Below, one piece after another: positions 1-64,000 of a stretch of DNA of 64,000 nucleotides. A program made the translations under genes and the position numbers. Source of the DNA: Aggregatibacter kilianii (lineage in GTDB: Bacteria > Pseudomonadota > Gammaproteobacteria > Enterobacterales > Pasteurellaceae). The notes under the pieces were generated by a model, which searched no databases, was not told where the DNA came from, and saw nothing but the letters and a program-made list of their open reading frames with translations. The stretch is taken from the NCBI RefSeq assembly GCF_003130255.1, contig NZ_NRCN01000002.1, forward strand, positions 248,001-312,000, written 5' to 3'. The first letter of the stretch is position 1. Every line of letters starts with the position of its first letter.

Positions 1-1355
1 CGCCGAAATTGAAAGAAAAGGACGGAACTAACGTAAAAGCCCGGGCATTCGTAAAATGGCTGAATCTAGATATTGCTCAACACAGTTTAGATAAGGAGCT
101 TTATCATTACACCGGCGCAAATTGGGAGATTCTACCGAGATCGGAATTAGAGGTTAAAGCCGTTCAGTTTTACGATGAACAGGAATTTACTTATAGTGCC
201 CGTTCTATTGATTCAATGATTGATACAGCGAAGATTCAAGCGGCCAAAATGGGGGAACAATCCAAGGAGTTATTAGCATTTAAAAACGGCGTATTAAATC
301 GTTCGACCTTGGAATTTTACCCGCATTGTCGGGAAAACTGGCTAACCTCTTTTATTCCGCACGATTACACGAATCAGGAAGAAAATACACCGCACTTTGA
401 TAATTGGTTGAATTTTGTTGCTGATGGTAAGGAAGATAAAAAGCAAGCAATCTTGGGCGCACTTTACGCGATTTTAACGAATCGCCATAACTGGCAATTA
501 TTCTTTGAAGTAACCGGCGATGGTGGTAGCGGGAAATCGGTATTTGCGCAAATTGCCACAATGTTAGCAGGCGAACAAAACACGGAAAGCGGTCGATTAG
601 TTGATTTAGACGAACCGCGCGGGCGTGAAAACTTTGTGAATAAAACGCTCATTCTATGCCCGGAACAATCCCGCTATGGTGGTGATGGTGGTGGACTAAA
701 AAGCATTAGTGCGGGGGATTTAGTTAATATCGATCCGAAGCACAAAAGCAAGTTTAAAGCAGTCATTCCCGCGATTGTGCTAATCGTCAACAATGAGCCA
801 ACACGCTTCACAGAAAGAAACGGAGGTATCGAACGCCGCCGAGTGATTTTTCACTTTGATAAAGTGGTGCCGGAAAGTAAACGCGATCCGCACTTAATGG
901 ATAAGATAGAAGCCGAAGCAGGTGGAATTATTTATAAACTGATTCAGGCTTTTAAAAATCCGTTAGATGCGAAAAAAGCGTTAATTCAACAACAAGAAAG
1001 CGCCGAAGCGTTAGAAATCAAAATGAACTCAGATCATTTAACGGTGTTTTGTAGTTATTTCCTAACCTCTCAAGAAAGTAACGGGCTAGGAATTGGCAAC
1101 GCGAAAACCGGACTTCCAAGAACGCACCTTTACCCGGCTTACTTGGTATTTACTGAAGCCAATAATATTCAAAATGCTTTAACACTGAATAACTTTACCG
1201 AATCATTAAGACAAGGATTGGCACAGCACAAAAATAAATATCCATACACTCGCAGGCGAATCACTTCTGGTGCGGAAAAAGGAAGATATATCACTAATGT
1301 ACACTTTAAAGACTTTGACGAGTTTTATAATGAGTACATAAAATCAAATAGATAG
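1..1355 (+). CDS. P4-type phage/plasmid primase-helicase, C-terminal part (cut by window edge)
   Basis: The reading frame is open to the left edge, so this is the C-terminal part of a longer protein; the first in-frame TTG at 9 is not a convincing start. About 450 residues are visible. They contain a Walker A motif GDGGSGKS (near residue 168 of the visible part) within a superfamily 3 helicase domain, preceded by a D5_N-like region (LLAFKNGVLN, HDYTNQ) and followed by an Arg-rich segment ERRRVIFHF, as in phage P4 alpha-type and D5-type proteins. The family opens and primes DNA at the replication origin of satellite phages and integrative elements. A strong terminator follows the stop. The neighbouring integrase and tRNA place it in an integrated element. 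The N-terminal primase domain is outside the window. Confidence 0.85.
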   Translation, partial: PKLKEKDGTNVKARAFVKWLNLDIAQHSLDKELYHYTGANWEILPRSELEVKAVQFYDEQEFTYSARSIDSMIDTAKIQAAKMGEQSKELLAFKNGVLNRSTLEFYPHCRENWLTSFIPHDYTNQEENTPHFDNWLNFVADGKEDKKQAILGALYAILTNRHNWQLFFEVTGDGGSGKSVFAQIATMLAGEQNTESGRLVDLDEPRGRENFVNKTLILCPEQSRYGGDGGGLKSISAGDLVNIDPKHKSKFKAVIPAIVLIVNNEPTRFTERNGGIERRRVIFHFDKVVPESKRDPHLMDKIEAEAGGIIYKLIQAFKNPLDAKKALIQQQESAEALEIKMNSDHLTVFCSYFLTSQESNGLGIGNAKTGLPRTHLYPAYLVFTEANNIQNALTLNNFTESLRQGLAQHKNKYPYTRRRITSGAEKGRYITNVHFKDFDEFYNEYIKSNR

Positions 1356-1361
1356 TGAAAG

Positions 1362-1388
1362 GCGCGGCATAAAAACCGCGCTTTTTTT
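1362..1388 (+). terminator. Rho-independent terminator after the primase gene
   Basis: Stem GCGCGG (1362-1367) pairs with CCGCGC (1376-1381) around an A-rich loop and is followed by seven T residues. It starts 6 nt after the primase stop codon. Confidence 0.85.
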
Positions 1389-1519
1389 ACCTAAAAAGGT
1401 GAATGCCAAGGTGAACAACACCGACTTCCCCTTCACCTTATAACCAATTGAAAAACAAAGGAAAAGCAATCGGTGAACGAGTGAAGGCAGTTTTTAAATA
1501 TTTTCCACGCACATCACTT

Positions 1520-2722
1520 TTAACGTTCACATTGTTCCACATAATCGCCCCAAAGTTGCATCACCGGCTTGCGTTGTTCTAGATAATCAGAACGATTGTA
1601 TGCGCGGCGCACAGAATCTTTTATACCATGAGATAAACAAGCCTCAATCACATCAGGGGAAATCATAGGTTCATATTCATTCAAATAAGTACTACCTATA
1701 GCGCGCAATCCATGACCAGTTAATTTATCTTTATACCCTAAATCGACTAACGCTTTATTGACTGATTGGCTATTCATTGGTTTATCTTTAGTGCGGGCAC
1801 TTTGGAAAACATATTTATCATTCTTTGTGTACGACAACATAATACGCAGCACTTCTATAGATTGAGTAGAAAGTGGCACAATGTGAGCTTTTCTTGTTTT
1901 CATTCTTTCCGCCGGAATCGACCATAAACGATTATCTAAATCAATTTCCGACCATTCCGCACCACTGCTTTCAACAGGGCGAGTTAAGGTTAAAAGTTGG
2001 AATTTAATCAAACAGCGAGTAAACAAAGTTAAGCGCGAATCTCTAACTGCTTTCAAAAGTGCGGGCAATTCTTCAGGACGAATTGTAGGATTGTTTTCAT
2101 TCTTGCCGAAATTAAAAACGGCATTCACGTTAAGACAAGGATTAAACTGTATTAAGCCATAATTCACGGCATAATTTAAAATCTCGTTAATTAAGCGAAT
2201 CGTACGCTTTAATGTATCGCCTTTCCCTTGTTGGTTTAATGGTTCCAATGTTTGAATAATAAGTGCCGGTAAAATATCAGTAACAGGTATTTGACCGAAT
2301 TTAGGGAAAGCATAGAGTTCTAATCGGCGCCAATTCTTTTCTAAGGTTGATGCCTCTACTTCCTTAACCTTTTTTTTCTTCCACTTTTCAGCAACGGCCA
2401 AGAAACTATTTTTTATTTGTTCATTGGTAGCTTCTAGTGCTTTCTTTTTATGTTCTTGTGGATCGATACCTTGAGCAAGCAAAGCGCGATATTCTTCACG
2501 CTTGGCACGGGCAACCGCTAACTGAATTTGAGGATACATACCAAGCCCCGCATTCGTTCTTTTTTGCGTAACCGGATGATAATAATTAAACAGCCAAATT
2601 TTAGATCCATTCGGTTTAACCCTCAGAATAAGTCCGTTGCCATCAGATAATGGATACTCTTTTTCTTTCGGCTTTGCTTTCTTAATTTCTGTATCTGTTA
2701 AAGGCTTTTTAACGCGTGGCAT
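1520..2722 (-). CDS. int: P4-family tyrosine recombinase (integrase)
   Basis: Site-specific recombinase of the P4/CP4-57 integrase family, 400 aa, full length. The N-terminus is an arm-type DNA-binding domain of the DUF4102 kind (LSDGNGLILRVKPNGSKIW, GLGMYPQ). A central SAM-like core-binding domain follows. The catalytic C-terminus shows the expected residues: Arg in LLTLTRPVE, Lys in KTRKAHIVPLS, H-x-x-R in TGHGLRAIGS, His in CLSHG, and the nucleophile Tyr in RRAYNRSDY. I chose the ATG at 2722 because GGGAAG lies 8 nt upstream; the open frame extends to 2749. It is convergent with the primase gene, and its start lies about 200 bp from the 3' end of tRNA-Leu, the expected target site of this family. 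Confidence 0.93.
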   Translation of the reverse strand: MPRVKKPLTDTEIKKAKPKEKEYPLSDGNGLILRVKPNGSKIWLFNYYHPVTQKRTNAGLGMYPQIQLAVARAKREEYRALLAQGIDPQEHKKKALEATNEQIKNSFLAVAEKWKKKKVKEVEASTLEKNWRRLELYAFPKFGQIPVTDILPALIIQTLEPLNQQGKGDTLKRTIRLINEILNYAVNYGLIQFNPCLNVNAVFNFGKNENNPTIRPEELPALLKAVRDSRLTLFTRCLIKFQLLTLTRPVESSGAEWSEIDLDNRLWSIPAERMKTRKAHIVPLSTQSIEVLRIMLSYTKNDKYVFQSARTKDKPMNSQSVNKALVDLGYKDKLTGHGLRAIGSTYLNEYEPMISPDVIEACLSHGIKDSVRRAYNRSDYLEQRKPVMQLWGDYVEQCER

Positions 2723-2741
2723 AAGGCTTCTTCCCGATCGT

Positions 2742-2802
2742 AGTAACACCAGATTGGGCGCATAGTAACACTAAACAAGCCAGTGTTACTACCAGTGTTA
2801 CT
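2742..2802. repeat. Four copies of a 9-bp motif upstream of the integrase
   Basis: AGTGTTACT occurs directly at 2782-2790 and 2794-2802, inverted (AGTAACACT) at 2764-2772, and inverted with one mismatch (AGTAACACC) at 2742-2750. They lie between the integrase start and the tRNA. Iterated short motifs here are typical of integrase arm-type sites or of an operator for integrase or excisionase control. The role is inferred. Confidence 0.6.
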
Positions 2803-2889
2803 AAAAAACGAGATTAGAGACGATTGAATGCGAGGGGCTATGATAGGTAAAAGTGCTATAAAGCCTTGTAAATACTAGATAAAACAAAA

Positions 2890-2911
2890 CCCCGCGATTA
2901 ATTACGCGGGG
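2890..2911 (-). terminator. Terminator downstream of tRNA-Leu
   Basis: A perfect 7-bp stem CCCCGCG/CGCGGGG with an 8-nt AT loop. Read on the minus strand it is followed by a T-rich stretch (TTTTGTTTT). It ends transcription leaving tRNA-Leu and sits just inside the presumed element boundary. Confidence 0.8.
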
Positions 2912-2926
2912 CTATGTTTAGTTTAA

Positions 2927-2949
2927 TGGTGCTCTGGGCGAGACTTGAA
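2927..2949. other. Presumed att site (3' end of tRNA-Leu)
   Basis: P4-type integrases commonly recombine in the 3' part of tRNA genes and leave the tRNA intact at one end of the element. The integrase and iterated motifs begin directly beyond this tRNA 3' end. The matching repeat at the other end would lie left of the window, so the core cannot be delimited here. Confidence 0.5.
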
Positions 2950-3012
2950 CTCGCACGACCTACGGTCACTACCCCCTCAAGATAGCGTGTCTACCAATTC
3001 CACCACCAGAGC
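2927..3012 (-). tRNA. tRNA-Leu(GAG)
   Basis: 86 nt including an encoded CCA. The acceptor stem GCTCTGG pairs with CCAGAGC. The anticodon stem CTATC/GGTAG encloses loop TTGAGGG, so the anticodon is GAG (reads CUU and CUC). A long variable arm and the T-loop TTCAAGT are present, as expected for class II tRNA-Leu. It lies beside secG, as leuU does in Escherichia coli. Its 3' half is the likely attachment site of the element to the left. Confidence 0.96.
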
Positions 3013-3027
3013 TTAATTTGATAAATT

Positions 3028-3378
3028 TTATTGTTGAGGAATATCGCTATTTTTTGTATCTAACACAGCCGGTGCTTTTTGTTGTTGCTGTTGGATTTGT
3101 TCCGCTGTACCGGATAAATCATCAAACGCACCTTGTTTTACATTATTTTTATGTGAATTTAGATTGCCAATAACGATACTGATAATAAAGAAGATTATTG
3201 CTAACACAGCTGTCGTACGGGATAGGAAGTTACCTGCGCCGGCAGAGCCGAAAACCGTACCAGATGCGCCACCACCAAAAGACGCGCCTGCATCGGCACC
3301 TTTACCCTGTTGTAACAGGATAAACGCAATGAGTGCAATGGAAACGACCAAGTAAATGATTAATAAAGCTGAGTACAT
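3028..3378 (-). CDS. secG: Protein-export membrane protein SecG
   Basis: Small integral membrane subunit of the SecYEG translocon, 116 aa. Two hydrophobic helices (about residues 2-22 and 55-75) flank the family loop LLQQGKGADAG...FGGGASGTVFGSAGAGNFLSR. The tail is Gln-rich (QIQQQQQKAP). The gene is immediately upstream of tRNA-Leu(GAG), 15 bp away and on the same strand, so the two are probably co-transcribed; this order is known from E. coli. Confidence 0.97.
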   Translation of the reverse strand: MYSALLIIYLVVSIALIAFILLQQGKGADAGASFGGGASGTVFGSAGAGNFLSRTTAVLAIIFFIISIVIGNLNSHKNNVKQGAFDDLSGTAEQIQQQQQKAPAVLDTKNSDIPQQ

Positions 3379-3538
3379 TTTATCTTCTCTGATTTAGCAA
3401 ATTCTAATGAAAAATAACGGCGCAGATATTACCGGATATCTTTGCCTTTCGCAAGTCGTTTTATCTATTTTTAGGCTGTTTGGTGCAAATTCGATCAGTA
3501 AAAAACATTTTGAAAAACGACCGCACTTTTAGCTCTCG

Positions 3539-5461
3539 TTAATTTTTCTTTGTTCTCGATGCGGTCTTTTTCACGCCTTGATTATGCCGACTTAACTCGC
3601 GCAATGCGGAGAAATTAATATAGTGCAATAACTCAGGCAAAAGCTGGGTAAGATTTTGCATAAACTGCTGATAACTCACCTGTTTGCGACTAATGCTGTC
3701 CAGTTGAGATTCCCAATGTGCCGTCATATCGGGTTGGGTAGCCACGTCCGGCAAAGCATTGATTAAAATACGCCCTGCCTCGGTGCTGTGAATATTACGC
3801 CCTTTTTTATATAGAAAACCCCGCTTAAACAACAATTCAATAATCCCCGCCCGAGTGGCTTCGGTGCCTAATCCATCGGTTTCTCGCAGAATTTTTTTCA
3901 ATTCCTTGTCTTGCACAAAGCGGGCAATACCCGTCATAGCAGAAAGCAACGTCGCATCGGTAAAGGGTTTCGGCGGTTGTGTTTTTTTACTGACAATGTC
4001 GCCTTTCTCGCAATGTAAAATCTGTCCTTTTTTCACCACCGGCAACAAAGCATCAGGCTGTTCATCATCGTTATCTTCTTTTCCCCAAAGTTGTTTCCAA
4101 CCGGCAATTTGTAAGTTGCGCGCTTGGGCAACGAAAGTTCCGCCTGCAATATCCAAGGTAATTTTGCATTTACGGTATTCCGCGTCGGGGCAAAACTGCA
4201 TGAGATATTGGCGAGCAATAAGAAAATATATGTTTTGTTCTGTTTGGGTTAAGCTAACGGCTCGATTTTTGGCTGTAGGAATAATGGCATGGTGCGCTTC
4301 CACTTTTTTATCGTTCCAACAGCGATTTTTCTGTGCAGGATCGATAATTTCGGGCAGGGGTTGAAATGGCGTTAAATGAGTAGAAATAGCATTCATCACC
4401 GCCATACGATCGGCAAAATGCTCTTTCGGCAAATAACGACAATCGGAGCGTGGATAAGTAATCAGTTTGTGTGTTTCATACAAACGTTGGCAAGTGTCTA
4501 ACACCTCTTGCGCCGACATCCCGAAACGCTTGGCGGCATCAATTTGCAATGCAGAAAGGGAATATGGCAACGGTGCCGTTTCTTTTTCCCTCTTATCCGT
4601 GTAATCGGTGACTTTTGCCGGTTGGTCGGTAATACGTTTGACGACATTTTCCGCAAGCGCGCGGGAAAGTACACGTCCGTCGTCGTCCTGATAATCTTCG
4701 CAGGCTTTGCTCGGTTGCCATAAGGCGGAAAAAAGTGCGGTCGATTTTTGAGATGTTTTTTCCTCTTTCGGATCTCGCACCCAAGCCAGCACTTCAAAAA
4801 AATCTTTTGGTTGGAAATTTTCAATTTCCAAATCACGACGTACGATCAAGCCCAGCACCGGTGTTTGTACACGCCCAACGGAAAGCACGCCGTTATAGCC
4901 AGCCTGTCTGCCTCGAATGGTATAAGCGCGAGTCATATTAATGCCATAAAGCCAATCGGCGCGGGCACGGGCTAATGCGGAGGTGGCTAGCGGGATGAAA
5001 TCTCGGTTAGGTTGTAATTTTTTGATGGCTTTTTCTACCGCACTTGGGTTCAAATCGCTGATTAAACAACGTTGAATGGCATTACGCTTCTCGGCAGGCA
5101 AATTCAGATAACTGAACACCTCGTCCACCAACAGTTGCCCCTCTCGATCCGGGTCGCCTGCGTTGACCAAAATATCGGCTTGATGTACCAGTTTTTCAAC
5201 GGTTTTCAGTTGTTTATGGGTTTCTTTTTTCGGAATGAGCAGCCACTTTTGCGGCACGATAGGCAAATCCTCTAAGCGCCATTGTTTGAAGCCTGCGTCG
5301 TAAGCATCAGGTTCCGCCTGTTCCAACAAATGCCCTACGCACCAAGTGACATAATCGTCATCGCCACATTTAATGAAGCCATCACCACGTTGGTGTGGCT
5401 TGGGCAAAACATCGGCAATGGCACGTCCAAGACTCGGTTTTTCCGCTATAAACAGTCGCAT
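3539..5461 (-). CDS. topB: DNA topoisomerase III
   Basis: Type IA topoisomerase, 640 aa, close to E. coli TopB in length. The N-terminal TOPRIM domain has Glu7 in FIAEKPS and the acidic triad D103-x-D105-x-E107 (AGDPDREGQ). The active-site Tyr336 lies in [13 protein letters not shown]. The protein decatenates single-stranded or precatenated DNA during replication and recombination. A basic tail ([16 protein letters not shown]) ends the protein. recR starts upstream on the same strand, 15 bp away (recR stop at 5477, topB start at 5461), so recR-topB may be one transcript. One uptake signal lies just beyond the topB stop (3520) and two lie inside the gene (4733, 5037). Confidence 0.97.
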
Positions 5462-5476
5462 AGATGAGAATCAAGG

Positions 5477-6079
5477 TTAGCCGATTTCACGACGGCCCAA
5501 GAAAGAGTGGGTTAATGTGGTGCCGTCCACCATTTCCAGCTCCCCGCCCACCGGGATACCGTGGGCAATACGGCTGACTTTAACTTTCTGTTGCAAACAA
5601 AGTTCTGCGATGTAGTTTGCAGTGGCATCGCCTTCCACCGTTGGGTTGGTGGCAAGAATCACTTCTTTAAACGATTCCGTTTGCAATCGTTTTTGCAGTA
5701 AATCCAAGCCGATTTCACGCGGACCAATGCCATCTAACGGCGACAAATGCCCCATAAGCACGAAATAACGTCCTGAGAATTGACCGGTTTGTTCAATAGC
5801 AAGAATGTCTGCCGGCATTTCCACCACGCACAACAAGCCTGAATTTTGACGACGAGGATTGTTACAAATATTGCAAACCGCTTCTTCGGTAAAAGTTCGG
5901 CAATGTTCGCAGTGTCCGATTTTCGACATGGCTTCCGTCAAACTTTGCGCCAAACGCATTCCACCGCTTCGATTACGCTGCAATAAATGGTATGCCATCC
6001 GTTGTGCGGATTTTGGCCCGACCCCCGGCAATACGCGTAAACTTTCGATTAAATTCTCTAACAATGGACTGGTTTGCAT
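5477..6079 (-). CDS. recR: Recombination mediator protein RecR
   Basis: 200 aa, the standard length. It contains an N-terminal helix-hairpin-helix ([20 protein letters not shown]), a four-cysteine zinc finger (C57, C60, C69, C72 in CEHC...CNIC) and a C-terminal TOPRIM region ([29 protein letters not shown]). RecR works with RecO and RecF to load RecA on gapped DNA. It follows ybaB, a very common bacterial pairing (dnaX-ybaB-recR), although dnaX is not here. Confidence 0.97.
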
Positions 6080-6110
6080 AGCGTTCTCGATGGATTTGAT
6101 AAAAAAATAA

Positions 6111-6146
6111 ACCGCACTTTAAGAATCGATTAACGAAAAGTGCGGT
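6111..6146. terminator. Inverted uptake-signal pair between ybaB and recR
   Basis: ACCGCACTT (6111-6119) and AAGTGCGGT (6138-6146) form a perfect inverted repeat with an 18-nt loop. The pair lies just downstream of the ybaB stop on the minus strand. Such pairs act as terminators in this family; whether it ends or only attenuates transcription into recR is not visible. Confidence 0.55.
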
Positions 6147-6165
6147 CGATTTTGGCGATATTTTT

Positions 6166-6495
6166 TTAGAATGGCATTTTAAAGCCCGGTGGCAATGACA
6201 TACCGGCAGTGACAGAAGCCATTTTTTCTTTTTGTAATTCTTCAGCACGACGCACGGCATCGTTATACGCCGCAGCAATTAAGTCTTCCAACATTTCTTT
6301 GTCGTCTTCCATTAAAGAAGGATCAATTTCTACGCGGCGACAATTGTGCGCACCATTTACGGTGATTTTCACCAATCCGGCACCGGATTCGCCGGTCACT
6401 TCCAATTGAGCAATTTCTTCCTGCATTTTCTGCATTTTTTCTTGCATTTGTTGGGCTTGTTTCATTAAGCCGCCCAAGCCACCTTTTCCGAACAT
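6166..6495 (-). CDS. ybaB: YbaB/EbfC family nucleoid-associated protein
   Basis: 109 aa small dimeric DNA-binding protein. The N-terminus [33 protein letters not shown] is a coiled coil typical of the family, followed by the core [18 protein letters not shown] and a Pro-Gly tail (LPPGFKMPF). I chose the ATG at 6495 because family members begin MFGKGG and GGAAGA lies upstream; the open frame extends to 6534. It sits directly upstream of recR. Confidence 0.95.
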
Positions 6496-6699
6496 AAATT
6501 TTCTTCCGTTATTTGAGTAAAAAAGTGGACGCATTTTAACGGAATTTTTAGCCCTTGGAAATAATCAAATTCATTGATAGGTTGTTTCAATATCTTAATC
6601 CGTATTACTATTACGCCTTTTCAAATTTGTGCCGGAAAACGACCGCACTTTATGTTATTTGATTAGACATTAGAAATACAAAAATATATAGGAAAATCT

Positions 6700-7770
6700 A
6701 TGGAAGCCAGACATTACCTAAGTTTTGAAATCTCTCTTGTAGCATTGCAGCTTATGCTTTGGGTTTTCGCCCGTACATTAAGCTGGATTTTCAAGTTAGA
6801 AGGGAAAAGCCGTCGCCGTTTAGCCGTTTGGATCTTTGTGATTCTGAATTGCGTGGTGCTAAGCGCGCCATTACGCTTATTTACCGAAACCTTTATCGTA
6901 AGTGCCTTTACGCTTACCTTGCTCCTTTTTTCGGGCTTTAGTAGCGTCATTGTGGGCGTATTACATATCTTTTTTAAAAAATGGGATAAGGCGCTGAAAC
7001 TGCTCTATCCGATCATCTTTCTTGGTTTCATCGGGCTTGGCTTGTATAACGCTTACACCCCCATGGTGAATCATTATCAAGTGCGATTGAACAAACCGAT
7101 GCAGCCGTTGCGTATTGGGATGGCCAGCGACACACATTTAGGGACGCTCTTTGGCGCCAAGCAATTGGACAAACTGGCTGCCATTATGCAACAGGAAAAG
7201 GTGGATATTATCCTCCTGCCAGGCGATATTATGGATGATAACGTCAACGCCTATTTAGCGGAGAAAATGCAACCGCACTTAGCCAAACTACAAGCCCCTC
7301 TTGGCGTTTATGCTACGTTGGGTAACCACGATTTCTTTGGTGATCAAGCCCGTATTGAACAGGAAATTCGCAAAGCAGGCATTGTTCCTGTGATGGATGA
7401 AAGTTTTGTGATTGATAATCGCTTTACGCTAATTGGGCGTAACGATGATTTGGTGACGAATCGCCCAACTACCGCACAATTATTAAAAGAAGTGAATACG
7501 GCACTCCCTGTGATTTTAATGGATCACCGTCCGACGGATATCGAACAACACGCCAATTTGCCCATTGATATTCAGCTTTCCGGCCATGCTCATAACGGAC
7601 AGATTTTTCCGGCAAATCTCATTGTAAAATTTATTTATCGTTTGAGTTATGGTTATGAACAAATCAATCAAGGTCACTTTTTCGTGACCTCCGGCTATGG
7701 CTTCTGGGGGGTGCCGATGCGTTTGGGCTCACAATCGGAAGTGATGATCATTGATGTGGTCGGACATTAA
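6700..7770 (+). CDS. Membrane-anchored metallophosphoesterase (calcineurin-like)
   Basis: 356 aa. About four hydrophobic helices occupy residues 8-135. A calcineurin-like phosphoesterase domain then carries the full metal-site set: SDTHLG, PGDIMDD, LGNHDFF, the His in MDHRPT and GHAHNGQ. The family resembles YkuE/YaeI-type enzymes, some of which act on phospholipid or UDP-diacylglucosamine-like substrates; the substrate here is unknown. The catalytic domain follows the last helix. Transcription is probably independent: a 165-bp gap with an uptake signal (6642) precedes it and the fec promoter follows. Confidence 0.85.
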   Translation: MEARHYLSFEISLVALQLMLWVFARTLSWIFKLEGKSRRRLAVWIFVILNCVVLSAPLRLFTETFIVSAFTLTLLLFSGFSSVIVGVLHIFFKKWDKALKLLYPIIFLGFIGLGLYNAYTPMVNHYQVRLNKPMQPLRIGMASDTHLGTLFGAKQLDKLAAIMQQEKVDIILLPGDIMDDNVNAYLAEKMQPHLAKLQAPLGVYATLGNHDFFGDQARIEQEIRKAGIVPVMDESFVIDNRFTLIGRNDDLVTNRPTTAQLLKEVNTALPVILMDHRPTDIEQHANLPIDIQLSGHAHNGQIFPANLIVKFIYRLSYGYEQINQGHFFVTSGYGFWGVPMRLGSQSEVMIIDVVGH

Positions 7771-7771
7771 A

Positions 7772-7807
7772 AAAGAACTATTCTCAATACCGAGTCCTGT
7801 GTATAAT
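7772..7807 (+). promoter_or_regulatory. Putative fec promoter with Fur-like site
   Basis: TATAAT lies at 7802-7807. An imperfect Fur-like palindrome (minus-strand reading TGAGAATAGTTCTTT) lies at about 7772-7787 and overlaps the expected -35 region. The match to the Fur consensus is good in one half only. Iron control is expected for this operon but not proven here. Confidence 0.4.
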
Positions 7808-7852
7808 TGAACCTCTTACGCTTATGTTTTTATGATGACAGAGGACTCAGAA

Positions 7853-8746
7853 ATGAAAAAATTCGTCAAAGCAACCCTTACTTCTCTTTTCCTTATGACA
7901 TCTGTGACGGCAAGTGCTGTGACCGTCACCGATGCTAAAGGTGAATTCACTATTGATCAAACCCCAAGTCGCATTGTCGCGTTAGAATATTCTTTCGTTG
8001 ATGCCCTTGCTCAAGTCGGTGTTAGCCCGGTCGGCGTTGCCGATGACAACGATAAAACCCGTATTTTGCAGGAAGTGCGCGATAAGATTCAACCTTGGCA
8101 ATCTGTCGGTACCCGTTCACAACCAAGTCTTGAAGCCATTGCCGCATTAAAACCCGATTTAATTATCGCTGATCCTTCCCGTCACACAGCAGTGTATGAA
8201 GAATTGAAAAAAATCGCCCCGACCATGATGTTTGATTCGCGCCATGAAAGCTATCAGGAGAATCTTGATACGGCACAAAAAATCGGCGATGTTGTGGGCA
8301 AAGGCGGTGAAATGAAATTGCAAATTGATAAACACAATAAAACTATCGAAAGCATTGCGCAAAATATTAATGTGAAAGGCAAAAAAGGGATTTTCGGCAC
8401 CTCCCGCGAAGACAAATTCAATTTACAAAATGACAGTGGTTATGTCGCCAGCTTCCTTGGTGTTCTAGGTTTTAACTCGCCAAAATTACCAAACGCCACT
8501 CAAGCCTTTGCTGAAATCAATCTTGAGCAATTAGTGATGGAAAAACCGGACTATATGTTTATCGCCCACTATCGCCAAGAAAGTATCGCCCGCAAATGGG
8601 AAGCAGAACCTTTATGGCAAGCCATTCCTGCCGTAAAAGCCAAACATGTATTTAGTGTCAATGCAGATATGTGGGCGCGCGGACGCGGCATTACGGCCAG
8701 TGAGATCATGGCAAAACAAGTTGAACAATTCGTTAATCAAAAATAA
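7853..8746 (+). CDS. fecB: Iron-chelate (ferric citrate type) ABC transporter, periplasmic binding protein
   Basis: 297 aa. A Sec signal peptide (MKKFVKATLTSLFLMTSVTASA) precedes a class III periplasmic binding fold: TPSRIVALEYSFVDALAQVGVSPVGVADD in the N-lobe and VKAKHVFSVNADMWARGRGITASEIMAKQV at the C-terminus. It captures a ferric chelate and delivers it to FecCD. I chose the ATG at 7853 because GAGGA lies 7 nt upstream and the leader begins there. The stop overlaps the fecC start (TAATG). FecB is the best family name, but ligand identity (dicitrate or another siderophore) cannot be read from the sequence. Confidence 0.88.
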   Translation: MKKFVKATLTSLFLMTSVTASAVTVTDAKGEFTIDQTPSRIVALEYSFVDALAQVGVSPVGVADDNDKTRILQEVRDKIQPWQSVGTRSQPSLEAIAALKPDLIIADPSRHTAVYEELKKIAPTMMFDSRHESYQENLDTAQKIGDVVGKGGEMKLQIDKHNKTIESIAQNINVKGKKGIFGTSREDKFNLQNDSGYVASFLGVLGFNSPKLPNATQAFAEINLEQLVMEKPDYMFIAHYRQESIARKWEAEPLWQAIPAVKAKHVFSVNADMWARGRGITASEIMAKQVEQFVNQK

Positions 8747-9735
8747 TGTTTGGCAAAGCTTTTCGTTGGGGCGTTCCCCTGCTAGGACTGGCTTTCTTGT
8801 TATGGGGAAGCCTGTTTTTATACTACCCTATTGAAATTTCACCATTAGATGCGCTAAACGCCTTTTTCCCCAATGGCGATGAATTGGCCAAGATCACCGT
8901 GGTCGATTTACGCTTTCCGCGGGCGTTAGTGGCGATCGCATTAGGCGCCAATTTGGCAGTAGCCGGGGCATTATTACAAACCATCACCCGCAACCCACTA
9001 GCCTCACCAACGCTACTAAGCGTCAATTCCGGCGCAAGTTTGGCTATGGTAACGGCGAGTGCCATTAGCCCGGCCTTATTATCAGGCTATAGCATTGCCT
9101 TAGTGGCAAGTATCGGCGGTGGAATCAGCTGGTTGGTTGTAATGTTGATCAGCAACACGTGGAAAGACAGTAGTGGCGATCGCAGTCGCGTTATTTTGGC
9201 GGGGATTGCCGTCTCCTTATTATGTACTGCTCTTACCAAATTAGTGTTAATTATGTCGGAAGATCATGCCTTTGGCGTAATGAGTTGGCTTGCCGGCGGC
9301 ATTTCTCACGCCCGTTGGAACGAATGGCACACTATTTGGCCGTTTCTGCTATCGAGCGCTCTCTTTTGTCTCTTCTTTGCCAACCGATTAAATTTACTCA
9401 ATTTAAGCGACGAATCCGCTCAATCCTTGGGAATTAACCTGTTCCGTCTGCGTTGGTATGCCAATATCATGGCATTATTAATTGTGGGTTCAGCCGTTAG
9501 TGTAGCCGGCCCGGTCGCCTTTATCGGTTTGTTAATTCCACACTTAGCACGTTATTGGATCGGCTATGATTTACGAAAATCATTACCCATGTCCATGTTA
9601 TTAGGCGCCATTTTAATGTTGGGGGCTGATACCGTTGCCCGTGCTGTTGATTTCCCAAGTGAAGTGCCTGCCGGCGCCATTTTGGCCTTAATCGGTGCGC
9701 CAATCTTTGTATTATTTGCCAGAGGAAAACACTAA
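8746..9735 (+). CDS. fecC: Iron-chelate ABC transporter permease
   Basis: 329 aa integral membrane permease of the FecCD/BtuC family with about nine to ten helices. Family signatures are LRFPRALVAIALGANLAVAGALLQTITRNPLASPTLLSVNSGA near the N-terminus and VAGPVAFIGLLIPHLARYWIGYDLRKSLP near the C-terminus, which contacts the ATPase. Start and stop overlap its neighbours by one base each, so fecBCDE is one tightly coupled operon. Confidence 0.92.
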   Translation: MFGKAFRWGVPLLGLAFLLWGSLFLYYPIEISPLDALNAFFPNGDELAKITVVDLRFPRALVAIALGANLAVAGALLQTITRNPLASPTLLSVNSGASLAMVTASAISPALLSGYSIALVASIGGGISWLVVMLISNTWKDSSGDRSRVILAGIAVSLLCTALTKLVLIMSEDHAFGVMSWLAGGISHARWNEWHTIWPFLLSSALFCLFFANRLNLLNLSDESAQSLGINLFRLRWYANIMALLIVGSAVSVAGPVAFIGLLIPHLARYWIGYDLRKSLPMSMLLGAILMLGADTVARAVDFPSEVPAGAILALIGAPIFVLFARGKH

Positions 9736-10718
9736 TGCGCCGTTCTCATTCAGGATTCCGTGCAATCGGCTTTTACTTATCGGCACTCTGTACGGTCGCG
9801 ATATTATTTGTATTAAGCATTCGCTACGGCACTTACACGCTATCCTTTGATGAAATTAGCCAGGCCTTTCACCCTGACGATAAAAACTATTTCACTTTAA
9901 TGGAATACCGTCTGCCACGCGCGCTACTCGCCATTATTATCGGCGGCGCATTGGCCATTTCCGGGGTGTTGGTGCAAAGTGTCGTGCGTAATCCGTTGGC
10001 CTCTCCTGATATTTTAGGAATCAATAACGCCGCCGGTTTAGTCGCCGTTACCGTATTAATCTTCCTACCGAATTTAGCCTTTTACTGGCTACCGATTTTC
10101 GCCTTTATCGGCGGTGTTCTGTCTTTCATTTTGTTATGGATGATATGTGGTTTTAACTTCCGCCCGATCAAAATGGCCATTATCGGCGTAGCACTTTCTG
10201 CCCTATGGGCGGCAATCAGCCATTATTTAATGCTAACCAATCCGGTAGAAATCAACACGGCTATGCTTTGGCTAACCGGAAGTTTGTGGGGCAGAAGTTG
10301 GGCTTATGTCAATGTCGTTTTGCCTTGGTTGTTGGTGTTATTGCCGTTACCGTTTATTTTCTGCCGAGATTTGGACACTTTAGGTTTAGGTGAAAACAAA
10401 GCGGCCACCTTGGGAGTAAGCGTAAATAAAACGCAAATCTTGGTATTAGTGCTGGCTGTTGCGCTTTCCACCACAGCCGTCGCCATTTGCGGCCCCATCG
10501 CATTTCTCGGTTTAGTTGCACCGCACTTAGCACGCAAATTGGTCGGTGGACGTCACCGCACATTATTGCCGGCGGCCATGCTAATCGGCACGTTGTTATT
10601 ACAGATTTCCGATATTTTAGCGCGGGTTATCGATCCGCCGACAGAACTGCCCGCCGGTATTCTCACCGCCATTATCGGCGCCCCTTACTTCTTCTATTTA
10701 TTGATGAGAACGAAATAA
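9735..10718 (+). CDS. fecD: Iron-chelate ABC transporter permease
   Basis: 327 aa, second FecCD-family permease, paralogous to the preceding gene. It shows the same signatures: MEYRLPRALLAIIIGGALAISGVLVQSVVRNPLASPDILGINNAAG and AICGPIAFLGLVAPHLARKLVGGRHRTLLP. It pairs with FecC to form the inner-membrane channel. The stop codon overlaps the fecE ATG. Confidence 0.92.
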   Translation: MRRSHSGFRAIGFYLSALCTVAILFVLSIRYGTYTLSFDEISQAFHPDDKNYFTLMEYRLPRALLAIIIGGALAISGVLVQSVVRNPLASPDILGINNAAGLVAVTVLIFLPNLAFYWLPIFAFIGGVLSFILLWMICGFNFRPIKMAIIGVALSALWAAISHYLMLTNPVEINTAMLWLTGSLWGRSWAYVNVVLPWLLVLLPLPFIFCRDLDTLGLGENKAATLGVSVNKTQILVLVLAVALSTTAVAICGPIAFLGLVAPHLARKLVGGRHRTLLPAAMLIGTLLLQISDILARVIDPPTELPAGILTAIIGAPYFFYLLMRTK

Positions 10719-11485
10719 TGAGCATTGAGATCAATAAGTTACAATTAGGCTATCAAGATAAAACTATCGTACGGGATTTATCTCTCAACTTTCCGAGCAA
10801 CCAAATTATTGCCTTAATTGGCCCGAACGGGTGTGGCAAATCCACAACACTAAAAGCGGTGGCCCGTTTGCTCAAGCCTCGCCTAGGCACAATTACTCAC
10901 AAAGGCAAAGATATTTGGCAAAGCACCCCGAAAGAATACGCCAAACAATTAGCGTTCTTGCCACAACAACATTTGGTGCCGGAAGGCATTAAAGTACGTG
11001 AATTAATTGCTTACGGCCGTTCGCCTTATTTGAATTTGTGGGGCAAATTAAGTGATAAAGATGAGCAATTAGTGGCTTGGGCTATGGAACAAACCCACAC
11101 CGCGGAACTGGCGGAACATTTGGTATCGGATTTATCCGGCGGACAACAACAACGGGTTTTCTTAGCCATGACATTAGCGCAAGATGCAGAGCTTGTTCTG
11201 TTGGATGAACCAACCACTTATTTGGATCTCAACCGACAGGCGGAACTCATGGGCATGATGCGCCAAATGCAACAAAACGGCAAAACCGTCATTACAGTAC
11301 TCCATGATTTAAATCAGGCTTGTCGTTATTGTGATTATTTAATCGTTCTCAAAGACGGCAACCTTATGGCCCAAGGAACGCCTGACGAAGTGATGACAGA
11401 GCGGCTGTTAAAAGAGGTGTTTGATTTAGAGGTGGTGATTCACCGCGATCCGATTAGCCAAACACCAATGTTTATTTTGAAGTAA
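10718..11485 (+). CDS. fecE: Iron-chelate ABC transporter ATP-binding protein
   Basis: 255 aa ABC ATPase. Walker A is GPNGCGKST, the signature is LSGGQQQR, Walker B is LVLLDEPTTYLD, and the switch His lies in VLHDLNQA. I chose the ATG at 10718, which overlaps the fecD stop, because the protein starts MSIEINKLQLGY at the typical position; the open frame runs further upstream inside fecD. No outer-membrane receptor or TonB gene is in the window, so the import route across the outer membrane is encoded elsewhere. Confidence 0.93.
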   Translation: MSIEINKLQLGYQDKTIVRDLSLNFPSNQIIALIGPNGCGKSTTLKAVARLLKPRLGTITHKGKDIWQSTPKEYAKQLAFLPQQHLVPEGIKVRELIAYGRSPYLNLWGKLSDKDEQLVAWAMEQTHTAELAEHLVSDLSGGQQQRVFLAMTLAQDAELVLLDEPTTYLDLNRQAELMGMMRQMQQNGKTVITVLHDLNQACRYCDYLIVLKDGNLMAQGTPDEVMTERLLKEVFDLEVVIHRDPISQTPMFILK

Positions 11486-11488
11486 ATA

Positions 11489-11529
11489 AAGTGCGGTCAT
11501 AAAAAACATTTTATTTTTCGACCGCACTT
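11489..11529. terminator. Inverted uptake-signal pair acting as terminator between fecE and epmA
   Basis: AAGTGCGGT (11489-11497) and ACCGCACTT (11521-11529) form a perfect inverted repeat followed by TTTTAAC. It lies between two convergent genes and can serve both. A third uptake signal at 11560-11568 lies just before the epmA stop. Confidence 0.7.
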
Positions 11530-11568
11530 TTAACATTTAAAAAAACATCGCCATTGATGACCGCACTT

Positions 11569-12540
11569 TTAAGCGTTATCTATCGCAAAAGAAATCACGT
11601 CTTTAATGCTCTCCGTGCCCATGGCAATCATCAATAAACGATCAACGCCCAAAGCCACCCCTGAACAATTCGGAATTCCCGCCTGTAATGCAGCCAATAG
11701 GCGCGTATCAATGGCGCGCACAGGCAACCCCATTTTTTCCCGTTGCAGATTATCTTGCTGAAAGCGTCTTAATTGCTCGCGCGCATCAGACAATTCGTGG
11801 AAACCGTTAGCCATCTCCAATCCTTTATAATAAAACTCAAAACGTTCCGCCACACGCAAATCCTCCGAGCTGATTTGCGCTAAAGCCGCCTGACTTGCCG
11901 GGAAATGATACACCACTACCGGCGCCTCCTGCCCAATTTGCGGTTCCACTACCGTGCTAAATAAAAATTGTAATAAGGTGTCACGATTTTCATTTTCCGC
12001 CCCGATTAACTGATGTTTTTTCGCTTTTTCCGCCAATTCGGACAAGTCTGCCGATAATGGATCCAATCCCACGTATTGCTGGAAGGCAAATTGATAGCTC
12101 ATGCTTTCCGCCGGCGGGCATTCCAAAATTTGTTGTAATAAATCATCCACTTCGTTAATCAGGCGATACATATCAAAGTGCGGTCGATACCACTCCAACA
12201 TAGTAAATTCAGGGTTGTGTCGATTGCCCGCCTCTTCATTGCGGAACACTTTGCCGATTTGAAAAATAGGCCCGCTACCTGCCGCCAGCAAACGTTTCAT
12301 GTGATATTCCGGACTGGTAGAAAGCCACAGAGTTTTCGATTGCTCACCGAATGGTGAAATAAACTCCGTACTAAATGTTGCGAGATGCACATCCGTAACC
12401 CCAAATTCGCTTAACACCGGCGTTTCCACTTCCAACAAACCGCGATCGGTGAAAAATCGACGAATTTCCGCCAGTAATTTGGCACGGGTTAATAAATTTT
12501 TAACGGAGGCGGTAGGTTGCCATTGTTCTTGTTCAAACAT
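11569..12540 (-). CDS. epmA: Elongation factor P--(R)-beta-lysine ligase
   Basis: 323 aa, a LysRS-like catalytic core without the anticodon-binding domain, the usual EpmA/GenX/PoxA form. Class II synthetase motifs are visible: motif 2 [20 protein letters not shown] and motif 3 [11 protein letters not shown], plus [13 protein letters not shown]. The enzyme attaches beta-lysine to EF-P, which relieves ribosome stalling at polyproline. It is divergent from frdABCD, as in enterobacteria. Confidence 0.95.
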
Positions 12541-12934
12541 AAAAATGCCTTTTCATTAGAAAATGAGGAGAAATGAATTTGTCGCTATTTTAAAGCAAAG
12601 TCGGCGGGAATACATAAAGTTATTGTTCGTCCTGACGGCACAAGATGTCTGTTTTAAAGGCCGATAGCAAAACCCGAAAAACGCCTTATTTTTCCGCCGC
12701 ACTTTTGTACCTTTTTCGTGATAATTTAGTTAAGAGAATGTTAATTATGAAGCAAAATGTAAACAACTCATTATTTACAGTAACTTTTTGAGGTAGATCA
12801 CGAAATCGTGACAAATTTCACAAAAATAGTTTTAATAAAAAAAAATAATGGCAAAATAATCTTACCCTAACAGTACCAAATAACTTTATTTCGGTATTTT
12901 CACTCAAATTTATCTCTTTACTTGGAGGAATATC
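12541..12934. promoter_or_regulatory. epmA-frdA intergenic region with FNR-like and CRP-like sites
   Basis: This 394-bp gap holds the frd promoter. TTGAG-GTAG-ATCAC (12788-12801) matches the FNR consensus TTGAT-N4-ATCAA at 8 of 10 bases. CGTGA-N6-TCACA (12807-12822) matches the CRP consensus at 9 of 10. The frdA ribosome-binding site GGAGGAA is at 12924-12930. Both sites fit the known anaerobic and catabolite control of fumarate reductase in this family; occupancy is inferred. Confidence 0.6.
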
Positions 12935-14743
12935 GTGCAAACTGTTAATGTCGATATCGCCATTGTTGGCGCCGGTGGCGGTGGTTTACGAGCGGCGATT
13001 GCTGCAGCTCAAGCTAATCCTAACCTTAAAATTGCATTAGTCTCAAAAGTTTACCCAATGCGTAGTCATACCGTTGCGGCAGAAGGTGGTGCAGCAGCCG
13101 TCATCAAAGAAGAAGACTCTTACGACAAACACTTTCAAGATACTGTTGCCGGTGGTGACTGGCTCTGTGAACAAGACGTTGTAGAATATTTTGTTGAACA
13201 CTCACCGGTAGAAATGACCCAGCTTGAACGTTGGGGCTGTCCTTGGAGCCGTAAAGTTGATGGTGACGTAAACGTGCGTCGTTTCGGCGGAATGAAAATC
13301 GAGCGAACTTGGTTCGCCGCCGATAAAACCGGTTTCCACTTATTGCACACTCTCTTCCAAACTTCTATTCAATTCCCGCAAATTGTACGTTTCGATGAAC
13401 ACTTCGTACTTGATATTTTAGTTGATGATGGCCATGCCCGCGGTATGGTTGCCATGAATATGATGGAAGGTTCTTTAGTACAAATTAACGCCAATGCTGT
13501 TGTTATCGCCACAGGCGGTGGTTGTCGTGCATTCCGTTTCAATACCAACGGCGGTATCGTTACCGGTGACGGTTTATCAATGGCTTATCGCCACGGTGTA
13601 CCGTTGCGTGATATGGAATTCGTGCAATATCACCCAACCGGCTTGCCGAACACCGGTATTTTAATGACTGAAGGTTGTCGTGGTGAGGGCGGTATTTTGG
13701 TGAATAAAGACGGCTATCGTTATCTTCAAGACTACGGTTTGGGACCGGAAACGCCAATTGGTAAACCACAAAATAAATATATGGAATTAGGCCCGCGCGA
13801 TAAAGTATCCCAAGCGTTCTGGCAAGAATGGCGCAAAGGTAATACATTAAAAACCGCCAAAGGCGTTGATGTAGTACATTTGGATTTGCGTCACCTTGGA
13901 GAACAATATTTACACGAACGTTTACCGTTTATTTGTGAATTGGCAAAAGCCTATGAAGGCGTGGATCCGGCTCAAGCCCCGATTCCTGTGCGCCCTGTAG
14001 TGCACTACACCATGGGTGGTATTGAAGTAGACTTCAACAGTGAAACCCGTATTAAAGGCTTATTTGCCGTGGGTGAATGTGCCTCTTCCGGTTTACACGG
14101 CGCTAACCGTTTAGGTTCCAACTCATTAGCCGAATTAGTGGTATTAGGTCGTGTTGCCGGCGAATATGCAGCACAACGTGCAGTGGAAGCCAAACCAGGC
14201 AACCAAAGTGCAATTGACGCTCAAGCACAAGATGTTGTTAAACGCTTAAATGACTTATTTGCCCAGGAAGGTACAGAATCTTGGTCTGAAATTCGTGATG
14301 AAATGGGTCAAGCAATGGAAGAAGGCTGCGGTATTTATCGTACACAAGAAAGTATGCAACAAGCCGTTGATAAAATTGCTGAATTGAAAGAGCGTTTTAA
14401 ACGTGTTCATGTATCCGACCGCTCCAGCGTATTTAATACCAACTTATTATACACCGTTGAACTAGGCTACATTTTGGACGTAGCACAATCTATTGCCAAT
14501 TCTGCTATTGAACGTAAAGAATCTCGTGGTGCACACCAACGTTTAGACTACACTGAGCGTGACGATGTGAACTACTTAAAACACACCTTGGCGTTCTATA
14601 ACGAAGACGGCGCACCACGCATTGAATACAGCCCGGTAAAAATCACCAAATCTCAACCGGCAAAACGTGTTTATGGTGCGGAAGCAGAAGCAGCCGAAGC
14701 TGCAGCTAAGGCGAAAGAACAAGCTCAAGCAGGTAAGGAGTAA
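12935..14743 (+). CDS. frdA: Fumarate reductase flavoprotein subunit
   Basis: 602 aa catalytic subunit of quinol:fumarate reductase. FAD-binding motif [11 protein letters not shown]; His45 in [10 protein letters not shown] is the covalent FAD attachment site; active-site segments [21 protein letters not shown] and [20 protein letters not shown] near residue 390. The start is GTG at 12935 behind GGAGGAA. The C-terminus carries an Ala/Glu-rich tail ([21 protein letters not shown]). It heads the frdABCD operon, which uses fumarate as terminal acceptor in anaerobic respiration. Confidence 0.97.
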
Positions 14744-14747
14744 TAAC

Positions 14748-15518
14748 ATGGCCGAACAATCAATCATGAACGTTGAAATTCTACGTTACAACCCAGAAGT
14801 TGACAAAGAGCCACACTTGAAAACCTATCAAGTGCCTTACGATAGCCAGACCTCATTACTTGACGCTTTAGGCTATATTAAAGATAAACTTGAACCTGAG
14901 CTTTCTTATCGTTGGTCATGCCGTATGGCGATCTGCGGTTCTTGTGGCATGATGGTAAACAACATTCCAAAACTGGCATGTAAAACCTTCTTGCGTGACT
15001 ACAGTGGTCATATGCGTATTGAAGCCTTAGCAAACTTCCCGATTGAACGCGACTTAATCGTTGACTTAAGTCACTTCATTGAAAGTTTGGAAGCCATCAA
15101 ACCTTATGTGATCGGTAACCAAGCGCCTGAGTTAGACGGTAAACCGCATCCGTCTAAAGAATTAGCTAAAAGCCGTACTAAACAAACGCCTGCGCAATTG
15201 GAAAAATACCGTCAGTTCTCTATGTGTATTAACTGTGGCTTATGCTATGCCGCCTGCCCACAATTCGGTTTAAACCCTGAATTTGTCGGTCCGGCCGTAT
15301 TAACTTTAGGTCATCGTTATAACTTAGATAACCGTGATCACGGCAAGGCAGAACGGATGAAAATCATGAATGGTGAAAACGGCGTTTGGTCTTGTACCTT
15401 TGTAGGTGCTTGCTCCGAAGTGTGTCCAAAACACGTTGGCCCGGCCACTGCCATTAACCAGGGCAAATTAGAAAGTGCCAAAGATTATCTCATTTCTATG
15501 CTTAAACCGAAGGCGTAA
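14748..15518 (+). CDS. frdB: Fumarate reductase iron-sulfur subunit
   Basis: 256 aa. The plant-type ferredoxin half has the [2Fe-2S] ligands in [12 protein letters not shown] plus a distal Cys (LACKTF). The C-terminal half holds [14 protein letters not shown] and [15 protein letters not shown] for the [4Fe-4S] and [3Fe-4S] clusters. It carries electrons from menaquinol at FrdCD to FrdA. I chose the ATG at 14748 behind AAGGAG; the open frame begins inside frdA. Confidence 0.97.
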
Positions 15519-15529
15519 GGGGAAAGATT

Positions 15530-15922
15530 ATGACAACAACAGTAAGTAAACGTAAAAAATATGTCCGTGAAATGACCCCGACTTGGTGGAAAAGTTGGGA
15601 TTTCTACAAGTTCTATATGCTACGCGAAGCTACTGCCGTTCCAACAGTTTGGTTCAGCTTAGTATTACTTTATGGCGTCATTTGCTTAGGCAAAGCGGAC
15701 GGATTTGTTATGAACTTCATTCCGTTCTTACAAAATCCAATCGTGGTTATTCTGAACATTATCTCACTGGCCGCCTTATTGCTCCACGCTGTCACACTAT
15801 TCGATATGACGGGTGAAGTGATGTCCGGCACGACAGGCTTGCCCGCAAAACTAATTAAAAACGCTTTGCGCGGAATGTTTGTGGGTGTCACCGTATTGGC
15901 TTTAGTGTTAGTATTCATTTAG
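15530..15922 (+). CDS. frdC: Fumarate reductase membrane anchor subunit C
   Basis: 130 aa with three transmembrane helices. The motif MTPTWWKSWDFYKFYMLREATAVPTVWFSLVLLYG matches FrdC (the Glu in REATA lies near the quinol site in E. coli). It lies 11 bp downstream of frdB behind AGGGGAAAG-like sequence. Confidence 0.96.
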   Translation: MTTTVSKRKKYVREMTPTWWKSWDFYKFYMLREATAVPTVWFSLVLLYGVICLGKADGFVMNFIPFLQNPIVVILNIISLAALLLHAVTLFDMTGEVMSGTTGLPAKLIKNALRGMFVGVTVLALVLVFI

Positions 15923-15931
15923 GGGGAAGAC

Positions 15932-16276
15932 ATGGTTAATCAAAATCCAAAACGCTCAAACGAACCACCTGTCTGGTTAATGTTTAGTGCAGGTGGCATG
16001 ATAAGCGGACTTGCCTTCCCGGTATTAATTCTTATCCTCGGTTTGCTATTACCTTTTGGCCTTGTCAGCCCGGATAACATCATCGCCTTTGCACACCACT
16101 GGGTGGGTAAATTGGTTATTCTGGCTCTTACCATTTTCCCAATGTGGGCAGGCTTACACCGCGTCCATCACGGTATGCACGATGTTAAAGTCCATGTGCC
16201 TGCCGGCGGATTTATTTTCTATGGCCTAGCCACGCTTTACAGCATTATCGTGCTATTTGCCGTATGTAATATCTAA
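15932..16276 (+). CDS. frdD: Fumarate reductase membrane anchor subunit D
   Basis: 114 aa with three transmembrane helices. It begins MVNQNPKRSNEPPVWLMFSAGGMISGLAFP, as FrdD does, and carries the conserved GLHRVHHGMHDVKVHVP segment. It is the last gene of the frd operon; a strong terminator follows. Confidence 0.96.
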   Translation: MVNQNPKRSNEPPVWLMFSAGGMISGLAFPVLILILGLLLPFGLVSPDNIIAFAHHWVGKLVILALTIFPMWAGLHRVHHGMHDVKVHVPAGGFIFYGLATLYSIIVLFAVCNI

Positions 16277-16293
16277 AGTCGCATTTCAAATAA

Positions 16294-16322
16294 AAACTCC
16301 CTCAATATAGGGAGTTTTTTTA
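16294..16322 (+). terminator. Terminator of the frdABCD operon
   Basis: AAACTCCCT (16294-16302) pairs with AGGGAGTTT (16309-16317) and a T-run follows. Confidence 0.9.
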
Positions 16323-16486
16323 TTTTAACCGCTCTTCAGTATGTAGAACATTCAATCCGTACCTATACAAACAATAAATCCCTATTTTTTATGTGACTTC
16401 AATCACAAATCCTCAAAAAAGTCATTTACTAAATAAACATAGCATCTATATTTTGGTAACAATTAGATAACAAAAGGAGGCATCTT

Positions 16487-19400
16487 ATGCAATTCACATT
16501 AGCAAAACAATATAGCACGATTCGCCAAGCTATCACAGCAAACTATCGTTTAGATGAGAAAAGTGCGGTCGATTCTTTAGTGAAAACATTAGATTTTTCT
16601 CCTGAACAAGAACAACGCATCACTGACAATGCTATTAAGTTAATTAAAAAATTACGCCAACTTAAACAAAAACAATATGGCGCAGATGCTTTAATGCAAG
16701 AATTTTCATTAAGCAGTGAAGAAGGGGTGGCGTTAATGTGCTTGGCTGAAGCTTTGTTGCGTATTCCAGATGCACAAACCCGTGATGATTTGATTTATGA
16801 GAAATTGCAGGAAGGGAACTGGAAATCTCACATTGGCAATTCCAATTCATTCTTCATCAATGCAGCCAGTTACGGCCTACTGTTTGGTAAAAAAATCAGC
16901 GAAAGTTTGGATGAAAACAGTTTATCGAATGCGCTCACCCGTAGTTTTTCCCGTTTGTCTGCGCCCATTATGCGTATGGCAATTATCAAATCCATGCAGA
17001 TTTTGGGTAAACAGTTCGTTACCGGCGTGACCATGCAAGAAGCGTTACAAAATATTAAACCACGCTACGAAAAAGGTTTTACATTCTCTTTTGATATGTT
17101 GGGCGAAGCTGCCATGACAGAAGCTGATGCACAACGCTATTTCAACGACTATTTACACGCGATTGAAGAAGTAGGCAAAGACGCAGCAGGCCGTACCATT
17201 TATAACGGCAACAGTGTTTCCGTCAAACTTTCTGCGATTCACCCGAAATATAGCCGAGCTAAATACGATCGCACCATCAATGAGCTTTACCCTCGTCTAA
17301 AAGAACTCTTCTTATTAGCGAAAAAATACAACATCAGTATCAATATTGATGCGGAAGAAGCCAGTCGTTTAGAGCTTTCCCTCGATCTTGTCGAAAAATT
17401 ATTAGATGAACCGGAATTACAAGGCTACAAAGGCATTGGTTTCGTAGTACAAGCTTACTCCAAACGCTGTCCATTTGTGTTGGATTATTTGATTAATTTA
17501 GCCCGAGAAAAACAAAGCTATTTAATGATCCGCCTTGTTAAAGGGGCTTATTGGGATAGCGAAATCAAATGGGCACAAGCGGATGGTTTGGACGACTTCC
17601 CGCTTTACACACGCAAAAATCATACCGATATTTCTTATATTGCTTGTGCGAAAAAATTATTTGCCGCGCAAGATGTCATTTATCCGCAATTTGCCACCCA
17701 TAACGTGCAAACCATGTGCACGATTCACGAATTAGGACAAGATAAAAACTTTGAATTCCAATGCTTACACGGCATGGGAGAAACCCTTTATGACAATATT
17801 GTGGGGAAAGAAAATCTGAATCGACAAGTCCGCGTCTATGCGCCTGTGGGCACGCACGCCACATTATTAGCCTATTTAGTCCGCCGTCTCTTAGAAAACG
17901 GTGCCAACTCCTCTTTCGTCCACCAGTTGGTTGATGAAAACATTCCGGTCGAACAACTCGTCACACCACCGTGGAAACTTTATGCCAAATCTCATGGTGA
18001 GCCGAATAAGTCTGTTCTCAAGCCGTTAGAATTATTTAAAAACCGTAAAAACTCCGCCGGTTTCGATCTGAACAATGAACTGGAATTAACAAGATTAGAA
18101 CAAGCGCTTAATGCGGCAACCATTGAAAATGCTGTGTCTTTAGTCGCATTTGAAAATGGCGAAAATGCCCCTGCCCATCAAATCACTAATCCGGCAAATC
18201 TCAATGAAACTGTCGCAGAAGTCGCCTTTTTAACCGTAAATCAGGCGGAAAAGGCTTTTGCCGCAGCCGACAATACGCAATGGAAAGCTAAAAGTGCGGT
18301 GGAAAAAGCCAACGTTTTACGCAATGCCGCCGACTTATATGAAGAACATTTCGGCTTGTTGATGAAACTCGCTGTGGTTGAAGCAGGCAAAACCTTGCCA
18401 AATGCCATTGCCGAATTGCGTGAAGCCGTGGATTTCTTACGCTATTACGCCGTTCAATTAGAACAGTTAGCAACACAAAATCACCTCGCCGAATCTCGTG
18501 GAAAAGTGCTTTGTATTTCTCCATGGAACTTCCCGTTAGCCATTTTCACCGGGCAAATTGCCGCCTCTTTAGCGGCAGGCAATGCAGTGATTGCAAAACC
18601 GGCAGAACAAACCTCATTAATTGCGTATGCCGCCGTAAAACTGTTACACCAAGCAGGCATCCCGAAAGAAACCCTACAACTGGTTTTAGGTGCGGGGGAT
18701 TTGGGGGCTGCGTTAGTCCAACAAGCTTTTGATGGGGTGGTATTTACCGGTTCAACAGAAGTGGCCAAACTCATTGAACAACGTCTGGCATTGGCAGATA
18801 ACGATCCGGTGTTGATTGCGGAAACCGGCGGTCAAAACGTCCTTGTTGTTGACTCTTCAGCCTTACCGGAACAAGTCGTTGCCGATGTTCTCAGCTCGGC
18901 CTTTGACTCGGCAGGTCAACGTTGTTCCGCATTACGCATCTTATTGTTACAAGAGGATGTGGCGGATCACTATTACAAGATGATCACCGAAGCTATTAAA
19001 GAATTGAGTTTAGGCGACCCACGTTTATTGGCTACCGACATTGGACCGGTGATTGATGAAGAAGCCAAACAAAATCTTGAAAACCACAAAGAAAGCATGC
19101 GCAAAGTCGCCCGTGCTTATGCGGAAATCGATACACCGACCCAAGGGCATTTCGTGGCGCCGAGTGTGTATTTGTTGGATAACCTGGATCAACTCCAACG
19201 CGAAGTCTTCGGCCCGATTTTACACATCGTACGTTATAAAAAAGATAACTTGCTCAATGTCCTTAAAGCGGTAAATGAAAAAGGGTATGCACTGACCGGT
19301 GGTTGCCATACCCGTATTCGCAAACAGATGGATATGGTGGAACGCCACTTAAACTGCGGTAACTTCTATATCAACCGTAATATTGTAGGGGCGGTGGTTG

Positions 19401-19939
19401 GTGTTCAACCGTTCGGCGGACACGGATTATCCGGCACAGGGCCGAAAGCCGGCGGTGAGTTCTATCTGCAACGCTTAACCCGTACACCTCGCTATTACAG
19501 CCAATTTGGTGATGAAAATACGCTAGGCACAACCAAACCGATATTGGAAAGTATCACCGGTGAACATAACTCCTTAGCTTATCTGCCTTGTGAAGTGGCT
19601 ATTCTAAATGGTGACTTACCTGCGGCAGAAAGAGCCGCTGAGAAACTGCTTGCCAAAGGTTTTAGCATTTTGGTGGAACCAAAGCATCCATTAGCCGCCA
19701 AAGCGAAACCGGGCATTCGTGTTGATACGAAGTTAGGTCATTGCCAAAAAGGCATTTATTTGACTGCACTTGATAAAGCTAATCGTCAATGGTTGGCTGA
19801 AAACAGTAAAGCAATTTTCAAATGTTACGACTGGCAAAACACCCAAGACTTACTACCATTATATGATGAGTTTTCCCGCAGCTATAACACTACTGCAGCC
19901 GGTGGAAACACCTCATTAATGTCCTCTCAAGAAGAATAA
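16487..19939 (+). CDS. putA: Bifunctional proline dehydrogenase / glutamate semialdehyde dehydrogenase PutA
   Basis: 1150 aa. It oxidises proline to glutamate in two steps. Residues about 1-130 match the arm region that follows the DNA-binding domain in E. coli PutA (LQEFSLSSEEGVALMCLAEALLRIPDA). The proline dehydrogenase barrel follows (NIDAEEASRLE, QAYSKRC, RLVKGAYWDSEIK, FATHNVQT, VRRLLENGANSSF). The ALDH domain has PWNFPLAIFTGQ, FTGSTEVAK, ETGGQN and catalytic Cys in SAGQRCSALR. A C-terminal domain ends the protein. The N-terminal ribbon-helix-helix repressor of E. coli PutA (1320 aa) is absent. The ATG follows AAAAGGAGG. putP follows after 11 bp. Confidence 0.95.
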   Translation: MQFTLAKQYSTIRQAITANYRLDEKSAVDSLVKTLDFSPEQEQRITDNAIKLIKKLRQLKQKQYGADALMQEFSLSSEEGVALMCLAEALLRIPDAQTRDDLIYEKLQEGNWKSHIGNSNSFFINAASYGLLFGKKISESLDENSLSNALTRSFSRLSAPIMRMAIIKSMQILGKQFVTGVTMQEALQNIKPRYEKGFTFSFDMLGEAAMTEADAQRYFNDYLHAIEEVGKDAAGRTIYNGNSVSVKLSAIHPKYSRAKYDRTINELYPRLKELFLLAKKYNISINIDAEEASRLELSLDLVEKLLDEPELQGYKGIGFVVQAYSKRCPFVLDYLINLAREKQSYLMIRLVKGAYWDSEIKWAQADGLDDFPLYTRKNHTDISYIACAKKLFAAQDVIYPQFATHNVQTMCTIHELGQDKNFEFQCLHGMGETLYDNIVGKENLNRQVRVYAPVGTHATLLAYLVRRLLENGANSSFVHQLVDENIPVEQLVTPPWKLYAKSHGEPNKSVLKPLELFKNRKNSAGFDLNNELELTRLEQALNAATIENAVSLVAFENGENAPAHQITNPANLNETVAEVAFLTVNQAEKAFAAADNTQWKAKSAVEKANVLRNAADLYEEHFGLLMKLAVVEAGKTLPNAIAELREAVDFLRYYAVQLEQLATQNHLAESRGKVLCISPWNFPLAIFTGQIAASLAAGNAVIAKPAEQTSLIAYAAVKLLHQAGIPKETLQLVLGAGDLGAALVQQAFDGVVFTGSTEVAKLIEQRLALADNDPVLIAETGGQNVLVVDSSALPEQVVADVLSSAFDSAGQRCSALRILLLQEDVADHYYKMITEAIKELSLGDPRLLATDIGPVIDEEAKQNLENHKESMRKVARAYAEIDTPTQGHFVAPSVYLLDNLDQLQREVFGPILHIVRYKKDNLLNVLKAVNEKGYALTGGCHTRIRKQMDMVERHLNCGNFYINRNIVGAVVGVQPFGGHGLSGTGPKAGGEFYLQRLTRTPRYYSQFGDENTLGTTKPILESITGEHNSLAYLPCEVAILNGDLPAAERAAEKLLAKGFSILVEPKHPLAAKAKPGIRVDTKLGHCQKGIYLTALDKANRQWLAENSKAIFKCYDWQNTQDLLPLYDEFSRSYNTTAAGGNTSLMSSQEE

Positions 19940-19950
19940 AGGAGCGTTTT

Positions 19951-21441
19951 ATGCAAATTTACATCACCTTTGGCCTCTATTTAGCGATCATTTTAGGTAT
20001 TGGGTTATACGCCTATCGCTCCACTCAAAATTTTGATGATTACATTTTGGGTGGACGAAAAATGGGAAGTTTCGTGACTGCTATGTCTGCCGGCGCTTCT
20101 GATATGTCCGGCTGGTTATTAATGGGCTTACCCGGCGCGATTTTCTTATCCGGTCTTACCGAAGCATGGATTGCCGTCGGCTTAACCATCGGTGCCTATT
20201 TGAACTATCGTGTTGTGGCAGGACGTTTGCGAATTTTCACCGAGAAATATAGCAACGCATTAACCTTGCCGGAATTTTTTGCACAACGTTTTCCACGCCA
20301 GAAAAAAGCGTTAAAGATCATTTCTTCAGGCATTATTCTCTTCTTCTTTACCATTTACTGCGCCTCAGGCGTGGTTGCAGGGGCGAAGTTATTCCAAAGC
20401 TTCTTAGGGTTGGAATATTCCACCGCACTTTGGTTAGGGGCATTAGCGACCATTACCTATACCTTTATCGGTGGCTATTTGGCGGTTTCATGGAGCGATA
20501 CCATCCAAGCGTCATTAATGATTTTTGCTCTAATTTTTGCACCGATCATGGTGTTATTAAATATCAGCTGGGATGAAATTACGATGTCTTTGGAAGCCAA
20601 ATCAGCAGCCACCGGCATCCCTTACAGCAACTGGTTACACAATGTTTCCGGCATTGGTGTTATTTCTGCGTTGGCTTGGGGCTTGGGCTATTTCGGACAA
20701 CCACACATTCTTGCCCGTTTCATGGCGGCGGATTCCGTAGCATCTCTAGACAAAGCCCGTCGAATCGGGATCTCGTGGATGTTCCTCTGCCTTGGCGGTG
20801 CTGTTGCCGTAGGGTATTTCGGATTAGCTTATTTCACCACCAAAAATCTTGAATTAAGCAATGCAGAAGCAGTTTTCATCGAATTAAGCAAAGCGATGTT
20901 TAATCCTTGGATTGTCGGCATAGTCTTATCCGCTATCTTAGCGGCGGTGATGAGTACCTTATCCGCCCAATTATTAATGTGTTCCGCGGCAATTACGGAA
21001 GATTTCTATAAAGGCTTCTTCCGTAAAGAGGCCTCAAGTCTTGAATTGGTCTGGGTCGGTCGCCTAATGGTATTGTTAATCTCAGTGGTTGCCATCGCTA
21101 TCGCACAAGATCCGAATTCCAAAGTGATGGGCTTGGTTTCTTATGCGTGGGCAGGTTTTGGTGCTGCATTCGGTCCGGTGGTGATTCTTTCTTTGTTCAA
21201 CCGCAATATCAGTTCTAAAGCTGCGCTATGGGGAATGTTATCGGGTGCCATCACGGTGGTTGCTTGGAGTCCATTAATGAAATATTTAGGTTGGGAAGAT
21301 TTATCTCACCTCTATGAAATCATTCCGGGCTTCTTGGTATGTTCTTTCATCACGATTACGTCCTCCGTGTTCGCACCGGTTCACCCTAAAGTGATGGAAC
21401 AATTCGATGAAGCTTTAGTTGAATTTGAAGCAAGACGCTAA
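19951..21441 (+). CDS. putP: Sodium/proline symporter
   Basis: 496 aa, about 13 transmembrane helices, SSS family. Characteristic segments: YILGGRKMGSFVTAMSAGASDMSGWLLMGLPGAIFLSGL, the sodium-site region of helix 2, and GGYLAVSWSDTIQASLM. It supplies proline to PutA. It follows putA by 11 bp with GGAG before the ATG, so the two form an operon. An uptake signal immediately follows the stop (21442). Confidence 0.95.
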   Translation: MQIYITFGLYLAIILGIGLYAYRSTQNFDDYILGGRKMGSFVTAMSAGASDMSGWLLMGLPGAIFLSGLTEAWIAVGLTIGAYLNYRVVAGRLRIFTEKYSNALTLPEFFAQRFPRQKKALKIISSGIILFFFTIYCASGVVAGAKLFQSFLGLEYSTALWLGALATITYTFIGGYLAVSWSDTIQASLMIFALIFAPIMVLLNISWDEITMSLEAKSAATGIPYSNWLHNVSGIGVISALAWGLGYFGQPHILARFMAADSVASLDKARRIGISWMFLCLGGAVAVGYFGLAYFTTKNLELSNAEAVFIELSKAMFNPWIVGIVLSAILAAVMSTLSAQLLMCSAAITEDFYKGFFRKEASSLELVWVGRLMVLLISVVAIAIAQDPNSKVMGLVSYAWAGFGAAFGPVVILSLFNRNISSKAALWGMLSGAITVVAWSPLMKYLGWEDLSHLYEIIPGFLVCSFITITSSVFAPVHPKVMEQFDEALVEFEARR

Positions 21442-21521
21442 AAGTGCGGTCGTTTTCTCTTGAGATTCGCCTCGATTCGCACTAGACTACGACCCTATTT
21501 TTCAAACCTATTTTTTCAATT

Positions 21522-22613
21522 ATGCGTGTTGCCGATTTTAATTTTGATTTACCTGATGAGCTGATTGCCCGTTATCCGAAACCGGAGCGGACAGCCAGCC
21601 GTTTATTACAACTAAATGGTGAAAACGGGGAAATTTTTCACCGCACTTTTGCCGATGTGTTAGATTTAATTCAGCCTGGCGATTTGGTGGTGTTTAATAA
21701 TACCCGAGTAATTCCTGCTCGGATGTTCGGGCGAAAAACTAGCGGCGGAAAGCTTGAAGTGTTAGTTGAGCGTGTACTGAGTGAATCGCGTTTTTTAGCC
21801 CACGTACGTTCATCCAAAGCACCGAAAGCGGGGGCTGAATTGATTTTAGGTGAAGACAAACTGGGCGAAGGCAATGGTGTGAAAGCAATAATGCTTGGTC
21901 GCCAAGATAGCTTGTTTGAGATCGAAATAGCCGAAAAACAGACCGCACTTTTTGATGTGTTGCAGCAAATTGGGCATATGCCGTTGCCACCGTATATTGA
22001 TCGACCTGATGAGGAAGCAGATCAGGAACGTTACCAAACCGTCTATAACAAAGTGCCGGGGGCAGTGGCGGCACCGACGGCGGGCTTGCATTTTGATGAT
22101 GAACTCTTGGAGAAATTAAAAGAGAAAGGTGTAAATTTTGCTTTCGTTACCTTGCACGTGGGCGCGGGAACATTCCAACCGGTTCGAGTGGAAAACATTG
22201 AAGATCACGTTATGCACGCAGAATATGTGGAAGTGCCACAGTCGGTTTGTGATGCTATTCTCGCCACCAAACAAGCCGGCAAACGGGTCATTGCGGTCGG
22301 CACGACATCAGTTCGCTCGATTGAAAGCGCAGCATTAGCCGCAGAAGAAAAACAAAGTGCGGTGTTAATTGAACCTTATTTTTCCGACACATCCATTTTT
22401 ATTTATCCGGGCAAAACATTCCGATTGGTGGATTGTTTAATCACCAACTTCCATTTGCCGGAAAGTACATTGATTATGTTGGTTTCTGCTTTCGCAGGCT
22501 TTAGCCACACCATGAATGCTTATAAAAGTGCGGTAGAAAATCGCTATCGTTTTTTCAGTTATGGTGATGCGATGTTTATTAACAAGAATCCGAATGTGAA
22601 GGGATTAGAATAA
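21522..22613 (+). CDS. queA: S-adenosylmethionine:tRNA ribosyltransferase-isomerase
   Basis: 363 aa. It performs the penultimate step of queuosine synthesis, converting preQ1 on tRNA to epoxyqueuosine. Signatures: [19 protein letters not shown] at the N-terminus, [37 protein letters not shown] and [21 protein letters not shown]. The enzyme acts after Tgt; here the two genes are separated by a divergent-strand aminotransferase gene. Four uptake signals fall inside the gene. Confidence 0.97.
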
Positions 22614-22616
22614 AAA

Positions 22617-22650
22617 AATAAGGTGGGTTAAATGCCCACCTTATTTTTTA
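22617..22650. terminator. Bidirectional terminator between queA and the aminotransferase gene
   Basis: AATAAGGTGGG (22617-22627) pairs perfectly with CCCACCTTATT (22635-22645), with T-rich flanks on both strands. It serves two convergent genes. Confidence 0.9.
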
Positions 22651-22659
22651 CTGTTAGGA

Positions 22660-23796
22660 CTAAACCCAACCTTTCTTTCTGAACTCTTTTAATACGTTTA
22701 CAAAATATTGCATTTCTTCCGGCGTACCCAAAGTCAAACGACTCCAGCTTTGAATTGGTAAAAATTCACGCCCTACAAGAATACCATTTGCTTTCATACG
22801 TTCTTGATAAGTTTTTATATCACCTTTAATTTCATGAAAAACAAAGTTGCCATTAGAGGGCACAAATTTTAATCCTAACTCATTCAACGCATTTTGCACA
22901 ATTTGGCGGGATGCGGCATTACTTTGTAAGCTTAACTGTGCAAAGGTTTGATCTTGCAAGGAAGCAGTAGCAGCAACGGCACCGGCAACATTGGTATTGT
23001 CTATGGACATAAATTTCTCCACATCCAACACCACGTCAGGATCTGCCAACATATAACCGACGCGATAACCGGCTAGCGCATAAAATTTGGAAAACGTACG
23101 GGTTACCGCAACATTTTTAAATCCTTGCTTTACTAAACTAATACCACTTTCAAAGGCCGGATTTTGCACAAATTCAGCGTAAGCCTCATCCAATAAAAAG
23201 AAATAATTTTCCGCTGATTTTTTAATCCATGGGAATAACGCTTTTGCCGACGTAATGGCTGAAGTCGGATTATTGGGATTACATAAATAAAAAATGTTAA
23301 GGCCGCTAAATTGCTCGGCGGTTTCCTGCAACTTGGCCAAATCAAATGAAAAGTCAGCGGTTAATGGCACTTTGGCTACCGGGACATTGAGAAATCTAGC
23401 ATACAATTCGGTATAGTCGAAGGTCGGTTCCGGTACGATTAACTGTACTGCTTGCTTCGCCTGTCTGGCTTTATGAACCAACCATTGCACTATGGCTTGA
23501 ATATTTTCCGAAGATCCATTCCCCAAAGAGATAAAATGATCTTGCACATCATACTTTTTGGCCAGTTGAGTAATTAATTCGGCACGTTGGTCATCGGGAT
23601 AGCGAGAACCGACAGCTAAACTATTAATAATAGCTTGTTTGGCTTTCTCTGCCATACCTAAAGAATTTTCGTTAAAATTCAAATATAAGGTTTCATCGGT
23701 CTTGTTTTTACGCTTCTTTTCTGCCATTAATGATGGCGTAACCGACATCCCTACCAATGCCAAACTGCTTAACTTCAGTAGATCTCTACGTTGCAT
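22660..23796 (-). CDS. HisC-like PLP aminotransferase with twin-arginine leader
   Basis: 378 aa, fold type I aminotransferase related to histidinol-phosphate aminotransferase. Visible motifs: LNFNENSLG (substrate loop), YLCNPNNPT, LLDEAYAEF and the PLP lysine in TRTFSKFYALAGYRVGY. The N-terminus MQRRDLLKLSSLALVGMSVTPSLMAEKK has the twin-arginine pattern (RRDLLKL plus a hydrophobic stretch), so the folded enzyme is predicted to be exported or membrane-anchored in the periplasm. No histidine genes are nearby. The reaction is unknown; a periplasmic PLP enzyme is unusual. A cytoplasmic HisC with an accidental leader is less likely because the leader is complete. Confidence 0.8.
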   Translation of the reverse strand: MQRRDLLKLSSLALVGMSVTPSLMAEKKRKNKTDETLYLNFNENSLGMAEKAKQAIINSLAVGSRYPDDQRAELITQLAKKYDVQDHFISLGNGSSENIQAIVQWLVHKARQAKQAVQLIVPEPTFDYTELYARFLNVPVAKVPLTADFSFDLAKLQETAEQFSGLNIFYLCNPNNPTSAITSAKALFPWIKKSAENYFFLLDEAYAEFVQNPAFESGISLVKQGFKNVAVTRTFSKFYALAGYRVGYMLADPDVVLDVEKFMSIDNTNVAGAVAATASLQDQTFAQLSLQSNAASRQIVQNALNELGLKFVPSNGNFVFHEIKGDIKTYQERMKANGILVGREFLPIQSWSRLTLGTPEEMQYFVNVLKEFRKKGWV

Positions 23797-23967
23797 ACAC
23801 TTCCTTTAAATAACATTTGCTTTCAAATACATAATCAAATCTTCGACACAATAAAAGAAAAAAAATTGCAACAAATTTCAGAAAGAATAAAAAAGTGGGA
23901 AATTTGACTTATTTTAGAGCAAGTCATAAAATAAAAAGACAAGGATTTACTGATCTAAATTAACAAA

Positions 23968-24067
23968 AATAATGGGGGGACCATTATTAATATAATCCCT
24001 CTCTGCTCAAAGAGCAGAGCAAAAAACCATAGCATGAAGCCTGTGTATTTAAACAGGCTTTTTTATT
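23968..24067 (+). ncRNA. Candidate small RNA or leader upstream of tgt
   Basis: A perfect inverted repeat AATAATGG/CCATTATT (23968-23975, 23981-23988) is followed by TATAAT (23991-23996). Directly after it comes a perfect 8-bp hairpin CTCTGCTC-AAA-GAGCAGAG (24001-24019), an A-rich linker, and a terminator-like hairpin AAGCCTGT/ACAGGCTT with a T-run ending near 24066. The predicted transcript is about 65 nt, either a small RNA or an attenuating leader of tgt. A micro-ORF (24034-24069, 11 codons, MKPVYLNRLFY) overlaps the second hairpin but has no clear ribosome-binding site. I could not match it to a known RNA family. Confidence 0.45.
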
Positions 24068-24099
24068 GAACAAAAATCTTCGAACTGTTTATTCGTTGA

Positions 24100-25260
<1,161 letters not shown>

Positions 25261-25268
25261 TCGGTTAA

Positions 25269-25313
25269 AAGTGCGGTGGAAAATTTAACTGTTTTTTCAA
25301 CCGCACTTTTTGT
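25269..25313. terminator. Inverted uptake-signal pair after tgt
   Basis: AAGTGCGGT (25269-25277) and ACCGCACTT (25300-25308) are an inverted pair followed by TTTTG. It lies just after the tgt stop and probably ends tgt transcription. Confidence 0.7.
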
Positions 25314-25345
25314 TTAAGATTAATTTTCTAACTAGGAACCTCAAA

Positions 25346-25768
25346 GTGCTAAATTCTAAAATAACAAAATTTATAGTCGCTACACTCCTGTTTTCTAGTG
25401 TTGGATTTATAATATGGCAATGTTCAATACTTCGCTCCCCTGTCAGAGAGACCGTTGAGGAATTCATTTGGAAAAGTAAATACTGGATAGGCAAGGCACA
25501 AATGTACTTCAAAAATACCAAAAAACAAGAGGAGTATACTGGACCTTCTGAAATAAGTTTTAAAGACCATACAAATAAAACTGTATTTATCCAAAAAAAT
25601 AACCTTTCGTATTCAAAACCAAATCAAAGATTCTCGTGTGATGGTCGTCAATACTGCTCCGAAATGAACTCTTGTGCAGAAGCCCGCTATTTTCTTCGCA
25701 ATTGTCCGAATACAAAAATGGATGGAGATAACGACGGCAAACCTTGTGAAGATAGATGCGGACACTAA
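25346..25768 (+). CDS. Exported Excalibur-like calcium-binding domain protein
   Basis: 140 aa from the GTG at 25346, which has AGGAA 7 nt upstream; an in-frame TTG at 25310 is less likely because it overlaps the terminator. One hydrophobic helix (FIVATLLFSSVGFIIWQCSIL) near the N-terminus anchors or exports the protein. The C-terminal 45 residues form an Excalibur-type domain: CDGRQYC, CAEARYFLRNCP, then the calcium-loop motif MDGDNDGKPCEDRC. The domain name is known from extracellular proteins of many bacteria; the function of this one is not known. Codon use is more AT-rich than its neighbours. Confidence 0.7.
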   Translation: MLNSKITKFIVATLLFSSVGFIIWQCSILRSPVRETVEEFIWKSKYWIGKAQMYFKNTKKQEEYTGPSEISFKDHTNKTVFIQKNNLSYSKPNQRFSCDGRQYCSEMNSCAEARYFLRNCPNTKMDGDNDGKPCEDRCGH

Positions 25769-25795
25769 TAACTATTTAATTATTGGAGAAAATAT

Positions 25796-26314
25796 ATGAT
25801 TGAGTTATCCCCTCAACAATTTGCCACATGGAATGAACCCATTGAAATGCTGTATGCCTGCCATAGCAAAGTGAAACGTTTTTGTCGGCAACTGACTATT
25901 TTGCCCGATTATTTGGCAAAACACGGTTGTAATCAGGCAGTGAAAAATGACGTTCAACAAATTCTGAATTACTTCAATCAGTCTGCCCCATTGCACCATG
26001 ATGACGAGGAAAAAGATTTTTTCCCGCTCTTGGTGAAACATGTGCCGGAAGCGCAAAAAGACATTGATGAGTTGGAAAGACAGCACGTGTCCTTGCATGA
26101 TAACTGGGCGAAACTCTCCGAACAGTTAACAGACTTGCTAAAAGGCGAACGGGATAATGTCGATATTGCATTAATCAATAATGTGGTATCGGGCTACGAT
26201 AAACATATTGCCTTGGAAGAACCGTTGTTTGAGCTTGGTAAAAAACACTTATCCGAGCAGGAACTGAACTCAATCGGAAAAATTATGTCGAATCGTCGTC
26301 ATGTGCAACGATAG
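25796..26314 (+). CDS. Hemerythrin HHE-domain protein
   Basis: 172 aa, an all-helical HHE cation-binding domain. Likely iron ligands: His in YACHSKVKRFC, HHDDEEKDFFP, His in ERQHVSLHDNW, and YDKHIALEEPLF. Such non-haem di-iron proteins bind oxygen or nitric oxide or protect iron-sulfur clusters. A TusA-like gene follows after 17 bp on the same strand, so they are probably co-transcribed. The ATG at 25796 is preceded by TTGGAGAAAA. Confidence 0.85.
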   Translation: MIELSPQQFATWNEPIEMLYACHSKVKRFCRQLTILPDYLAKHGCNQAVKNDVQQILNYFNQSAPLHHDDEEKDFFPLLVKHVPEAQKDIDELERQHVSLHDNWAKLSEQLTDLLKGERDNVDIALINNVVSGYDKHIALEEPLFELGKKHLSEQELNSIGKIMSNRRHVQR

Positions 26315-26331
26315 ATGTTATTGAGAAAATC

Positions 26332-26550
26332 ATGGAATATCAACTTGATACCCGTCATTATCGTTGCCCGTTACCTTTGCTGATGACGAAAAAAGCGTTA
26401 GTAAATTTAACGGCAAATGACGAGTTGACCGTGTTACTCTCAACAGAAAGTACCATTGAGGAATTTCGCTTATTATGTGAAAAATCGCATTGTACTTTTG
26501 AAGCGGATGAGCAAAATCGCCAACTCAAAATACGTAAGATCTGCAAATAG
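26332..26550 (+). CDS. TusA-family sulfur-carrier protein
   Basis: 72 aa. The family motif Cys-Pro-x-Pro is present in HYRCPLPLLMTKKAL near residue 12, and the remainder fits the beta-alpha-beta fold (ELTVLLSTESTIEEFRLLCEKSHCTF). TusA proteins pass persulfide sulfur to tRNA thiolation, molybdenum cofactor or other acceptors. Pairing with a hemerythrin gene suggests a role under oxidative or nitrosative stress, but that is inference. It may be a paralogue rather than TusA proper, so no symbol is given. Confidence 0.82.
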   Translation: MEYQLDTRHYRCPLPLLMTKKALVNLTANDELTVLLSTESTIEEFRLLCEKSHCTFEADEQNRQLKIRKICK

Positions 26551-26592
26551 TCGCTGATGTTACATAATATTTTGTTATCCATAAGGATTTCT

Positions 26593-26964
26593 ATGAAACA
26601 TACTCTAAAAGCCACGTTATTGGCGGCCATTCTTGGTTTAACTTCAACTACCGTATTTGCACAAAGATCCCTTCCTGCGGATATTTACAAACCAAACAAT
26701 GCTAAATTGGTAAAAGCGGAGTATCAAGGACGCGGTGAATATGAAGTGAAATATTACTTGCAAGGCGATGATGTACGTCCGCTTGCCAAGCGTGTCATCG
26801 AACATGCCCAAAGCCGTGGATTCCGTATAGTAGAGTCTGAAATTAGACGCGATGATACGGATTTAAAATTTAGACGGGGAAACCGAGAATTAGATGTTTC
26901 TATCGAACTGAAAAGCAGAGGCCGAATTGAGTATAAAGCCGACTTAGATTTCGATAGAGACTAG
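26593..26964 (+). CDS. Exported protein of unknown function
   Basis: 123 aa from the ATG at 26593, which has AAGGA 6 nt upstream; the open frame extends to 26557. A clear Sec signal peptide (MKHTLKATLLAAILGLTSTTVFAQ) precedes about 100 charged residues (YKPNNAKLVKAEYQGRGEYEVKYYLQG; RGNRELDVSIELKSRGRIEYKADLDFDRD). The periplasmic part looks like a small alpha-beta domain. I do not recognise a family. It ends with a terminator that contains an uptake signal. Confidence 0.7.
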   Translation: MKHTLKATLLAAILGLTSTTVFAQRSLPADIYKPNNAKLVKAEYQGRGEYEVKYYLQGDDVRPLAKRVIEHAQSRGFRIVESEIRRDDTDLKFRRGNRELDVSIELKSRGRIEYKADLDFDRD

Positions 26965-26968
26965 TGAG

Positions 26969-26995
26969 AAGACCGCCAAAGTGCGGTCTTTTTTC
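26969..26995 (+). terminator. Terminator containing one uptake signal
   Basis: AAGACCGC (26969-26976) pairs with GCGGTCTT (26983-26990), followed by a T-run. The right arm overlaps AAGTGCGGT (26979-26987), so a single uptake signal forms part of the hairpin. Confidence 0.8.
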
Positions 26996-27110
26996 GTTTT
27001 ATTTTTTCACATTTAGGCGGATTTATGGTATTTTACTCGGCGATTTTTATCAGGTTATGGACGCCATATGTGCGTCTTTATATTTTGTCATTAACTAAAA
27101 GGAAATTTGA

Positions 27111-27410
27111 ATGGAAGCGCAACAAGGCAGCCCAATGTCAATGTTATTTATTTTCATCATCTTCGGATTGATTTTCTATTTCATGATTTATCGTCCGCAA
27201 GCAAAAAGAAATAAAGAACATAAAAAATTGATGTCCGAATTAACCAAAGGCACCGAAGTACTCACTGCCGGCGGTATCATCGGTAAAATCACCAAAGTGC
27301 CGGAAAAAGGCGATGTTATCGTTATCGCATTAAACGATAAAACCGAAATTACCATTAACCGTAATTACATTGCAGCCGTATTACCAAAAGGCACAATCGA
27401 AACTCTTTAA
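27111..27410 (+). CDS. yajC: Sec translocon accessory subunit YajC
   Basis: 99 aa with one N-terminal transmembrane helix (MLFIFIIFGLIFYFMIYRPQAKR) followed by the conserved cytoplasmic segment LTKGTEVLTAGGIIGKI. It partners SecDF. It is first in the yajC-secD-secF operon, after a 146-bp gap that should hold the promoter. AAAGGAAA precedes the ATG. Confidence 0.96.
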   Translation: MEAQQGSPMSMLFIFIIFGLIFYFMIYRPQAKRNKEHKKLMSELTKGTEVLTAGGIIGKITKVPEKGDVIVIALNDKTEITINRNYIAAVLPKGTIETL

Positions 27411-27437
27411 TCTATTCCTCAAGGGAACAGGAAATCT

Positions 27438-29288
27438 ATGTTAAATCGTTACCCTTTATGGAAGAATCTAATGGTGATCTTTTTGGTCGCCATTGGTATT
27501 TTATACGCTCTTCCAAATCTTTACGGTGAAGACCCTGCCGTACAAATTTCAGGAACTCGTGGCCAGGAAGCCAATTCCGGCGTTTTAAGCGAAGTTCAAA
27601 CTGTTCTAAAAGACAATAATCTGGCAACCAAATCCATCGTGTTGGAAAACGGATCTATTCTTGTGCGTTTTAACAACACTGATGCGCAATTACTCGCCAA
27701 AGATAAAATCACTGAAAAATTAGGCACAAATTATTCTGTCGCCTTAAACCTTGCACCGGCAACACCGGCATGGTTAAGCAGCATTGGCGGCAACCCGATG
27801 AAATGGGGCTTGGATTTGCGCGGTGGCGTGCGTTTCTTAATGGAAGTGGATATGAATTCTGCTTTAAGCAAACGCCAGGAACAATTACAAGACGCCTTAC
27901 GCACAGAATTGCGTAAAGAAAAATATCAGTACACAGCCATCAAATCGGCAGAAAATTTTGGTACAACCATTACGCTAGCCCGTCCTGAACAACTTTCCGA
28001 TGTGCAACGTTATTTGCGTCGCCAACACCCAAATCTGGAAGTAAAAGCCATTTCCGACAATACATTATCCCTTGGTTTGTCTGAAGCGGCATTGAACGAA
28101 TCCCGTGAAAGTGCTATTGAACAAAACTTAAGTATTTTGCGTAAACGCGTGGCGGAACTTGGCGTAGCAGAAGCCGTGATTCAGCGTCAAGGCGCAGAAC
28201 GTATCGTGGTTGAGCTACCGGGTGTGCAAGACACCGCCCGCGCAAAAGAAATTCTTGGTGCGACGGCCACTCTTGAATTCCGTCTAGTCAACGGCAACGC
28301 AAACTTAGAAGCAGCCGCTCGCGGCATGGTCACTTCTGATTCCGAAGTAAAATATGACAGAAACAATCGTCCTATCGTGTTATATAAACGTGCGGTGTTA
28401 GGTGGTGAACACATTACTAACGCGAGTTCCGGCGTGGATCAAAATACGTCCAGACCGCAAGTTAGCGTGACGTTAGACAGCGAAGGTGGCGAAATCATGT
28501 CACAAACCACCCGTGCCAACATCCAAAAACCGATGGCCACGTTGTATGTTGAATACAAAGATAGCGGCAAAAAAGACGAAAATGGCAAAACCATTTTAGA
28601 AAAACACGAAGAAGTCATTAACGTCGCCACTATTCAAGGCCGTTTTGGTAGCCAATTCCAAATTACCGGTATTGACTCCCCTGCCGAAGCACAAAATCTT
28701 GCCGTGTTACTTCGTTCCGGTGCGTTAATTGCGCCGATTCAAATCGTGGAAGAACGTACAATCGGCCCGTCTCTTGGTGCGCAAAACGTAGAACAAGGCT
28801 TGCAAGCAAGTTTCTGGGGCTTAATGATCGTAGTAGCGTTTATGGTCATTTACTACCGTAAATTCGGTCTTATCGCCAATGTCGCCTTAATCGCCAACAT
28901 CGTTTTATTGGTCGGCTTAATGTCCTTATTACCGGGCGCCACGCTTACCATGCCGGGAATTGCCGGTATCGTATTGGCGGTCGGGATGTCTGTGGATGCG
29001 AACGTGTTGATCTTTGAACGGATTAAAGAAGAAATACGTAACGGACGTCCGATTCAACAGGCCATTAACGAAGGTTATAGCGGTGCGTTCAGTTCCATCT
29101 TTGATGCTAACTTAACGACCATTTTAACCGCCGTAGCACTATACGCTGTAGGAACCGGTCCGATTAAAGGGTTTGCAATCACCTTATCTTTGGGTATTGC
29201 CATCTCAATGTTTACCGCAATCACCGGAACACGCGCAATCGTGAATTTCTTATACGGCGGCAAACGAATTGATAAATTATCAATTTAA
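27438..29288 (+). CDS. secD: Protein translocase subunit SecD
   Basis: 616 aa, RND superfamily. Helix 1 spans about residues 8-25 and a large periplasmic domain follows ([38 protein letters not shown]). Five C-terminal helices contain [22 protein letters not shown], which carries the conserved Asp-Asn pair. With SecF it uses the proton gradient to pull substrates from SecYEG. Confidence 0.97.
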
Positions 29289-29304
29289 CGGTGAGGAACA
29301 TATT

Positions 29305-30270
29305 GTGAATTTAGAAAACAGAAGTCAGCCAATTAAAGAAATTCAAGGCATTAAACTCCCTTTCCGTTTAGTGGAATTCATGAAATTCCGTATTTGGGGC
29401 TATCTTGCTTCCGTGGTTATTATCGTGGTGTCATTATTCTTTGTGTTTACCAAAGGGTTCAACTGGGGCTTGGATTTCACCGGTGGCGTGGTAGTGGATA
29501 CGCATTTTTCCCAACCGGCAGATTTGGAAAAAATACGTACCACTCTTACCCAAAACGGCATCGAAAGCCCACTAGTGCAAACTACCGGTGGCGTACGTGA
29601 TGTGATGATTCGCCTACCGGCAACAGAAGACGCCCAAATCGGCGATCATGTCAAAAAAATGTTGAGCACATTGGATAGCGATATTCAAATTCGTTCCATT
29701 GAATTTGTGGGGCCGAATGTAGGTGAAGAGTTGACCCAAGGTGCCATTTACGCCACCTTGGCAACGCTTATCATGTTGTTACTTTATGTAGGTATGCGTT
29801 TTGAATGGCGTTTAGCAACGGGCGGTGTGCTTTCTTTGGCTCACGACGTGATTGTGACGTTAGGCGCATTCTCTTACTTACAAATTGAAATGGATCTCAC
29901 CTTCATCGCGGCAATTCTTTCCGTGGTGGGATATTCTTTAAACGATAGTATTGTGGTATTCGACCGAGTGCGTGAAAACTTCCGCAAGATCAGACGGGTT
30001 TCCGCTATCGACATTATTGATATTTCATTAACCCAAACCTTGTCCCGTACTATTATGACCTCGGTAACAACGTTAATTGTGGTCATCGCCCTCTATATTT
30101 TCGGCGGTCCGACCATTCATAACTTCTCCTTAGCGTTGCTCATCGGGATCGGTTTCGGTACCTACTCTTCCATCTTTATTGCGATTGCCATCGCTTATGA
30201 CTTAGGTTTAAGCCGTGAACACATGGTGCAAGCCAAGGTGAATAAAGATGACATTGATGAAATGCCATAA
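29305..30270 (+). CDS. secF: Protein translocase subunit SecF
   Basis: 321 aa. Six helices with the periplasmic P1 region (NWGLDFTGGVVVDTHF) and the conserved YSLNDSIVVFDRVRENFR. I chose the GTG at 29305, behind GAGGA with 7-nt spacing; an in-frame ATG at 29269 would overlap secD by 20 bp. The operon ends with a terminator. Confidence 0.95.
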   Translation: MNLENRSQPIKEIQGIKLPFRLVEFMKFRIWGYLASVVIIVVSLFFVFTKGFNWGLDFTGGVVVDTHFSQPADLEKIRTTLTQNGIESPLVQTTGGVRDVMIRLPATEDAQIGDHVKKMLSTLDSDIQIRSIEFVGPNVGEELTQGAIYATLATLIMLLLYVGMRFEWRLATGGVLSLAHDVIVTLGAFSYLQIEMDLTFIAAILSVVGYSLNDSIVVFDRVRENFRKIRRVSAIDIIDISLTQTLSRTIMTSVTTLIVVIALYIFGGPTIHNFSLALLIGIGFGTYSSIFIAIAIAYDLGLSREHMVQAKVNKDDIDEMP

Positions 30271-30284
30271 TTCAACCAATTTTC

Positions 30285-30314
30285 AATAAGGTCGCATATG
30301 CGGCCTTATTTTTT
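30285..30314 (+). terminator. Terminator of yajC-secD-secF
   Basis: AATAAGG (30285-30291) and CCTTATT (30304-30310) flank an inner CGCATATGCG palindrome, followed by TTTTT. Confidence 0.85.
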
Positions 30315-30408
30315 ACCGATAAAACCTCTTTCAAAAAACATCGCAAAAATCTACCGCACTTTTGACCTATTTCAACATTTAATGAGAATTTTTCCCAATC
30401 GGGCAAAT

Positions 30409-30442
30409 TGTGATCGTGCTCACGAAATGAATACTATATAAT
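30409..30442 (+). promoter_or_regulatory. adhE promoter region with CRP-like site
   Basis: TGTGA-TCGTGC-TCACG (30409-30424) matches the CRP consensus at 9 of 10 bases. TATAAT lies at 30437-30442. The spacing puts the CRP-like site over the -35 region of this -10, closer than a usual class II activator site, so either another -10 is used or binding would be repressive. Confidence 0.5.
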
Positions 30443-30487
30443 CATAAATAGTTAGTCTTTAATTTTTAAGCTTTAGGAGAAAGCATT

Positions 30488-33109
30488 ATGAGTAATGTTG
30501 AAAACACCCTAAGCCCGGCTCAAGCTGAAGTGAATAAATTGGTTGAGAAAGGTTTGGTTGCCTTGGAGCAGTTCTGCCAACTAAATCAAGAGCAAGTCAA
30601 TTACATCGTAGCAAAAGCGTCTGTTGCCGCCTTGGATCAACACGGCGTCTTGGCTATGCATGCTTATGAAGAAACCGGGCGCGGCGTTTTTGAAGATAAA
30701 GCCACTAAAAATTTGTTTGCGTGCGAATATGTAGTGAACAACATGAGGCATTTAAAAACCGTCGGTGTAATAAGTGAAGACGATGTTACGGGAATCACTG
30801 AAATTGCCGACCCTGTTGGCGTTATTTGTGGTATCACACCAACCACTAACCCGACATCCACCGCCATCTTCAAATCACTCATCGCACTCAAAACACGTAA
30901 TCCTATCGTCTTTGCATTCCACCCTTCCGCACAACAATCTTCTGCACACGCTGCCAAAATCGTCTATGATGCGGCTGTCGCCGCCGGAGCACCGGAAAAT
31001 TGTATTCAATGGATCGAAAAACCATCCATGGAAGGCACATCCGCTTTAATGAAACATCCTGGCATTGCTACTATTCTCGCCACCGGTGGGAACGCTATGG
31101 TGGAAGCTGCCTATTCCTGTGGTAAACCGGCATTGGGCGTAGGCGCCGGTAACGTGCCTGCCTATGTAGAAAAATCCGCTAATTTAAAACAGGCGGTACA
31201 CGACATTGTCATGTCTAAATCCTTCGATAACGGCATGGTGTGCGCCTCCGAACAGGCCGCTATTGTTGATGAAGAAATCTATGACGATTTTGTGAAAGAA
31301 ATGCTTTCTTACGGTGTTTATTTGATCAATAAGAAAGAAAAAGCGCTGTTGGAAGAATTCATGTTCGGTGTGAAAGCCAACAGTAAAAATTGCGCCGGTG
31401 CCAAACTGAATGCTAATGTGGTGGGTAAACCTGCCTCTTGGGTTGCCGAACAAGCAGGCTTTACAGTACCGCCTCGCACAAATATTTTATTGGTTGAATG
31501 TAAAGAAGTCGGCGAAAAAGAACCTCTTACCCGTGAAAAACTTTCTCCGGTGTTAGCATTATTAAAATCCACATCTCGTGAAGACGGTTTAACCAAAGCA
31601 GAGCAAATGGTGGAATTCCACGGTTTAGGTCACTCCGCAGCCATTCACACATCCGATGCTGAATTGGCTAGAGAATTCGGTAAACGGGTCAAAGCCATTC
31701 GCGTTATTTGGAATTCTCCATCCACTTTCGGCGGTATTGGTGATGTGTATAATGCCTTCCTACCATCCCTCACATTAGGTTGTGGTTCTTACGGTAAAAA
31801 CTCCGTAGGCAACAACGTAAGTGCGGTCAATTTAATTAACATTAAACGAGTAGGTAGACGGAGAAACAATATGCAATGGTTTAAAGTGCCGTCAAAAATC
31901 TATTTTGAACGGGATTCAATTCAATATCTTCAATCTATGGGCGGCATGGAGCGTGTGGTTATCGTCACAGACCGAACCATGTTGGACTTAGGTTTTGTGG
32001 AAAAAATTGCCCACCAAATCACAGCTCGCGGCAATCATGTGACTTACCAATTATTTGCCGATGTGGAACCGGATCCGTCCATTGAAACCGTGCGTCGCGG
32101 TACGGAATTAATCCGTAGCTACAAACCGGATACCATCATCGCCTTAGGCGGCGGTTCGGCAATGGACGCGGCAAAAGTAATGTGGTTATTCTATGAACAA
32201 CCGGAAGTGGATTTCCGCGACTTGGTACAAAAATTCATGGATATCCGTAAACGTGCTTTCAAATTCCCACAATTAGGTCGAAAAGCGAGATTTATCGGTA
32301 TTCCGACTACATCCGGTACGGGTTCTGAAGTGACACCATTTGCGGTTATCACAGAGGGCAACAAAAAATACCCAATCGCCGACTACTCGCTCACCCCAAC
32401 CGTTGCCATTGTGGATCCCGCATTAGTCATGACCGTACCGGCACACGTTGCTGCCGATACCGGCTTGGACGTTTTAACCCACGCCACCGAAGCCTATGTG
32501 TCCATTCTTGCCAATGACTTCACTGATGGTCTTGCCTTGCAAGCCATTAAACTGGTATTTGAATTCTTGGAAAAATCCGTGAACGAAAAAGATCCGGAAG
32601 CACGTGAAAGAATGCATAATGCCTCCACCATGGCGGGTATGGCGTTCGCCAATGCGTTCCTGGGTATGAATCACTCCCTTGCCCACAAAATCGGTGGTCA
32701 ATTCCATACGCCACATGGACGTACGAATGCGATTTTAATGCCGCACGTCATTCGTTATAACGGCACTCGTCCGGAAAAAACTGCAACTTGGCCGAAATAC
32801 AACTACTACAAAGCGGACGTGAAATACCAAGACATCGCCCGTATGCTCGGTTTGCCTTGCGCAACACCGGAAGAAGGCGTTCGTTCTTACGCGCAAGCCT
32901 GTTACGATTTAGCAGTACGTTGTGGTATTAAGATGTCCTTCAAAGAACAAGGCTTGGATGAAAAAGCTTGGATGGATGCACGCCATGATGTGGCACTCCT
33001 TGCCTTTGAAGATCAATGCTCCCCGGCAAACCCTCGCTTACCGATGGTAGAAGATATGCAAGTCATCCTGACTCGCGCTTATTATGGGTATGATCCAAAG
33101 GATTATTAA
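30488..33109 (+). CDS. adhE: Bifunctional acetaldehyde-CoA / alcohol dehydrogenase
   Basis: 873 aa. The N-terminal aldehyde dehydrogenase half has GVICGITPTTNPTSTAIFK, GVGAGNVPAYVE and the catalytic Cys in NGMVCASEQA. The C-terminal iron-dependent alcohol dehydrogenase half has GGGSAMDAAKVMW, PTTSGTGSEVTPFAVI and the metal ligands in HATEAYVS, NHSLAHKIGGQFHTPHGRTNA. It reduces acetyl-CoA to ethanol during fermentation and typically forms spirosomes. The ATG follows AGGAGAAAGC. It is a single-gene unit ending in a strong hairpin. Confidence 0.97.
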   Translation: MSNVENTLSPAQAEVNKLVEKGLVALEQFCQLNQEQVNYIVAKASVAALDQHGVLAMHAYEETGRGVFEDKATKNLFACEYVVNNMRHLKTVGVISEDDVTGITEIADPVGVICGITPTTNPTSTAIFKSLIALKTRNPIVFAFHPSAQQSSAHAAKIVYDAAVAAGAPENCIQWIEKPSMEGTSALMKHPGIATILATGGNAMVEAAYSCGKPALGVGAGNVPAYVEKSANLKQAVHDIVMSKSFDNGMVCASEQAAIVDEEIYDDFVKEMLSYGVYLINKKEKALLEEFMFGVKANSKNCAGAKLNANVVGKPASWVAEQAGFTVPPRTNILLVECKEVGEKEPLTREKLSPVLALLKSTSREDGLTKAEQMVEFHGLGHSAAIHTSDAELAREFGKRVKAIRVIWNSPSTFGGIGDVYNAFLPSLTLGCGSYGKNSVGNNVSAVNLINIKRVGRRRNNMQWFKVPSKIYFERDSIQYLQSMGGMERVVIVTDRTMLDLGFVEKIAHQITARGNHVTYQLFADVEPDPSIETVRRGTELIRSYKPDTIIALGGGSAMDAAKVMWLFYEQPEVDFRDLVQKFMDIRKRAFKFPQLGRKARFIGIPTTSGTGSEVTPFAVITEGNKKYPIADYSLTPTVAIVDPALVMTVPAHVAADTGLDVLTHATEAYVSILANDFTDGLALQAIKLVFEFLEKSVNEKDPEARERMHNASTMAGMAFANAFLGMNHSLAHKIGGQFHTPHGRTNAILMPHVIRYNGTRPEKTATWPKYNYYKADVKYQDIARMLGLPCATPEEGVRSYAQACYDLAVRCGIKMSFKEQGLDEKAWMDARHDVALLAFEDQCSPANPRLPMVEDMQVILTRAYYGYDPKDY

Positions 33110-33130
33110 TTCCTCATTATGCCTTAACAA

Positions 33131-33160
33131 AAAAGCCTAGAAATATTTCTAGGCTTTTCT
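33131..33160. terminator. Terminator of adhE
   Basis: AAAAGCCTAGAAA (from 33131) is perfectly self-complementary with TTTCTAGGCTTTT (to 33158), with T- and A-runs on either side, so it may also stop the minus-strand ABC operon. Confidence 0.88.
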
Positions 33161-33264
33161 TTTTCAACTAAAAGTGCGGTCAAAAAATCTAAAGGATTTT
33201 AAACATTGGCTTTTCCAACGGCTTCTAAGGGGCAAATAAATTGCTAAAGAATGATGAGGCAAAT

Positions 33265-34218
33265 TTATCCTTTTTTGCGACGTTTTAAGGTGTCAAGCAA
33301 CACGGCAACAACAATAATTCCGCCTTTAACAATTTGTTGCCAGTAGGGGTCAACACCAAGCATATTTAATCCTTTATTGGTCGTACCGATAATCAAAGCG
33401 CCAATAACACACATCGGAATGGTACCGAACCCACCACTCAAGGAAACCCCACCAATAACCGCGGCCGCAATGGCATCAAGCTCCCACGCCAAACCATAAG
33501 ACGGGTTCCCCGCATATGTCCGAGATGCCAATAACGCGCCAGCTAAGCCTGATAGTGCGCCACCAAGAACATATACCCAAATTAATGTTCTATTGGTATT
33601 AATACCACAAATTTTAGCTGCGTTAAGGTTACCACCAACCGCATAAACATGACGGCCAAATGTAGAACGACTGAGTAGAATATGAGATGCAATCACAATT
33701 AAGATATACAACATTACTAGTCCAGGAAGCCCTAGAATATTCACATCAGCTATCCAAGTAAATGCTTCTGAGGACGCATCGATAGGACGACCATCAGAAT
33801 AAAGTTGTGCTGCACCACGCGCAATGATCATCATTCCCAAGGTTGCAATAAATGGAGGAATACCTCCCAAGGCCGTAAGTCCGCCATTAATCAAACCTAA
33901 TCCGGCACCGATTAAAATAGAAACAGCGAATGCAAGTAACGCGGCAGAAACGGTATCACCACCAGTAACGATCGAAGCTGAAACTACCGCAGTAAGCGCC
34001 ACCACAGAACCCGATGACAAGTCGATACCGGTCGTGATAATGATGAATGTCACCCCAATCGCAATAATACCGAACATGGAGACTTGCTCTATAATACTCC
34101 ACACGGTTCTCGCCGAAAAAAAGCCGTCAATTGAAACTGATAATCCCAAAAAGAGAAGAATTAAAATTAATACCATCCCATACGCATTGATAATTTTCTT
34201 CAATGTCACGTTTCCCAT
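33265..34218 (-). CDS. Sugar/inositol ABC transporter permease (RbsC type)
   Basis: 317 aa, about nine to ten helices, BPD_transp_2 family. Family segments: ITTGIDLSSGSVVALTAVVSA, GLINGGLTALGGIPPFIATLGMMIIARGAAQLYSDG and DAIAAAVIGGVSLSGGFGTI. It is the membrane part of an RbsABC-like importer whose ATPase and two binding proteins are upstream. The surrounding iol genes make myo-inositol or another inositol the likely substrate, as for IatPA/IbpA systems, but a pentose cannot be excluded from this protein alone. Confidence 0.88.
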   Translation of the reverse strand: MGNVTLKKIINAYGMVLILILLFLGLSVSIDGFFSARTVWSIIEQVSMFGIIAIGVTFIIITTGIDLSSGSVVALTAVVSASIVTGGDTVSAALLAFAVSILIGAGLGLINGGLTALGGIPPFIATLGMMIIARGAAQLYSDGRPIDASSEAFTWIADVNILGLPGLVMLYILIVIASHILLSRSTFGRHVYAVGGNLNAAKICGINTNRTLIWVYVLGGALSGLAGALLASRTYAGNPSYGLAWELDAIAAAVIGGVSLSGGFGTIPMCVIGALIIGTTNKGLNMLGVDPYWQQIVKGGIIVVAVLLDTLKRRKKG

Positions 34219-34268
34219 AGTAAACCTCTCATTTTTTTAATTAATAAACCGTTTGTGATGAATAAAAG

Positions 34269-35774
34269 CTAACCGGAAGCTAATTCAAGAACCCGTTCTT
34301 GTGTTAGCTCTGTATGAGGAATAATGCCCACTTGATGTCCTTCATGCATTACCATCACACGGTCACTCATTGATAAAAGCTCCAACATATCCGATGTAAT
34401 CATAATGATGGTCTTACCTTGTTTTGATAACTCAACCATCAACTTATACAGCTCTGCCTTAGCCCCAACATCAATCCCTTTTGTCGGCTCATCCAAAATC
34501 AGAATATCGGGCTCTAACAATAGCCAACGTGCAAGCAATACCTTTTGCTGATTGCCTCCGGAAAGGTTATTTGTGATAACTTCCACATTTGGAGCTTTTA
34601 TCTTGAGTTTTATTTTTTGTTCATTTGCGGTTTTTTGTGCTCTTGCGACAGATACCAGAAAGTTTTCTAAATAAGGCGACATCTCCGGCATAATCATATT
34701 GTCAGTAATGCTCAGATTTAAAAACAACCCTGTCAGTTTTCTATCTTCTGTCACAAAACCAATTTTATGTTTCATGGCATCTAACGGATTATTAATAATT
34801 GCTCTTTCGCCCTTAATATAAATTTCACCGCTATCCGCCGGTTTATAACCGAATAATCCTTCTACAATTTCTGAACGACCAGCGCCGACTAACCCTGCGA
34901 TACCAAAGATTTCTCCTTTACGCACAGCCAAATTAATGTCTTTATATTTTCCTTCGCGAGTAAAATTTTTGATCTCCAAAATGATTTCATCTGATAACTC
35001 AAAGCGTTCACGCTGAAACATTTCTGACATATCACGACCAACCATCATAGAAATAAGTTGCTCTTTGGTTACCTCTTTGGTCGGTTTGGTATCCACATAC
35101 TGACCATCACGAATTACGGTGATCTCATCCGATACACGAAAAACTTCATCTAACTTATGAGAAATAAAGATAATCGCAATGCCTCTTGCTTTTACCGTGT
35201 CAATAATGCGGTAAAGCTGCTCTACTTCATTTTCGGTCAAGGCGGTTGTCGGCTCGTCCATAATGATGATTTTCGCATCATTAGACACAGCCGTGGCAAT
35301 AGCAACTAATTGCGCTTTCGCAACGGATACATCCGACATTTTTTCCGTCACATCCATCGGCACGCCAAGGTCTTTTAAAATCGCTGAGGCTTGCTCATCC
35401 ATGGCCTTTTGATTAAGAAAAAATTTACCCTGGGTAATTTCACGGCCTAAATAAAAATTATCGGCAATGGTTAAATTAGCGGCGGGGGAAATTTCCTGCG
35501 GCACCATGGTTAAACCGCTACGAATGGCATCAATAGGACGGCTAGGCTTAAACGGCTTGTCATCTAAAATTAACTCACCGCCTTCATCAGGAATATAAAT
35601 TCCATAAAGAACCTTCATCAACGTAGATTTTCCGGCGCCATTTTCACCCATTAAGGCATGAACACTTCCGCGTTTAACTCTAAGATTGATTCGATCCAGT
35701 GCTTTCACCCCCGGAAATGTTTTCGATACATTTCTCATTTCTAAAATATAGGGAGAATTTGAACTGTTGGTCAT
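34269..35774 (-). CDS. Sugar/inositol ABC transporter ATPase (RbsA type, two ABC domains)
   Basis: 501 aa fused double ABC ATPase. The first domain has Walker A GENGAGKST and DEPTTALTENE. The second has a degenerate Walker A (LVGAGRSEI), signature LSGGNQQKVLLARWLL and LDEPTKGIDVGAK, as in RbsA, XylG and MglA. It energises the permease encoded 50 bp downstream. Confidence 0.9.
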   Translation of the reverse strand: MTNSSNSPYILEMRNVSKTFPGVKALDRINLRVKRGSVHALMGENGAGKSTLMKVLYGIYIPDEGGELILDDKPFKPSRPIDAIRSGLTMVPQEISPAANLTIADNFYLGREITQGKFFLNQKAMDEQASAILKDLGVPMDVTEKMSDVSVAKAQLVAIATAVSNDAKIIIMDEPTTALTENEVEQLYRIIDTVKARGIAIIFISHKLDEVFRVSDEITVIRDGQYVDTKPTKEVTKEQLISMMVGRDMSEMFQRERFELSDEIILEIKNFTREGKYKDINLAVRKGEIFGIAGLVGAGRSEIVEGLFGYKPADSGEIYIKGERAIINNPLDAMKHKIGFVTEDRKLTGLFLNLSITDNMIMPEMSPYLENFLVSVARAQKTANEQKIKLKIKAPNVEVITNNLSGGNQQKVLLARWLLLEPDILILDEPTKGIDVGAKAELYKLMVELSKQGKTIIMITSDMLELLSMSDRVMVMHEGHQVGIIPHTELTQERVLELASG

Positions 35775-35836
35775 TTTTAACTCCTTAAATCGGTTAAGAA
35801 CGAATACTGAAATAATCGTGATAAAGTGCGGTCAAT

Positions 35837-36769
35837 TTACTCCTTATATTTGTTGATATATTGTTCCTTCATATCGGGTGTTACCAATTCAAAAGGAATC
35901 CAGTTATATTTTGGAATGCTTTCACCTAGCGCGGCTTTGTATGCCATCTCAGCACTCAAACGCCCTTGCCCTGATGCAGATTGATACACCGTGGCATCAA
36001 GACCATTACCTAAATATTCCAAAGCGTCCGGGGTCGCATCAATCCCTACAATAAGCAGATCTTCATCTTTAAAACCCAATTTCTTCGCTGCCAACAAGGC
36101 ACCAATTGCCATTTCATCGTTATTACTCAGAATCACATTTGCATCTCGGTGTGCTGCTAATAGGTTTTCCGCCACTTCCATACCTTTGGAGCGGTCCCAT
36201 TTAGCTTCTTGTTCTGCCACCACGTTAATTTCAGGATGCTGTGCAAAAATCTTTTTGTTACCTTCCGTACGTTTAATTTGCGCTTCTAAACCCAATGGAC
36301 CAAGTAAAATAATTGCTTTGGCCGGTTTACCATTGAGTGACTTAACAATGAATTCTCCCTGCATTTCACCGCTTTTAATTTCTTCCGATCCCACATAACT
36401 AGACACATATTGCATATCTTCTTCATTAGGTTTTACGGTAACGACAATTAAAGGAATGTTGGCTTTCTTCGCTTTTAATCCGATGGCTTTGACAATTTTT
36501 TGATCCGTTGGCATGATAATTAACGCATCCACATTGGAATCGATAAAATTCTCTACATCGTTCAGCATTTTGGCAGGATCGCCATTAGCATCAGCATATT
36601 TAAATTTAAGATCCGACTGCGAACTGACAAATTTATTCATTGAATCCTGTAAATACGTCGGATATTTATCAGCGAGGCTATACATGGAGACACCAACTAC
36701 AATGGATTTAGCAAAAATGAGCGGAGTGAAAAAGAGACTAAAAACCAAGACGCATATCTTCTTTAACAT
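35837..36769 (-). CDS. Periplasmic sugar/inositol-binding protein (copy 2)
   Basis: 310 aa. Signal peptide MLKKICVLVFSLFFTPLIFA, then a class I periplasmic binding fold: YADANGDPAKMLNDVENFID, SSYVGSEEIKSGEMQGEFIV, SNNDEMAIGALLAAKKLGF and IVGIDATPDALEYLGNGLDATVYQS. It is closely similar along its length to the protein encoded just upstream (36852-37790), but differs at positions likely to contact ligand (SMYSLADKYPT versus PMVAFSDKWQT; VTVKP versus INRKP). It lies 62 bp upstream of the ATPase gene. Two receptors probably feed one channel. Confidence 0.87.
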   Translation of the reverse strand: MLKKICVLVFSLFFTPLIFAKSIVVGVSMYSLADKYPTYLQDSMNKFVSSQSDLKFKYADANGDPAKMLNDVENFIDSNVDALIIMPTDQKIVKAIGLKAKKANIPLIVVTVKPNEEDMQYVSSYVGSEEIKSGEMQGEFIVKSLNGKPAKAIILLGPLGLEAQIKRTEGNKKIFAQHPEINVVAEQEAKWDRSKGMEVAENLLAAHRDANVILSNNDEMAIGALLAAKKLGFKDEDLLIVGIDATPDALEYLGNGLDATVYQSASGQGRLSAEMAYKAALGESIPKYNWIPFELVTPDMKEQYINKYKE

Positions 36770-36809
36770 TGTTTATCCTCCGTTTATGAATAGATGTCTT
36801 TGAGTAACA

Positions 36810-36833
36810 GGAAAGGACAAAATCGTCCTTTCC
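36810..36833 (-). terminator. Intergenic hairpin between the two binding-protein genes
   Basis: GGAAAGGAC (36810-36818) and GTCCTTTCC (36825-36833) form a perfect 9-bp stem with a 6-nt loop and no strong T-run. I read it as an attenuator or an mRNA-stabilising hairpin that keeps the promoter-proximal binding protein at high level. Confidence 0.55.
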
Positions 36834-36851
36834 GTTGTCATTGATTGAAAA

Positions 36852-37790
36852 CTATTTTTTGTATTTCGCTTGGTATTCCTCTTTCTTATCAGGCGTCACA
36901 AGTTCGAAAGGAACCCATTCTACGGATGGAACCTTCTCGCCTTTTGCAGCAAGATATGCCATTTTAGCTCCTGCCGTACCTTGACCGGCAGCAGATTGGA
37001 ACACGGTGGCATCCAAACCTTTACCTAAATAATCTAATGCATCAGGTGTTGCATCCAAGCCCACAATAATTAAGTCCTCGTCTTTAAGACCTAATTTTCT
37101 GCCCGCCAATACGGCTCCAATCGCCATTTCATCGTTATTACTCACTACAACATTCAGATTTTTATTTGCAGCCAATAGATTTTCTGCGATTTCCAATCCT
37201 TTCGCTCTATCCCATTTACCTTCTTGTTCAGTAAAAATTTTGATGTTTTTATTCTGCGCAAAAACTTCCTTATTACCTTGAGTACGTTTAATTTGTGCAT
37301 CTTGCCCTAAAGGCCCCATTAAAATAGCGGCTTGAGCAGGTTGACCTTTTAAAGTATTAACAATAAAGTCTGCTTGAATACGGCCTCCCTCAATTTCATC
37401 TGATCCCACATAACTGGTAACATACTGCATATCTTCATCTAATGGTTTGCGATTAATAATAATGAGAGGAATACCGGCTCGTTTGGCTTTTCTACCAATC
37501 ACTTTCACAATATTCGGATCAGTTGGAACAACAAGTAATGCATCAACTTTTTGGTCAATAAAAGTCTCCGCATCGTTTAATAAGCGGGCAGGGTCGCCAT
37601 TAGCATCGGCAAGTTTGATTTCCACATCATCATGTGTTTTATCAAATTCACGAATCGCATCTTGAAGATAGGTTTGCCATTTATCGGAGAAGGCAACCAT
37701 TGGAGCGCCAATAACAACATTTTTAGCGCTAACGGCTTGAGACGTTAATAGGATTCCACCACAAAGTAACGCAAGTAGTGTTTTTTTCAT
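36852..37790 (-). CDS. Periplasmic sugar/inositol-binding protein (copy 1)
   Basis: 312 aa. Signal peptide MKKTLLALLCGGILLTSQAVSA, then a class I binding fold: LADANGDPARLLNDAETFID, TSYVGSDEIEGGRIQADFIV, SNNDEMAIGAVLAGRKLGL and IVGLDATPDALDYLGKGLDATVFQS. It is the first gene of the ABC operon (binding protein, binding protein, ATPase, permease). The NRKP segment and overall character resemble inositol-binding proteins such as IbpA. The context of iol genes on both sides supports inositol as ligand. Confidence 0.88.
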   Translation of the reverse strand: MKKTLLALLCGGILLTSQAVSAKNVVIGAPMVAFSDKWQTYLQDAIREFDKTHDDVEIKLADANGDPARLLNDAETFIDQKVDALLVVPTDPNIVKVIGRKAKRAGIPLIIINRKPLDEDMQYVTSYVGSDEIEGGRIQADFIVNTLKGQPAQAAILMGPLGQDAQIKRTQGNKEVFAQNKNIKIFTEQEGKWDRAKGLEIAENLLAANKNLNVVVSNNDEMAIGAVLAGRKLGLKDEDLIIVGLDATPDALDYLGKGLDATVFQSAAGQGTAGAKMAYLAAKGEKVPSVEWVPFELVTPDKKEEYQAKYKK

Positions 37791-38091
37791 AATGCTACTC
37801 CCTTTTATCGGTTAAATGAATAACAACAAAAAATTGAAATACAGCTATACCCTACCATAACAACACATGCGAATATAAATTTCACCAGTGAACAATTTGA
37901 AACAAATCATCCGTTTGTTATCTATATCATTAAAAGAAGATTTCCTGCAACAGCCATTTTTTGAAAGTGTGAAATAGATCTTATTTTTTGGAAGGAAAAT
38001 TTAACTACTGCAAAAATAAACTAAATATTTTATTTTAAGTAAAAAAATAGGCATCGTTCGATGCCTATATAAATCCATTTGCACAGTTTAT
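37791..38091. promoter_or_regulatory. Promoter region of the ABC importer, with CRP-like site
   Basis: This 301-bp gap separates the importer from the upstream dehydrogenase gene. TGTGA-AATAGA-TCTTA (37968-37983) matches the CRP consensus at 8 of 10. TTTGAAACA and TTTCACCAGTGAA motifs (about 37880-37915) resemble the TGAAA/TTTCA elements seen at the other iol promoters but lack their exact spacing. Confidence 0.4.
38047..38068 (-). terminator. Terminator of the mmsA-dehydrogenase unit
   Basis: ATAGGCATCG (38047-38056) and CGATGCCTAT (38059-38068) form a perfect 10-bp stem followed, on the minus strand, by seven T residues. It separates this unit from the ABC operon. Confidence 0.9.
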
Positions 38092-39231
38092 TTATGCAAT
38101 ATCTTCCACGTCTATCCAACGCTTTTGTTCACAAGAAAGCGCAATAGCGTCTAATACTCTGGAAACCTTATAGCCTTCCTCAAAATCCGGATACAGCGTG
38201 CTTGCCGACGAAGCTAAGCCGTTAACTAAATCTCGAATCTCGACGGTTTTCTGATCATTAAACCCAATGCCATGACCGGCACTTACACAAAAATTCTTAT
38301 AATCCGGATGTAATGGCCCGGTAAGAATCGTTTTAAAACCTTGTCTTGCAGGATTTTCATCATGTAAATAAAGCTTTAATTCCGCCATTCTTTCTTGGGT
38401 ATAAGTGATTGTCCCCTTCGTCCCCGTAATGACATAACTTAGCCCCATTTTACGCCCGCAAGCGATGCGGGAAGTTTCAATCGTTCCCATGCAACCGTTA
38501 GCAAAACGAACTAAAGCAGTTGCCTGATCTTCATTTTCCACCGCTAACCGTTCTTGCAGATTATTAGGATTCGGTCGAGTTTTAATTACCGTTTGCATAT
38601 CGCCGATAACGGAATGAATATCCTGTCCTAATAAATACTGGGACATTTGAACAATATGCGCGGCAAGATCGCCGAGTGCACCAAGACCCGCCTTTTCTTT
38701 TACGCAGTGCCAATCCAATGGTGTATTTTCATTAGCAAGATAATCTTCATTATGCGTGCCATAAAAATGAATCACCTCACCGATTTCACCGTTTGCAATA
38801 ATTTCTCTTGCTAATTGGGTTGTTGGATTTTTTATATAATTGAACCCTACCAATGTTTTAACACCCGCTTGTTTTGCCGCCTCATACATCAATTTGGCGT
38901 CAACCGCTGTCAATGCAAGTGGCTTTTCAGAATAGACATGTTTACCATTGGCAATGGCGGCTAATGCGATTTCTTTATGAAGAAAATTAGGGGTGCATAT
39001 ATCTACGACATCCACGTTCGGATCCTGCACAATATCACGCCAATCGCCCGTAAATCGTTTAAATCCGAATTCCTTTGCTTTCTTTTCTGCTAATTCAGGC
39101 GTGACTTCAGCCAAATATTCCAACACTAATTCGGCATCAAGCGGAAAAACCGTTGGTGCCTGCGCATAAGCAATTGCATGACAACGTCCGATATACCCTG
39201 TTCCGACTAAACCGATACGCACTTGTTTCAT
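38092..39231 (-). CDS. Gfo/Idh/MocA family oxidoreductase (second inositol dehydrogenase candidate)
   Basis: 379 aa. The N-terminal Rossmann motif is GLVGTGYIGRCHA; the catalytic lysine motif is SEKPLAL; the active-site Asp/His pair lies in GALGDLAAHIVQMSQ. It is longer than and distinct from IolG (53073-54083). Members near iol genes often oxidise scyllo-inositol or other inositol isomers with NAD(P). It follows mmsA after a 90-bp gap that contains an inverted repeat. The substrate is inferred from context only. Confidence 0.82.
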   Translation of the reverse strand: MKQVRIGLVGTGYIGRCHAIAYAQAPTVFPLDAELVLEYLAEVTPELAEKKAKEFGFKRFTGDWRDIVQDPNVDVVDICTPNFLHKEIALAAIANGKHVYSEKPLALTAVDAKLMYEAAKQAGVKTLVGFNYIKNPTTQLAREIIANGEIGEVIHFYGTHNEDYLANENTPLDWHCVKEKAGLGALGDLAAHIVQMSQYLLGQDIHSVIGDMQTVIKTRPNPNNLQERLAVENEDQATALVRFANGCMGTIETSRIACGRKMGLSYVITGTKGTITYTQERMAELKLYLHDENPARQGFKTILTGPLHPDYKNFCVSAGHGIGFNDQKTVEIRDLVNGLASSASTLYPDFEEGYKVSRVLDAIALSCEQKRWIDVEDIA

Positions 39232-39263
39232 ACCCTATCCTTACCATTTATTGCATAAAATAA

Positions 39264-39297
39264 GAGGAGATAAGTTCCAATGTTCCATTATCTCCTC
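39264..39297 (-). repeat. Inverted repeat between mmsA and the dehydrogenase gene
   Basis: GAGGAGATAA (39264-39273) and TTATCTCCTC (39288-39297) are perfectly complementary with a 14-nt loop that itself holds TTCCAATGTTCC. There is no T-run in the minus-strand direction, so processing or attenuation is more likely than full termination. Confidence 0.5.
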
Positions 39298-39321
39298 CCG
39301 ATGATTAAAAAACGAAGCCGA

Positions 39322-40830
39322 CTACAATGTTGGCATACTAAATGCCGCATTCTCAATCACATATTTATTCGGCCAACGCGTAGTCACAGTTTTCATTTTC
39401 GTGTAGAAACGAACCCCATCCGGACCATAAACGTTCAAGGTGGTGTAAGCAGAATGTTTCCAACCACCAAAACAGTGGAATGACATCGGCACCGGAATCG
39501 GCACATTAATGCCCACCATACCCGCTTGAACGTGATACGCAAATTCACGTGCTGCACCACCATCAGCGGTAAAGATAGCCGTACCGTTTCCATAAGGATG
39601 TTCATTAATCAATTTCATCGCTTCTTCAAAACTTTTCGCTCTGACAATACCAAGCACCGGACCAAAGATTTCCTCTTTATAAATCACCATGTCGCCAGTG
39701 ACATTATCAAACAAGGAGCCCCCGATGAAGAAGCCATTTTCATGACCAGCCGGTTTTTTACCACGACCATCAACAACAAGTGTTGCCCCTTCTTCCACAC
39801 CGGTTGTAATGTAATTCGTCACATTATTAAGGTGTTGTTGAGTAATTAACGGACCAAAGTCCATTTCTTTTTCACCGTCTTTCGGAATACCCGGACCATA
39901 ACGAAGCGCTTCTACTTTCGGTTTTAAGGCCGCCACTAATTTATCTGCGGTTTCATCATCAATCGTCACAGCTAATGCCAGAGCCATACAACGCTCACCC
40001 GCTGCACCAAATGCGGCTCCCAACAAAGCGTTCGCCGTGGATTCAATATCCGCATCAGGCATAATCAATGCATGGTTTTTCGCCGCACCAAAAGTTTGCA
40101 CGCGTTTGCCGAACTCGGAACCGACTTTATATACATGGGCAGCAGCCGGTGTAGAGCCCACAAAGCTCACCGCATGAACGCGCGGATCACGTAATAAAAT
40201 TTCATTGTCATTACGGTCACCATGTACCACATTAAATACACCATCAGGCAAACCGGCTTCTTTTAGCAACTTAGCCAAACGAATGGACAAAGAAGGATCG
40301 GCTTTCGCCGGTTTTAAAATAAAGGTATTACCGCAGGCTAATGCAATCGGGAACATCCACATCGGCACCATTGCTGGGAAATTAAATGGCGTAATACCAA
40401 CAGTTACCCCTAACGGTTGTAAGGAAGAATGAATATCAATGCCACGCCCTGCTTGCTCTGAAAATTCACCTTTCAATAAATGAGGAATACCGCATGCAAA
40501 CTCTACTACTTCCAAACCACGGGTCAATTCACCACAGGCATCGGAATAAACTTTACCATGTTCTTCAACAATTAAACGCGCCAATGAATCCCAGTCTCTT
40601 TCCAATAATTCTTTAAATTTAAACATAATACGGGCACGACGTAGCGGAGAAGTCGCCGACCAATCGGCAAAGGCTTTATGCGCAACCTCAATCGCTTCAT
40701 TGACATCATCAGGCGAACTCATGATCACTTGGCGAATTTGCTCGCCTGTTGCAGGATTATAAATCGGATGCGCTTTTGTCCCTCTGCTTGGCACTTGTTT
40801 ACCATTAATAAAGTTATAAACAGTTTCCAT
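39322..40830 (-). CDS. mmsA: Methylmalonate/malonate semialdehyde dehydrogenase (CoA-acylating)
   Basis: 502 aa aldehyde dehydrogenase of the MmsA/IolA type. Segments: FINGKQVPSRGT, GITPFNFPAMVPMWMFPIALACGNTFILKPA, FVGSTPAAAHVY and the catalytic Cys in GAAGERCMALALAV. It converts the malonate semialdehyde formed at the end of inositol breakdown to acetyl-CoA and CO2. It is first in its unit; AAGGAG precedes the ATG at 40830. A candidate IolR/CRP block lies 140 bp upstream. Confidence 0.93.
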   Translation of the reverse strand: METVYNFINGKQVPSRGTKAHPIYNPATGEQIRQVIMSSPDDVNEAIEVAHKAFADWSATSPLRRARIMFKFKELLERDWDSLARLIVEEHGKVYSDACGELTRGLEVVEFACGIPHLLKGEFSEQAGRGIDIHSSLQPLGVTVGITPFNFPAMVPMWMFPIALACGNTFILKPAKADPSLSIRLAKLLKEAGLPDGVFNVVHGDRNDNEILLRDPRVHAVSFVGSTPAAAHVYKVGSEFGKRVQTFGAAKNHALIMPDADIESTANALLGAAFGAAGERCMALALAVTIDDETADKLVAALKPKVEALRYGPGIPKDGEKEMDFGPLITQQHLNNVTNYITTGVEEGATLVVDGRGKKPAGHENGFFIGGSLFDNVTGDMVIYKEEIFGPVLGIVRAKSFEEAMKLINEHPYGNGTAIFTADGGAAREFAYHVQAGMVGINVPIPVPMSFHCFGGWKHSAYTTLNVYGPDGVRFYTKMKTVTTRWPNKYVIENAAFSMPTL

Positions 40831-40969
40831 TTTGAACTCCTTCTTATGATTTAAGAAATTAACATGCGATAAACGAATGGCAATTTACATAAAACAACGA
40901 TGCTCATCACCCAAGGTAGCTATAGAGTAGGAAAATAAAATAAAATTTTCAAATCATTTTTATTTAATT

Positions 40970-41009
40970 TGAATTTTTTATTTCATTTTTGTGATCTGTA
41001 TCTGATTTT
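40970..41009. promoter_or_regulatory. Composite IolR-like/CRP-like block, copy 1
   Basis: TGAATTTTTTATTTCA (40970-40985) fits a TGAww-N6-TTTCA operator. TGTGA-TCTGTA-TCTGA (40990-41005) is CRP-like. The whole 40-bp block is repeated at 45844-45883 with three mismatches and in the same orientation. It lies 140 bp upstream of mmsA. The rest of the 40831-41246 gap holds only a terminator hairpin and no gene I can support. Confidence 0.6.
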
Positions 41010-41021
41010 CAGACAAGAAAA

Positions 41022-41049
41022 AGCGATACAGAAACCATTCTGTATCGCT
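41022..41049 (-). terminator. Terminator of the inositol-phosphate operon
   Basis: AGCGATACAGAA (41022-41033) and TTCTGTATCGCT (41038-41049) form a perfect 12-bp stem with loop ACCA. On the minus strand it is followed by TTTTTC. It lies about 200 bp beyond the PI-PLC-like stop. Confidence 0.85.
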
Positions 41050-41246
41050 CAGACTAATAAGAACTCACTATGCTACTGAGTTAGAAGACCTATAGAATTA
41101 GACTAAACCCCAAGAGCAAGGGCGCTATTTGCAAATCAAAGGAATCCTCAAACTACAGTAGTTGGATTTAATTTTTAAATATCTGCCGATATTAACCTCA
41201 TTAGAATAGTACACCTTAAAAATACTCTACAAACATATGTCTCCTT

Positions 41247-42083
41247 CTAGTGGTTTAGCATAAAAATTTCTCTAGCTAAATCAGGGGTAATAAAATCATA
41301 AATCTGAACACCTTTCACTCCTGACTTTTTTTTCCAAAATACTTTTGTATATTGATTTAAATATTCAGCATAAACATCAGGAAAACCTAACCTACCGTTC
41401 GTTGCACTAATATGATTAAGAATCAACTTATCACTCTGAATATTCACACTATCTTGAATAAGATGCTGAATTACTTCTTGTTTTTGGTTTAAATTAGGAC
41501 CATCCCATAAATCTTGTAACACAATATTTGGGTTTTGATGCCAATTTGCTGCCCAAAAGCCATTTTCTAATTGACTAAACTTAAACTGAACCGGAGAACA
41601 CTCCAATGCAATAATTTTACCTCTTACCTCTTTGAGTTTTGGCCATTGAGGATTTCCTTCATGTCCCAATTCGTTCGAAGACCAAAAATAAAAAAGCGAT
41701 AAATTTTGGCTAATTTTTTCTAATAACGCAGCTCCATACTCATTAAAATCGTCTTTTTTCTCATTAGCATTTTGAATGCGCATGAGAATAAACTCATCAG
41801 AATTTTGTTGTAAAAAATCACCGCACTTTTTAAGAATTTGATCAAAAGTAATGTGGCTTATCCATTCCCTATGAGCAGCTACCATTTCTTTTCGAAGTCG
41901 AATATCTAAAAACCTTACACCACAAGATAGCTGTTCTTCGAGTGATAAAGTTTGAGTTTTATAATATCGTTGCTGACAATCCGCAGTCATCGTGTCGTGC
42001 GTTCCCGGTATGAGCAACTCAGAAATATAACGTTCCGGATCACAAAACGATATCCAATTTGTCCCATTAATTAATTTATCCAT
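41247..42083 (-). CDS. Phosphatidylinositol-specific phospholipase C-like protein, no signal peptide
   Basis: 278 aa, PI-PLC X-domain fold of the bacterial type. Aligned by eye to Bacillus cereus PI-PLC, the catalytic residues are present: His29 and Asp30 in LIPGTHDTMT, Arg62 in FLDIRLR, and His71 in VAAHREWISHITFDQILK. EFILMRIQN and GVKGVQIYDFITPDLAREIF fit later strands. Known secreted enzymes cleave phosphatidylinositol and also hydrolyse the cyclic inositol phosphate. This protein starts MDKLINGTNWISF and has no signal peptide, so I infer cytoplasmic action on an imported head group such as glycerophosphoinositol. It is last in a four-gene operon. Secretion by another route is the main alternative. 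Confidence 0.8.
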   Translation of the reverse strand: MDKLINGTNWISFCDPERYISELLIPGTHDTMTADCQQRYYKTQTLSLEEQLSCGVRFLDIRLRKEMVAAHREWISHITFDQILKKCGDFLQQNSDEFILMRIQNANEKKDDFNEYGAALLEKISQNLSLFYFWSSNELGHEGNPQWPKLKEVRGKIIALECSPVQFKFSQLENGFWAANWHQNPNIVLQDLWDGPNLNQKQEVIQHLIQDSVNIQSDKLILNHISATNGRLGFPDVYAEYLNQYTKVFWKKKSGVKGVQIYDFITPDLAREIFMLNH

Positions 42084-42108
42084 AAAATACCACCTTATAA
42101 TTTAAATA

Positions 42109-43473
42109 CTAAGATTTTTTCTGTTTTAATTTAATTAAAGTGTGAGACATGAAGATTGAGAGAACAACTAATAATGCAAGACCTAAAAATGCCCATCCTA
42201 AAATTTGAGTATCTGTCAAATAGGAACGAATAATTTGACCCGCTGCATCTTTCTCAGGTGATTTTACAAGGGAACCCAACACAATAGGGGTTAATAACGC
42301 AGGAAAATAACCAATAGTAATTGCAAAAGACATGGCGGCAGAAGAATGTTTTTTATCGACTCCTAATTCACCAATAGGTGCATAGTAAACACCTCGAATC
42401 ATAAAAATACATGCAGAAGCTAATAACATTAACACCACTAAGGTCCAGAACATTGAAGTGGAAATGAGATTATCCGGTGGTTGATCCGGTAAATACCCAT
42501 TTGCATACAAAGAAATATCCGGATGATTACTAAAAAATATAAATGCTATCGCCAACAATATTATTGTGAGAATCACCTGCATTACGCGCATAAAATGAGC
42601 TGTAGAATCAAAGATTTTCTCAACCAAAACCGTTGAGACCAATGGAAGCATGCGTAAAGCAATGACTACGGTAGCAAATACGGCGGCCGCAACGGCACTT
42701 GTACCATATCCTCCCTGCAAGAAACGGGCAAAATAAGTACCGGCCGCAACAAATGCACCATAAATACAAAATACATTAATACCGACAATCCAAACAACAG
42801 GTAACTTCGCAACGTGCCATACACCTTGTAATGCTTCTTTCGTTGTTTCCACTTGGGCATCATCACCCACTTTTTGTCCTTTAGGTACAACAAAAAAGAC
42901 AGCAAACCCTGTCACAATAACAATTATGCAGCTTGTCATCATCATTTCTTTTGGACCGGCTTTGTAATAAAGCATGGCTGTCCATAATAACGATATAAGA
43001 AATGCGAGCAATCCTCTGCCAAATTCAAATAGACCAAAAGCCGCGCCTTGGTGTTCTTCAGAAGTAGAAATTCTAAGTGCTTTAAAGTTTGCAGGTTTAA
43101 ATAAAACTTCGCTAAAAAATAGCATGGAGAAAAAGCACACAAGCAGAACAGACATACTTAAGCCTGGTGATGCCAGTGTCAGAAATAATGAGATCCCGCC
43201 GACACCAATCGTTGATAACAACATGATACTTCGGATAGAAAATCGATCACCAACCCAACCTAATGCAATCGTGCCTAGAATAATAACTAAACCTTGCATG
43301 GAATATAAATAGCCGGCTTGTTGATCGGTTACACCTAAGGCAGCGGGAAAACCACCGGGGACACTGTTTCGAATATCCCAAAATGCATAAATGAGTTGAG
43401 CATTTACAGTAATAAGAATAAGTTGGAAGAACGAAGCAGGGGTAAACCCGTACTTATAAAGAAAGTCTTTCAT
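42109..43473 (-). CDS. MFS transporter (YihN-like)
   Basis: 454 aa, twelve predicted helices. Major-facilitator features: loop 2-3 motif GWVGDRFSIRSIMLLSTIGVGG and a long central loop (PKGQKVGDDAQVETTKEALQG). The N-terminus YGFTPASFFQLILITVNAQLIYAFWDIRNSVPGGF resembles uncharacterised YihN-type carriers. It lies 25 bp upstream of the PI-PLC-like gene. The substrate is unknown; its operon suggests an inositol compound or a product such as glycerol or phosphate ester. Confidence 0.8.
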   Translation of the reverse strand: MKDFLYKYGFTPASFFQLILITVNAQLIYAFWDIRNSVPGGFPAALGVTDQQAGYLYSMQGLVIILGTIALGWVGDRFSIRSIMLLSTIGVGGISLFLTLASPGLSMSVLLVCFFSMLFFSEVLFKPANFKALRISTSEEHQGAAFGLFEFGRGLLAFLISLLWTAMLYYKAGPKEMMMTSCIIVIVTGFAVFFVVPKGQKVGDDAQVETTKEALQGVWHVAKLPVVWIVGINVFCIYGAFVAAGTYFARFLQGGYGTSAVAAAVFATVVIALRMLPLVSTVLVEKIFDSTAHFMRVMQVILTIILLAIAFIFFSNHPDISLYANGYLPDQPPDNLISTSMFWTLVVLMLLASACIFMIRGVYYAPIGELGVDKKHSSAAMSFAITIGYFPALLTPIVLGSLVKSPEKDAAGQIIRSYLTDTQILGWAFLGLALLVVLSIFMSHTLIKLKQKKS

Positions 43474-43497
43474 ATAAAAACTCCTTTTCTAATCATA

Positions 43498-43531
43498 TAA
43501 AAGTGCGGTCAAAATCCACCGCACTTTTTAC
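43498..43531 (-). terminator. Inverted uptake-signal pair inside the operon
   Basis: AAGTGCGGT (43501-43509) and ACCGCACTT (43518-43526) form a tight hairpin (8-nt loop) in the 67-bp gap between the two transporter genes. It may reduce expression of the two downstream genes relative to the upstream two. Confidence 0.6.
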
Positions 43532-43540
43532 CATTCATTA

Positions 43541-44884
43541 TCAATTAGTGATTCGTTTAGTTTGATAGTACACGACGATAGCAAATAGAATGGATGCCAA
43601 AACGGAACAAAGATCTGCACCAACCCAGAAGTAAGACAGACTGTCAAAATCATAAATTTTCTTACCGGCTTCATTAATTACGGTCGTTTTATCCAACATA
43701 AACCCGGTTAAAAATTCACCTGCCGCAGCCCCTGCATAACCGAAGACGCCCATCATACCTAATGCTATGCCGGAAGCGGATTTATGGGAAATATCCGTGG
43801 CCAATAACCCACCTAAGAAGCACAATTGGATGCCAAGCGTAATACCAAATACGGAAAGGGCGATAATGGAGAACCAAGTATTGCCGCTCGGTGCAAATAA
43901 AAACGCGGCCAAGGAAATCGCATTCAACAAACTGACACCGATGGTCATAATATTTCGTTTGCCATGTAGGAAACGATCGGATAACCATCCTGAAACGACC
44001 GTTCCTAAAATACCGACGATGCTGTTCACGCTAATGATGGATGCGGCTTCAATAGTGGTATAACCTTTGCCGTTTTCAAGGAAAAACACACCCCAACTGT
44101 TCACACCGTAACGGGCGATATACATACAACAAGAGGCAACCGCCAAAATCCAAATCGCCGGATTTTTTATGACGTCCCATTGGTGCTTTAACACTTCCTT
44201 ATTATCAAAAACTTCATCTTTTGATTCGGTTTTAATAATCGGTTTATATCCACAGGACTCCGGCGAGTCTTTCATAAACATGATGGTCACAAGTACGCCT
44301 AGCAACCCGGCAATCCCTGCAAAATTGAACCCTGCACGCCAACCGAATGTGGTAATCACGGCAGCGGTGACAACAAAAGTAATACCTTCACCGACATTAT
44401 GGGCTACAGACCAAAAACCATAATAGGAGCCGCGCTCTTTATCATCATACCAACGGGATAATGCCACGACACAAGGCCCAACCCCCATAGATTGCACCCA
44501 GCCGTTGAAACCCCAAATAATGGTAAGCACAATCGCACTGGTGTTCATTCCCATGGCAAAGTTAGCAAGCGCGGAAAAAAACAATCCGACGGAAAAGAAA
44601 CGAACAATATTGGAATGGTCGGCCAAAGCACTATTGACGAATTTACCAACAGCATAAGTAATAAAGGTTGCGGAACCTATAACCCCGAGTTCTGTTGGCG
44701 TTAAGATTCCGTTATTCACCAAAATAGGTTTGGCTACGTTAAAAGATAAACGGCAGACATAATAAATGGCATAAGCAAATGAAAACGCCCAAAAGCTTTT
44801 CATTCGAGTACTCTTAAACATTTTCTCCGTGTAATCTTTCAAGGGGATTGCCGAACCGGCCTTAAAAAAGCTGAGAACTGACAT
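43541..44884 (-). CDS. Organophosphate:phosphate antiporter family transporter (GlpT/UhpT type)
   Basis: 447 aa, twelve helices. The family signature region is clear: FAYAIYYVCRLSFNVAKPILV in helix 1 and loop, and GWVQSMGVGPCVVALSRWYDDKERGSYYGFWSVAHNVGEG around helices 4-5. Members exchange inorganic phosphate for glycerol-3-phosphate, hexose-6-phosphate or related esters, with basic residues in helices 1 and 7 binding the phosphate. It lies 18 bp downstream of the inositol-monophosphatase gene. I infer glycerophosphoinositol or inositol phosphate as substrate. It could also be a UhpC-like sensor, but no two-component genes are near. Confidence 0.85.
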   Translation of the reverse strand: MSVLSFFKAGSAIPLKDYTEKMFKSTRMKSFWAFSFAYAIYYVCRLSFNVAKPILVNNGILTPTELGVIGSATFITYAVGKFVNSALADHSNIVRFFSVGLFFSALANFAMGMNTSAIVLTIIWGFNGWVQSMGVGPCVVALSRWYDDKERGSYYGFWSVAHNVGEGITFVVTAAVITTFGWRAGFNFAGIAGLLGVLVTIMFMKDSPESCGYKPIIKTESKDEVFDNKEVLKHQWDVIKNPAIWILAVASCCMYIARYGVNSWGVFFLENGKGYTTIEAASIISVNSIVGILGTVVSGWLSDRFLHGKRNIMTIGVSLLNAISLAAFLFAPSGNTWFSIIALSVFGITLGIQLCFLGGLLATDISHKSASGIALGMMGVFGYAGAAAGEFLTGFMLDKTTVINEAGKKIYDFDSLSYFWVGADLCSVLASILFAIVVYYQTKRITN

Positions 44885-44902
44885 ATAGCCTCCTTTCTAC
44901 TT

Positions 44903-45706
44903 TTATTGTGTTTCATGTGAGTTTTTGATGTGATTTAGTCTTGTAAACACAGCTTCACTACAACAACCTAAAATATAATTTCCTTTTAATAAGCCATCAT
45001 TTTCAAGGAAATTATTCACACATCCACCAGCCTCCTGAACAATAATGATTGCAGCACAAACATCCCAAGCATTAATATGCGGCTCAAAATAGCCAATCAA
45101 ACGACCTGCCGCCACATAAACCAACATTAATGCGCCGGAACCATTGCGAATAAACATTCCGCCATCAAGTAAAATTTGATGTAGCACGGGAGTAAAAGTA
45201 TTAGGATGAACGCGGTGAGACACGCCTAATCCCATTAATCCCTCTTTTAATGAGGTGGAAGAGGAAACATGAATAGGATGATCATTAAGAAATGCCCCAT
45301 CACCTTTCATTGCTCTGAATAACTCATTGTGGACGGGGTCAAAAATCACACCGGAGACAATTTGATTTTTGTGTAGAATTGCAATGGAAATGCACCAAGC
45401 ATTTAATCCATATAAAAACGGGCTGGTACCATCGATAGGATCTACCACCCAACAATATTCACAGGCTAAGTTTTCTGCACCGGATTCTTCTCCTAAAAAA
45501 CCATCTTGCGGGAAATGCTGTTTTAATGCGTCTTTAATTTTCGCTTCGACGGTTTTATCTGCAATACTAACTTGATCCTGTAAATCACCTTTTTTACACT
45601 CAATTTTTAACTCCTTACGATTGAGATAAAAATCCAGCGCAATTTTCCCAACTTCTTTGACTAACTCCTGAGAAAATAAATATCTATTTCGTAGTTCAAT
45701 GTCCAT
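44903..45706 (-). CDS. Inositol monophosphatase family phosphatase
   Basis: 267 aa. The metal-binding motifs are present: GEESG near residue 77, WVVDPIDGTSPFLYG near residue 90 (canonical form ends TTNF; here TSPF) and INAWDVCAAIIIVQEAGG near residue 217. Enzymes of this family remove phosphate from inositol-1-phosphate and similar esters with Mg2+. It is the first gene of a four-gene operon with two transporters and a PI-PLC-like protein, divergent from iolB, which supports an inositol-phosphate substrate over a role in sulfate or NADP metabolism. Confidence 0.88.
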   Translation of the reverse strand: MDIELRNRYLFSQELVKEVGKIALDFYLNRKELKIECKKGDLQDQVSIADKTVEAKIKDALKQHFPQDGFLGEESGAENLACEYCWVVDPIDGTSPFLYGLNAWCISIAILHKNQIVSGVIFDPVHNELFRAMKGDGAFLNDHPIHVSSSTSLKEGLMGLGVSHRVHPNTFTPVLHQILLDGGMFIRNGSGALMLVYVAAGRLIGYFEPHINAWDVCAAIIIVQEAGGCVNNFLENDGLLKGNYILGCCSEAVFTRLNHIKNSHETQ

Positions 45707-45843
45707 ATATATTCTCCTGATTAATACATCGTTGTAGATTTACAGCCTGAATTTATTAAATTGAATAATCCCTCCTTGTTTATTTTATAGACAATTTACG
45801 TTAACTCTCCAATTTGAAAAATTCAATACACATAAATACAAAA

Positions 45844-45883
45844 TGATTTTTTTGTTTCACTTTTGTGATCTGTATCTGATTTT
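45844..45883. promoter_or_regulatory. Composite IolR-like/CRP-like block, copy 2
   Basis: TGATTTTTTTGTTTCA (45844-45859) plus TGTGA-TCTGTA-TCTGA (45864-45879). It matches the block at 40970-41009 at 37 of 40 positions. It lies 138 bp upstream of the phosphatase gene and about 80 bp upstream of iolB, in a 256-bp divergent promoter region, so it may control both directions. Confidence 0.62.
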
Positions 45884-45962
45884 AACGAAATCCTAGTAGA
45901 TTAATTGAGCTAAGGGAGTATTATCCAAAGGGGGTTTGAGCTATTTATTTTAGGAGGACGCG

Positions 45963-46793
45963 ATGAGTTATTTACTATCCAAATCAAGAAAAGATCATCC
46001 CGAAAAGAACGGCGAAGTACAAAAAATCACACCCAAAACGGCCAATTGGGAGTACGTCGGTTTTGAGATGTACCACTTACAAAAAGACCAAGAACTCACC
46101 TTCGACACAGAAAATACCGAGACTTGTTTTGTTTTGGTGGCAGGTAAAGCGACCGTGACGACTGCCCAAGCGACCTTTGAGCATATCGGAAATAGAGCCT
46201 CCCCGTTTGAACGGGTCCCACCTTATTCCGTGTATGTTCCACATCAACAACAGGTTCAAATAAAAGCGGAAAGCTATTTGGAGCTGGCTGTTTGTCGCGC
46301 ACCAAGTCAAGGCAATTTGCCGGTTCGTTTAATTGAACCGAAAGACGTGGGCGTGGAAAAACGGGGATATGGCAATAACAAGCGTTTAGTACACAATATA
46401 TTGCCGGAGACCGAAACCGCAGACGCATTATTGGTCGTAGAAGTGTTTACTGATGAGGGCAATACCAGTTCATTTCCTAGCCATAAACATGACGATAAAA
46501 ACTCGCCAACAGAAACCTATTTGGAAGAAACCTACTACCACCGTTTCTCGCCATCGCAAGGTTTTGCATTACAACGAGTCTACACTGACGACCGTTCATT
46601 AGATGAATGTATGGCGGTGTATGACGGCGATGTGGTTCAGGTACCGAGAGGTTATCATCCGGTCGCTACCATTGCCGGTTATGACAACTATTACTTAAAC
46701 GTCATGGCGGGACCGGTCAGAAAATGGCGCTTTACTTGGGAACAGGATCACGCCTGGATCAACAGTGAAAAATACGCCGATAAATTCAAATAA
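45963..46793 (+). CDS. iolB: 5-deoxy-glucuronate isomerase
   Basis: 276 aa bicupin, near the usual length. Metal-site residues lie in FPSHKHDDKNSPTETYLEETYYHRFSP, and the product-side segment VQVPRGYHPVATIAGYDNYYLNVMAG is conserved. It converts 5-deoxy-glucuronate to 5-dehydro-2-deoxy-D-gluconate in inositol breakdown. AGGAGG lies just before the ATG at 45963. It is divergent from the inositol-phosphate operon. Confidence 0.95.
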   Translation: MSYLLSKSRKDHPEKNGEVQKITPKTANWEYVGFEMYHLQKDQELTFDTENTETCFVLVAGKATVTTAQATFEHIGNRASPFERVPPYSVYVPHQQQVQIKAESYLELAVCRAPSQGNLPVRLIEPKDVGVEKRGYGNNKRLVHNILPETETADALLVVEVFTDEGNTSSFPSHKHDDKNSPTETYLEETYYHRFSPSQGFALQRVYTDDRSLDECMAVYDGDVVQVPRGYHPVATIAGYDNYYLNVMAGPVRKWRFTWEQDHAWINSEKYADKFK

Positions 46794-47071
46794 CGAAAGT
46801 TTAAATCCATAAAATCGACTTAAAGTGCGGTCATTTTTTCCGGTATTTTTATGTAGTTTCACAAAGCTGAAATGACGATTGGTAACCTGTCTCATCTTGA
46901 GTAATATCTGCGTTTGAGCAGCATAAAACTCATGCGTCGACAAGCTAAACAACCGTTTTGTGCATTTCCTATACAATACCGATTTTTTCAAGCAAAATGG
47001 CCGCTTTTTTCTTGAGGTTTTTAATTCGTCTCTATAAGATCTAGAAATATTTATTTTATGGATATAACAAT

Positions 47072-47914
47072 ATGAAAGAAAAATCTCAATTAACCAATTT
47101 ACAAACAGAAATTCAAACCCGCTACGACAGTTTAAGTAAAAGGCTTAAGCAGGTTGCTCAATACATTTTAGATAACAGCGATAGCATCGTTTTTGATACA
47201 GTCGCCACGATCGCAGAAAAAGCAGATGTCCCTCCCTCTACATTAATCCGTTTTGCCGCCGAATTCGGTTTTTCCGGTTTTAACGAAATGAAACAAATCT
47301 TTCGCGAAAATCTCATGGAAAAAACGACAAATTACACAGAAAGGCTACAACTTTCGCATAAAATCGCACAATCGGAGGGGGAAGAATCGCCGGAAGATAT
47401 TTTAACAATCTTTTCGCAAGCCAATAGTCAGGCATTACATCAGTTAGCGGAACAAACCACAAATGAACAAATTTATACCGCCGCCAAAATACTAAAAGAG
47501 GCAAATAATATCTTTATTATTGGGTTAAAGCGTTCTTTTAGCGTAGCCTGCTACCTTAACTATGCACTACATCATTTGGACTGTCGTGCTTTTTTAATCA
47601 ACGGCTTAGGCAGCATGTTTGATGAGCAGCTTAGTCAGGTCAAAGAAGGGGATGTGGTCGTCGCGATTAGTTTCTCACCTTATGCGGCGGAAACCGTCAA
47701 CATTATGAACACTAGCGCCAAGAAAGGCGTTAAACAAATCGCTATCACCGACAGCCAAATCAGCCCGCTACTTGCGTTTAGCGATATCGCATTTGTGATA
47801 AAAGAAGCCCAGGTGCTGGGATTTCGTTCACAATGCTCTACCATGACGCTGGTTCAAACGTTGGCAATTGTGTTGGGATTGGAAAAAGAGAAAGAGAAAG
47901 AGAAAAAACACTAA
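47072..47914 (+). CDS. iolR: RpiR-family transcriptional regulator of inositol genes
   Basis: 280 aa. An N-terminal helix-turn-helix (TVATIAEKADVPPSTLIRFAAEFGFSGFNEMKQIFRE, about residues 45-85) is followed by a sugar-isomerase (SIS) effector domain (NNIFIIGLKRSFSVACYLNYALHHL; DVVVAISFSPYAAETVNIM). RpiR-type IolR repressors respond to inositol catabolic intermediates. It lies among iol genes and is convergent with iolC. The tail is Lys/Glu-rich (LEKEKEKEKKH). The 278-bp gap upstream (46794-47071) has an uptake signal and no other clear feature. Confidence 0.87.
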   Translation: MKEKSQLTNLQTEIQTRYDSLSKRLKQVAQYILDNSDSIVFDTVATIAEKADVPPSTLIRFAAEFGFSGFNEMKQIFRENLMEKTTNYTERLQLSHKIAQSEGEESPEDILTIFSQANSQALHQLAEQTTNEQIYTAAKILKEANNIFIIGLKRSFSVACYLNYALHHLDCRAFLINGLGSMFDEQLSQVKEGDVVVAISFSPYAAETVNIMNTSAKKGVKQIAITDSQISPLLAFSDIAFVIKEAQVLGFRSQCSTMTLVQTLAIVLGLEKEKEKEKKH

Positions 47915-47921
47915 GTAACAA

Positions 47922-47946
47922 AAAATGCCCCATAATGGGGCATTTT
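47922..47946. terminator. Bidirectional terminator between iolR and iolC
   Basis: AAATGCCCC and GGGGCATTT pair perfectly around ATAAT, with A- and T-runs outside, between two convergent genes. Confidence 0.88.
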
Positions 47947-47956
47947 ACGTTTATGC

Positions 47957-49867
47957 TTATTTGCGGGCTTGCCACAGTTTAATTAATCTTCTGTATCTTT
48001 CGCCCACTTCGGTAATCAACTCGTCATCCGTTAATTTTCCGTCAAGCCAGTCTGCCGATGGTTGTCCGAAAATGCTCCGTCCAACAGCAAAGCCTTTGAC
48101 TAAAGGCGCACCTACTGATGCGTCAAATACGGCTTTGAATTGTTCTTCCGGTGCATCTAAACCTAAAATCAGAATACCACGACAGTATGGATCGTTTGTG
48201 CGAATCACTTCACTGATATTCGCCCAGCCTTGTGCCGATACGCCCGGCAATTTCCACCAATCCGGTTTAATGCCTAACTGATAGAAGTGTGCGATGATGT
48301 CTGCATAATATTGTTCGTTTTGTTCCATATCTGCAGGCAAAATCACTTCTAATAACAATTCATGACCGGTTCGACAGCAGGCTTGATACACCTGTTTTAA
48401 GGTTGCATCCTGCTCCGCTTTCATTTCAGCACTGTCTTTCGGATGATAAAAGACCAAACATTTCACTACATGTTCTTGTGGCCAACCGGCTAATTGGCTA
48501 CCTAAATCGCCGTGTTCCAAGCGTAACGGACGGGAAGACGGCAATTCAATCGGACGTCCAATCCACCACTTTTTACCGGTAATTTCATTCAATGCGGCTT
48601 GTCCGAAAGTTGTATCCGCAAGAATCCCCGCCTGACCATCATAAATACCTTCTTCTTGCGCCGTTTTTTCCGCCGCCTGCAATAAAAGCTGTTTCAATTT
48701 AGGAATCCGTTTGACATCCGCACCGTATTTTTTTGCCATATCGACCAGTTGCTTACGATGATCAAAGGCAAAAATACACAAGTTATCCCATTTGGCTTTT
48801 CGAGTAGTCACGCGGTGTAAATGATTAAGTTGTTCATCCAAATCCGGACGAGGTACCGATTCTGCACGGGCAAGATAATTATCTAACTCCGCTTTAGTTG
48901 GCATTGCAGGAGCGCAACCGTGGCGGGAAACCACCAATGCTCCGCAAGCATTGGCATAACGACAAGACTGCTCCCAACCTTCATTATTGATGTAACCACG
49001 AATCAGACCTGACATAAAGGCATCACCCGCACCAAGCACATTCAGCACTTCCACTCTGACACCATAAACATTTAGTCCACCATCCAAATCATCAGGAATC
49101 TCACCTTCAAATACCGAGCAACCCAATGCACCACGTTTACAAACTAAAACGGCGTGGCTGAACTTACGCACGTTTTTAAGTGCGGTTAATGTATCTGTCG
49201 AACCGCCGGCAATATGGAATTCTTCTTCTGTTCCCACCAACACATCAAAATGGTGTAAGACTTCTTGCAATGATTTCGTCACCGCTTCCGAATCAATAAA
49301 ACGGGTTTCTCCATCCCCTAAGGAGGTCAGTCCCCATAACACCGGGCGATAATCGATATCCAACAAACGTTTTGTGTTATTTCTGCCCGCATATTCCAAC
49401 GCCGTCAACACCGCTTCTCTGGTTTTCGGGTGGGACAAATGCGTGCCGGTAATGGCTAAGGCTTTGGCGGAAGCAATGTAGCTTTCATCAAAATCCGCTT
49501 TAGTAATCGCCATATCGGCACAATTTTCACGGTAAAAAATCAACGGGAAAGTATCCTGATCTTTAATGCCTAAAATCACAAGCGCAGTCAAACGTTCTTT
49601 ATCCGTAATCAAATGGCTGGTATCCACTCCGACGCGTTGTAATTCCTCGCGTAAAAAACGTCCCATGTGCTCATCACCAACGCGTGCCAACATAGAAGAT
49701 TTCACGCCTTGCACCGCCGTACCATAGGCCACATTACCGGAGGATCCGCCCAGATATTTGGAAAAAGAAGAAGCGTCCTCTAATCTGGCACCGATTTGTT
49801 GTGCATAAAGATCAACAGCCACCCGACCAAGACAGATAAGGTCTAATGTTTTTTCTACCGTTTTCAT
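47957..49867 (-). CDS. iolC: 5-dehydro-2-deoxygluconokinase fused to a DUF2090 domain
   Basis: 636 aa. Residues about 1-320 are a PfkB-type kinase (LICLGRVAVDLYAQQ; YLGGSSGNVAYG; catalytic NVLGAGDAFMSGLIRGY). Residues about 325-636 form a DUF2090 domain (LCIFAFDHRKQLVDMA; LLEVILPADMEQNE; GRSIFGQPSADWLDGK), an aldolase-like barrel by family description. The kinase phosphorylates 5-dehydro-2-deoxygluconate. No iolJ aldolase is in the island, so the fused domain is the candidate for the next step. I chose the ATG at 49867, behind AAGGAATT; the open frame begins at 49906. Confidence 0.92.
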   Translation of the reverse strand: MKTVEKTLDLICLGRVAVDLYAQQIGARLEDASSFSKYLGGSSGNVAYGTAVQGVKSSMLARVGDEHMGRFLREELQRVGVDTSHLITDKERLTALVILGIKDQDTFPLIFYRENCADMAITKADFDESYIASAKALAITGTHLSHPKTREAVLTALEYAGRNNTKRLLDIDYRPVLWGLTSLGDGETRFIDSEAVTKSLQEVLHHFDVLVGTEEEFHIAGGSTDTLTALKNVRKFSHAVLVCKRGALGCSVFEGEIPDDLDGGLNVYGVRVEVLNVLGAGDAFMSGLIRGYINNEGWEQSCRYANACGALVVSRHGCAPAMPTKAELDNYLARAESVPRPDLDEQLNHLHRVTTRKAKWDNLCIFAFDHRKQLVDMAKKYGADVKRIPKLKQLLLQAAEKTAQEEGIYDGQAGILADTTFGQAALNEITGKKWWIGRPIELPSSRPLRLEHGDLGSQLAGWPQEHVVKCLVFYHPKDSAEMKAEQDATLKQVYQACCRTGHELLLEVILPADMEQNEQYYADIIAHFYQLGIKPDWWKLPGVSAQGWANISEVIRTNDPYCRGILILGLDAPEEQFKAVFDASVGAPLVKGFAVGRSIFGQPSADWLDGKLTDDELITEVGERYRRLIKLWQARK

Positions 49868-49894
49868 AATGCAATTCCTTCTACTTAGTAAAAT

Positions 49895-50106
49895 TGTTTC
49901 ACCCACACAAATTGAAACACATATTTCAAAAAAATCAATATTGAAATTTAATTTTTTAGACCTTAATCACAAAACAAACATCATCCGATTTTCTATTCGG
50001 TATTTTATGATTCATACTGTTAATAGGCTGTTTAAGTGTTTTTTAAAGATAAAATATAAATTCGGGAAAATTTGATCTATGTCTCAAAAATGAAATTTTT
50101 GTTTCA
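49895..50106. promoter_or_regulatory. iolC-iolD divergent promoter with candidate IolR operators
   Basis: The 309-bp gap holds TGAAA-CACATA-TTTCA (49913-49928), TGAAATTTTTGTTTCA (50091-50106), and a wider inverted repeat TGTTTCA (49895-49901)/TGAAACA (49913-49919). The second shares TTTTTGTTTCA exactly with the block at 45844. These define a TGAAA-N6-TTTCA element at iol promoters. Confidence 0.6.
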
Positions 50107-50176
50107 AAAATATTTAAAATTAAAAGAATGCTTATATACTGGTTTCAATGCTAGCTACTCGTAAAAGGAGATTCTG

Positions 50177-52117
50177 ATGAAAACCGTAAGACTTACTGTT
50201 GCACAAGCGCTTATAAAATTTCTTGATAATCAATATATCGAATTTGATGGCAAAGTAACAAAATTTGTTGAAGGTATCTTTGGTATTTTCGGTCATGGCA
50301 ATGTGCTTGGAATCGGTCAGGCGTTGGAACAAGACAGTGGTGATCTGATTGTGCGCCAAGGACGTAATGAACAAGGCATGGCGCACGTGGCAATCGGCTT
50401 TGCCAAACAAAATTTGCGTAAAAAGATTTATGCCTGTACCTCCTCCGTGGGCCCCGGTGCCGCCAATATGATTACCGCAGCCGCAACAGCAACCGCTAAC
50501 CGTATTCCGCTTCTTCTTTTACCCGGCGATGTGTTTGCCACCCGCCAACCGGATCCGGTGTTACAACAAATCGAACAATTTCATGATCTGAGTATCAGTA
50601 CAAACGATGCATTCAGAGCCGTAAGCAAATATTGGGACAGAGTCAGCCGCCCGGAACAACTGATGACCGCCTGTATTAATGCCATGCGGGTATTAACGGA
50701 CCCGGCGGACACCGGCGCAGTAACAATCGCCCTGCCGCAAGATGTTCAAGCGGAAGCCTATGATTTCCCGGAATACTTTCTACAAAAACGGATTCATCGT
50801 ATTGAGCGTACGTTACCGACCGAGCCAATGTTGAAATTGGCCGTTGATCTTATTATGAGTGCGAAAAAGCCGTTAATGATTTGCGGCGGTGGCGTGCGTT
50901 ATTCCGAAGCGGCAGAACAACTCAAACAGTTTGCCGAAACCTTCCAAATTCCTTTTGCCGAAACACAAGCAGGTAAAAGTGCGGTCGTTTCTGAGCACGT
51001 TTTGAATGTGGGCGGCGTAGGAGAAACAGGTTGTTTAGCAGCCAACCTGTTAGCGAAAGAGGCAGATCTGATTATCGGTATCGGCACACGCTACACGGAT
51101 TTCACCACCTCTTCAAAATGGATCTTCCAACATCCGAATGTGAAATTCCTAAACATCAACATTGCCCGTTTTGACGCTTATAAACTGGATGGCGTTCAAG
51201 TGGTTGCCGATGCCAAAGAAACGTTAGAAAAACTGACCGCACTTTTAGCACCGCGCGCCTATCAACCACAGTGGAGCAACGCCGTTGCAGAAGCCAAAGT
51301 GCAGTTTGCTCAAGAACTCCATCGTATTTATCACGCCACCTACACTGAAACCGACTTCGTACCGGAAGTCAATGACGCATTGGATCGCGAAAAAGTTTAT
51401 GCGGAGTTTATCAAGCTCACCCAATCCTGTCTGACACAGAGCCGCGTTCTGGGTATTCTCAATGAAACCCTGGGTGCCAATGACATTATTGTGGGCGCTG
51501 CTGGTAGCCTGCCGGGCGACTTACAACGTGCTTGGCAATCCAAGGGCGAAAATACCTATCATCTCGAGTATGGCTATTCCTGCATGGGCTATGAAGTCAA
51601 CGCCGCGTTAGGAGCAAAATTGGCCCAACCGGAAAAAGAGGTTTACGCCTTACTAGGCGATGGTTCTTACATGATGCTCCATTCCGAGCTCATCACATCA
51701 GTGCAGGAACATAAAAAGATTAACGTGATTTTACTAGACAACATGACCAACGGTTGCATTAACAACCTGCAAATCGGCAACGGTATGGACAGTTTCGCCA
51801 CTGAATTCCGTTTCAGAAATCCGCAAACCGACAAATTGGATGGCGGATTTGTGCCCGTTGATTTCGCGATGAATGCGGCGGCCTATGGATGCAAAACCTA
51901 TAAAGTCACGACAGAAGAAGAATTGCACGTGGCCTTAGCCGATGCCAAAAAGCAAAATGTGTCTACTTTAATTGATATTAAAGTATTGCCAAAAACGATG
52001 ATTCACGGCTATGGCAGCTGGTGGCACGTTGGCGTGGCAGAAGTTTCGGAAAAAGAAAAAATCCGCAAAGCGCATGAACGCAGTGTGAAACATATTAACG
52101 AAGCACGTCGTTATTAA
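50177..52117 (+). CDS. iolD: 3D-(3,5/4)-trihydroxycyclohexane-1,2-dione hydrolase
   Basis: 646 aa thiamine-diphosphate enzyme. The cofactor glutamate lies in [19 protein letters not shown]; the ThDP/Mg motif is [19 protein letters not shown]...LLDNMTNG; the pocket segment [18 protein letters not shown] is present. It opens the inositol-derived ring dione to 5-deoxy-glucuronate. AAAAGGAG precedes the ATG at 50177. It heads iolDEG. Confidence 0.96.
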
Positions 52118-52173
52118 TTCGTGATTCAATTGATTATCTCCAATTTAACCATTCTGTTGAGAAGGAAAAAACT

Positions 52174-53070
52174 ATGAAAGCTGAAAACGTGAAATTAGGT
52201 ATCGCGCCAATCGGTTGGACAAACGATGATATGCCTGATCTTGGTAAAGAGAATACCTTTGAACAATGTGTCAGTGAAATGGCGCTGGCAGGTTTTACCG
52301 GATGTGAAGTTGGAAATAAATATCCGCGCGATGTGGAAGTGCTAAAACACAAGCTAAGTGTTCGCGGAATTCAAATTTGTAATGCCTGGTTCAGTACGTT
52401 TTTCGTGGACGGCAAAAAAGAAGAAACCATTCAAGAGTTTATTAAACATCGTGATTTCCTTCATGCTATGGGCGCCAAAGTCATCGGCTGTTCTGAGCAA
52501 AGCCGTAGTATCCAAGGCACAACAAAAGCCGTTTTCAAAGAGAAAACCATCTTCACCGAAGATGAATGGCAAAAATTAGCGGAAGGCTATAACGAACTGG
52601 CTAAACTTGCTGCCGAAAAAGGCATGAAAGTGTGTCTGCATCACCACATGGGCACCGGCATTCAAACGCCGGAAGAAATTGATAAATATATGACAGTCGT
52701 TAACGATGACGTGTATTTGTTATTCGATTCAGGTCACCTCTATTATTCCGAAGGATCACAACAAGCCATGTTGGACGTGTTGGAAAAATACATCGACCGT
52801 ATTTGCCACGTTCATTTGAAAGATGTGCGTGACGATGTCGTGGCGGAAGTCAAAGCCAATGATTTAAGTTTCTTGGAAGGCGTACGCAAAGGTACATTTA
52901 CCGTGCCGGGAGACGGCGTTATCGACTTCAGACCGATTTTCGACATTCTCGAAAAACACAATTACAAAGGCTGGATGGTGGTTGAGGCGGAACAAGATCC
53001 GGCCATCGCCAATCCGTTTGAATATGCCGTTAAAGGCCGTAAGTACATTAAAGAAACAGCGGGGATTTAA
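52174..53070 (+). CDS. iolE: Myo-inosose-2 dehydratase
   Basis: 298 aa, xylose-isomerase-like TIM barrel. Characteristic segments: [17 protein letters not shown] at the N-terminus, [30 protein letters not shown] and [14 protein letters not shown], with metal-binding Glu, Asp and His residues. It dehydrates 2-keto-myo-inositol to the trione precursor used by IolD. It follows iolD by 56 bp and ends 2 bp before iolG. Confidence 0.96.
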
Positions 53071-53072
53071 TC

Positions 53073-54083
53073 ATGATTAAAGTAGGCATTATCGGCGCCG
53101 GTCGTATCGGTCGCGTGCATTCTGAAAGCATCACAAAATATGTCAAAGGGGCTGAAATCAAAGCGATTTCCGATGTTCGCGTCACTGATGAGCTCAAGCA
53201 ATGGGCGAAAGATATGGGCATTCCGCACGTTTATGAGGATTACAAACAAATTCTGCAGGATCCTGAAATTGACGCCGTGTTAGTGTGTTCCTCCACCAAT
53301 ACCCACGCACCGATTTCTATTGAAGCCGCCCGTACCGGCAAACACATTTTCTGCGAAAAACCGGTAGATGCCGATGTGAATCGCATTAAAGAAGTCTTGG
53401 CTGAAGTAGAAAAATCCGGCGTGAAATTCCAAGTAGGTTTTAACCGTCGCTTTGACCATAACTTTAAAGCCATCAAGACCCGTGTAGAAAACGGCGACAT
53501 CGGCGAACCGCACTTAATTCGCGTCACCTCCCGCGACCCGGATGCACCGCCGATTGAATACGTAAAAGTCTCCGGCGGGATGTTCTTCGACATGACTATC
53601 CACGATTTCGATATGATCCGTTATTTATCCGGTAGCGAAGTGGTGGAAGTGTATGCGGCAGGCGGCGTGTTGGTGAATCCGGAAATCGGCAAAGCCGGCG
53701 ACATTGACACTGCCGTCATCACGTTAAAACTCGCTAACGGTGCTATCGGTGTGATCGATAACAGCCGAAAAGCGGTTTACGGCTACGACCAACGGGCAGA
53801 AGTGTTCGGCTCCAAAGGCGCGGTACAAACCCGTAATGATACCGATTCTACCGCCGTATATTCCTGTGAAGCCGGTGTTATCGCCGAAAAACCGAAATAC
53901 TTCTTCTTAGAACGCTATATGCAATCTTTCGCCGATGAAATGGCGTGTTTTGTGGATTCCGTAGTGAACGACAAACCAACTTTAGTGAACGGCAATGACG
54001 GGTTACAACCTGTGATTATCGCACTTGCCGCCAAACGTTCTTTAGATGAAGGACGCCCGGTAAAACTGGCGGAAATTGCTTAA
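53073..54083 (+). CDS. iolG: Myo-inositol 2-dehydrogenase
   Basis: 336 aa Gfo/Idh/MocA dehydrogenase. NAD motif GIIGAGRIGRVHSESI; catalytic Lys in FCEKPVD; active-site Asp and His in FFDMTIHDFDMIRYL. It performs the first step, myo-inositol to 2-keto-myo-inositol. It follows iolE directly. The order iolD-iolE-iolG ends with a terminator. Confidence 0.95.
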   Translation: MIKVGIIGAGRIGRVHSESITKYVKGAEIKAISDVRVTDELKQWAKDMGIPHVYEDYKQILQDPEIDAVLVCSSTNTHAPISIEAARTGKHIFCEKPVDADVNRIKEVLAEVEKSGVKFQVGFNRRFDHNFKAIKTRVENGDIGEPHLIRVTSRDPDAPPIEYVKVSGGMFFDMTIHDFDMIRYLSGSEVVEVYAAGGVLVNPEIGKAGDIDTAVITLKLANGAIGVIDNSRKAVYGYDQRAEVFGSKGAVQTRNDTDSTAVYSCEAGVIAEKPKYFFLERYMQSFADEMACFVDSVVNDKPTLVNGNDGLQPVIIALAAKRSLDEGRPVKLAEIA

Positions 54084-54102
54084 TACACGTTTTGAGTATA
54101 AA

Positions 54103-54137
54103 AAAAGACCTGAATCTTCAGGTCTTTTGTTTTTTTA
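54103..54137 (+). terminator. Terminator of iolDEG
   Basis: AAAAGACCTGAA and TTCAGGTCTTTT (54103-54128) form a perfect stem with a 2-nt centre, followed by GTTTTTTT. Confidence 0.9.
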
Positions 54138-54208
54138 TGGTGATATGAAAAACGCTCGGAAAAACCACCGCACTTTTATATTATGGAAAAGAATTATTTG
54201 GCGTGTAT

Positions 54209-55183
54209 TTACTCAAAATACTCAATCTCTCTTTTGATCATTTCTTGGAGTTTTTTATTTTCATAGAATTTCTTAGTAAGCCAGTTACCACGCTTATCAT
54301 ATTCATACACCATAGTTCTTTCATCTTGTTCTGTAAATTCGGCTCTTTGCTTTGTGTGTTTCACTCGAATTAAATTTTGGTATTCGTCATAAAAATACTC
54401 ACCGGAAGCGCAAAAGCCATCTTCATTTTCATAAATATCTTTCACCAACAAGCTTTCGGTATTGTATTCATAACACTGTCTTTCATACAGCTTCCCTTCG
54501 CGCATACTTAATGTTTCCACCAAGCGCCCTTGTTCATCATAAGTTTTGCGAAGGAAATTGCCTTCAGACCAATAAAGCGTTTCAGTTAACGCTACATCGT
54601 CATAATCCCATTCCGATTTTTCCCAAACTTGCTCTCCGTTTTCCGCCAACGTAGATTTTGCAATTTCCCGACCTTTGTGATCCAATAAAGAGGTCTCCGT
54701 TTCAATCGTGCCACCCTGGCGTATTATGGTCCGCTTGCATCCTGTTACCAAATACTCATAACGATATTCAAATTCCCGTTGCGAATAGCCATCATGTTCG
54801 CCCATAAAGTGATATTCCCGAATCACTCTCTTTTCGTCATCGTATTCATATTCATTTAAGTAAATGACTTTATTGCCGTTTTTATTGGTGGTGGTTTTTC
54901 GCGTGATATGGGTGCCGTCTAAATATTCGCAACTCACCTTAAACGTAATTCTTTCATTTAACGGCTTTTGCACACTTTTTTTGCCGATGGAGTAATACGT
55001 TTTCGCGGCCAAATAACCTTGCGGATTAAATAGCGATAAATGGCGGTCAAGACAATCACGATAAATGAGCTCACCTTTTTTCTCACGAACCAACCAATCC
55101 TGATGAAAGCAAGATTTTACAGCGCCACGCAAATTGTTTTCTTTTAATGCGAGTTCTTTTTCTTCAAAAATTTCGTGTTGCAT
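54209..55183 (-). CDS. Unrecognised YD-repeat-like protein
   Basis: 324 aa, no signal peptide and no transmembrane segment. From about residue 90 to the end it is a run of short beta-hairpin-like units rich in Tyr, Glu and Asp, such as EYEYDDEKRVIREYHF, TYDEQGRLVETLSMREG, CYEYNTESLLVKDIY, EYFYDEYQNLIRVKH and VYEYDKRGNWLTKKFYEN. This resembles YD/RHS repeats or MORN-like antitoxin and immunity repeats. No toxin or secretion gene is adjacent. I do not know its function. Confidence 0.6.
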   Translation of the reverse strand: MQHEIFEEKELALKENNLRGAVKSCFHQDWLVREKKGELIYRDCLDRHLSLFNPQGYLAAKTYYSIGKKSVQKPLNERITFKVSCEYLDGTHITRKTTTNKNGNKVIYLNEYEYDDEKRVIREYHFMGEHDGYSQREFEYRYEYLVTGCKRTIIRQGGTIETETSLLDHKGREIAKSTLAENGEQVWEKSEWDYDDVALTETLYWSEGNFLRKTYDEQGRLVETLSMREGKLYERQCYEYNTESLLVKDIYENEDGFCASGEYFYDEYQNLIRVKHTKQRAEFTEQDERTMVYEYDKRGNWLTKKFYENKKLQEMIKREIEYFE

Positions 55184-55328
55184 ATTTACCTCAAGGATTC
55201 GAGCTAAATATTAAAGCGACAATTTTCATTATCGCTTTATTTAAATTGGATGCTATTAAATCAACGGAAACAGATTGACCGCACCACGATAGTAATAAAT
55301 GCCATCATGCAAATATGCCGATAATGGA

Positions 55329-56564
55329 CTATTTATTTTTTAATTTTTTCTCTAACTCCTTAATTTTTTTCAGAATAATTTTATCTTTTTTATCCCGTAA
55401 TAAATTAACCATTTTGTAATTATCTAATGCTTTGCTGAGATCTTGTGCTTTTTCCTCATACATCATGGCAAGAATTAAATAAAGTTCCGCCGGATCTTCA
55501 TCGTTTTGATCTTTTTCCGTGTTATATGCCAATGTGTACCAATAGGCCGCTTGATCAAAATCCTTCTGTACACCTTTGCCTTCTTCATAAGATGACGCCA
55601 AACGCATCATTGCCGCAGATGAGTTCAAATAAGCCGCTTTCTGTAATAATTCCACAGCTTTAACCTCATCTTTCTTAATGTCACCTATACCGAATGCATA
55701 AAAATCAGCTAACTGAAGCATGGCATAAGCGCTATTTAACTCTACACCTTTTTGATAATAAATTTCCGCTTTGCGTAGATCGCTTTCACTATAGAAATCA
55801 CCTAAAAATTCAATGGCATCAATGTCATTATTCGCGGCAGAACGCTCAAACCAATAAAGGGCTTTTTCTGTGTTGCCTTCATCATAAAACATCTGAGCGA
55901 GATAAAATTGCGCTTCTTCTTCATTTTTTTCTGCAGCTTGTTGAAATAAGGTCATCGCTTGTTTGGTGTGTTCTTGATTTCGATACATTAAGGCAAGGTT
56001 TTTCATAGAAACCACATTGCCCGATTCCGCGCCCAGTTTGAAATATTTCAATGCCTCGCCAAAATTCTGTGGCGTTCCGATTCCTTCATCATAAAGATAA
56101 CCCAACCAGTTAATATAATGCGTGTTGCCATTCTCTACGGCAGCTTTCATCGCATTAAAGCCTTCTCTGGCGTATTTTTTAGCCTGTTCACTTTCTTCCT
56201 CTTCTGCTTCAATAAAAATTAATTTTGCTTTTTCATTGCCTAACGCAATGGCTTCATTGGCAAGCTCAATGGCTAATGCGTTATCACCATTGTTAATAGC
56301 AAAATCGGCAAGAAATAATTTCGCATCAGCGTTCCCTGCCTCGGAAGCGGCAATAAATAGCTCTTTGGCTTTTTCCAGATTTCTAGGCTGTTTCATGCCA
56401 TAGCGATAATCAAAAGCTTCTTCAAACAAAGCGACTCCTTTATCGGCATTTTCCCCTTGTTTCACCATCTGTTGCGCGGTTTCAAGACCTTTCGGATAAT
56501 CGGCTAAATTCGGTGGTAACCCCAACACAGTTGCCGCAATAATAAAAGCAAGATTTGATAACAT
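55329..56564 (-). CDS. Sel1-repeat protein
   Basis: 411 aa from the ATG at 56564, behind GAGGAC; the open frame extends to 56603. A short hydrophobic N-terminus (MLSNLAFIIAATVLGLPP) suggests export. The remainder is a series of tetratricopeptide-like Sel1 units with the usual A-x-x-x-L/Y and G-pattern: NWLGYLYDEGIGTPQNFGEALKYFKLGAESGN, AQFYLAQMFYDEGNTEKALYWFERSAANND, AMLQLADFYAFGIGDIKKDEVKAVELL, AAMMRLASSYEEGKGV. Such proteins are adaptors for protein contacts. No partner is evident. Confidence 0.8.
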   Translation of the reverse strand: MLSNLAFIIAATVLGLPPNLADYPKGLETAQQMVKQGENADKGVALFEEAFDYRYGMKQPRNLEKAKELFIAASEAGNADAKLFLADFAINNGDNALAIELANEAIALGNEKAKLIFIEAEEEESEQAKKYAREGFNAMKAAVENGNTHYINWLGYLYDEGIGTPQNFGEALKYFKLGAESGNVVSMKNLALMYRNQEHTKQAMTLFQQAAEKNEEEAQFYLAQMFYDEGNTEKALYWFERSAANNDIDAIEFLGDFYSESDLRKAEIYYQKGVELNSAYAMLQLADFYAFGIGDIKKDEVKAVELLQKAAYLNSSAAMMRLASSYEEGKGVQKDFDQAAYWYTLAYNTEKDQNDEDPAELYLILAMMYEEKAQDLSKALDNYKMVNLLRDKKDKIILKKIKELEKKLKNK

Positions 56565-56769
56565 AATTTGTCCTCTATAAAGAAAAATACGATTAAAAGC
56601 CACCGCACTTTAGGAATAAAAATTAATGAAAAATTGCGCAGCATAATATCCCAATCCACTTAACATCTCAACTAACCAAGAGAAATTAAATAGTGAAAAA
56701 TCAATAAAATACCCATAAAGAAAAAGCGACAATTTTCATTGCCGCTTTTGTTTATTCGTTTAATTGAAC

Positions 56770-58032
56770 TTAGGCGTAAACCGGAAGACGCTTACAAATT
56801 GCCAACACTTTTTCTTTGGTAGCGGCAATCACTTGTTCTTCGTTTTCTTTGCCAAGCGCGTCTAATATATCGCACATCCAACCTGCAAGCTCTTTCACAT
56901 CGGCTTCGTTAAAACCGCGACGGGTCACGGCCGGGGTGCCGACACGAATACCGGAAGTAACAAACGGTTTTTGCGGATCATTTGGCACGGAGTTTTTATT
57001 CACAGTGATATTAGCTTTGCCAAGCGCCGCATCTGCCGCTTTACCGGTTAAACCTTGTTTGATAAAGCTTACCAAGAACAAGTGGTTTTCAGTACCGTTA
57101 GACACAACGTCATAACCGCGTTGTTTAAACACCTCCACCATGGCTTTGGCATTTTGGATTACCTTCGCTTGATACTCTTTATACGCCGGCTCTAATGCTT
57201 CTTTGAAACAAACCGCTTTTGCCGCAATAATGTGGACTAATGGGCCACCTTGGTTTGCCGGGAATACGGAAGATTGCAACTTTTTGTAGATTTCTTCATC
57301 ACCACAAGAAGAAAGAATTAAACCACCACGCGGACCACCCAAGGTTTTATGAGTCGTTGTAGTGACAACATGGGCGTATGGTAATGGATTTGGATATAAA
57401 CCTGCCGCAATTAAGCCTGCAACGTGCGCCATATCCACGAACAAATACGCGCCCACTTCATCGGCGATTTCACGCATTTTCTTCCAATCTACCACTTGAG
57501 AATACGCAGAGAAGCCGGCCACGATCATTTTCGGCTTGCTCTCTAAGGCTTTTTGGCGTACGTCTTCATAGTCAATTAAACCATCAGCAGTAATACCATA
57601 AAGCACAGAATTGTAGATTTTACCGGAGAAACTTACTTTCGCCCCGTGGGTTAAGTGACCACCATGGGCTAAATCCATCCCTAAAATAGTATCACCTGCA
57701 TTAATTAACGCGCCATATACCGCCGCATTAGCTTGTGAACCGGAATGCGGTTGTACGTTCACATAATCTGCATCAAATAATTCTTTTGCACGATCAATAG
57801 CAAGCTGTTCCACAATGTCGGCATACTCACAACCACCATAGTAACGCTTGCCCGGATAGCCTTCCGCATATTTATTGGTAAATTGTGAACCTTGTGCTTC
57901 CATGACGCGCGGGCTGGCATAGTTTTCGGAAGCGATAAGTTCAATATGCTCTTCTTGACGACGATTTTCATCTTGAATGGCTTGCCATAAAACCGGATCG
58001 TAATCGGCAATATTCATGCTCTTTTTAAACAT
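56770..58032 (-). CDS. glyA: Serine hydroxymethyltransferase
   Basis: 420 aa, standard length. PLP lysine in [16 protein letters not shown]; substrate segments [17 protein letters not shown] and [32 protein letters not shown]. It interconverts serine and glycine with tetrahydrofolate and supplies one-carbon units for purine synthesis (purD and purH are nearby but not in one operon). AAGGAAAA precedes the ATG at 58032. Confidence 0.97.
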
Positions 58033-58160
58033 TGTGTTTTCCTTCTTGGTAGTTAATTGGAATACGCGTTATTGTACTCAATTTCGCGGATAATTCTTAA
58101 TAAAACCGGATGTGTTTTTTTCACCATGATGATGAAAAATTTTCACCGGACTCATTGTTA

Positions 58161-58700
58161 TTAACGCACGCAAGAACTGGTGTAGCTCTTCTGTGCAGTT
58201 TTTTGTTCTAAAACAAGTGTATATTGTCCATTTTTCGGATCACGTGTTAATGACGTAATCGTAAAATTAATGGTGTTTTGTTTATTAATGCGTTTGCTGT
58301 ATTTCTTAAACAGATTTTCTTCGTAAGGTTTATATCTCGAATCCTTTTCCATTGCGTCCAAGGCGTCTTCGGTGTGGTTGCGTTGCACCGAATTGGTGGT
58401 GAGGGTATAAGTTAATTTGTGAGTCTGCTCATCGAATTTCCAGGTTCCCGTGCTGCTTAAATCATACACAAAAAACGGCTTATCAATAGGTTCAATAATC
58501 GAACTATTATTTACCAACGAACCGTCACTAATAAGTTTCAAACGGCTCACTGTCTTGGTGTTATGTTCCGGATAGCTGGCGGTACATTGCCATTCGCCGG
58601 TTAATTTACGATGGGTGATTTTGCCGTCATCCTCGATATTCACCAAGGTACAACCACCTAATAGTGATGCGGTTAATCCGAGTAAAACTAATTTTTTCAT
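58161..58700 (-). CDS. Putative lipoprotein (copy A)
   Basis: 179 aa. Lipoprotein signal MKKLVLLGLTASLLGGC with the lipobox Cys at residue 17. The mature part starts with a LTGEWQCTASYP segment and holds TGTWKFDEQTHKLTYTLTT and TLVLEQKTAQKSYTSSC. It resembles the next lipoprotein gene in layout (a GEW-C motif followed by a beta-rich domain of similar size). No family name can be given. Confidence 0.7.
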   Translation of the reverse strand: MKKLVLLGLTASLLGGCTLVNIEDDGKITHRKLTGEWQCTASYPEHNTKTVSRLKLISDGSLVNNSSIIEPIDKPFFVYDLSSTGTWKFDEQTHKLTYTLTTNSVQRNHTEDALDAMEKDSRYKPYEENLFKKYSKRINKQNTINFTITSLTRDPKNGQYTLVLEQKTAQKSYTSSCVR

Positions 58701-59058
58701 GTAAAAATCCTCTGTACTTACAAAAAGTTAAATCATAAGGGTACTGACTATTTGTGCCAAAGTCATTTAAAACGTTATAAAACAAATACAGAACCTACGC
58801 ATTGTTATTCTACTGCAAACAGCTTAAACATGTTACTAAACTATTTTTCAGTACTTTTATCCATTAAAGTTGTAATGCCCCCTAATGAATAAAAAACAGC
58901 ATCAAATGCTAAAGTTAATGGGGTAAAAAGAATTTTTTCTATTTCTAAAATGGTTGACTCATTTATTAAGACTGAAAGTAGATACCACAATCACACGATA
59001 CCGTTCAAAGTGCGGTCAAAATCACATGCGTTTTTATAAACCCTAGAATAACAACTGG
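58701..59058. other. Intergenic region without a supported gene
   Basis: This 358-bp AT-rich stretch between the two lipoprotein genes holds one uptake signal (59008-59016). I see no convincing coding region, RNA or repeat. Confidence 0.5.
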
Positions 59059-59607
59059 CTATTTCTTCGTATTAAACCACTGATTTAGTAATTTAATGTC
59101 TTTATCATTCTCCGTCACTTGTCGGCAAGTCGCATAGTCTTTGCCTAAAATCAGCTTATTGCCATCCTGTTTAAGCTCAATTGGCATTTCAACGTGATCG
59201 TTACACTTGCAATAAAAATCATCCAATTGTTCTTTTTCTTGCTGTTGCAGAGTTTTATTCTGTTTGATGGCTTTAGCAGCATTTTTACTGTGAGCAGGCA
59301 CCATAGAACGATCGGTGAAATCAAAACTTAAGACATCATTTTTGTTCTGCCATTTCACATTGCCTTTTGTCAAATAACGAATTGTTGTCTCCTTATCCAT
59401 CGCAATACTGGAAATTCCCCACAACGAACCGGAGCCATTGGATTTTAAGATAAAGTGATCCAAGCGATCGTAGGTTAATCTATCTTTCGTCGGTATAGAA
59501 TGACAAATCCACTCGCCTGCTAATGCTGAACCTTGTGTGTCGCCGGAAGCACTAGCGCAACCTGCCAATAATAAGATAGCCATACTACTCAACAAACATT
59601 TTTTCAT
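59059..59607 (-). CDS. Putative lipoprotein (copy B)
   Basis: 182 aa. Lipoprotein signal MKKCLLSSMAILLLAGC with lipobox LAGC. The mature part begins SALAGEWICHSIPT and contains GNVKWQNKNDVLSFDFTDRS and KLILGKDYATCRQVTEND, giving four to five Cys in the mature part (including CKCN). It is probably a diverged relative of copy A. Function unknown. Confidence 0.7.
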   Translation of the reverse strand: MKKCLLSSMAILLLAGCASASGDTQGSALAGEWICHSIPTKDRLTYDRLDHFILKSNGSGSLWGISSIAMDKETTIRYLTKGNVKWQNKNDVLSFDFTDRSMVPAHSKNAAKAIKQNKTLQQQEKEQLDDFYCKCNDHVEMPIELKQDGNKLILGKDYATCRQVTENDKDIKLLNQWFNTKK

Positions 59608-59686
59608 AACACGCTCCTTTTTCTCACAATGATAAACCGGACGTTTAAGTTCAAAGTGCAGTCATTTTTTTAACTATTTTTTATTC

Positions 59687-60910
59687 CTAAAAAGGAATCT
59701 CCAAAACACGGCAATTACACAAATCATCACTCTCAAACTCCGACATTTCGCCAACATTTTTGTTCGGAGTTGGGAATAAACGCACAGTTAGTGGTTTATT
59801 TAAGCGAAATGCCATCGTCCCAGTGTCGCGCATAATAGCTGCGAGGCTTTCTGCCTTAACATTTCCGGCCACGGGAACCGTGTCTAAACCGATACCACAT
59901 ACGGCGCTATACATCAGTAAAGCACGAATATCAAAATATTGTTTTTGTGTCCCTTCGGCTAAACCTAAATCTTCTGTCACCGCCAACATTAACCCAGAAA
60001 AACCAACCAATGGCACACCTTGGATTGATTTAAACACTTTTGTCAGTAAAGCAGAAACCTCTACTGAACCAGCCGCACCAAAATAGGGCAATCCCATTAA
60101 TTCATAAACTTTTGTCATAGATGAACAATTTTTTGATGGAGCCGCCGAACTATCAATGCCTGCAAATTCAAATTCACCCGATAATTTGACCGCACTTAAC
60201 ATGTCTAATACTTGATCTACATGATATTGCAGAGCCTGCAACATAGCTCGATAGCAATCAGCATAAAATTGATTATGAGGCGATTTTGGTACAGATTTTA
60301 ATACTTCGACTAATAAATCCGGTGTTTCTAAACCAATGACAAAACTGTTCGGCAAATGACTTAGATGGTAACCTGCCGGGAAATAAGGAATAAATGGCTT
60401 GCAGTTAAAATTCACAGTAAAGTTAAAATTACCTTCGCCACGAGGTGTGATGTTCGCAATTTGTTGTACGGCATAAACAGATTGCTCAATAAGTTCATTA
60501 TCTAACACGCCATTTTCATCTAATGGCACATTAACACAGGCATTACACAAATCGCCATAAGCAGCGATTAACTCAGGCAATAAAGCAATTTCCTCTGTAT
60601 TTCTGGCCGCACCAATTGCAAATCGAATACGAATCCCACTTTCATTAAATTTATTCAATAACTCCGTTAAATATTGCAAATCTGCTTTTGCTGTCTGCAA
60701 ATTGGTTAAATCTAAATATTCACCAAAAGGATTAGTAATCACTCGAATTGATTGCAAGGTATAACCGGCTTTCTGCACAGCCGGCAATAATAAATCGACA
60801 TCACGTTTTACAGCATGAAGAGCGGCTTCCCATTGAGTTTTATCTTTATGCAATGTCAGAAAAAAACTAATTGTGCGAATGCGACATAATTCCTTATTTT
60901 TATAATCCAT
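59687..60910 (-). CDS. DUF711 (UPF0210) family protein
   Basis: 407 aa. The family segment FAGIDSSAAPSKNCSSMTKVYELMG, followed by YFGAAGSVEVSALLTKVFKSI and FSGLMLAVTEDLGLAEGTQ, identifies DUF711, which is distantly related to glycyl-radical enzymes by fold but lacks a visible glycyl-radical loop. Family members are often next to a small ACT-domain gene; none is adjacent here. It is 17 bp downstream of purD on the same strand, so it may be co-transcribed with it. The reaction is unknown. Confidence 0.78.
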   Translation of the reverse strand: MDYKNKELCRIRTISFFLTLHKDKTQWEAALHAVKRDVDLLLPAVQKAGYTLQSIRVITNPFGEYLDLTNLQTAKADLQYLTELLNKFNESGIRIRFAIGAARNTEEIALLPELIAAYGDLCNACVNVPLDENGVLDNELIEQSVYAVQQIANITPRGEGNFNFTVNFNCKPFIPYFPAGYHLSHLPNSFVIGLETPDLLVEVLKSVPKSPHNQFYADCYRAMLQALQYHVDQVLDMLSAVKLSGEFEFAGIDSSAAPSKNCSSMTKVYELMGLPYFGAAGSVEVSALLTKVFKSIQGVPLVGFSGLMLAVTEDLGLAEGTQKQYFDIRALLMYSAVCGIGLDTVPVAGNVKAESLAAIMRDTGTMAFRLNKPLTVRLFPTPNKNVGEMSEFESDDLCNCRVLEIPF

Positions 60911-60927
60911 ATAATCCTTAACATTAA

Positions 60928-62211
60928 TTATTGTTCACGAGCCACGGCGCGATAGCCGATATCACGACGATAAAAACGGCCGTTCCATTGGATTTGTTCT
61001 GCAAGTTTCAGGGCTTTTTGTTGTGCCTCAAATACGCTTTCACCTAATGCGGTCACACAAAGCACGCGGCCACCGTTGGTGACTAACTTGCCCGCTTTCG
61101 ATTCTACGCCCGCCAAGAAAACTTTTTCATTTTCGACCGCACTTTGTGGCAAACCGGAGATTTCATCACCTTTACGATAATCCCCCGGATAGCCTTCTGC
61201 TGCCAATACGATACCCAAAGAAGCCTTCGGGTTCCATTGAGATTTCACTTCGTCCAATTTGCCATCACAGGCTTTAAGGCAAAGTTCCACTAAATCCGAT
61301 TCTAAACGCAACATGATCGGTTGGGTTTCCGGATCACCGAAACGGCAGTTAAATTCGATTACTTTCGGCTGACCATTCGGCATGATCATCAAACCGGCAT
61401 ACAAGAAACCGGTGTAAACATTGCCTTCTGCCGCCATGCCGTTGACCGTTGGATAGATCACTTCACGCATCACGCGCTCATGAATTTCAGGTGTCACCAC
61501 AGGCGCAGGAGAATAGGCCCCCATACCGCCAGTATTCAAGCCAGTGTCTTTTTCACCCACACGTTTGTGGTCTTGACTGGTCGCCATAGGCTCGACATTT
61601 TTGCCGTCTACCATGACGATAAAGCTCGCCTCTTCGCCATCTAAAAATTCTTCAATGACCACTCGACTGCCAGCTTCACCAAAGGCATTGCCGGAAAGCA
61701 TATCGCGCACCGCGTCTTCCGCTTCTTTCAACGTCATCGCCACAATCACGCCTTTGCCTGCCGCCAAGCCATCCGCTTTAACGACAATTGGTGCGCCTTT
61801 TTCACGCAAATAAGCCAATGCCGGTTCAACTTCGGTGAAGTTTTGATATTCCGCTGTTGGGATTTTATGACGGGCTAAGAAATCTTTGGTAAAGGCTTTG
61901 GAACCTTCTAATTGCGCCGCCGCTTGCGTTGGTCCGAAGATGTTTAAACCGGCTACACGAAACGCATCCACCACGCCAATCACAAGTGGCGCTTCAGGCC
62001 CCACGATCGTTAAACCAATGTGGTTATCTTGGGCAAATTTAACCAACGCAGGAACATCCGTTGCGGCAATATTCACGTTTTCAACCTTTTGTTCTAACGC
62101 CGTCCCGGCATTGCCCGGTGCAACGAAAATTTTATTCGCTAATGGAGATTGTGCAGCTTTCCAAGCTAGAGCGTGTTCACGACCGCCGTTTCCGATGATG
62201 AGGATGTTCAT
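60928..62211 (-). CDS. purD: Phosphoribosylamine--glycine ligase
   Basis: 427 aa, ATP-grasp enzyme of the second step of purine synthesis. N-terminal motif MNILIIGNGGREHALAWKAAQ; ATP-grasp segments PIVVKADGLAAGKGVIVAMT and VIEEFLDGEEASFIVMVDG; metal site VIEFNCRFGDPETQ. I chose the ATG at 62211, behind AAGGA; the open frame extends to 62256. purH lies upstream on the same strand with a palindromic element between. Confidence 0.97.
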   Translation of the reverse strand: MNILIIGNGGREHALAWKAAQSPLANKIFVAPGNAGTALEQKVENVNIAATDVPALVKFAQDNHIGLTIVGPEAPLVIGVVDAFRVAGLNIFGPTQAAAQLEGSKAFTKDFLARHKIPTAEYQNFTEVEPALAYLREKGAPIVVKADGLAAGKGVIVAMTLKEAEDAVRDMLSGNAFGEAGSRVVIEEFLDGEEASFIVMVDGKNVEPMATSQDHKRVGEKDTGLNTGGMGAYSPAPVVTPEIHERVMREVIYPTVNGMAAEGNVYTGFLYAGLMIMPNGQPKVIEFNCRFGDPETQPIMLRLESDLVELCLKACDGKLDEVKSQWNPKASLGIVLAAEGYPGDYRKGDEISGLPQSAVENEKVFLAGVESKAGKLVTNGGRVLCVTALGESVFEAQQKALKLAEQIQWNGRFYRRDIGYRAVAREQ

Positions 62212-62239
62212 GTTGTAGTCCTTGTGTCTTTTTGAATTT

Positions 62240-62357
62240 AATCCCCTCTTTAGCAAAGAGGGGTAGGGGAGATTTGGCAGAAGTTATTTCAACCTCATAG
62301 TACATTTAGTATCGTTTAAATCTCCCCCTAGCCCCCTCTTTACGAAAGAGGGGGGAT
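62240..62357. mobile_element. MITE-like palindromic element between purH and purD
   Basis: About 118 bp. The left arm AATCCCCTCTTTAGCAAAG... and right arm ...CGAAAGAGGGGGGAT are inverted repeats of about 37 bp, and each arm also holds its own small hairpin (CCCCTCTTT/AAAGAGGGG). The centre is a short AT-rich sequence with no coding capacity. This is the structure of a small non-autonomous transposable or REP-like element. Only one copy is present in the window. Confidence 0.65.
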
Positions 62358-62401
62358 AAGTAAAAAAGTAAGTCGTTCATTGAGCGAAGTTATGACATAA
62401 A

Positions 62402-64000
62402 TTAATGACGGAAATGCCGCATTCCGGTCAATACCATCACCATATTATGCTCATCTGCCGCATCAATCACTTCCTGATCGCGCATTGAGCCGCCTGGATG
62501 AATCACACATTGAATGCCTACTTTCGCCGCCGCATCAATGCCATCACGGAATGGGAAGAACGCATCGGATGCCATCACACAACCGGCCACTTCCAAGCCT
62601 TCATCTTGCGCCTTAATGCCTGCAATTTTAGCCGAATACACACGGCTCATTTGGCCTGCGCCAATGCCAATGGTTTGGTTATCTTTGGCATAAACAATAG
62701 CATTCGATTTCACGAATTTCGCCACTTTCCAGCAGAATAATAAATCTTTCAATTCTTGTTCGGTCGGTTGACGTTTGCTGACCACTTTTAAATCATCTAA
62801 GCCCACCATGCCTAAATCCGCATCTTGTACTAACAATCCACCATTCACGCGTTTGAAATCTAAACGTTGGGTACGTGCTTGCCATTCTCCACATTCAAGC
62901 AAACGGACATTTTTCTTACGTTTCACCACTTCAACAGCTTCCGCAGACACTTTCGGTGCGATAATCACTTCCACAAATTGACGTTCTACAATTTCATTTG
63001 CCGTTTTTTCGTCTAATTCACGGTTAAAAGCAATGATGCCGCCAAAGGCTGAGGTTGGGTCTGTTTGATAGGCACGGTTGTAGGCCTCTAAAATGTCTTT
63101 GCCTAAAGCCACACCACACGGATTGGCGTGTTTAACAATCACGCAGGCCGGTTCATCAAATTCTTTTACACATTCAAGGGCTGCGTCGGTATCCGCAATA
63201 TTGTTATAAGACAAAGCCTTACCTTGCAGTTGGTTTGCCGTTGCCACACTCGCTTCTTTTACATTGAGATCCACATAAAACGCGGCATTTTGGTGGGCAT
63301 TTTCGCCGTAACGCATAGTTTGTTTACGCACGAAGTTCAAATTTAAAGTCCGCGGGAATTGACCGCACTTCGCCTCCGCATCTTCTTCAGCAGCAACATG
63401 ATAAGGTTTCACCAACTGACCGAAATAGTTGGCGATCATGGAATCGTATTGCGCGGTGTGTTCAAATGCTTTGATGGCAAGATCAAAACGGGTTTCAAGC
63501 GTTAGGCTGTTGTGGTGTTGATCCATTTCGGCAAGAATGGCATCAAAATCCTGATTGTTCACGACAATCGCCACATCTTTATGGTTTTTCGCGGCAGAGC
63601 GCACCATGGTTGGGCCGCCGATATCAATATTTTCCACGGCATCTTCTAACGTGCAGTTTGGCTTAGCCACGGTTGCGGCGAAAGGATATAAATTCACCAC
63701 CACCATATCAATGCCTTCAATGCCGTGTTGCTGCATGATCGCATCATCCGTGCCACGACGACCTAAAATCCCGCCGTGCACTTTCGGGTGTAAGGTTTTC
63801 ACGCGACCGTCCATCATTTCCGGAAAACCGGTGTAATCGGACACTTCGGTTACCGGCAAGCCGTTTTGTTCTAAAAGTTTTGCCGTACCGCCGGTAGAAA
63901 GCAGTTTAACACCACGTTTTACAAGGCCTTGGGCGAATTCTACAATACCGGATTTATCGGACACGCTAAGCAATGCTTGGCGAATGGGGCGAGTTGATTG
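62402..64000 (-). CDS. purH: Bifunctional AICAR transformylase / IMP cyclohydrolase (start beyond window)
   Basis: The frame is open to the right edge; residues before the [15 protein letters not shown] segment (QSTRPIRQA) continue the family N-terminus, so only a few codons are missing. The N-terminal IMP cyclohydrolase domain shows [44 protein letters not shown]. The C-terminal transformylase domain shows the Lys-His pair in [13 protein letters not shown], then [15 protein letters not shown] and [12 protein letters not shown]. It catalyses the last two steps to IMP. Confidence 0.97.

Follow-up and report, generated by a model that had tools for sequence, protein, structure and literature searches.

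A major facilitator carrier paired with a phosphatidylinositol-specific phospholipase C beside the inositol catabolic genes of Aggregatibacter kilianii

The DNA analysed (hereafter the window) was a 64,000-nucleotide stretch of the Aggregatibacter kilianii genome. Within it lie four consecutive minus-strand open reading frames, separated by gaps of 18, 67 and 25 bp as re-derived from the ORF coordinates. The families claimed for them in a preliminary description were recovered by Pfam, which assigned the products to Inositol_P, MFS_1 (twice) and PI-PLC-X. The same description had placed the block in an inositol island; indeed, iolA, iolB and an iolC-aldolase fusion scored above their NCBIfam cut-offs, and an RpiR-type regulator was among the genes flanking the block. 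Three further genes were taken to be iolD, iolE and iolG from family likeness and gene order. The four-gene block consists of two modules, A (phosphatase and antiporter) and B (carrier and PI-PLC). The features are listed below by position in the window.

39322..40830, minus strand: iolA-type methylmalonate-semialdehyde dehydrogenase (TIGR01722, 647.9 bits, cut-off 448.5)
40987..41008, minus strand: 22-bp motif AAATCAGATACAGATCACAAAA upstream of iolA (motif scan)
41010..43494, no strand assigned: 2,485-bp segment carrying module B (blastn against G017; empty sites in congeners)
41021..41050, minus strand: terminator-like hairpin 3′ of the PI-PLC gene (terminator scan)
41247..42083, minus strand: PI-PLC of the bacterial calcium-independent type, 278 aa, no signal-like N terminus (PI-PLC-X, 3.9e-8)
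42109..43473, minus strand: MFS carrier of module B, 454 aa (MFS_1, 3.5e-17)
43497..43530, minus strand: inverted pair of AAGTGCGGT (USS-type) sites, a hairpin between the modules (-19.5 kcal/mol, z -5.4)
43541..44884, minus strand: GlpT/UhpT-type (OPA) antiporter of module A, 447 aa (MFS_1, 2e-46; PDB 1pw4, GlpT, E 5.6e-53)
44903..45706, minus strand: inositol-monophosphatase-family phosphatase of module A, 267 aa (Inositol_P, PF00459, 8.2e-55)
45861..45882, minus strand: identical 22-bp motif AAATCAGATACAGATCACAAAA upstream of module A (motif scan)
45963..46793, plus strand: iolB, 5-deoxy-glucuronate isomerase (TIGR04378, 337.4 bits, cut-off 205)
47957..49906, minus strand: iolC kinase-aldolase fusion (NF047869, 892.1 bits, cut-off 600)
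50177..54083, plus strand: iolD, iolE and iolG, three genes (ORFs; order as in G082 (L009-L011) and L044)

The four genes had been described as a single unit with one terminator; the single unit did not hold, and the lone terminator was not confirmed. The modules were found apart in G082, in G016 and in 16 genomes that have module A and lack module B there, the phosphatase/antiporter pair being present also in related iol islands; the complete four-gene order was found in three of the five pair-holding genomes of the window's family. The AAGTGCGGT hairpin separates the antiporter gene from that of the second carrier, and each of the four congeneric islands examined (L044-L047) has it on the 3′ side of its antiporter gene. 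USS pairs can act as terminators, and this hairpin, judged from its position and predicted stability, is a possible terminator of module A. It was absent from the list returned by the terminator scan of the window, in our reading because its T run falls inside the stem. No promoter specific to module B was identified in the window, which counts against the reading preferred below.

Module B is carried on a 2,485-bp segment that is missing from the corresponding site in G017, where about 10 bp are found; the blastn blocks flanking it are 91% and 99% identical to G017. The corresponding sites read in G015, G016 and G018 also lack the segment. Instead of having been inserted, module B may be ancestral and repeatedly lost, as it occupies the equivalent position in Histophilus, between iolB and iolA. 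The motif AAATCAGATACAGATCACAAAA stands 156 bp from the start codon at iolA and 154 bp at module A. It matched twice in the window and not at all in 100 shuffles, and is present in congeners; its right half is CRP-like.

The phosphatase of module A passed the PF00459 superfamily cut-off (186.6 bits, cut-off 27) and contains, by eye, the GEE, DPIDGT and WD motifs. It fell under the equivalog cut-off for inositol-1-monophosphatase (129.8 of 332 bits) and that for HisN (151.8 of 275 bits); its nearest PDB relatives are inositol-1-monophosphatases. The antiporter aligned with GlpT over most of its length, with SLC37A4 as its next PDB match. Residues R45, K80, H165 and R269 are key to GlpT function, and in the HMMER alignment with 1pw4, read by eye, they correspond to R45, K81, H162 and R258 of the antiporter. 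Unlike the GlpT/UhpT antiporters themselves, the protein is partnered by a phosphatase and lies far under the curated cut-offs (GlpT, 213.6 of 632.6 bits; UhpT, 164 of 497; PgtP, 157.1 of 750; UhpC likewise). Neither product of module A reached a specific family cut-off among those tested, a second point against the preferred reading. iolB was found in 17 of the 19 genomes having the antiporter (Fisher 4e-6, uncorrected), the exceptions being G085 and G132. An iol island hosts module A in only five of the 19, all of the window's genus, and module A lies elsewhere in the other 14, a further point against the preferred reading, as are the two exceptions.

The PI-PLC has, over nearly its whole chain, the fold common to the bacterial calcium-independent enzymes (PF00388 type). 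Its closest solved relatives are those of Listeria (1aod), Bacillus (1ptd and 1gym) and Staphylococcus (3v18). The catalytic residues of the B. cereus enzyme are H32, D33, R69, H82 and D274, and this set is conserved: among 25 aligned rows, R62 and H71 were present in all, and H29, D30 and D263 in 24 each, the gaps being due to the ORF start of L083 (the motif is in frame upstream) and a contig end in L041. Three pocket positions differ from the B. cereus enzyme (K115 to N, R163 to C and G83 to R) and are identical in all 25 rows. The Listeria enzyme is also changed at the K115 and R163 positions but retains G83, whose replacement here, R72, adjoins the catalytic histidine. Given these changes, that of G83 included, the substrate may be something other than plain glycerophosphoinositol. 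No hydrophobic N-terminal segment was found in 24 of the 25 proteins (12-residue hydropathy mean over the listed ORFs, maximum 1.34; L083 not measurable). The substrate is therefore probably soluble and imported, and the enzyme probably works on it in the cytosol.

The carrier of module B is 60-88% identical across 24 other loci in three phyla. A PDB sequence search with it gave no relative, its structure model reached a pLDDT of only 70, and the fold matches listed were scattered over many MFS families, SLC37A4 included. In hhalign against the OPA profile, a single 84-column patch was returned (probability 89). On these sequence and model comparisons the carrier's family does not indicate its substrate, which again weighs against the preferred reading; the carrier is the proposed importer of a soluble inositol phosphodiester.

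Distribution was examined in 529 genomes from three families (the window's, with 140; that of Varibaculum, with 200; and that of Selenomonas, with 189). At the thresholds used, the carrier and the PI-PLC occurred in the same 24 genomes and never apart (five, 16 and three in the respective families). The partner never parted from the PI-PLC is thus the second MFS carrier, and not the GlpT-type antiporter. iolB scored above cut-off in 21 of the 24. In the window's family it did so in five of five pair genomes, compared with 57 of 140 overall (hypergeometric 0.010, kinship ignored), and in the Varibaculum family in 16 of 16, compared with 95 of 200 (3e-6, kinship likewise ignored); these figures are inflated by kinship. 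The three Selenomonas-type genomes have a weaker iolB match, at E about 1e-22. Module B has iol genes around it or close by in the window, in Histophilus, in G647 and in the three Selenomonas-type genomes; in the last, iolE is about 9-11 kb distant. In 19 of the 25 module B loci the flanking stretches read, short in some cases, contained nothing recognised as an iol gene, and this too counts against the preferred reading.

Among 394 genomes sampled from the order, three carriers were found, all within the window's family. No carrier match at 1e-50 was found in 72,556 plasmid records, and a peptide-pattern scan of named genomes with a single PI-PLC as query found no relative. The carrier-alignment search worked but overlooked eight Varibaculum-family genomes later found by another search. 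The expectation that four gene families would accompany the iol genes was supported for the carrier/PI-PLC pair, which accompanies iolB, and gave way otherwise to two modules, each occurring alone.

Which neighbour of module B would handle the phosphate step depends on the lineage, the candidates being two dissimilar IMPases, a metallophosphoesterase and a TM0415-like kinase. An IMPase adjoins module B in Gallibacterium and in the window; a different one, 27-32% identical to the window's, stands beside it in eight Varibaculum-family genomes. A metallophosphoesterase of roughly 970 aa is found there in all three Selenomonas-type genomes (Pfam on that of L033). In seven actinobacterial loci a PfkB kinase lies between the carrier and PI-PLC genes. 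The one compared with the PDB, from L084, matches TM0415 at 8.5e-36; it and the remaining kinases are 46-50% identical to that of L041. TM0415 converts myo-inositol to its monophosphate, and the signature of this pyrophosphate-dependent kinase type is K171, F221, R229, R232 and M266, according to an excerpt of PMC5931981. Of these, the L084 kinase, the one of the seven aligned, keeps K171, R229, R232 and M266 and has L for F221, by eye.

Comparison lends support to the proposed theme, in which phosphorylated inositol compounds are taken up and broken down to feed the iol pathway, through the 24-of-529 pairing, iolB and the phosphate-handling neighbours, though not as one four-gene unit. We favour, at a probability of about 60%, a model in which two modules feed the inositol pathway; its substrates, transport direction, regulation and growth benefit we infer from comparison of sequences. 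The carrier of module B would import an intact water-soluble inositol phosphodiester, most likely glycerophosphoinositol derived from deacylation of phosphatidylinositol. PI-PLC chemistry proceeds in two steps, by way of inositol 1,2-cyclic phosphate to inositol 1-phosphate. In the cytosol the enzyme would cut the diester in this manner and release glycerol; a phosphatase, here the IMPase of module A and elsewhere other enzymes, would then split off the phosphate and leave free inositol for catabolism by the Iol enzymes. Module A alone would take up ready-made inositol phosphate against phosphate through its GlpT-type antiporter, with subsequent hydrolysis by the phosphatase.

An unlikely but serious alternative is that the compound taken up by module B is inositol 1,2-cyclic phosphate generated by the secreted PI-PLCs of other organisms, the cytosolic enzyme performing the hydrolytic step only. 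Bacterial PI-PLCs do hydrolyse the cyclic phosphate, and both the absence of a signal-like N terminus and the arginine beside the catalytic histidine would fit; against this, known PI-PLCs turn the cyclic phosphate over slowly and its supply is probably low, and the enzyme retains all the catalytic residues of the first step. Somewhat less probable is import of another soluble inositol phosphodiester, such as the head group of an inositol sphingolipid, of a glycan or of a bacterial inositol lipid, or phosphorylated glycerophosphoinositol. The clade-specific pocket residues point this way, and gut Bacteroidetes too make inositol lipids (excerpt of PMC9246714). However, glycerophosphoinositol would be the simplest supply, because it is ubiquitous in eukaryotic cells and released by macrophages (excerpt of PMC3725514).

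The kinase beside the PI-PLC in seven loci is unexplained by the simple scheme and counts against the favoured model of two feeding modules. A speculative variant, a little less probable again, would make module B a transferable catabolic cassette for glycerophosphoinositol, its PI-PLC serving in the cytosol as a nutrient enzyme, in which the actinobacterial pyrophosphate-type kinase, running in reverse on inositol 1-phosphate, replaces the phosphatase and saves part of the energy of the phosphodiester as pyrophosphate. Two further readings are improbable. The PI-PLCs of Listeria, Bacillus and Staphylococcus, the nearest solved relatives, are secreted, and the enzyme might be exported by an unusual route to attack host membranes, the carrier taking up the products; the 24 proteins measured out of 25, which come from three phyla, have no hydrophobic segment at the N terminus, and this argues otherwise. 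A loose neighbourhood, with module A scavenging phosphate from assorted organophosphates and module B unrelated to inositol, would suit the separation of the modules in many genomes, the 14 of 19 genomes in which module A is not near iol genes and the two antiporter genomes without iolB, but is hard to square with iolB in the module B genomes (21 of 25 above cut-off, three weak), the presence of a PI-PLC and of an inositol-kinase-type neighbour, and the AAATCAGATACAGATCACAAAA motif common to module A and iolA.

Parts of the favoured model resemble known systems. Bacterial PI-PLCs are known as secreted, membrane-attacking enzymes; that of the window shares their fold and catalytic residues but has no signal-like N terminus, is carrier-paired in every genome found and differs from the Bacillus enzyme in the pocket. 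The classical iol pathway begins with free inositol, and its genes iolA, B, C, D, E and G surround the modules, which would provide inositol from phosphate esters. In Thermotoga maritima the inositol cluster includes the TM0415 myo-inositol kinase, matched by the one PfkB kinase compared from the actinobacterial module B loci. InoEFGK is a transporter of the ABC type, and inositol-phosphate uptake was reportedly suggested for Thermotoga by Rodionova in 2013. This transporter serves the Thermotoga cluster, according to an excerpt of PMC3750489, whereas module B has an MFS carrier and a PI-PLC.

After glycerophosphoinositol uptake, yeast is not known to use a PI-PLC of the present kind. Uptake of whole glycerophosphoinositol by yeast Git1 (and mammalian Glut2), described in an excerpt of PMC3725514, would be the same idea as that proposed for module B. 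No description of a carrier and PI-PLC unit was found among the papers listed in searches of the open-licence literature.

In three phyla the carrier is strictly paired with an apparently cytosolic PI-PLC, and the pair is linked to inositol catabolism. Many of the genera carrying the pair are known from animal mucosa. The two genes travel together between distantly related bacteria, probably to use water-soluble remnants of inositol lipids. If the favoured model is correct, glycerophosphoinositol would be a bacterial food, and the carrier a candidate bacterial transporter for it.

The order, gaps and families of the four genes named in the preliminary description were all borne out by ORF calling and Pfam. 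The block belongs to an inositol island and is flanked there by iolB and iolA. Other members of the island are an RpiR-type regulator, an iolC-aldolase fusion, the genes iolD, iolE and iolG, and a sugar ABC transporter that has two binding proteins.

44903-45706, minus strand: phosphatase of the inositol-monophosphatase family (IMPase), module A
43541-44884, minus strand: GlpT/UhpT-type antiporter, module A
42109-43473, minus strand: second MFS carrier, module B
41247-42083, minus strand: PI-PLC-family protein, module B
41010-43494: 2,485-bp segment containing the second carrier, the PI-PLC and a hairpin (41050-41021)

The genes for the two sugar-binding proteins (35837-37790) are tandem within one ABC transporter operon and alike by eye; the proteins perhaps differ in ligand. 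A Gfo/Idh-type dehydrogenase (38092-39231), which adjoins iolA in related islands too, was nearer to levoglucosan dehydrogenase (357.8 bits, under the 650 cut-off) than to iolG. At 1520-3012, a 409-aa ORF resembling a phage-type integrase by eye adjoins a tRNA-Leu gene, an arrangement that looks like the edge of a genomic island.

iolB was present in five of the nine genomes searched of the genus. The islands of the four besides the window's (G015-G018) contain the phosphatase and antiporter only, followed by an inverted AAGTGCGGT pair and the region preceding iolA. Where the window has the 2,485-bp segment, G017 has ~10 bp, and the DNA flanking the segment is 91% and 99% identical to G017. 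The G+C content of the segment is 36%, versus 42% in the window. Insertion of module B in the window lineage is the simpler reading. Loss from the other congeners is the less simple alternative, kept in view by Histophilus (G082), in which the carrier and PI-PLC occupy the equivalent place without the phosphatase and antiporter. In G016, the intact carrier and PI-PLC lie at a different site, behind a broken phosphatase gene (locus L006, 7440-8160); its iol island carries a second phosphatase-antiporter pair, which is intact. A third site, distant from iol, holds all four genes in unchanged order in two Gallibacterium genomes (G051, G052).

The carrier and PI-PLC were found in identical sets of genomes in each family surveyed: 5 of 140 in the window's family (PI-PLC E 1e-3, carrier E 1e-60), and 16 of 200 in the Varibaculum family and 3 of 189 in the Selenomonas family (1e-10 and 1e-80). 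iolB was above cut-off in all pair-bearing genomes of the window's family (5/5; background 57/140) and the Varibaculum family (16/16; background 95/200). The four-gene order was kept in three of the five genomes of the window's family that hold the pair. A weaker iolB match was present in all three Selenomonas-type genomes, and none was found in the genome of L041, a locus from a metagenome-assembled Propionibacteriaceae that brings the total to 25. No iol gene was recognized in the flanks read at 19 of these loci. The record behind locus L042, titled Tissierella, is probably mislabeled: its gene order is that of a Varibaculum, to which its DNA is 92% identical over 8.9 kb.

The window's carrier was 60-88% identical to those of the 24 other loci. 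In the midpoint-rooted carrier tree the window, G016, Histophilus and Selenomonas grouped together (99/97), with Gallibacterium outside. That Selenomonas-type sequences nest with the window's family in a single clade suggests transfer between phyla. This eight-row clade was also recovered in the PI-PLC tree (95/96; likewise midpoint-rooted), its inner order not resolved.

Several kinds of phosphate-handling enzyme adjoin this one pair, which argues for a product carrying both phosphate and inositol. In eight Varibaculum-family genomes the gene behind the PI-PLC encodes an IMPase that shares 27-32% identity with that of the window. Six of the remaining eight, and L041, instead have a PfkB kinase between carrier and PI-PLC. 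The seven kinases include L041's, to which the others are 46-50% identical, and the one compared with PDB structures (L084) matched TM0415, which converts inositol and pyrophosphate to myo-inositol monophosphate (PMC5931981). The flanks of G647 and G688 held neither enzyme; the G647 pair sits within an iol cluster. All three Selenomonas-type genomes encode a ~970-aa protein behind the PI-PLC and another like it behind a GlpT-like carrier near iolE; at L033, Pfam recognized a calcineurin-like phosphoesterase domain in each of the two. At the Selenomonas locus L078, each inositol-related carrier is followed by one of two ~970-aa proteins (3077-5992 and 9430-12333) that combine a calcineurin-like phosphoesterase domain with lectin-like domains.

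Among the 140 genomes of the window's family, 19 had an orthologue of the module A antiporter (E below 1e-100), always with the phosphatase adjoining; iolB was present in 17 of the 19, and the pair lay within an iol island in only five. Two carried stops or splits: the antiporter (loci L054 and L059) has stops in G025 and is split in G012. The phosphatase of G012 is also split, which suggests joint decay of the pair. A 22-bp motif had two exact copies in the window in a search allowing three mismatches (0 in 100 shuffles). One lies upstream of the phosphatase and one upstream of iolA, tying module A to the iol genes. Both recur in three congeneric islands (L044, L045, L047), and L046 has one copy of the window form and another of looser form. 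The right half resembles a CRP half-site. The hairpin between the modules (-19.5 kcal/mol, z -5.4) was absent from the terminator scan's list for the window.

The carrier's substrate was not readable from sequence or fold comparisons. We propose that it would bring in a soluble inositol phosphodiester, which the PI-PLC, lacking a signal-like N terminus, would cleave inside the cell; the phosphatase would then finish the step. No description of the carrier and PI-PLC as a unit was found among the matches listed in the open-licence literature searched. Glycerophosphoinositol would be the first candidate for the imported substrate, because it is ubiquitous across eukaryotic cells and released by macrophages (PMC3725514).
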